A stretch of DNA of 25,433 nucleotides from positions 1 through 25,433 of the IMG/VR virus record IMGVR_UViG_3300004231_000011, one strand, 5' to 3'. Positions 1 through 25,433 of the stretch are shown here, piece after piece. Numbering within the stretch: the first letter of the stretch is position 1; each line of letters begins with the position of its first letter. The notes below the pieces were generated by a model. That model was not told the DNA's origin. It was given only the letters and a program-made list of their open reading frames with translations, and ran no database searches. The position numbers and the translations under genes are program-made. The DNA is from a virus.

Positions 1-1027
1 AGCTGGTGCCGGCCGCGGCGTACTGCACCACGTAGTCGGTGATGGCGCCGCCGCCGGTCGACGGCGCAGACCAGGTGAGAGGGATCGTCGTCGAGGTAAG
101 GGTTCCGGGGGTCAGCGCCGTAGGGGCGCCGGGCACCGTGAGGGCCGCCGCGACGGTTGCCCCGGCGCTGGTGCTGTTGGCGCTGCCGCTGGCGTTGGTG
201 GCCGTCTGCCGCACCGTGAGGGCATGCGTGGCGTCTCCACTGATCGGGGTGTACGTCGCGCCGGTGGCGCCGCTGATGGCCACGCCATCCAGTAGCCACT
301 GCTGCGTGAGCGTCGGCGTCGGCACGCCGCTGGCCGTACCTGCGGTGAATGCGCAGGCCACACCCACGGTGGGCGTGCCGATGATGGCGGGCGCCACGCT
401 CCACGTCGGGGCGACGGGCACGGATTCGGCCACCGCCCCCACCGCCTGCGTGATGGCGTAGTAGTACACGCCCGATCGGCGGAAGAAGGTTAGCGAGTTG
501 CGGATGCCGGCCCGGTTGTCGTACCCCATCGAGCCGCCCCACTGGCGGAAATCACTGCTGAACGTGGGCGCGTTGGTGCCGTTGGCGATCAAGTCGAGCT
601 GCACGACGGCGCCGTCAATGGCCGCGGTGGCATCCACGGTGAACGCCATCGCGCCGGTCACCGTGGTCTGCGCCATCTGCTCTTGCCCGGTGAACGACAC
701 CGCGGCCGAGAATGGTACGTCCACCGTGCCACCGCCCAGCATGCGCGCCGGGGCGGTGCAAAACACGTCCTTGGTCCCCGCTGACAGTGCCACCACTGTC
801 CCGGCGCTGCTGGACGAAAGAATGGTGTCTCGGGTCAAAGTGCCGCTGCCAAGCGTGCCGCTGCCAAGCTCCCACTCTGCGGCACCGACAATGGCGTAAA
901 ACACCTTGTCGCCGGCCGAGAAGGCACCAGAAAAAGCGCGAAAGCCGGCCTTTGCGCCGGCCAATGTCACAGTGCCGGTGCCGGTAGTAGTGGTCGTCTC
1001 AGCGACCCGATCTGCGATTTTTGGCAT
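1..1027 (-). CDS. Tail-fibre-like protein with Ig-like and fibronectin III domains (partial, C-terminus outside window)
   Basis: An open frame starts at ATG 1027 and runs off the left edge with at least 342 codons and no stop. An AGGGTG ribosome-binding site lies 8 nt upstream of the ATG. The N-terminus (MPKIADRVAETTTTTGTG, then a Gly/Thr-rich stretch with AGFRAF and AGDKVFYAIV) resembles the conserved N-terminal module of phage fibre-like structural proteins. Residues around 210-285 look like an Ig-like repeat (PTLTQQWLLDGVAISGAT). The last visible part reads VPGAPTALTPGTL, then PLTWSAPSTGGG and YVVQY, which is a fibronectin type III pattern. A perfect short internal duplication encodes LGSGTLGSGTL. 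It follows the 157-aa gene by about 40 nt on the same strand. Seen: open frame and repeats. Inferred: virion surface or fibre role. The real length and receptor-binding end are unknown. Confidence 0.8.
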   Translation of the reverse strand, partial: MPKIADRVAETTTTTGTGTVTLAGAKAGFRAFSGAFSAGDKVFYAIVGAAEWELGSGTLGSGTLTRDTILSSSSAGTVVALSAGTKDVFCTAPARMLGGGTVDVPFSAAVSFTGQEQMAQTTVTGAMAFTVDATAAIDGAVVQLDLIANGTNAPTFSSDFRQWGGSMGYDNRAGIRNSLTFFRRSGVYYYAITQAVGAVAESVPVAPTWSVAPAIIGTPTVGVACAFTAGTASGVPTPTLTQQWLLDGVAISGATGATYTPISGDATHALTVRQTATNASGSANSTSAGATVAAALTVPGAPTALTPGTLTSTTIPLTWSAPSTGGGAITDYVVQYAAAGTS

Positions 1028-1068
1028 TTGTTACACCCTGGATTGCAGGCTTTGTAAAGTGCGTGATT

Positions 1069-1542
1069 TCATTGGCCGCTGACTCCATATGCGTCAACAT
1101 CAACGTGAGCAAGAACGACAAAGCCAACGGGGTTTGAAGCCCGGGTACGGGTCAGAGTTGTCCCAGCGCCATTGATCGTGGCGGCCCCACTCCTGGCGAT
1201 GCTGATAGTTCCGGCAGCCGGGCAATCCACGGTGAAGGACGGCATTGGAGAAAGGCCGGCCGGGATCGTGTAAGTGAGCGCCCCGGTCGGCGCCAGAGCC
1301 TGGCCGTTGTCGGCGGCGGTGATTTCGCGCGACACCGCATCAGCAATCCGAGCCCCTGACACCAATCCCAGAATTGCCTGGACCTTGTCCGCTGGAATGG
1401 ATGACACGTCACCCGGCACCGCTACCGCCGCGCCGCCGTCGATCAGCTGCGCCTCCAAGATCGGCGACAACCCGGTGATGACATCACCGCCTTCATACGT
1501 ACCGGTCGCTGTCTTGACAGACTGCCGCATCCTGATCGCCAT
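1069..1542 (-). CDS. Phage protein of unknown function, probably structural
   Basis: 157 aa. I chose ATG 1542 (MAIRMRQSVKTATGTYEGG); a TTG two codons upstream is a less likely start. AGAGGA of the portal 3' end serves as ribosome-binding site and the start lies 2 nt after the portal stop, so the two are probably translationally coupled. The N-terminal ~45 residues form a compact beta-like segment (GDVITGLSPILEAQLIDGG). The C-terminal half is rich in Ala, Gly, Thr and Ser with alternating hydrophobic residues, like a beta-structured virion protein. No catalytic motif or signal peptide is visible. It sits between portal and a fibre-like gene. A protease gene would be the usual portal neighbour, so this context is unusual. 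Function not recognised. Confidence 0.75.
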   Translation of the reverse strand: MAIRMRQSVKTATGTYEGGDVITGLSPILEAQLIDGGAAVAVPGDVSSIPADKVQAILGLVSGARIADAVSREITAADNGQALAPTGALTYTIPAGLSPMPSFTVDCPAAGTISIARSGAATINGAGTTLTRTRASNPVGFVVLAHVDVDAYGVSGQ

Positions 1543-1544
1543 AG

Positions 1545-3188
1545 TCAATCCTCTTCGGTGGTTTGGCCTGCCGTATCGGCGGCGCCAGGCACGGGTGCAG
1601 GTGCACCCGGCCTGATGATCTTGACCAGCCCCTTCATCAGCTCCTGCTCTCGGAGCAGCTGCCTGATCTTGGGGCGCAGCTTGCCGCCGTCATGCAGCAG
1701 GCTTTCGGCCTCGTGGGTGCTGATGCCGAGCTGGACACGCCGCTCGGCGGCATCCACTTCCTTGACCGGGTCGATGGAGCCGGGGCCGTCGCCGATCCAC
1801 ATGGCGCCCAGCCAGGCACGGCGGATCAGCGGGTCGGCGAAGTAGCCTGGCGCGACGATGTAGCCGGTGGCCACAGCCTCATCCATCCAGGCCTCGTAGA
1901 TCGGCGCGCAGAACTGCTGGGCCAGCCGGTCACGCCGGGTGCGGAAGACCCGCCAGGCGTCGAGCAGCGCGGCGCGCGATGCGCTGTAGCTGCTGCTGTA
2001 GTGCTTGATGAGCACCTCATACGGGATCTCGAGCACCAGCCCGATCTGCCGGATGATGGCGTTGACGAACGGGTCGAACTGGGCATTCGGCCGGCCTGGA
2101 TTAGCCGTTTCGATCTTCTCGCCCTTGCCCAGGTCGACGGCCAGGCCGTTGCCCAGCTTGCCGTCCCAGCCACCGGCCACGGCGCTGGCACCACCCCCCA
2201 TTGCCGACGGGGCCAGCGCCGCGCCGGCGTTGTTCTCGGTGGTGATGAAGACGGTGAACATGCCGCTGACCACTGCGGCCATCAGCTCGGCCTCGGTGTA
2301 GCGCTCCAGCTGCTTCAGCGGCTCGATGACGGCCGCCAGCATGGGCACGCCCCGGGTCTGGCCCGGCCGCCGCCGCTCGAAGATGTGCAGCACGTTGCGC
2401 CGCCCGGTCCTGGCGCCAAACGCCGGCACCGGTGTCCACGTCAGCTTGCGCTGCGCGGCGGCACCGCTGCGCCGATACGGGTTGGCGTTGGCGATGTGGT
2501 ACGTCGTGGGCGCGCCGTTGTCATCCATCTGCACGCCGGCCACCAGGCCGTCGGCGTCGGGCGCCTTGTCGGGGTTGCTCAGGCGGTCGCCCTCCACCAC
2601 CTGGATCGCCAGCTTGATCGCCCCCCGGGCCCAGGCTGCCTTCACAAGCAGCACCAGCACGTCGCCGCGCTCGCATTCAGCCCGCAGCGTCAGCGCCTGC
2701 AGGCCATACCCCGTCTGGTGCCGGGTGATGTCGCAGTCGGTCGACTCGAACCATGCCGCGAACTTTCGCTCGGTGTCCTGCTGCCAGGCGTCGGCAGCTT
2801 CGTCATCGAGCCCGAGCAGAGGTGCATCGATGGTGCACTGCAGCGCCAGGCCGGTGCCGACCACGTGGGTGACGTTGGTGTTGATCGCACCACCAGCCAC
2901 CGGGCTGTTGCGCACCAGGTCGCTGGACCGGTTGCGCAGGCTCGGCAGGTCACGCAGGGTGTCGGTATCGGCGTCTCCGCCCAGCGGGTTCCAGCCGGTG
3001 AGGCTGCGCCGGGCGTTGCTGGCGCCGTTGTAGCCGCCCATCTGCGCCACCATCTCATGCCCCACCCGCGCCTGCAGCCGGCTGGCGGCCCAGCGCGGCG
3101 CCACAGCCTGGATGGCGCGGTCCAGCCGCGACCAGGGCACGTTGATGGCGCCCTTCCCGAGCTTCAGGCGCAGCGTGTCGTCAGCCAT
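1545..3188 (-). CDS. Phage portal protein, lambda gpB type
   Basis: 547 aa, close to lambda gpB length. It matches the lambda-type portal family (Phage_portal_2) in order and motifs: an N-terminal arm with a YNGASNARRSLTGWNP-like segment (about 53-70), LRNRSSDLVRNSPVAGGAI (about 85-103), the clip/stem region with VLHIFERRRPGQTRGVP (about 267-283), and a C-terminal helical crown with YEVLIKHYSSSYSASRAA (about 395-412). The portal forms the dodecameric head vertex through which DNA is packaged and to which terminase and connectors bind. Start ATG 3188 lies 4 nt after the stop of the small connector gene, the canonical pairing. What is not canonical is the location: downstream of the tail-fibre genes rather than between terminase large subunit and protease. 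No second portal is present in the window. Confidence 0.95.
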   Translation of the reverse strand: MADDTLRLKLGKGAINVPWSRLDRAIQAVAPRWAASRLQARVGHEMVAQMGGYNGASNARRSLTGWNPLGGDADTDTLRDLPSLRNRSSDLVRNSPVAGGAINTNVTHVVGTGLALQCTIDAPLLGLDDEAADAWQQDTERKFAAWFESTDCDITRHQTGYGLQALTLRAECERGDVLVLLVKAAWARGAIKLAIQVVEGDRLSNPDKAPDADGLVAGVQMDDNGAPTTYHIANANPYRRSGAAAQRKLTWTPVPAFGARTGRRNVLHIFERRRPGQTRGVPMLAAVIEPLKQLERYTEAELMAAVVSGMFTVFITTENNAGAALAPSAMGGGASAVAGGWDGKLGNGLAVDLGKGEKIETANPGRPNAQFDPFVNAIIRQIGLVLEIPYEVLIKHYSSSYSASRAALLDAWRVFRTRRDRLAQQFCAPIYEAWMDEAVATGYIVAPGYFADPLIRRAWLGAMWIGDGPGSIDPVKEVDAAERRVQLGISTHEAESLLHDGGKLRPKIRQLLREQELMKGLVKIIRPGAPAPVPGAADTAGQTTEED

Positions 3189-3192
3189 GCGG

Positions 3193-3423
3193 TCAACCCG
3201 GGGTCAGGCCGTAAACGCGCGCACCGCGCCGGGTGAACCCGCTGCTCAGGCGCTGCACTTCCGCCTGCCAGAGGCTGACGCTGTCCTGCGCCTCTGTCAG
3301 CGTGGGCAGCTTGATCATGCGGTCACCCAGGCGGAATTCGACGCCCCCCGTCTGGATGGCGGTGAGCTGTGCCAGCGCGAGATCGAGCTGGTCCTGCGCT
3401 TGCTGGAGTGTGATGCCGGGCAT
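3193..3423 (-). CDS. Small head-tail joining-type protein (DUF6148/gpW-like)
   Basis: 76 aa, beginning MPGITLQQAQDQLDLALAQ and ending with LWQAEVQRLSS plus a basic tail. This is the pattern of the small proteins encoded directly upstream of lambda-type portals (gpW or DUF6148 type): helical N-terminus, short beta hairpin with a G-D-R turn, helical C-terminus. It probably acts in head completion or joining. The ATG at 3423 is the only plausible start. It lies inside the 58-bp double-hairpin repeat (3419-3476), and no Shine-Dalgarno-like sequence precedes it. Upstream codons in the same frame are open back to the TGA of the DUF4376 gene but contain no ATG, GTG or TTG. The exact family assignment (gpW versus DUF6148) is uncertain; the position before the portal is the strongest evidence. 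Confidence 0.8.
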   Translation of the reverse strand: MPGITLQQAQDQLDLALAQLTAIQTGGVEFRLGDRMIKLPTLTEAQDSVSLWQAEVQRLSSGFTRRGARVYGLTPG

Positions 3424-3476
3424 GCGCCGGATGGTCGGCGCAAGGCCTGTCCCGCTTCTACCAAAAGCGGGACAGG
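3419..3476. repeat. 58-bp double-hairpin repeat, copy 1
   Basis: Two adjacent hairpins. The first is TGCGCCG/CGGCGCA with a 6-nt loop. The second is a perfect 12-bp stem CCTGTCCCGCTT/AAGCGGGACAGG with loop CTACCAA. Copy 2 at 18438-18495 matches at 55 of 58 positions in the same orientation. On the minus strand it starts 2 nt after the stop of the DUF4376 gene and contains the ATG of the small connector gene. No T-run follows either hairpin on either strand, so it is not a standard intrinsic terminator. It may be a REP-like element, a regulator site or a recombination site. Confidence 0.9.
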
Positions 3477-3477
3477 A

Positions 3478-4020
3478 TCAATCCGGCCAGTCGATGGCAG
3501 CAAGGTCGTCCGCGAAGACGGCCACCTCGATCTGCGCGCGTAGGGCGATGCTGATGCCCCACAGCGCGTTGACCGCGGTGGCGCAGGCCTCGCCCACGGC
3601 CACCATGCCGGCGGCGTCCAGGGTGGTAGTGCTGTTGTCGGCCAGCACCCAGACCTGCGCGTAGGGCTCACCAGCGGCCTGGGCGCGCATGGCGCGCACG
3701 GTGGCGCCGGTGATGTTGGTGGCATTGATGTCGTACACCAGGCCGGCACAGGTGAAGGTGCCGGCCAGCAGCTCGTCGCGCCGGGCTTTCATCGCGTCCC
3801 AGCGGGCGGCCTTCAGCTCGGCCAGCGTGGCCGGCGGCGGCTGCCACTGGCCGGCAGACCACACCCAGGACGGCACCGGCGGCGCGCTGGTGGCCACTGC
3901 AGACGCCTGCACGGCGGGCAGCAGGCCGAGGTAGGCGCCGGTGGCGTCAACGGCATGCACGACGTGGCCGGTGTCGATGGCGGCCGCCTCGGCGCTGGTG
4001 AGTGGGCGGGGGGCAGGCAT
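3478..4020 (-). CDS. DUF4376-type protein, tail-fibre-associated
   Basis: 180 aa. The N-terminal third is a proline-rich variable region (LLPAVQASAVATSAPPVPSW). From about residue 75 it has the DUF4376 pattern: helix KAARWDAMKARRDELL, then GTFTCAGLVYDINATN, then VWVLADNSTTTLDAAGM, and a helical end. Such proteins are usually encoded at the end of phage tail operons beside fibres and resemble fibre-assembly proteins; a chaperone or fibre-tip role is inferred. The start overlaps the preceding stop as TGATG (ATG 4020). The stop is followed 2 nt later by double-hairpin repeat copy 1. Reasonably sure of the family, unsure of the function. Confidence 0.75.
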   Translation of the reverse strand: MPAPRPLTSAEAAAIDTGHVVHAVDATGAYLGLLPAVQASAVATSAPPVPSWVWSAGQWQPPPATLAELKAARWDAMKARRDELLAGTFTCAGLVYDINATNITGATVRAMRAQAAGEPYAQVWVLADNSTTTLDAAGMVAVGEACATAVNALWGISIALRAQIEVAVFADDLAAIDWPD

Positions 4021-4553
4021 CAGGGCTCCTTGGTGACCGACACCGTGATGCCGCTGCGCGAGGCCACCACCGTCGTGCCGGCGGAGTCGCTGGCGATTTC
4101 GAGCGTGATGGTGGCGGAGGCGGTGCCGATGGTGCTGCGCAACCACTGCCAGAACGGATTGCCGGAGATGCTGACCCAGGCGCCAGTGCCTGCGCCGCTG
4201 GTCGGCCCTGAGCCCGCAGTGACCGTGACACGCGCCCAGTACGCACTGCCGATGCCGGCCTCGGTGGGCGCGAACCAGTTGGCGGAGCCCAGCACGCTGT
4301 CGCTGCCGGTCACCGTCAGGGTGCCATCGGCGCGCGCGCTGAGTGCCGCGATGGCCGTGGCCGTGGTGGTGTCGCCCAGCACGATGGTCGGCAGGGGGTT
4401 CACCGGCGCCGAGCCGCTGAAGATCTTGCGCCAGGTGCCCGCGTCCCGATACCAAGCCTCCTTGAGCTTGCGCCAGGTGCCGCCGTCCTTGTAATGCAGC
4501 TCCTTGGCTTTGCGCCAGGTGCCGCCGTCCCGGTACCAGGTTTCGGCCGCCAT
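4020..4553 (-). CDS. Putative tail structural protein with three 14-residue repeats
   Basis: 177 aa. After MAA the protein begins with three tandem 14-residue units of pattern E-x-x-Y-[RK]-D-[GA]-G-T-W-R-K-x-x, followed by a Ser/Thr/Gly-rich beta-type region to the end (TVTGSDSVLGSANWF, then WARVTVTAGSG and ITLEIASDSAGTTVV). The aromatic and basic repeats suggest a binding or docking segment, and the rest looks like a beta-sandwich virion domain. It lies between two fibre-associated genes and overlaps both by TGATG junctions, so coupled translation and a fibre or baseplate-decoration role are likely. No named family is recognised with confidence. Confidence 0.75.
   Translation of the reverse strand: MAAETWYRDGGTWRKAKELHYKDGGTWRKLKEAWYRDAGTWRKIFSGSAPVNPLPTIVLGDTTTATAIAALSARADGTLTVTGSDSVLGSANWFAPTEAGIGSAYWARVTVTAGSGPTSGAGTGAWVSISGNPFWQWLRSTIGTASATITLEIASDSAGTTVVASRSGITVSVTKEP
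4419..4544 (-). repeat. Three tandem 42-bp coding repeats
   Basis: A 42-bp (14-codon) unit is repeated three times in frame. Starts of the shared TTGCGCCAGGTG core on the plus strand are at 4426, 4468 and 4510. The units encode the GGTWRK-type repeats of the 177-aa tail protein. The DNA copies remain very similar, which suggests recent expansion or gene conversion. Confidence 0.85.
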
Positions 4554-5335
4554 CAGTACACCAGCACGAAGTCACCGTCGGCGCCGCCGCTGGGCGTGCC
4601 GGTGGTGGTGGTGACGGTGATCGCGCCCAGGCCCTTGGTGCCGCTGTTGCCCTTGACCTGGCCGGTGAACACCGGCGCCGTGGCGAGCTGGGCATAGCCG
4701 GTGAGCGCCGAGCTGGTGAGGTAGCCGGCGTCGTTGGTCCAGGCCGACACGGCGGTGGGCTTGCCGGTGACGTTGGCCCAGGCCGGCGCGATCTGCGCGT
4801 TGAAATTGGCCAGGCTGATCTTGCGGTGGTAGCCGTCGCCGGCTGCGTTCTCGACGAACACGGCGCCAATGGCTGGCGCCTCGAGGCTGGACGACTGGCT
4901 GAGGTAGCGCCCAAAGAGGTCGCCGCTGGCGTCGCGCTTGGCCAGTGTGTTGGCTGTGGCCGCGGTGGCCGCCGTCTCGTTGACCAGGGCCGGCTTGCCG
5001 GTGACGTTGGCCCAGGCCACCGACCCGGCCGAGCCGGTCACGCTGATGCCCCAGGTGCCGCTGGTGCCGGCGCCGGTGAGCGGCGCGTAGGTGCTGGCTG
5101 CCGTGGTGGCCTTGAGGTAGCCGGTGGACTGCTCTACCCAGCTGCTGCCGTTGTAGCGCTCGAACACCCCGGTGCCCGCGTTGAAGCGCCGCGTGCCCGT
5201 GGGCGGGTTGCTCACCGTGCCCACGTCGGATGGCTCCAGCATGCAGGCCACGGCCACGATGTGCGCACGGATGGACGACAGCAGGCCCGTGTCGTAGTTG
5301 TCCGTCTTGACCGGCTTGTTGAAATCGATGCTCAT
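4553..5335 (-). CDS. Tail fibre protein
   Basis: 260 aa. It begins MSIDFNKPVKTDNYDTGLL, a typical N-terminal segment of small phage fibre or baseplate-attached proteins. A segment NPPTGTRRFNAGTGVFERY, then YNGSSW (about 43-67) matches a motif common in fibre shafts. Two copies of WANVTGKP (about 107-114 and 186-193) mark the repeated fibre shaft motif. The C-terminus (LGAITVTTTTGTPSGG, then DGDFVLVY) is a short beta end seen in fibres that rely on an additional tip protein. Starts at ATG 5335 in a TGATG overlap with the tail-tip gene. Host-recognition role is inferred. Confidence 0.8.
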   Translation of the reverse strand: MSIDFNKPVKTDNYDTGLLSSIRAHIVAVACMLEPSDVGTVSNPPTGTRRFNAGTGVFERYNGSSWVEQSTGYLKATTAASTYAPLTGAGTSGTWGISVTGSAGSVAWANVTGKPALVNETAATAATANTLAKRDASGDLFGRYLSQSSSLEAPAIGAVFVENAAGDGYHRKISLANFNAQIAPAWANVTGKPTAVSAWTNDAGYLTSSALTGYAQLATAPVFTGQVKGNSGTKGLGAITVTTTTGTPSGGADGDFVLVY

Positions 5336-8300
5336 CAGTAGCCTCGTGCAGTCCAGCTGAATGCCCCGGACACGCGGGCGCCGCTGCTGTCGAACAGCAG
5401 CACCTTGAATCCGGTGGGGTTGGGGGCGTCGACGAAGTCGTAGACGGCATAGCGGGCGCTCGTGCCGCTGGGCGTGACGGTGATCGAGTCGACGTCGATG
5501 AAGGCCACGCCGAAGCTCACCGCCGTGCCGCCGCTGTCGGTGGACACGGCCGAGCCGCCGCCGCTGTCGGTCTTGAGCTTGCCGCTGAGCTTGATGTTCA
5601 GGCCCTGCAGCTCGACCAGGTCGTCACCACCGGCGGCCGTGAAGGTGAGCCGCACCTTGACATAGCGGAAGCCGCTGGCCAGCACCTGCAGGGCGCCGGC
5701 GGCCGCGTCGATCCAGGGGTCACCGGCCAGGGCCTTGTAGGAGACCTGGGCCGCCATGGTCACCGCGCCGGCCAGCGTGGCCACCGACGGCGTGACGGTG
5801 ATGATGGTGGCCGGCAGCGCGGTGCCGTAGTCCATGGTGCGCTCGCAGTAACCGCTGGTGCCGCTGGGCTGGAACACCAGCGGGTAGCCCGCGGCGATCT
5901 GCGCATCGGGCGTGGCCCAGCTGCGGCTTTCGAAGTGCGTCTGGATCGTCTCGCCCAGGGCCGGGCCGTAGAGCCGGCCGCCCTCGAGGTACATGCCGCT
6001 CAACGTGATACCGCTGAAGTCGTCGTTGTAGTCGGCCCGCAGCACGTAGTCGGGCGGCTGGCTGATGGTGGCGGTGATGGCCACCGGCGTGCCGATGGTG
6101 CCGGCCGTGTCGAAGGCGGCCACCCAGTAGCTGTAGGCGCCGGCCTGCTGCTCGAACACCGTCCCGAAGGTGCTGTTGCCGTTGCTGCCCACCACGGTGC
6201 CACCGAGCCAGGTGGCGCCCTTGCGCACCTCGTAGCGGTCGATGGGCAGGCTGCCGGTGGCGGGGGCGCCCCAGTACAGCAAGGCGTTGTTGTCCACCAC
6301 CTCGCTGCGCGGGCCGGTGACGGCACCCGGGGCGGTGATGGTCACATCCACCGATGCGGGCGTGCCCACGTTGCCGCGTGCATCGATGGGGGCCACCCAC
6401 CAGCGCCGCGCGCCGGCCCAGTCGACCCGGCGCGACAGGCGGGTGATGTTGTACACGCCCACCGATGTGCCGCCCACCCAGGTGCTGCCGTAGCGCAGCT
6501 CGTAGGAGGCCAGCGCGAAGGCGCCGGCGGCGCCGGCATAGTCGAGCTGCAGGTCGGCGCCCACGATGGCCGCGGCGATGCTGGCGATGGTTGGCGCCGC
6601 GATCACCACCGGCATGCTGCTGGGCGTGCTGACGTTGCCCAGAGCATCCACCGCCGCCACCCACACCGTATACGTGCCGGTGACCTGCACCGCCAGCGAG
6701 TGGCTGGTGCCGGCCAGCTTGTCCAGCACCTGGGCGGTGTCCCACACCGCACCCAGGCGCCATTCGTAGCCCTGTACGTCGGGCTCGGGGTTCTTGTCGC
6801 ACTTCAGGCGCGCGCCGAAGGGCTCCAGGGTGTAGGCCAGGCCCGTGGGCGCACCGGGCGGCAGTTGGGCCATGGCGCCGGTGATGGCGTAGGTGTAGGC
6901 CGGCACGTCCGCCAGGCTCTGCTCGCCGGCCTGGAAGATGTTGAAGCTGGTGAACTTCAGGCTGATGGTCTGGCCGATCAGCGCCAGGTCCAGCGGGCCG
7001 CTCTTGGCGATGGCATCGTCCACCCGCACGAACGGGTCGTTGGTGGCATGGGCTGACGCGGCCGAGGTGGCGTAGGCACCGCGCACCAGGGCGCTGAGCG
7101 TGTAGGCGCCTGCACCGGTGAGGGTGGCGGTCTGGAAGGCCAGGTACTCCTGCACCGCGCCGCCCACCCAGCACAGGGTGGACAGCGCCGCTGCGTCGGT
7201 GGCGCTGCCGCTGATGAGCTGGCCCGAGGTGGCCACCGGCATGGCGCCGGCGCTGATGGGGCCGGTGAGGCGGCCGTAGCGCGCGCCGCCGTACACCGTG
7301 GACACGCGCTTGTAGTTGTTGCCGTCCAGGCTGAGCCACACATTGCAGCCGCCCCACAGGGCCCCGCTGCCCTTGACGGCGGCGTAGACCTCCAGGCCGG
7401 TGACGGTGCGGTCGACAGGCGCCTCGAAAAATACCGGGGCATCGACGTTGCCGGGGCTTCCATTGTAGTTGTGCTGGAAGCCCGCGGCTGCCTGGTTGGG
7501 GTAGCGTGTGGGCGAGGCGCTGCCGAGCGGCCAGTCCTCGACCTCGACCTCGAGCATGCCGTCCTCGTCCTCTCCGATCTCGGTGATGCTCACCGGCAGC
7601 TTGGCGAAGCCCAGGGCCTCGTCGGTGAGGGTGAGCAGGTCCATCGGCTCCAGAAGGCAGTAGGCCCAGGGCAGCTTGAGCGTGCCCGTGCCGCTGATGT
7701 TGAGGCTGCGCTGCATGACGATGCGCGCCACCAGGCCGGCAACGGCGGCATCGCAGATCCACGGGGCGCTGATGGTGTCCATCGTGCGCAGGCCGTTGAC
7801 AGCGATGTCGGCATCGTCCTTGGCTTCAGCGATGGTCTTGTTGTAGTAGTTGGCCCGGTCGTTGAACTCGACCTTGACGTGGTTGAAACGGTCGCTCGGC
7901 TCCTTGACCTGCCACTGCAGGGGGTCGTCGGTGCCCTCCTGCAACCAGGCGTTGTCGTCGATGTCGTACACCGGCGTGACGTTGGGCGTGTAGGTCACGC
8001 CGTTGCCTGTGACTGCCACGTCACCGAAGGGCACGATCCGCAGCCGGTCGTAGCTCCACACCGGCGCGCAGTTGGTGAACCGGCACAGTTCGGCGATGAA
8101 ATCACCCGCCCGTTGCTGCTCGGTGAGCAGCGGGCTCATCAGCAGGCCGGCGGCCGCGGCGTAGTCGATGGCCGCCGACACCTCGACGGTGTCCGCCGGC
8201 ATGCGCGCACCGTAGCGGCCGTTGGACAGCAGGCCGGCCGCGAATTCCCAGGGGTTGCAGTCGGGCGATGCCGCCCCGTAGCGGTAGGCGCCGGCGCCCT

Positions 8301-9081
8301 GGACCTCGAAGTTGTGGTTGTCTACCTGGGCACCGCTGCCCAGGCCGTAGTCCTGCGCATGCACGTAGGCCAGGCCCGGGTAGGCCAGCGCCTGGCCGGG
8401 GTGGGCGCTGGTCAGCCAGGCCGGCGCAGCCTGCGCCATGTTGCCATTGGCCAGCGTGATACCCAGCGTGACCAGCGGGGCCAGGTCGGGCGTGCCGCTG
8501 CCCCACTGGTACTGCACCGACAGCGGCTGGCCGCGCAGGCTGTCGCGCAGGATGGTGATGACCGAGCCGGCCAGGGTGTAGTCGGTGCCCTCGGCCAGCA
8601 CCACATCACGCTGGGTCTCCCAGTTGGTGGACTCGCCGACCACCACCTCGATGTAGCTGTAGCCGACCACCGGCGCACCGATGAGCGTGGCGCCGTGGGC
8701 CAGGGTGTAGGCCATGGCGCCAGAGCCCGGCGGCGTGTAGCTCTCGCTGGCCGAGGCAATATTGCCGGCTGACCAGCCGCCTTCAAAGACTTCCTTGCCC
8801 TTCCACACCCGCGCGATGGCGCCGACCGGCCCCTGGCAGATACCCATGAGCACGCTGGCGCTGTAGGTGTAAGTGGTGTTCTGCGTCTTGACGCCGCCGC
8901 CCTTGCCGCCAGCGTCCTGCACACTGGTGTGCGGCGTGGCCTTGAAGTCGCCGTACCAGATGAGGTTGCCGGGGATGCGGTTGACGCCGCCCAGAACGGG
9001 GATCGTGACGCCGAAGGCGCTGCTCTGCAGCTTGAGCGCCTCGATCCGGGTCTCGGAGGTTGCAATGGTCGAGCCACCCAT
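5335..9081 (-). CDS. Tail tip / host-specificity protein with three C-terminal FnIII-like repeats
   Basis: 1248 aa, starting at MGGSTIATSETRIEALKLQSS (ATG 9081, TGATG overlap with the NlpC gene). It is the large tail-tip protein that follows NlpC/P60 in this type of tail cassette, comparable in place to lambda J and to the GTA baseplate megaprotein. The first ~600 residues hold the hub-like region (GVTIPVLGGVNRIPGNLIW, then GPVGAIARVWKGK, then PVYDIDDNAW and SLNISGTGTLKLPWAYCLLEP). Three fibronectin-like repeats follow (roughly 770-1060), each ending in a WVAA-D-x-x-G or WVAPIDARGNVGTP-type motif. The C-terminus has a lectin-like or jelly-roll look (GASARY-type beta strands). It probably contacts the host surface and gates DNA exit. 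Confidence 0.9.
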   Translation of the reverse strand: MGGSTIATSETRIEALKLQSSAFGVTIPVLGGVNRIPGNLIWYGDFKATPHTSVQDAGGKGGGVKTQNTTYTYSASVLMGICQGPVGAIARVWKGKEVFEGGWSAGNIASASESYTPPGSGAMAYTLAHGATLIGAPVVGYSYIEVVVGESTNWETQRDVVLAEGTDYTLAGSVITILRDSLRGQPLSVQYQWGSGTPDLAPLVTLGITLANGNMAQAAPAWLTSAHPGQALAYPGLAYVHAQDYGLGSGAQVDNHNFEVQGAGAYRYGAASPDCNPWEFAAGLLSNGRYGARMPADTVEVSAAIDYAAAAGLLMSPLLTEQQRAGDFIAELCRFTNCAPVWSYDRLRIVPFGDVAVTGNGVTYTPNVTPVYDIDDNAWLQEGTDDPLQWQVKEPSDRFNHVKVEFNDRANYYNKTIAEAKDDADIAVNGLRTMDTISAPWICDAAVAGLVARIVMQRSLNISGTGTLKLPWAYCLLEPMDLLTLTDEALGFAKLPVSITEIGEDEDGMLEVEVEDWPLGSASPTRYPNQAAAGFQHNYNGSPGNVDAPVFFEAPVDRTVTGLEVYAAVKGSGALWGGCNVWLSLDGNNYKRVSTVYGGARYGRLTGPISAGAMPVATSGQLISGSATDAAALSTLCWVGGAVQEYLAFQTATLTGAGAYTLSALVRGAYATSAASAHATNDPFVRVDDAIAKSGPLDLALIGQTISLKFTSFNIFQAGEQSLADVPAYTYAITGAMAQLPPGAPTGLAYTLEPFGARLKCDKNPEPDVQGYEWRLGAVWDTAQVLDKLAGTSHSLAVQVTGTYTVWVAAVDALGNVSTPSSMPVVIAAPTIASIAAAIVGADLQLDYAGAAGAFALASYELRYGSTWVGGTSVGVYNITRLSRRVDWAGARRWWVAPIDARGNVGTPASVDVTITAPGAVTGPRSEVVDNNALLYWGAPATGSLPIDRYEVRKGATWLGGTVVGSNGNSTFGTVFEQQAGAYSYWVAAFDTAGTIGTPVAITATISQPPDYVLRADYNDDFSGITLSGMYLEGGRLYGPALGETIQTHFESRSWATPDAQIAAGYPLVFQPSGTSGYCERTMDYGTALPATIITVTPSVATLAGAVTMAAQVSYKALAGDPWIDAAAGALQVLASGFRYVKVRLTFTAAGGDDLVELQGLNIKLSGKLKTDSGGGSAVSTDSGGTAVSFGVAFIDVDSITVTPSGTSARYAVYDFVDAPNPTGFKVLLFDSSGARVSGAFSWTARGY

Positions 9082-9518
9082 CAGGCGATGCTCCAGTAGC
9101 AGGACGGGCGGCCGGCCAGCGGCGCCTCGCTGGCGCGCGAGACGATGACGCCCCGGCCGATGTAGGCGTGCACGATCAGCGGATCGGCGCCGCCTTCGAT
9201 GACGATGCCACCGTGGCTGAAGGTGCGGCCGAAGCGCCACAGGCCCACGTCACCCGCCTGGGGCATGGCGCCTTCGGGCAGGGGCTGGCAGTAGCGCATC
9301 AGGCCCTGCAGATAGAGCTCGTCCCCGCGGTGCAGGTGCCACTGCGGGGCGTAGGTGCCGGGATCGACATGCGCCACGATGCCGGCGGCTTCGAAGACCT
9401 CGGCCAGCAGCATCAGGCAGTCCACGCCCACGCCACGGATGCGCCCGTGGTGGTGGTAAGGCGTGCCGACCCAGGCCTGGGCTTGCGCCACCGCCGCGGC
9501 GCGCTGCTCGGGCGTCAT
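9081..9518 (-). CDS. NlpC/P60 family peptidoglycan hydrolase of the tail tip
   Basis: 145 aa from ATG 9518 (MTPEQRAAAVAQAQAWVGTP). The catalytic Cys is in GVGVDC (Cys34), the His in TFSHGGIV (His102), and a second His follows in VHAYIG (His117). This is the NlpC/P60 order. In phages of this type the protein is part of the tail tip and cleaves peptidoglycan cross-links during DNA entry. It overlaps the DUF2163 gene by ATGA and the tail-tip gene by TGATG. The family has a small signal-less form like this one, consistent with virion incorporation rather than secretion. Confidence 0.92.
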   Translation of the reverse strand: MTPEQRAAAVAQAQAWVGTPYHHHGRIRGVGVDCLMLLAEVFEAAGIVAHVDPGTYAPQWHLHRGDELYLQGLMRYCQPLPEGAMPQAGDVGLWRFGRTFSHGGIVIEGGADPLIVHAYIGRGVIVSRASEAPLAGRPSCYWSIA

Positions 9519-10411
9519 GTGATGGTCTCCGGCGCCGGCACGTAGGGCTCGGCGCGGAAGCGGGCGACGTTGGAGAACTTGACTGTGCAGTCGCCGTCCT
9601 TGGCCTTGTTGCAGCCGGCGCGCAGGGTGAACGCATCGCCCCCCGCAATGGCGAACGGGAAGGGGTACACCGCAACGATGGTGGCCGTGCCGGCTGCCAG
9701 CGCATGTGTGCGCACGGTGCGGCTGACGCCGGTGTTGGGGCCGCTGGTGAAGGTGAGTACGCCCAGGTCGGCCCAGGCCGCCGGCTTGGACAGCACGGCC
9801 GCGCTGACGCTGGAGACGATGCGCCGAGTGGGATCGCCCGCCGTGCTGGCAGCGCCCGTCACCGTGTAGGCGGATGCAGCCAGGCCGCACTGCGGGTCGT
9901 ACAGGGTGTTTCGGCACCCGGGCTGGTAGACATCGCCGGGTACCATCACGTCCAGCAGCTCGGCATGCGATCGCACCTCGGCCGTGGCCTGCGAGCGCCC
10001 GGTCTTGATGGCCCCCATGCGACCGAAGAAGTCGGGCACCACGCCGCGGCAGACGCCGCCGGCGTCGAGGAAGGCGCGCTGCAGCGCCACGGTGGCGCCG
10101 GCAAACACACCTTTGGCCAGCGCCTGAAGGATGGGCACGGTGCCCACCAGCACGCTGTCGTCGGCCAGCACGGTCATGCTCAGGGTGTCGACGGACACAC
10201 CGATGCTCTGCCGCCGCTGGCCGCGCCGCAGGCCAGGCCCCAGCGCCCAGGTGTGGCCGGCCACCGTCACCGGCGCATCGCCGCCGCTGTAGCGCAGCAC
10301 GGCGCCACCCAGCAGGGTGATCGTCCACAGGTCGACGGGCAGCGCTTGGCGGTTGGCATTCAGCCAGGCCACCAGCGAGCCCTCGGACGGCTCCCAGGTC
10401 GGTGTCTTCAT
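9515..10411 (-). CDS. DUF2163 / baseplate hub-type tail protein
   Basis: 298 aa, from ATG 10411 in a 4-nt ATGA overlap with the DUF2460 gene. Motifs fit the DUF2163 family: an N-terminal WITL-type beta region (VDLWTITLLGGAVLRYSGG), VDTLSMTVLADD, and a C-terminal Cys-rich signature VYQPGCRNTLYDPQCGL plus RAGCNKAKDGDCTVKF. The paired cysteines are the hallmark of the C-terminal half in this family (GTA tail-tip hub component in related systems). It acts in tail-tip assembly on the distal tail protein. Family assignment is confident from motif and gene order; biochemical role is inferred from homologous tail tips. Confidence 0.9.
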   Translation of the reverse strand: MKTPTWEPSEGSLVAWLNANRQALPVDLWTITLLGGAVLRYSGGDAPVTVAGHTWALGPGLRRGQRRQSIGVSVDTLSMTVLADDSVLVGTVPILQALAKGVFAGATVALQRAFLDAGGVCRGVVPDFFGRMGAIKTGRSQATAEVRSHAELLDVMVPGDVYQPGCRNTLYDPQCGLAASAYTVTGAASTAGDPTRRIVSSVSAAVLSKPAAWADLGVLTFTSGPNTGVSRTVRTHALAAGTATIVAVYPFPFAIAGGDAFTLRAGCNKAKDGDCTVKFSNVARFRAEPYVPAPETIT

Positions 10412-11004
10412 TCCGGCGGCACCGTGATCAGTTTGACCTCGCCGGTCTTCCAGAACCAGGCGATGAACTGCTCGAACGTGAGCTCGTCGGCCTCGAAGCG
10501 CACGCGCCAGTAGTAGCTGCCCGACCAGGTCAACACCGCGGCCGCGGCCGGCGCCGTGCTGAAGGTCACCAGGCCGGCCGCACTGACGGTGTAGCCCGAT
10601 GCCTGCAGCACACCGCCGATGTAGATCTGCGGGGCGGCAACCAGGTCATAGACGGGCTCGGCAAAGCCGCCGAAGGTGCGAACCAGCTGGAACTGCGTGG
10701 CGGTGCCGTTGCCCACGCCGAAAGCCTGGGCAGTGACCGATCGGTCGTCAGGATCGAGAAACAGGAAGCTGTCAGCCGCGCCGCCACGGGCATTGAAGAA
10801 GCCGAACAGGCCCTGGAACTCGGCGAACGCAGCCTCGCTGCGCAGGAACTCGTAGCGCAGCGCGTAGCGGTAGCGCGGCAGGTGCATGTAGCGGCGCCGC
10901 CACTCGCGGCCGCTGGGCGTGGTCTTGATCGACGTCTTCCACAGCGGCGTGCGGGCCACGGGCCATTGCAGGCCGGGAAGGGAGGGGTAGATGGCAGCGC
11001 TCAT
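10408..11004 (-). CDS. DUF2460 / distal tail-type protein
   Basis: 198 aa, start ATG 11004, 3 nt after the tape measure stop. The typical DUF2460 features are present: YPSLPGLQWPVARTPLWKT at the N-terminus, YRYALRYEFLRS (about 45-57), a GFFNARGGAADSFLFLDPDD segment (about 68-87) and GKVTF-like strands followed by a WYWRVRFE-like motif (here YYWRVRFEAD, about 166-175). Family members form the first ring of the tail tip below the tube. It overlaps the DUF2163 gene (ATGA), so equimolar production is likely. Confidence 0.9.
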   Translation of the reverse strand: MSAAIYPSLPGLQWPVARTPLWKTSIKTTPSGREWRRRYMHLPRYRYALRYEFLRSEAAFAEFQGLFGFFNARGGAADSFLFLDPDDRSVTAQAFGVGNGTATQFQLVRTFGGFAEPVYDLVAAPQIYIGGVLQASGYTVSAAGLVTFSTAPAAAAVLTWSGSYYWRVRFEADELTFEQFIAWFWKTGEVKLITVPPE

Positions 11005-11007
11005 GGG

Positions 11008-13404
11008 TCAGAAGTCCAGATCGCGGCGCGCCGCCTTGAGGGCCTTGACCAGGTCCTTCTTGTGCACCAGAAAGAACTCCCCGGCCGAGGCGCCCCGCAC
11101 CTCGACGGTGAGGTCGCCGCCGCTGCGCTCGCCGCCGCCACCCAGCGAGCCGTCGGCCAGCGCGCCGCGCAAGGGGTTGGCGATGTGGGCAGGCAGCACC
11201 ATTTCTTCCTGGTGCAGCTGGGTCATGGGGTTGACGCCGCTGGGGATGTCGAACCCGCCCTCGGCGCTGGCCAGGCCCGACACCGCAGCGAACACCGCCG
11301 CCATCGCGGCCAGCGCCAGCACCGGCCCGACCCATGGGATGGATGCCATCGCGGACGCTGCGCCCGACCCTGCCTCGGCTGCATTGGCTGCCACGACGAC
11401 GGCCGCCTCGCCTGTCTTGGCTGTCGTCGTGGCAGTGGCGCCGGCAACGACGGCTGCCTTCTCAGACGCCACAAAGCCAAGCTTGACGGCCAGCATCTTG
11501 GCCTGGCTGGCGATGTACTGCGCGAACGGCTTGGTGATGACTTCGGTGATGAAGATGTCGCGCACGCCGGTGAAGATGCTGGCCAGCGCGCCGTACCAGG
11601 TCTGGGTGCGGGTGAGCATGCCGTTCAGGGCATTTCCGAAGCTGTCACCGATGGCCGTGAAGGTCTCGGTCCCGATGCCCTGCTTGGCCAGGCTGGTCTG
11701 CAGCTGAAGCATGCCCTGCTGGTACTGCTGTTCCAGTTGCAGCATGCGCCCCAGGACCCGCTGTTTCTCCACCTCGGACGTGGTCGGGTCAGCCGCGAGC
11801 AACTGCATCCGGGCCGCCAGTGCGTTGCGCTGGATCTCGTAGCGCTGGGTCTCGTACTGCAGATCGAGCTGGAGTTGCTGCGCGCTGGTGATCAGGCCCA
11901 GGTCCAGTGCGGCCTTGCTGGCTGCGCGCTCGCCGTCGACCCGGCCCAGCGCCAGCGCTTCGGACTGGGTCAGCATCTCAGCGTCCAGCGCCTTGCGCTC
12001 CTTGGCGGCCTTGCCGGCGATTTCGACCTCCAGGCCGGCAGCCTTGCGCAGGATGGCCGTGCGGTCGGCCACGCCCATCTGGGCACTGGCCAGGATGGCG
12101 CGCCAGAAGCCCAGCTCGCGCTCCTTGCCGTATTCGGCGCCCTGGTCGAGGATGGCCGAGACGCGCTTCTCCTCGGCCAGCACCAGCTCGTAGGTGGCCA
12201 GCACGCTGTGCTGGGCGGGGTCGGCCTTGTCCTTGTCGTCGGGCAGCTTCTTGTCGCCCGGGACGAATGGCTTCTTCTTGGTCGCGCCCTTGCCGTCGTC
12301 CTCAGCGGCACGTGCCTCGGGCGAATACTTGCCGAGCTGCATCACACGCTGTTCGAAGTCGTCCAGCGCCGCACGGGCCCTGACGCCGTCGGCCTTGACG
12401 GCTTCGCTGATGGCATTGAAGCCTGCCCAGTTGCGCTTGGCCGTGGCCAGGATCTCGGTGGGCGGCGCGCGCAGCACCTCCCACAGCAGGCTGACCTGCG
12501 CCATGATGGCGCCGATCTCGCGCCCGATGCCGCCGAACACGAAGCCGACGTTGGCGCCCAGCACGGCCAGCGCCTCGAAGGTGACGCGCAGCTTCTCTGC
12601 CATCACGTCGGCCAGGTTGCCCTCGCGCTTGACGTTCAGGAACTCGGTGGCCACCGCCTGCAAGGCCGGCAGCAGCGCCTTGGCGATCTGCATGCCCATG
12701 CCCTGCGTGGCTGTCTGCATGCGGGTCAGCGTGTCGTTGAACTCTTCGGCCGCCTTGCCGGTCTTGGTGTCGACCACCACGCCCAGGCGCAGCGCCTCCT
12801 CGCGCAGCTCGGCCAGGCCCTCGCGGCCGGCGTTCAGGAAGGGGATCAGCCGCGGGCCCAACTTCTCGCCGAAGACATCGATGGCCAGGCCCGTCTTGCG
12901 GGCGCCGTCGTCCATGCTGCTGAAGCGTTCGGCCAGCTCGAGCAGCAGCTGGTCGGCGTCCTTGATGCCCTTGGGATCAAGCTTGAGGCGCCGGAAGGTT
13001 TCGACGGCCTCCTTCTGGCCCTGCTGCCCGTCGCTGAGCAGCGCGCTGAGCTTGGCGTAGGCCTTGCCGAGCGCCTCGACCTCGACGTCGGCCAGCTTGG
13101 CGGCGTAGGCCATGCCGCTGTACTGCTCGGTGGTGACGCCGGCCTTCTGGGCCGACTTGCTCATCTCGTCCTGCATGTTGATGCTGGACTTGATGAAGGC
13201 GGCGAACGCGCCGCCGGTGATGGTGGCGGCGATGCCGGCCAGGCGCGCCTGCAGGGCCTGGGCAGGCCCGAGCGTGTCGGACATGGCCGAGGCGCTGTCG
13301 CGCCCGAAGGCGTTGATGCTGGTGGTGGCCTCGCGCAGCTTCTGCCGCAGGGGGCCGACATCGCCGTCGAGGACGACTTGTGCGCGCGGGCTGCTGGTGG
13401 CCAT
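11008..13404 (-). CDS. Tail tape measure protein
   Basis: 798 aa, the longest helical protein of the tail module. It starts MATSSPRAQVVLDGDVGPL and is dominated by Ala/Glu/Lys/Gln-rich helices with coiled-coil character (about 100-620). A strongly hydrophobic segment (about 670-730, containing WVGPVLALAAMAAVFAAV) probably inserts in the host membrane during ejection. The LHQEEMVLPA motif near the C-terminus is typical of the family. It sits directly after the G/GT chaperones, as expected. Length sets tail length; by comparison with lambda gpH (853 aa) a slightly shorter tail is predicted. Start ATG 13404 is 2 nt after the end of the GT frame. Confidence 0.95.
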   Translation of the reverse strand: MATSSPRAQVVLDGDVGPLRQKLREATTSINAFGRDSASAMSDTLGPAQALQARLAGIAATITGGAFAAFIKSSINMQDEMSKSAQKAGVTTEQYSGMAYAAKLADVEVEALGKAYAKLSALLSDGQQGQKEAVETFRRLKLDPKGIKDADQLLLELAERFSSMDDGARKTGLAIDVFGEKLGPRLIPFLNAGREGLAELREEALRLGVVVDTKTGKAAEEFNDTLTRMQTATQGMGMQIAKALLPALQAVATEFLNVKREGNLADVMAEKLRVTFEALAVLGANVGFVFGGIGREIGAIMAQVSLLWEVLRAPPTEILATAKRNWAGFNAISEAVKADGVRARAALDDFEQRVMQLGKYSPEARAAEDDGKGATKKKPFVPGDKKLPDDKDKADPAQHSVLATYELVLAEEKRVSAILDQGAEYGKERELGFWRAILASAQMGVADRTAILRKAAGLEVEIAGKAAKERKALDAEMLTQSEALALGRVDGERAASKAALDLGLITSAQQLQLDLQYETQRYEIQRNALAARMQLLAADPTTSEVEKQRVLGRMLQLEQQYQQGMLQLQTSLAKQGIGTETFTAIGDSFGNALNGMLTRTQTWYGALASIFTGVRDIFITEVITKPFAQYIASQAKMLAVKLGFVASEKAAVVAGATATTTAKTGEAAVVVAANAAEAGSGAASAMASIPWVGPVLALAAMAAVFAAVSGLASAEGGFDIPSGVNPMTQLHQEEMVLPAHIANPLRGALADGSLGGGGERSGGDLTVEVRGASAGEFFLVHKKDLVKALKAARRDLDF

Positions 13405-13406
13405 GG

Positions 13407-14053
13407 TCAGTGCGTGGTGGGCGGTTGGTCAGGCAGGTCGAGGAAGGCCAGCATCGGGTCGTCAGGCCGGCCCTGCATCACGGGCAGGCCGCCGGCCATG
13501 GCTTCGCGCACCGCCTCGGCAGCCGTGCGCGCCGCTGGCGGCCGTGCCGCCGCCTGCTTCACACCGAGCGCTGCGCCAATGCGCCGCAGCGCGATGGCCG
13601 GCGGCGGCAGCACGGCCCAGGCCAGGTTCAGCGCCCGCACCTGGGGCAGCGTGACGTGCTGGTCGATGTGGTCCCAGGTCCAGCCGGTGCAGGTGATCAG
13701 GGCGGTGTAGAGCGCGTCCCATGGGTCTAGGCCGGGGACGGCGTCCCCGGCATCGCTTCCCCCGGGGCACCGCCTTCCTTCTTGGGTGCCACGCCGCAGA
13801 CATCAGCCACGGTGGAGATGGCCTCCATGAGCTGCGGGTAGGTGCCCGGCATGGCCTCGATGTCCGCCACATCCAGGCCGGTGGCCAGCGCCAGCACGTT
13901 GAACAGCTCGTCGAGCACGCCTTCCTCGACCTGGCCGAGCGAAAACGCCCGGCCGATGCGGTTCATCGCCGGCAGCACCTTGCGCAGCTTGCCCAGCGGG
14001 ATGGGCGCGACCGGCAGCACACGCTGGCCGATGGTGATGGTCTTGTCGGTCAT
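13407..14053 (-). CDS. Tail assembly chaperone, frameshifted long form (gpGT-like)
   Basis: The zero frame (108 aa, 14053 to 13727) can switch to the -1 frame at C CCG GGG (13760-13766). Translation then continues to the stop at 13407, giving about 215 aa. The -1 frame is open across the whole junction and past the upstream stop. It reads DPWDALYTALITCTGWTW, then HIDQHVTLPQV and LNLAWAV, a pattern like lambda T-type domains. Without the frameshift this second frame has no good start; only a GTG at about 13640 inside the conserved part is available. Role by family: the long form recruits the tape measure protein and tail tube subunits during tail assembly and is absent from virions. Confidence 0.75.
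13727..14053 (-). CDS. Tail assembly chaperone, short form (gpG-like)
   Basis: 108 aa starting MTDKTITIGQRVLPVAPIPLG at ATG 14053, ending with a flexible Pro/Gly/Lys tail (APKKEGGAPGEAMPGTPSPA) and TAG. The helical core (about 20-85) and the position between tail tube and tape measure fit gpG-type chaperones. The flexible tail carries the slippery site for the long form. The ribosome-binding site is weak, so translation may partly depend on the upstream tail tube gene. Confidence 0.85.
   Translation of the reverse strand: MTDKTITIGQRVLPVAPIPLGKLRKVLPAMNRIGRAFSLGQVEEGVLDELFNVLALATGLDVADIEAMPGTYPQLMEAISTVADVCGVAPKKEGGAPGEAMPGTPSPA
13760..13766 (-). other. Slippery heptamer for -1 frameshifting, C CCG GGG
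   Basis: The heptamer has the X XXY YYZ form in the zero frame (GCC CCG GGG GAA). A -1 slip keeps the first two bases of both codons paired and moves translation into the open T frame. It lies about 10 codons before the zero-frame stop, the typical place in G/GT chaperone genes. Efficiency cannot be judged from sequence. Confidence 0.6.
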
Positions 14054-14066
14054 CCGGGCCGCCTGG

Positions 14067-14816
14067 TCAGAACAGGCAGATGTAGCCGAGCGACCCGGCC
14101 GAGTCTTCGAACGCCTCGGCCTCGAAGTCGTACATGGCGAAGTCGTCGTTCTTCAGCGGCACGTTGAGCTTGCCGCTGACGCAACGGTTGAGCTTCATGA
14201 CCAGCGTCTTGCCGTCGTAGGACGACTGCAGCAGCGTGGTGAAGCTGGGCGTCACGCCCATGATGTCGTTGGTCAGCGCGAAGACCTGGCCGCCGCTGGC
14301 GGCGCTGTATTCGTAGCTGATGAGCGCAGTCTTGCTGGCGTCGGCGGTGTTGAAGGTGTAGACCCCGGTGCCGGTGTTGACGCTGTACTGGCCTGCCGCT
14401 GGCGCCGTGGCCACACGGGTGGCGGCGATGCCGGCGATCAGCACGCCCAGGTCGGTCACGAAGGTGCCGCTGGACGGCGGCGCGATGGTGATCTGGAACG
14501 GCGTGCTGGGGATGGTGGCCGAGAAGTCCAGCACCGCGGCCTTGATGCCGGCGGTGGCCGTCTTGCCGTAGAACAGGCTGCCCAGGACGCCGCCGTTGAT
14601 GTCGGCGTACTTCGCCTTGATCTCGGTCTTGCCCTTGCCCTGGCCGATGGCCACCGGGTAGCGCTTGTTGCCGTACAGGGTCTTGAGCTCGACGGAGAGG
14701 TCGACGCTGACGTCCTGCAGCACCGCCAGGACCACCGGGGTGGGGTTGGCGATGGCGGCGCCGGTGGCGTCGTTGGTGGGGATGGCGATGAGCTTGCCGG
14801 CGCCGAAGTTGATCAT
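14067..14816 (-). CDS. Major tail tube protein
   Basis: 249 aa from ATG 14816 with GGAG 8 nt upstream. The sequence is mostly beta (DVSVDLSVELKTLYGNKRYP at about 35-54 and FQITIAPPSSGTFVTDLGVL at about 106-125). The segment LQDVSVDLSVELKTLYG matches the tube-protein pattern in this phage type. It ends in DFAMYDFEAEAFED followed by GYICLF. Tube proteins polymerise around the tape measure to make the tail shaft. Located between the tail completion gene and the G/GT chaperones, the conserved order. Confidence 0.88.
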   Translation of the reverse strand: MINFGAGKLIAIPTNDATGAAIANPTPVVLAVLQDVSVDLSVELKTLYGNKRYPVAIGQGKGKTEIKAKYADINGGVLGSLFYGKTATAGIKAAVLDFSATIPSTPFQITIAPPSSGTFVTDLGVLIAGIAATRVATAPAAGQYSVNTGTGVYTFNTADASKTALISYEYSAASGGQVFALTNDIMGVTPSFTTLLQSSYDGKTLVMKLNRCVSGKLNVPLKNDDFAMYDFEAEAFEDSAGSLGYICLF

Positions 14817-14841
14817 GAGGGGTTCTCCAGTAGGGGTAGCT

Positions 14842-15279
14842 TCAGCTGACCTGTGCGGTCAGGTCGCCCACGCGCACGAGCGCCTGGGCCTGGTAGGTGG
14901 CGGTGATGCGGCCCAGGGTCTGGTCGCCGGTGTCGCCGGTGGCCTGGGTGCGGATGCAGCGCAGGCCCTTGGCCAGCCCGCGCAGCACGGCGTCGGCCTG
15001 CAGGGCGGCATGGGTCTGCATGTGCAGGGCGTCGGCGCTGGTCTCCCAGTCATCACCGCGCACCAGGTGCTCGACCTCGAACTCGAAGGTGCTGTGGTCC
15101 ACACCGCCGCCATGTGCGCTGTACTGGCCGTCAGACCGTCGCAGGTTCACGGCCGGCACTTCCTCGGGCGCAAAAGCATCGGCCCGCCCGCGGTAGACGC
15201 GGCTGGCAGCCGACGTGCCAGCGGCCAGCAGCACGGCCTCAGCGCGAGCCAGGAATGCTTCGTTGACGCTGGCGGCCAT
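14842..15279 (-). CDS. Tail terminator / minor tail U-like protein
   Basis: 145 aa, start ATG 15279, 2 nt after the stop of the preceding gene with AGGGG as ribosome-binding site. An N-terminal helix (MAASVNEAFLARAEAVLLAA) is followed by a beta sheet containing FEFEVEHLVRGDDWETSAD and a helix with LRGLAKGLRCIRTQ. This is the fold order of gpU-type tail terminators, which cap the tube and join it to the head. Assignment rests on position (connector - this - tail tube) and the secondary structure pattern; no exact family signature can be claimed. Confidence 0.65.
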   Translation of the reverse strand: MAASVNEAFLARAEAVLLAAGTSAASRVYRGRADAFAPEEVPAVNLRRSDGQYSAHGGGVDHSTFEFEVEHLVRGDDWETSADALHMQTHAALQADAVLRGLAKGLRCIRTQATGDTGDQTLGRITATYQAQALVRVGDLTAQVS

Positions 15280-15281
15280 GC

Positions 15282-15587
15282 TCAGCCCCTGGCCAGCGGG
15301 ATCTGCAGCTCGGCGCCGTCGTACAGCGGCAGGCCGGCCTCGCGGGCCTTCCAGGTGGTGCCGTCGACGACGAATTCATCGCCACGCGCCACGCCCAGCG
15401 GCGCGTCGGATGCCTGCATGCGCACCAGCGGGTCGACGCTGAGCTGCATGCCGCCCAACCCATTGCCGCCTGGCTGGTCGAACAGCGCCTTCACCACCAC
15501 CGGCGTGGCGCCGGCGTGCGAAAAGGTGATGTCCTGCCCCAGGAGCCGGTACAGCGCTGGCAGCATGGCGGCGAAGGGGCTGGACAT
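15282..15587 (-). CDS. Head-tail connector, gpFII-like
   Basis: 101 aa starting MSSPFAAMLPALYRLLGQD at ATG 15587. A short N-terminal helix is followed by a small beta barrel: ITFSHAGATPVVVKALFDQP, then GVARGDEFVVDGTTWKAREA, then GAELQIPLA. Size, fold pattern and the site directly after the major capsid gene fit gpFII-type head-tail joining proteins. The upstream ribosome-binding site is poor. An ATG start further upstream in the same frame would overlap the capsid gene extensively and is a shadow. Confidence 0.75.
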   Translation of the reverse strand: MSSPFAAMLPALYRLLGQDITFSHAGATPVVVKALFDQPGGNGLGGMQLSVDPLVRMQASDAPLGVARGDEFVVDGTTWKAREAGLPLYDGAELQIPLARG

Positions 15588-15612
15588 GGGCGCAGTCAGC
15601 GGCTGGGTGACG

Positions 15613-16560
15613 TCAGGCGACGGCGGCCGACCAGAGGAAGCCGAGGTCGTTGGCGGGCAGGACTTCCTTGACGGTGTCCACCAGCTGCACCACCTGGGCG
15701 CCGTCGGTGCCGACCTTCTCGTCGAACCAGTCGCGCACGCGCAGACCTCCGCCGCTCTCGGCCGTGAAGCCGAAGGTGGTGGCCGCCTGGGTGGTGGTGA
15801 CCGGCTCGGTGTAGATCGCCGCGGCGAACTTGCCCCAGCAGCGCGCGTAGCTGGGCGTGGCACCCTTCTTGGCACCGTTGACCCAGCCCTGACCGACGAT
15901 GACCTCCTGCACTTCGAGCAGGTCGGCCAGCTGCTGGCGGCTGACGACGCCCTGGCTGTTGAGGCCGGCACCGGTGCCGCGGATGGCTTCGAGGATGCGC
16001 GGGTGCTGGCGCAGCACCGTCCACACGGCCTGGCCGAACACCACCTTGTTGGGGCGCATGATCATGCCGTCGAAGGCCGTGAGCATGGCCGACAGCGGGT
16101 TGCTGTTGGTGTAGTCGCTCCACTGGGTGGTGCCCGACAGCGTGGCCTTGTTGGCTGCGGCGAAGTTGGCCGCGTTGAAGACGACGCCGGCGGCGCGCTG
16201 CTCGCGATCCAGCAGCACCAGGCGGCTGAGGTTCAGGCTGGCCATGCCCAACGGGTCGAACGGCGTGCCTTCGGCGTTGCGCACATCCTGCAGCGGGACG
16301 ATGTCCTTGAGGCCGTAGTCGACGGTGGAGTCGGTCACCTCGGTGCCGCCGAACTCGACCACATTGGCCTCGCTCTTGCGGCCGATCTTGGTGTCCGGGA
16401 CGGTGAAGGCCTCGTCCTTGTTCATCTTGAAATACTTGAACGAGTCCAGCGCGACAGGGATGCGCGGCAGCACCATGTCGGCGATCAGCTGCTCGTTGCG
16501 GTAGCTCAGCGCAACGGCGGTGAGCGCGGGGTTCAGCGGAAACGGGGCTTGGGTGGCCAT
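15613..16560 (-). CDS. Major capsid protein, HK97-type fold
   Basis: 315 aa, start ATG 16560 with AAAGGA about 10 nt upstream. N-terminal LTAVALSYRNEQLIADMVLP is followed by VALDSFKYFKMNKDEAFTVP and TVDYGLKDIVPLQDVRNA (about 80-97), typical of this capsid family. A central P-domain-like helix is followed by TAFDGMIMRPNKVVFG (about 165-180) and ILEAIRGTGAGLNS. The C-terminus has the A-domain strands (LRVRDWFDEKVGTDGAQVVQ, then KEVLPANDLGFLW). The gene follows protease/scaffold and cement genes. The protein forms the icosahedral shell. Confidence 0.93.
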   Translation of the reverse strand: MATQAPFPLNPALTAVALSYRNEQLIADMVLPRIPVALDSFKYFKMNKDEAFTVPDTKIGRKSEANVVEFGGTEVTDSTVDYGLKDIVPLQDVRNAEGTPFDPLGMASLNLSRLVLLDREQRAAGVVFNAANFAAANKATLSGTTQWSDYTNSNPLSAMLTAFDGMIMRPNKVVFGQAVWTVLRQHPRILEAIRGTGAGLNSQGVVSRQQLADLLEVQEVIVGQGWVNGAKKGATPSYARCWGKFAAAIYTEPVTTTQAATTFGFTAESGGGLRVRDWFDEKVGTDGAQVVQLVDTVKEVLPANDLGFLWSAAVA

Positions 16561-16608
16561 GATCAGGGGGTCCTTTCAGGGATTGGCGGAGGCGGCGGTG
16601 CCTGGGCG

Positions 16609-16989
16609 TCAGCCCTGGAACGAACCCGGCTCGATGCTGATGGGGATGATTTCGCCCGCTGCAGCAGCGGACGCCAGCGCGAGGCCGATGGTGCGCACGT
16701 TGGCGCCGGCGGAGGCCGCAGCGGTGATCACCCGGCCGCTGGCATCCACCGACAGCAGCGCGCCGCGGGTGATGGCGGCACCGGCTTCGGCATCGGCGAT
16801 GCCATCGAAGATGACCTCGACCCGAGCGCCGGCCGTGGCCTGACCCAGGTTGTCGGCCACGCCGATCAGGGCGTCGGTGGCGGCGGCGGCCTGGATGACG
16901 ACGCCGTCGGCGGTGCCAAACTTGACGGTGCGGTACGGGAGAACGGCCGCCTCGGCGACCAGCGACTTGGTGAGACCGGGGTTAGCCAT
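16609..16989 (-). CDS. Capsid cement / decoration protein (DUF2190-like)
   Basis: 126 aa from ATG 16989 (MANPGLTKSLVAEAAVLPYR); AAGGAG lies 8 nt upstream and the start overlaps the protease 3' end by 8 nt. A longer frame starts 9 codons upstream but lacks that ribosome-binding site. Motifs YRTVKFG (about 19-25), AATDALIGVADN (about 37-48) and VEVIFDGIADAEAGAAITRG (about 57-76) are those of DUF2190-type small beta proteins. They trimerise on the capsid surface and stabilise the expanded head. Position between protease and major capsid is the lambda gpD position. Confidence 0.85.
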   Translation of the reverse strand: MANPGLTKSLVAEAAVLPYRTVKFGTADGVVIQAAAATDALIGVADNLGQATAGARVEVIFDGIADAEAGAAITRGALLSVDASGRVITAAASAGANVRTIGLALASAAAAGEIIPISIEPGSFQG

Positions 16990-17476
16990 TGGCTTGCTCC
17001 TTGGTGACGATGGCAAGCGCCTGGACGGCGCTGATGGTGCGGCCGGCGGCGGAGGCCTCGGCTTGCTTCTTCACGATGGCGTCACGCAGGTCATGCGCCT
17101 TCGAGATGGGGGTGGCGACGGGCGCTGCGGCCATGGTGGTGGTGTCGTCGTCAGCGGTGCCGGTGGCATCGGCAGCCACCGGCGCGGGCCGGTCGGCCAG
17201 GATGTTGGCGGCACGACCCTGGTTGGCAGCGCGCTCGGCGCCGAGCACGGCCATCGCGGCCTCGGGCCCGGTGGTCTTGCCATCGAAGGCCAGCTGCTGG
17301 ACCAGGGCGGTGTGCCCCGGGTAGTCCTGCGCCATCACGGCCTGGATGCGCTCACGCTCGGCGGTGGCGCCGGCGGCCTGCAGGCAGGCAGCCAGGGTGG
17401 GGTGCTCGCTGGCCAGCGCGGCGCAGAAAGCAGCGGGGTCCAGGGCCAGTGCAGCCTCGGTGAGGATCTTCGACAT
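16982..17476 (-). CDS. Candidate nested in-frame scaffold protein (Nu3-like)
   Basis: An internal ATG at codon 323 of the protease (MSKILTEAALALDPAAFCAA) is preceded by AAGGAAA about 9 nt upstream. It would give a 164-aa product identical to the C-terminal domain of the protease. That domain is helical and charged with a low-complexity middle (DATGTADDDTTTMAAAPVA), as expected of a scaffold. Lambda and several relatives make scaffold from an internal start in the protease gene. Seen: start and ribosome-binding site. Inferred: separate expression. Confidence 0.5.
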   Translation of the reverse strand: MSKILTEAALALDPAAFCAALASEHPTLAACLQAAGATAERERIQAVMAQDYPGHTALVQQLAFDGKTTGPEAAMAVLGAERAANQGRAANILADRPAPVAADATGTADDDTTTMAAAPVATPISKAHDLRDAIVKKQAEASAAGRTISAVQALAIVTKEQANG

Positions 17477-18442
17477 GGGGGTGGTTTCCTTCAGGGGGGT
17501 GTCGGCGGCGTGCGCCTGGACGGTGGCGGCGGCCTGGGCCGACGGCAGGCCGCCCAGCGCGAACTGCGCGACGCGGCGGCGCGCGAAGTCGCCGGGCTTG
17601 GTGGCCAGCTGCTCGACCATGGCGTCGACGGTGGAGAAGCCGTCGGCCAGGCCGGCGGCAATGGCCTGGCGGCCGAGGAAGACGCGGCCATCGGCCATGT
17701 GATCGAGCACCTGGGCCGAGGTGACGCCGCGCGAGGCCGCCACGGCATCCACCAGCACGGTGTAGAGGTGGTCCATCTGGCCCTCTTGGTAGGCCAGCAT
17801 CTCGGGCGATGGCGCCTCGCCGTTGAGGGAGGCGCGCTTGTACTTCCCACGCACCAGCTCCATGGTGTTGGGGGCCTGCGGGTCCCAGCTCATGCGCTGG
17901 TAGACGCCGAGGCTGCCGACCTGGTCAGTCTCACCCTCGATGTAGACGGTGTTGGCTGCCGAGCCGACCCAGTAGGCAGCGCTGGCCATGGTGCCCTCGC
18001 TGACCGACACGGTGGGCTTGGCGTCAGCCAGCGCGCGCAGCGCCTCGGCGGCGGCCGGGATGCCGAGCACGTTGCCGCCCGGCGAATCCCAGGCGATGAC
18101 GGCCGACTGCACGCGGCTGTCGCCCTTCATGGCGCCGAACTGCCGGGCCAGCATCTGGGTGGACACGCCGCCGCTGATGTCGGTCATCATGTTGGCTTTG
18201 GGCGCCATGACACCGGACACCGACAGCACGGCCACACCACCCGGGCGCACTTCGTACTGCTGCTGGGCATTGGCCAGCGGCCGGCCCAGGCTGGCCTCGA
18301 CGGCCTGCAGGTCGATGGTTTCGCCGCGCAGGTGCAGCGCGTAGATGCGCTGGATCTCCGCCAGCGTCTCGGGCAGGACGGCCCAGGGGGCGGTCAGCAG
18401 CAGCTCGATGCGCTGGGGTTGGGGGCGGTGCTGGGATGGCAT
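16982..18442 (-). CDS. S49 family head maturation protease fused to scaffold domain
   Basis: 486 aa starting MPSQHRPQPQRIELLLTAPW at ATG 18442. The S49 core spans about 65-290: VAVLSVSGVMAP, then AVIAWDSPGGNVLG (about 115-127), then SEGTMASAAYWVGSAA with probable nucleophile Ser154, then DQVGSLGVYQ. The protease core and the helical C-terminal third (from about 323, Ala/Glu/Gln-rich) follow the lambda C-Nu3 plan: protease plus scaffold removed during prohead maturation. The ATG lies inside repeat copy 2 (18438-18495) with no clear Shine-Dalgarno. The same frame is open upstream, but its extension is the repeat-encoded peptide and antisense to the lipoprotein gene, so I do not use it. Confidence 0.92.
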   Translation of the reverse strand: MPSQHRPQPQRIELLLTAPWAVLPETLAEIQRIYALHLRGETIDLQAVEASLGRPLANAQQQYEVRPGGVAVLSVSGVMAPKANMMTDISGGVSTQMLARQFGAMKGDSRVQSAVIAWDSPGGNVLGIPAAAEALRALADAKPTVSVSEGTMASAAYWVGSAANTVYIEGETDQVGSLGVYQRMSWDPQAPNTMELVRGKYKRASLNGEAPSPEMLAYQEGQMDHLYTVLVDAVAASRGVTSAQVLDHMADGRVFLGRQAIAAGLADGFSTVDAMVEQLATKPGDFARRRVAQFALGGLPSAQAAATVQAHAADTPLKETTPMSKILTEAALALDPAAFCAALASEHPTLAACLQAAGATAERERIQAVMAQDYPGHTALVQQLAFDGKTTGPEAAMAVLGAERAANQGRAANILADRPAPVAADATGTADDDTTTMAAAPVATPISKAHDLRDAIVKKQAEASAAGRTISAVQALAIVTKEQANG

Positions 18443-18495
18443 GCGCCGGATGGTCGGCGCAAGGGGTGTCCCGCTTCTACCAAAAACGGGACAGG
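18438..18495. repeat. 58-bp double-hairpin repeat, copy 2
   Basis: It is identical to copy 1 at 55 of 58 positions, in the same orientation, 15,019 bp away. The first hairpin (TGCGCCG/CGGCGCA) is intact. The second retains a 7-bp core TGTCCCG/CGGGACA because CC to GG and G to A changes weaken its outer and inner pairs. The minus-strand protease ATG lies within the repeat, and the plus-strand lipoprotein begins 60 bp beyond its other end. The element therefore occupies the divergent intergenic region. Confidence 0.9.
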
Positions 18496-18517
18496 CCAGA
18501 TGGCCTGGCTGCAGAAT
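18488..18517 (+). promoter_or_regulatory. Weak candidate sigma-70 promoter for the lipoprotein
   Basis: GGGACA (18488-18493, 4/6 match to TTGACA) and CAGAAT (18512-18517, 4/6 match to TATAAT) are separated by 18 bp and lie 38 nt before the lipoprotein ATG. The -35 overlaps the right arm of the repeat hairpin. Matches this weak occur by chance; the main support is that a lone reverse-strand gene needs its own promoter. Confidence 0.3.
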
Positions 18518-18555
18518 CTGTGGCTTCAGGAAAACCACCTCAGCAGGGAGCTGTG

Positions 18556-19065
18556 ATGCACCGTCGAATCGTGTTCTGCGCCGCCGTGGCGCTCTTGTCA
18601 GCCTGCGCCACCGTTGCGCCGCCGCCAACATGGGCACCCGCCAGCAATGAGCGCGAGCACGAATACCTGCCCTTCCTGGAGCCCGGCAGCGCCAGCCTGA
18701 CGGGGCAGGCCTTTCTGGCCCAGCGCAATGGCCAGGTGGTGCATGCCGCTGGACGCGTGGTGACGCTGGATCCGGCCACCACCACGGGCACCGAGTGGTG
18801 GCGCAAGGCAGGCGCCTTCTGGGTGCAGCGCGGCCAGGTACCGCCGTCGCCAGCCTTCTTGAAGGCGCGGCGCACCACCACAGCGGATTCCACCGGCCGC
18901 TTCCGCTTCACTGACCTGCCCGCCGGGCGCTACTACCTGCAGACGTCGGTGACCTGGGAGGCCGGCGGCTACCTGCCGACGCAGGGCGGCCTGGTGGGCA
19001 GGCTGGTCGACGTGCAGGCCGGCAAGGCCACCGAAGTGGTGCTGAACGCCTTTGCAGAGCCGTGA
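18556..19065 (+). CDS. Outer-membrane-type lipoprotein with carboxypeptidase-regulatory-like domain; probable phage moron
   Basis: 169 aa from ATG 18556 with AGGGAG 5 nt upstream. The signal peptide MHRRIVFCAAVALLSAC carries the lipobox LSAC (Cys17); Ala at +2 favours the outer membrane. A segment EYLPFLEPGSASLTGQAFL leads into a beta domain. The C-terminal part TTTADSTGRFRFTDLPAGRY, then YLQTSV, is the typical carboxypeptidase-regulatory or prealbumin-like repeat end. It lies opposite to all surrounding late genes and ends 3 nt before the stop of the convergent Mor-like gene. A single reverse gene with its own control region inside a late operon is the moron pattern. It is probably expressed from the lysogen or early in infection and could change the host envelope (for example superinfection exclusion). 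Function is inferred, not known. Confidence 0.8.
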   Translation: MHRRIVFCAAVALLSACATVAPPPTWAPASNEREHEYLPFLEPGSASLTGQAFLAQRNGQVVHAAGRVVTLDPATTTGTEWWRKAGAFWVQRGQVPPSPAFLKARRTTTADSTGRFRFTDLPAGRYYLQTSVTWEAGGYLPTQGGLVGRLVDVQAGKATEVVLNAFAEP

Positions 19066-19068
19066 ACA

Positions 19069-19365
19069 TCAATCCGACACACGACCATCGGCTACGATGC
19101 GCTGCACTTGGCTCTTGCTGATGCAGTATTCCTTGGCGAGCGCCCGCAGGGCGATGCCGGCCCGTGCCGCATCACGGATGTCATCGTCGCGTTCATCCAG
19201 GGAGTTCCACCGCCTGGCCGCAAAGTAGACCCGCTCGCCGACGAACTCGCCGCAGATCAGCGCCGCAAATTCAGCAGCCTGGGCAGGGTCGCAGCCGTTG
19301 TCGGCCAGCACGCGCCGGATGGTGGCCAGGGGGCTGTCGTCGATCACGCGCCTGTCCGTGCTCAT
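19069..19365 (-). CDS. Mor-like helix-turn-helix protein
   Basis: 98 aa from ATG 19365 (MSTDRRVIDDSPLATIRRVL), overlapping the terminase stop by ATGA, with GGAG 8 nt upstream. It has the layout of the Mor transcription activator family C-terminal part: AAEFAALICGEFVGERVYFA (about 27-46), then a helix with RDDDIRDAARAGIALRALA, then KEYCISKSQVQRIVADGR as the recognition helix-turn-helix. A helical N-terminus would allow dimerisation. In Mu-type phages these proteins switch on middle or late genes. Encoding one within the packaging operon is unusual. A DNA-packaging accessory role is an alternative. Family assignment is tentative. Confidence 0.6.
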   Translation of the reverse strand: MSTDRRVIDDSPLATIRRVLADNGCDPAQAAEFAALICGEFVGERVYFAARRWNSLDERDDDIRDAARAGIALRALAKEYCISKSQVQRIVADGRVSD

Positions 19366-21464
19366 GCGGCTGCTCCACGCACGCGGCGACCGCGAGGCAG
19401 TGCCCACAGCGCCGCTGTCGGAATGTCGGGCGGGATGTCCACGGCGGGCGGCAGCACCACGAGGGGGCCGCCATTATCGACCTGCAAGGGACCGGGCGGC
19501 AGCGGCAGCGGCTCTATGGCTGGCATGCTGAACAGGTCGGCCGTCTGGGGGCACAGCGCCTCCTCGAGGCGGCGCCACTCGGCATCGGTGTACTGGTGGA
19601 GTTTCATGCGGGCGAATCCGAACTCGCAGATGACGGTGCAGTCGAGCACCTCGTTGCGGGTGTTGCTCTTGGGCTTCATCCAGCGCCAGACGATGCCGCG
19701 GGCGGTCTTCTGTTCGACCCGCTCTTCGGCGGTGAGCTGTGTGAAGAACTCGGCGGGCAGCTCGTGCGTCATGTGCATGTAGCCGGGGCCGGGCTGGGCG
19801 ACCCGCAGGCGGCTGTGGATCAGGTCCTTGACGGTGCCGGTGCCGATCTGCCAGAGCTTGACGCCGTCGCGCACCACCTGGCCATCGAGGTTGACGTCCT
19901 GCTTCTTGGGGGTGCCGGCCACGATGGGCTGGTAGTCGAGCGTGCTGCCGCGTGTGGCGTAGACGCGCCGTGCCTCGCGCAGCATGGCGTAGCGGTAGAC
20001 GGCATGGGTGAAGTGGCCGCCGGTGTCGACGCCCACGATGTCGATGGCCAGCGTCTGCCCGCCCTCATGCGGAAAGCGGGTGCCGAGGTAGGCATCGAGC
20101 TTGAGCCAGCTGTCCCACTGGCCGGGGTCGCAGGGCATGACCCGGTAGTCGATGGCCCACCGTTCATCGTCGCGGCCGGCAGCCCAAACCACCACCTCGA
20201 AGCGGTTGTCCTGCACGTCGACCCCGGCGGCCAGCACCATGCCGCCACGCGGCACCAGGCGCAGGCGGTAGGTCTCGGCCTTGGCGCGCTGCACCAGCAC
20301 GTCGGCGTTCGTCTTGGCACCTTCGAGCTTGAAGCTCTCACCCTTGGTGGTGTTGGTCCAGGTCTTCATCGCCGTGTGGTCACCGGCGCACAGCAGGGCA
20401 TGTGCCTCCAGGAACTCGGCCACGATGCTGGCCCAGGTGGCCTGGGGCGAGTAGGCGGTCCAGATGCGGAAGGCCACGGTGCGCGGGGTGGCCACCAGGC
20501 GACCATCCGGCGCGCGAAAGTTGCACTCGGCGTCGATCCAGGTGCCGTTGTCGCTGATCCAGCGCCCGAGGTGCCAGTGGGCTAGGTAGTCGGCCTGTGT
20601 CTCGCCCACGCCGCAGTGCTGGCAGATGTGCACCACGGTGGCCGCATCGCCGCTGACCCACTTGAAGCCATGCCTGGCCGTCTTGCCGCCCCACTCCAGC
20701 GCATGCTCTCGCCCGCAGTGGCTGCAGGGCACCTGGAAGCAGAACTGCAGCTCGGCCGCGTCGTACTCCTCGTCGATCAGGCTGAAGCCGGTGAGCTTGG
20801 GCGTGGAGCCCTTGATGTGCTTGGGGAACAGCGCACCCTCGAGCCGCTTCTTCGACAGCTTGGTCGGGCTGCCTTCCTTCTCGATGTCGCGGTCGAAGCC
20901 GTCCAGCTCGTCCAGGTAGACCACATCGGTGGTCAGGCGGCGGTAGTTCTTGGCCGCCTTGCCGCCGCGGATGTGCAGCTTGCTGCCGAGGAAGGACTTC
21001 TGCTGCAGCGTGTTGTCCTTGGACCGTCGCAGGAAGCTGGGCAGGACGCGCTGCATCGCGCCCACGTCGCGCAGCATCGTGTCGAGCTCGGTCTTGACCC
21101 AGTCGTCCGCGTCGTCGTCCGTCGGCTGGTAGACCACCTGGTTGCGGCGCTTGTGCTCGGCGAAGTAGCCGACGCAGGCCAGCAGCATCTTGGTGTAGCC
21201 GACCCGGGCCGACTTCTTGAAGGCCACCGACTCAATGTCGTCGTGGCCCATGCAGTCGAGGATGGCGCGCTGAAAGGGCCAGGTCTCCCAGCGCTGCTCG
21301 ACGTAGCTGCTCTCGGCCGACAGGTAGAAGTGCCGGTTTGCCCACTCGCTCGCCCGCATGGGCGCAGGTACTGCCAGGGCCTGCAGGCCGCGCTCGATGG
21401 ATGCGGCGATCTCCGCCTGAAGCTCCGGGCATGCATCCAGCACGGCCTGCAGGTCGTTGATCAT
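19362..21464 (-). CDS. Terminase large subunit, GpA family
   Basis: 700 aa, start ATG 21464 (ATGA overlap with the small subunit). The ATPase half has a Walker A variant KSARVGYTK (about 84-92) and Walker B VVYLDELDG (about 181-189). A zinc-ribbon-like insert carries CSHC and CQHC (Cys247/250 and 281/284). The nuclease half has AAGVDVQDNRFEVVVW and LAIDIVGVDTGG with acidic residues for metal binding. GpA family enzymes cut cos sites and drive DNA into proheads through the portal. Length is close to lambda gpA (641 aa) plus the typical proline-rich tail. It is followed by the Mor-like gene and not, as usual, by gpW and portal. Confidence 0.95.
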   Translation of the reverse strand: MINDLQAVLDACPELQAEIAASIERGLQALAVPAPMRASEWANRHFYLSAESSYVEQRWETWPFQRAILDCMGHDDIESVAFKKSARVGYTKMLLACVGYFAEHKRRNQVVYQPTDDDADDWVKTELDTMLRDVGAMQRVLPSFLRRSKDNTLQQKSFLGSKLHIRGGKAAKNYRRLTTDVVYLDELDGFDRDIEKEGSPTKLSKKRLEGALFPKHIKGSTPKLTGFSLIDEEYDAAELQFCFQVPCSHCGREHALEWGGKTARHGFKWVSGDAATVVHICQHCGVGETQADYLAHWHLGRWISDNGTWIDAECNFRAPDGRLVATPRTVAFRIWTAYSPQATWASIVAEFLEAHALLCAGDHTAMKTWTNTTKGESFKLEGAKTNADVLVQRAKAETYRLRLVPRGGMVLAAGVDVQDNRFEVVVWAAGRDDERWAIDYRVMPCDPGQWDSWLKLDAYLGTRFPHEGGQTLAIDIVGVDTGGHFTHAVYRYAMLREARRVYATRGSTLDYQPIVAGTPKKQDVNLDGQVVRDGVKLWQIGTGTVKDLIHSRLRVAQPGPGYMHMTHELPAEFFTQLTAEERVEQKTARGIVWRWMKPKSNTRNEVLDCTVICEFGFARMKLHQYTDAEWRRLEEALCPQTADLFSMPAIEPLPLPPGPLQVDNGGPLVVLPPAVDIPPDIPTAALWALPRGRRVRGAAA

Positions 21465-21931
21465 CGGTCGGCCTCGTCTTCATCGTCGGCCAGCTGGTCC
21501 AGCGAGATCTGCGCCGCCAGGTTGCGCGCCTTGGCAATCTCGCCGTCGATCAGGCGCAGCTGCTCCGACGTGACATCCGGCCAGCGCAGCCGGATGGCCG
21601 GGCCGATGGCCTCCAGCGTGCCGGCGATCTGGCGGCCGACCTTGGCCAGCACGATGGCGATGGTCTCGACGGGCGCGAACTCCTTGCGCTTGATGGCGTT
21701 GCGCATGGCGATCTCGATCCGCCGCTCGTTGTCCAGCGCGGCGCGGTTCTCGGCCAGCGTCCCGGCGCGCCCAGCCGCCTGCTCGCGCAGCTGCTCACAG
21801 TAGGCCCGCAGCCAGCTCGCGCCAGTGACGTTGTCGCGCAGCACACCTCGGCGCTTGAGATCGCTGACGGCCTGCTGGCTGATGCCCACCAGATCGGCGA
21901 ATTCGGTCTGGCTCAACAACCGGTCAAGCAC
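21461..21931 (-). CDS. Terminase small subunit, Nu1-like DNA-binding
   Basis: 156 aa, most likely starting at GTG 21931 (LDRLLSQTEFADLVGISQQA follows), with GGGGGG about 6 nt upstream. The N-terminal winged or HTH domain reads EFADLVGISQQAVSDLKRRG (about 10-29), as in Nu1 proteins that read cos DNA. The rest is helical with NERRIEIAMRNAIKRKEFAP (about 68-87), a common family motif, and a C-terminal acidic tail (DQLADDEDEADR) that probably binds the large subunit. It is translated as a pair with terL (ATGA). The non-coding gap just upstream would be the natural cos location. Confidence 0.9.
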   Translation of the reverse strand: MLDRLLSQTEFADLVGISQQAVSDLKRRGVLRDNVTGASWLRAYCEQLREQAAGRAGTLAENRAALDNERRIEIAMRNAIKRKEFAPVETIAIVLAKVGRQIAGTLEAIGPAIRLRWPDVTSEQLRLIDGEIAKARNLAAQISLDQLADDEDEADR

Positions 21932-22084
21932 CTACAACCCCCCATAGCAAACCCGTGACTAGCGCGCGTGCGGGCCTCGAATTACCCCTGCGAGCACCCC
22001 CGCCGGGAGGACCCATGGGGGGTGCCTGCCGATCGGTTCGGTCGTCTTCACCGCTGGCGCATGGTCGATCGATCACCTCACGCA
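21932..22084. other. Non-coding gap upstream of terminase, candidate cos region
   Basis: 153 bp without a plausible gene, flanked by the Z-like gene stop and the terS start. It contains an inverted repeat GCACCCCC/GGGGGTGC (21994-22001 and 22018-22025) around a GGGAGGACC core, and a GATCGATC palindrome near 22063-22070. A Nu1/GpA terminase pair implies a cos-packaging phage with cos close to terS, so this is the best place to look. The exact nick sites cannot be read from sequence alone, and a late promoter could also lie here. Confidence 0.35.
21994..22025. repeat. 8-bp inverted repeat in the pre-terminase gap
   Basis: GCACCCCC and GGGGGTGC face each other across 16 bp. It could be a terminase or regulator binding site, or an RNA hairpin in the terminase leader. 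In this GC-rich context an 8-bp pair is only modest evidence. Confidence 0.4.
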
Positions 22085-22876
22085 TCACCGTGACCCCGCC
22101 GAGAAGAAGGCACGGTTGATCGCTTCCACACTGGCCTTCAGGTGCTTCGGGAACTTGTCGCTGACGACCCTGTCGGCCAGGCCGAAGAAGTCGAACCGCT
22201 TGCTGTACGAAGTGCCCTTGACGAACAGCAGCACCGGCCGCACCGATGTGCCCCAGGCGTGCGTCGTCCGCTCCCAGATGCCGCGCGGCAGGTGCTGCGG
22301 CATCTCTGCCGCACGCCTGCCGGCACGCCCGGCACGGCGCCCGCCATTGCCCGCACTGGCAAAGTACGCCACCACCGCCCGCTTGGCCCTGCTCCGCTTG
22401 CTGCCGCTCGCGTTGCTGAAGTCGCCCGCCACCACTGCCGTGCGCAATTGGCTCAGGATCTTGACGATCTGCCCCCGGCTCATGTTGCCGTAGGGGTCCA
22501 GCTGCACTGCAGACCCGGGCACCGCGCGTTCATCGCTGCGCATGTAGCCCGTCATCCTCAGCCGTTGCTCGAACCGCTTCAACGGCCGGTTACCACCCTC
22601 GATCATCGGCAGCAGGTAGTGCTCAGGCCGGTTGCCGTCCTTCAGCCACACCCGCGCCTGCAGCCGGCTCTTGGTGGCCGACTGCATGAACAGCGCCCGG
22701 CTGGTGTACGGCGTCGGCTTGTCCACCACCGCGGCGATCTCGCGCGTCTCTGCCGCCTTCACGTCCTGGCCAGTCAGCGTCAGCGCGCGGGCCATCGCGT
22801 ACGGCCCGCCCTTGTCCACATCGTCCAGCGCCCTCAGCGCCTCCGACAGATCGACCCGCACCTTCAGCGTGAACAT
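22085..22876 (-). CDS. Phage minor structural protein, gpZ-like pattern
   Basis: 263 aa from ATG 22876 (MFTLKVRVDLSEALRALDDV) with a G-rich ribosome-binding site; the start overlaps the preceding gene by 13 nt. A helix with GGPYAMARALTLTGQDVKAA (about 23-42) and the following TREIAAVVDKPTPYTSRALF resemble the N-terminal part of gpZ-type minor tail proteins. A middle segment LLPMIEGGNRPLKRFEQRLR is followed by a basic low-complexity linker (GNGGRRAGRAGRRAAE). The C-terminus FDFFGLADRVVSDKFPKHLK, then helix ASVEAINRAFF, fits the end of such proteins. A role in tail completion is inferred. The location upstream of the terminase genes, away from all other tail genes, is odd. Confidence 0.6.
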   Translation of the reverse strand: MFTLKVRVDLSEALRALDDVDKGGPYAMARALTLTGQDVKAAETREIAAVVDKPTPYTSRALFMQSATKSRLQARVWLKDGNRPEHYLLPMIEGGNRPLKRFEQRLRMTGYMRSDERAVPGSAVQLDPYGNMSRGQIVKILSQLRTAVVAGDFSNASGSKRSRAKRAVVAYFASAGNGGRRAGRAGRRAAEMPQHLPRGIWERTTHAWGTSVRPVLLFVKGTSYSKRFDFFGLADRVVSDKFPKHLKASVEAINRAFFSAGSR

Positions 22877-23157
22877 GCCACCCCCCGGCCGGCCAGCACC
22901 ACCTGCCCACCCTGCACCACCGCCCGCCGCCCGCTGGGTGCCCTGCCCCACTCGCGCAACACGCCATCGGCCCCCAGCTCAGCGGCGTAGAACGACCGCC
23001 CGCCGCGCCGGGTGGCCCGCAGGATGGCATCGACGATGGTGGCGCCCAGAGCTGCGCGCAGTTCGTCCACCAGCGCAGCGGTCTCGGGCATGTGAACCCG
23101 AAGACCGTCACCCTGACGCATCGATGGCGGCTGCCCACCCCCACCCTCACGAGCCAT
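22864..23157 (-). CDS. Small phage protein of unknown function
   Basis: 97 aa from ATG 23157 (MAREGGGGQPPSMRQGDGLR), preceded by AGGG; an internal ATG at 23121 is a possible alternative start. The conserved-looking part is TAALVDELRAALGATIVDAI, then LRATRRGGRSFYAAELG, a helix-loop-strand pattern; the end is Gly/Arg/Val-rich. It lies between the DUF1376 and Z-like genes and overlaps the latter. It could be a replication- or morphogenesis-accessory protein, but nothing catalytic is visible. Confidence 0.6.
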   Translation of the reverse strand: MAREGGGGQPPSMRQGDGLRVHMPETAALVDELRAALGATIVDAILRATRRGGRSFYAAELGADGVLREWGRAPSGRRAVVQGGQVVLAGRGVACSR

Positions 23158-23180
23158 GGGCCCTGGCACAGCGGCGGCGG

Positions 23181-24152
23181 TCAATGGCGCACCCCTGATG
23201 GCAGCACTGCGCCCACCCGCACTGCACTGCGCGGCCCGTCCAGCCACGGCCCATCCCCCGCTGCAATGCACACCCGGTCCCGGTATGCGGGCCAGTGCTC
23301 CCCCTGCGCCAGCTGCGATGCAGCCTCGTCCCACGTTCCCAGGCCCAGCGCACAGCCCGCAGCCTCCACCCCGGCCCGTGTCTCCCACCACCGGCCTGCC
23401 GGCAATGGCGGCGGCAGTTCGTGGCCAGCCGAGTTATCCACAGCCGTTGCAGGTGGGGGTTTGGGGGTAATCCCTTCTGTTCTATTCTGTTGCGACCGCT
23501 GTGCGACCGCTGTGCGACCGCTGTGCGATCCATCAGCGATCGCTGTGCGATCACCGTGCGATCCCTGTGCGATGCCCGAACCACTGCCACCGCGACCGCC
23601 GTGCGACCGTTGTGCGACCGCACCCGGCACCCGATTGCCCCGCTTGCGCTGCAGCGCCTGGCTGTTCGGGTTGAGCGCACGCAGCATCTCGCAGGCGCGC
23701 TCAATGTCGGCATCGAGGGCAGCCGAGTCAAACTCGCCGCCCCACTTCTTGGCATTGCCCGCACCTGCCTTGTGGCGCGAGCCCAGCTTCTCCAGCCAGC
23801 CCTCAAGCGCCATTTCACACACCGTCGGGTGGTACAGCCGGCCATCACTGCACCGCACCCAGCCAGCCAGCGCCCGGTCACGCACGCGCGCCCACTCCTT
23901 GGCGCTGGGGCACATGCTGAAGCGCTGCAGAGTCAAGTCCGCATCCGGCAGGCTGCCCGCCGGCACCTGGCGCCACGCCTCGCACCAAAGAGAGATCAAC
24001 GCATGGCCCAGGCGCGGATCTTCAGCCGCCGCAATCCACGTGTCACTGCCCAGCAGCCGGCCCACGGCCAGCGGCATGCGCATGAAGTTCTGCATGTCGC
24101 ACTCAACCGGCACCAGCGGCGCCGGCAAGCCGTTGGCTGTGCCGTCCATCAT
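23181..24152 (-). CDS. DUF1376 protein, putative phage replication initiator
   Basis: 323 aa, ATG 24152 in an ATGA overlap with the CII-like gene. The N-terminal half has the DUF1376 features: NFMRMPLAVGRLLGSDTWIA (about 22-41), GHALISLWCEAWRQVPAGSL, WVRCSDGRLYHPTVCEMALE and GAGNAKKWGG (about 130-139). A spacer of repeated Arg-Ser-His-(Ser/Gly)-(Gly/Asp)-Arg-Thr units follows (about 178-220), encoded by 11-bp repeats. The C-terminus has TWDEAASQLAQGEHWPAYRD, a small helical domain. DUF1376 proteins occur in the replication position of many prophages and are thought to act like lambda O. Embedded repeats and a DnaA box support a replication-initiator role, by analogy with the origin inside the lambda O gene. 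Confidence 0.85.
   Translation of the reverse strand: MMDGTANGLPAPLVPVECDMQNFMRMPLAVGRLLGSDTWIAAAEDPRLGHALISLWCEAWRQVPAGSLPDADLTLQRFSMCPSAKEWARVRDRALAGWVRCSDGRLYHPTVCEMALEGWLEKLGSRHKAGAGNAKKWGGEFDSAALDADIERACEMLRALNPNSQALQRKRGNRVPGAVAQRSHGGRGGSGSGIAQGSHGDRTAIADGSHSGRTAVAQRSQQNRTEGITPKPPPATAVDNSAGHELPPPLPAGRWWETRAGVEAAGCALGLGTWDEAASQLAQGEHWPAYRDRVCIAAGDGPWLDGPRSAVRVGAVLPSGVRH
23434..23442 (+). promoter_or_regulatory. DnaA box
   Basis: TTATCCACA matches the strict DnaA consensus TTATNCACA. Its position next to an AT-richer segment and phased direct repeats inside a putative initiator gene gives it weight. On its own a single 9-mer would be weak evidence. Confidence 0.6.
23491..23619 (+). repeat. 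11-bp phased direct repeats (iterons)
   Basis: The first three units are perfect TGCGACCGCTG copies; later units keep the TGCGATC core with variable linkers. Spacing stays at exactly 11 bp for eight units, close to one helical turn, so all cores face the same side of DNA. Because 11 is not a multiple of three, the reading frame cycles and the protein shows an 11-residue repeat (VAQRSHSGRTA type). Confidence 0.85.
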
Positions 24153-24550
24153 CCGCGCCCCCTGCGCCCCGCCGGCTGCTGCAGGCCCGCATTGGCCAGC
24201 AGATTGGGCAGGTCGCGCAGCTGCTCCATCACCTGGGCCAGGGCGTGGTCACGCGCAGCGCCCTCGTCGCCAAGATACTTGGCCACCAGGTAGTGGATGG
24301 GCGACTTGTCACCCGTGGCCTGCACGTAGCGCTCCAGCTCGTCCACGCTGAACTTGCGGTGCGGGTCGTCCGACAGCGCCACCGACAGGTTGCCGGGCGA
24401 CAGGTCCAGATCCGCCGCCACCCCCTTCAGGCCGCGGCGGTAGATGCCGGCGGCCACACAGTCGCGCAGGCTGCGGTGGGCGGCCAGCAGGCTCTCGTCG
24501 AGCGGCAACGTCATCTGGCGCTGAGCAGCAGTGAAAACGGGTGATGGCAT
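24149..24550 (-). CDS. CII-like phage regulatory protein
   Basis: 133 aa from ATG 24550 (MPSPVFTAAQRQMTLPLDES) with GGAG 7 nt upstream; a longer frame upstream lacks support. The body has LLAAHRSLRDCVAAGIYRRG, then LKGVAADLDLSPGNLSVALS (about 42-61, an HTH-like segment) and DPHRKFSVDELERYVQATGD, then SPIHYLVAKYLGD. This matches the CP76-type CII family of phage regulators. The C-terminus is helical with QVMEQLRDLPNLLANAG. It is the first gene of the leftward early operon, coupled to the DUF1376 gene. It probably controls lysogeny or early gene expression. Confidence 0.75.
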   Translation of the reverse strand: MPSPVFTAAQRQMTLPLDESLLAAHRSLRDCVAAGIYRRGLKGVAADLDLSPGNLSVALSDDPHRKFSVDELERYVQATGDKSPIHYLVAKYLGDEGAARDHALAQVMEQLRDLPNLLANAGLQQPAGRRGRG

Positions 24551-24635
24551 GTCGTATCTCCGGTTCGCGGTGGTTATCACTGGCGGCACAGACACTGGCC
24601 CCATGACGACGCCGAAAACCCGGTCAGAAGGGGTG

Positions 24636-24671
24636 GAAGAAAAGAGCCGGCCAGGCACCTGCCCGGCCGGC
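24636..24671 (-). terminator. Intrinsic terminator-like hairpin for leftward transcription
   Basis: GCCGGCCAGGCA (24646-24657) and TGCCCGGCCGGC (24660-24671) form a 12-bp stem with one mismatch and a 2-nt spacer. On the minus strand it is followed by TCTTTTCTTCC. It would stop leftward transcripts from the minus-strand ORF at 24920-25309 and insulate the CII-like gene. The T-run is interrupted by C, so strength is uncertain. Confidence 0.5.
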
Positions 24672-24777
24672 CAACCCACGCCATGCAAGCAGCGTGGGGG
24701 AGACAAGGGGCGGCCGCCCGGCCTGGGGTACGCTGGCGGCTCTCACCCCAACCAGCAAACGCCACAGGAGGGCGACC

Positions 24778-25110
24778 ATGGAACTGGACTTCTTGCTCAT
24801 CAAGCTGAGCTTTTCAACGGCCGGGTCACTGACAGACCCCTTGGCGCTGGTGCGCATCAAGGCCCGCGAGGACGACCCGAACAGGTACAGCGCAGCCGGC
24901 ATCAACATCGAGATCGAACTCAGAGACGTGGTGCCAGCCGGCGCAGATCTTCCAGCCATAGCTTCCGCAGCGCTGCAACAAGCTCGGCAGCTCGTGGATC
25001 AGCCAGCGGTGACGGCGTATCTGGCCCGCATCCGGGCCCGGGAGCAGGCGGAAGATGCTGCGCGGCAGCAGGAATCGGCCGAGGCCCTGGATCGGATACT
25101 TGGCGGCTGA
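24778..25110 (+). CDS. Small protein of unknown function, early region
   Basis: 110 aa from ATG 24778 (MELDFLLIKLSFSTAGSLTD) with a strong AGGAGG 6 nt upstream; this start is preferred over an ATG 28 codons upstream that has none. The protein has a beta-type start, then a helix DLPAIASAALQQARQLVDQP and a charged helical end (RIRAREQAEDAARQQ). No signal or membrane segment. It diverges from the CII-like gene across a 227-bp intergenic region that holds the terminator-like hairpin. The last 191 nt overlap the convergent minus-strand ORF. Function not recognised. Confidence 0.7.
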   Translation: MELDFLLIKLSFSTAGSLTDPLALVRIKAREDDPNRYSAAGINIEIELRDVVPAGADLPAIASAALQQARQLVDQPAVTAYLARIRAREQAEDAARQQESAEALDRILGG

Positions 25111-25309
25111 ACGCCACCGCCTCTCCCAGGGCCTGCGGCAATGCCCGCGCGAGGGCATGTTGAACAGTGCATGGCGCGTAGATGGCGTCCGCCCGGCCTT
25201 CGTGCCAAAGCACGATGTGCACCTTGCCATCGGCCTGCACGTCGATGCCGATGAAGGCACCGGCCTTCGGCGGCACGCCAGCGCCGCGCTTCACAGGCTC
25301 ACGCTGCAT
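24920..25309 (-). CDS. Small ORF of unknown function, convergent with the neighbouring gene
   Basis: 129 aa from ATG 25309 (MQREPVKRGAGVPPKAGAFI) with AGGAG about 6 nt upstream. The N-terminal part GAFIGIDVQADGKVHIVLWH, then EGRADAIYAPCTVQHALARA, looks like a real folded protein (two strands then a helix). The proline-rich C-terminal third is antisense to the plus-strand gene and may be only shadow coding. A terminator-like hairpin lies downstream on the same strand (24636-24671). Either the two genes truly overlap tail to tail, or one is shorter than drawn. Confidence 0.45.
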   Translation of the reverse strand: MQREPVKRGAGVPPKAGAFIGIDVQADGKVHIVLWHEGRADAIYAPCTVQHALARALPQALGEAVAFSRQVSDPGPRPIPAAAQHLPPAPGPGCGPDTPSPLADPRAAELVAALRKLWLEDLRRLAPRL

Positions 25310-25364
25310 GGCGGGGCTCCTGTTGACGTTGCATATCCCGGCCCATCTTTCTGACAGGCAGACC

Positions 25365-25433
25365 ATGAACCCAATCGAACTGATCGAGAAACTGATCACC
25401 GAGCGCGGCAGCGCGGCGGTGCTTCGAGAGCAC
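25365..25433 (+). CDS. Start of a phage gene, cut by the right window edge
   Basis: 23 codons visible from ATG 25365 (MNPIELIEKLITERGSAAVL), preceded by a weak GGCAG. The N-terminal helix looks authentic. It is divergent from the minus-strand ORF starting at 25309, so the 55 bp between them should hold control signals. Too short to assign. Confidence 0.5.
   Translation, partial: MNPIELIEKLITERGSAAVLREH

Follow-up and report, generated by a model that had tools for sequence, protein, structure and literature searches.

The two near-identical 58-nt elements of this virus record are very probably late promoters resembling those of the phage Mu C protein, with dyads that would be bound by a Mor-family protein encoded in the same record and that would drive the operons of the head genes. 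The evidence consists of the sites, their positions, the covariation of their palindromic arms and the coupling of arm identity to the recognition helix of the regulator, all of which can be read from sequence.

The repeat and its relatives

The window, that is, the whole stretch of DNA analysed, comprises an IMG/VR record in full (25,433 bases). In a search against that record, the two copies align at 55 of 58 positions (95%; E 3e-22) in the same orientation, and folding gives two hairpins for each on the minus, coding strand, with z-scores of -4.5 and -4.9. Both results agree with the original prediction of a double-hairpin direct repeat heading the portal cassette and the protease gene. On the minus strand each copy finishes in a start codon, the ATG of gpW/DUF6148 (3423) for copy 1 and that of the S49 protease (18442) for copy 2. 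A scan of the whole record returned these two copies and no third. The features discussed here are collected in Table 1.

Table 1. Genes, element copies and proposed promoter parts in the window
Feature	Position	Strand	Remarks
Portal protein, lambda family	1545–3188	-	PF05136 2.6e-101
gpW-like connector (DUF6148)	3193–3423	-	PF19645 2.5e-5, just below its cut-off; first gene after copy 1
Element copy 1	3419–3476	-	Heads gpW(DUF6148)–portal; putative operator dyad, -10-like region, start codon; R1 76.6 bits (training sequence)
Copy 1 GACCAT	3431–3436	-	Proposed -10 hexamer, 8 nt before ATG; GACCAT also in L085 and L089 copy 2, GACAGT in L089 copy 1
Copy 1 dyad, TGTCCCGCTT-TTGGTAG-AAGCGGGACA	3448–3474	-	Proposed Mor operator; centre 38 nt before gpW ATG
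S49 head maturation protease	16982–18442	-	PF01343 4.3e-20; first gene after copy 2; ATG of the site is where N-termini align
Element copy 2	18438–18495	-	Heads S49 protease–capsid–tail operon; R1 79.1 bits (training sequence)
Copy 2 GACCAT	18450–18455	-	Proposed -10 hexamer of S49 promoter
Copy 2 dyad, TGTCCCGTTTTTGGTAGAAGCGGGACA	18467–18493	-	Proposed Mor operator; centre 38 nt before S49 ATG
Lipoprotein-like gene	18556–19065	+	phrog_14789 6.9e-29; between mor and copy 2
Mor-family regulator	19069–19365	-	HTH helix ISKSQVQR; ATG 19365 overlaps terL end; longest ORF starts GTG at 19407

Along the minus strand, terS, terL and mor are followed by the lipoprotein-like gene on the other strand, one copy of the element, S49, cement, capsid and the tail genes to DUF4376, and then by the other copy, gpW, portal and tail-type genes. 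The two copies flank the block from S49 to DUF4376, and the gene calls bear out the predicted bounds of this protease–capsid–tail–DUF4376 block. Elsewhere in the window, a replication-type gene contains an 11-nt tandem-like repeat (CTGTGCGACCG; 23477–23620), and positions 24639–24705 of the minus strand score 33.8 bits (E 0.0047) against the Rfam family Betaproteobacteria_toxic_sRNA, below its gathering threshold of 50; this may hint at a betaproteobacterial host.

Among annotated phages and plasmids, neither the element nor the whole window had a real match, and no MCP relative was confirmed in bacterial genomes; four close relatives (L085, L088, L089 and L090) carry the element directly before S49. 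In L089 the element recurs 11.6 kb further on, its dyad identical, at the head of a fibre-type gene. Model R1 was built from five window-type copies, and its independent finds are L088 and the second L089 copy only.

A related layout, in which palindromic arms enclose the core TTTGCCCTATTT, is seen in the S49 leaders of other phages. Scanning by pattern and with a second model located the related element in about 30 more phage contigs; nearly all copies precede either S49 or, immediately downstream of the Mor-like gene, gpW, and an ortholog of the gpW-like connector follows the site in many relatives. Record scans found gpW and S49 sites and no other close copy in G421, G013, G014, G422 and G423, the S49 site only in G010 and G420, and a third site in G011. 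The late operons sharing the site are those of gpW and S49, together with a holin-like gene (G011), a cement-like gene (L274; third operator copy at 7489–7516 on the minus strand) and the fibre-type gene of L089. The window copies escaped model R2, and it is by position, architecture and intermediates (L089, L005 and L265) that the window element is tied to the wider TTTGCCCTATTT family.

Arm identity and the Mor recognition helix

The regulator matches the Pfam Mor family (6.9e-6, 26.5 bits; cut-off 24.9) and the PHROG late transcriptional activator (2.7e-7), and the profile of the Mor-like family matches the PDB entries 1rr7 (Mor), 9l0x (C) and 9vw8. The dyad is 27 nt long at both gene starts. 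Over its 14 arm positions, the sites of one genome differ at zero or one (10 pairs), compared with a mean of 2.5 differences between genomes. Changes in the arms are paired, with 20 double-changed cells as against 5.3 in shuffles.

The class of arm goes with the helix of the regulator: GTCTC with SRA/SRS-type helices, GTGCC with SRRT or SRRA, GTGCA with SRRTVYN, GTTTC with SKTTLWR and GTCGC with the HR/DR type. An extra arginine is present in the Mor helix of nine of the 10 rows with GTG arms and in none of the 23 others (Fisher 2.6e-7, kinship ignored). The phages L238 and L299, 86% identical over 5 kb, differ in their arms at both sites and in their helices, SRRT and SRAT, respectively. On a tree built without the helix, there are about nine changes of the arm label and eight of the residue. 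On the supported branches of the weakly resolved Mor tree, three of four independent pairs agree and none opposes, a number too small for significance (sign test p 0.25). L088 is an exception to the helix code, and the two sites of L197 differ from one another. Mixed arrangements were also seen in L267 (1501–1600, in the L188 record), where a GTCTC-type and a GTCGC-type dyad lie ahead of a holin-like gene, and in L272 (2148–2186), a phage with the Mor helix SRRT, where a hybrid operator joins a GTGCC left arm to a GAGAC right arm.

Because arm identity follows the Mor recognition helix, hairpin 1, with arms nearly identical within a genome and different between genomes, is best read as a dyad in DNA. 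We conclude from these comparisons that site and regulator have changed together, and that a recognition code is readable from sequence. Of the functions first suggested for the repeat, this covariation gives good support to one, namely that a late regulator, for instance the Mor-like protein, binds there; the binding itself is predicted.

A structured RNA leader, in which the two hairpins control translation of gpW and S49 and are bound by a phage or host RNA-binding factor, was our first reading, and it was dropped once the coupling of arm and helix was seen. The folds of the coding strand are good (z -3.5 to -5.8), the stems covary, the central loop is conserved in the wider family, and hairpin 2 ends beside the ATG and is significant in six of the seven window-type copies. 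Nevertheless, arm identity follows the HTH recognition helix of a DNA-binding family, and pure structure does not require the arms to be the same at the two sites of one genome. A -10-like box conserved at a fixed distance and the several S49 leaders in which hairpin 2 is not significant also speak against it, and we consider this explanation unlikely. No Rfam family matched at the element.

Geometry of the proposed promoters and the second hairpin

Counting from the dyad centre, the wider family has A at position 27 in 33 of 35 sites, A at 29 in 31 and T at 31 in 32, which defines a -10-like box with the conserved form nAaAgT; in window-type copies the corresponding hexamer is GACCAT or GACAGT. 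A sigma-70 type -35 within the dyad core was considered but is not relied on. In the window, as in most phages, 37–39.5 nt separate the S49 ATG from the dyad centre, the exceptions being L088 (41.5), L265 (55.5) and L250 (54.5). S49 leaders have no clear Shine–Dalgarno sequence; many gpW leaders are longer and contain GGAG. Since the start of S49 is near-fixed relative to the dyad centre and lacks a Shine–Dalgarno sequence, the 5′ end of its mRNA is probably the AUG itself or very close to it, which makes the message, on sequence grounds, probably near-leaderless.

We propose that the Mor-family protein, probably made together with the terminase genes, binds both dyads, as we infer from the covariation, and that host RNA polymerase would then start at the weak -10 box some 26 bp downstream of the dyad. 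One such start would drive gpW–portal and the other S49–capsid–tail. This arrangement has a close parallel in Mu, where Mor and C bind dyads at the middle promoter and at four late promoters, and where Pm is without a marked -35 (PMC4287176). Mor at Pm and C at the late promoters Plys, PI, PP and Pmom share with the present system a Mor-family HTH protein and a dyad upstream of a promoter with no evident -35, as well as the control of several late operons by one regulator (PMC4287176). The present system differs from Mu in that the gene for the regulator lies between terL and the first site, in phages with lambda-type portals, that the sites head gpW and S49, that the dyad arms vary by lineage and that the S49 mRNA looks leaderless. 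If transcription starts at the AUG, the dyad centre would be at about -38 to -40, compared with -43.5 in Mu.

Alternatively, the Mor-family protein could use these sites to repress the head operons, for instance while the phage is a prophage. Selection on a repressor would produce the same coupling of arm and helix, and the dyad would sit close to the -35 region. The characterised members of the family, Mor and C, are however activators (PMC4287176), and the mor gene lies among terminase and head genes and carries the PHROG label of a late transcriptional activator. We hold repression to be improbable.

Under the late-promoter reading, hairpin 2 may act as do the hairpins of the T4 genes e, soc, 49 and I-TevI, which silence read-through mRNA (PMC3014915). 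As in T4 e, soc and 49, the hairpin would cover the start region and be missing from the late-promoter transcript (PMC3014915); it would probably keep mRNA reading through from upstream untranslated. The regulator here is a different one, S49 has no Shine–Dalgarno sequence, and silencing is suggested by fold and position. In the wider family, the significance of hairpin 2 is mixed.

Repeats at gene starts are also known as the SAS of cluster K mycobacteriophages, with an extended form, ESAS, that has inverted repeats. These phages infect another host group, and the likeness is one of placement and architecture.

Cassette order and its consequences

The usual order in the wider family is terL, mor, site, gpW, portal, site, S49, and almost all relatives of the portal protein have terL–(mor)–gpW–portal–S49. 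L085, whose terL and capsid are 84% and 92% identical to those of the window, instead reads terL–mor–element–S49, with no gpW–portal between, and L088 and L089 have the same order; L085 is without the lipoprotein-like gene, its element directly following the mor stop. Because L085, an independent contig, shows this junction and L088 and L089 agree in order, misassembly is an unlikely cause of the displaced portal cassette, and an artefact of this kind was rejected. Furthermore, the longest exact stretch common to the two copies, read from sequence, is 27 nt, so that a k-mer assembler with k of at least 33 should not collapse them.

Judged by gene order, the cassettes of the window are swapped relative to the usual order, each retaining its own site, and an exchange did take place, either between the sites or of the cassettes behind them. 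We take it to be an ancestral event in which the site stayed with each cassette. As originally predicted, joining the two sites of the window would give terL–mor–site–gpW–portal, as in the canonical order of relatives. The suggestion of a modular recombination site holds in the weak sense that this canonical order implies a swap; there is no sign of a dedicated recombinase or of ongoing excision.

Is recombination what the sites are for? Two direct copies that excise or move a 15-kb block for module exchange would account for the swapped block; the palindromic arms and asymmetric core resemble recombinase sites, and the second copy of L089 lies between the tail module and the fibre genes. The sites nonetheless stay at the starts of gpW and S49 across many phages, their arm specificity follows a Mor-family HTH, and no recombinase family turned up in the searches of window proteins. 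The gene order is explained by recombination, be it between the sites or of their cassettes; that recombination is the function of the sites we think very unlikely. The other early suggestion, a host REP-type repeat, or else chance, has next to no likelihood: short palindromic repeats do occur at gene borders, but there are only two copies in the record, the family covaries and is conserved in position, and no convincing copy was found in 84,980 bacterial and archaeal genomes (exact pattern) or in 399 genomes of one order (covariance model). Two matches were ascribed to chance: an AT-rich pattern match in a Bacteroides MAG (L185) and the only match among the 399 genomes (L270), which is inside a coding region.

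More speculatively, and in our view with a low probability, sister phages may repeatedly switch the specificity of their late regulator and of every one of its sites in step. The resulting late circuits would be blind to each other, possibly avoiding cross-activation by related phages in the same cell. Site-headed cassettes that yield near-leaderless mRNA, with hairpins silencing read-through, might then make whole head modules movable yet expressed on time.

If the copies are indeed late promoters bound by the Mor-family protein, Mu-style late control by Mor and C would extend to a large set of phages with lambda-type portals, and some 30 naturally matched pairs of regulator and operator would be available for reading a recognition code. 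A leaderless S49 mRNA would be predicted, and it would be explained how a portal cassette far from its usual place is yet switched on with the other late genes.
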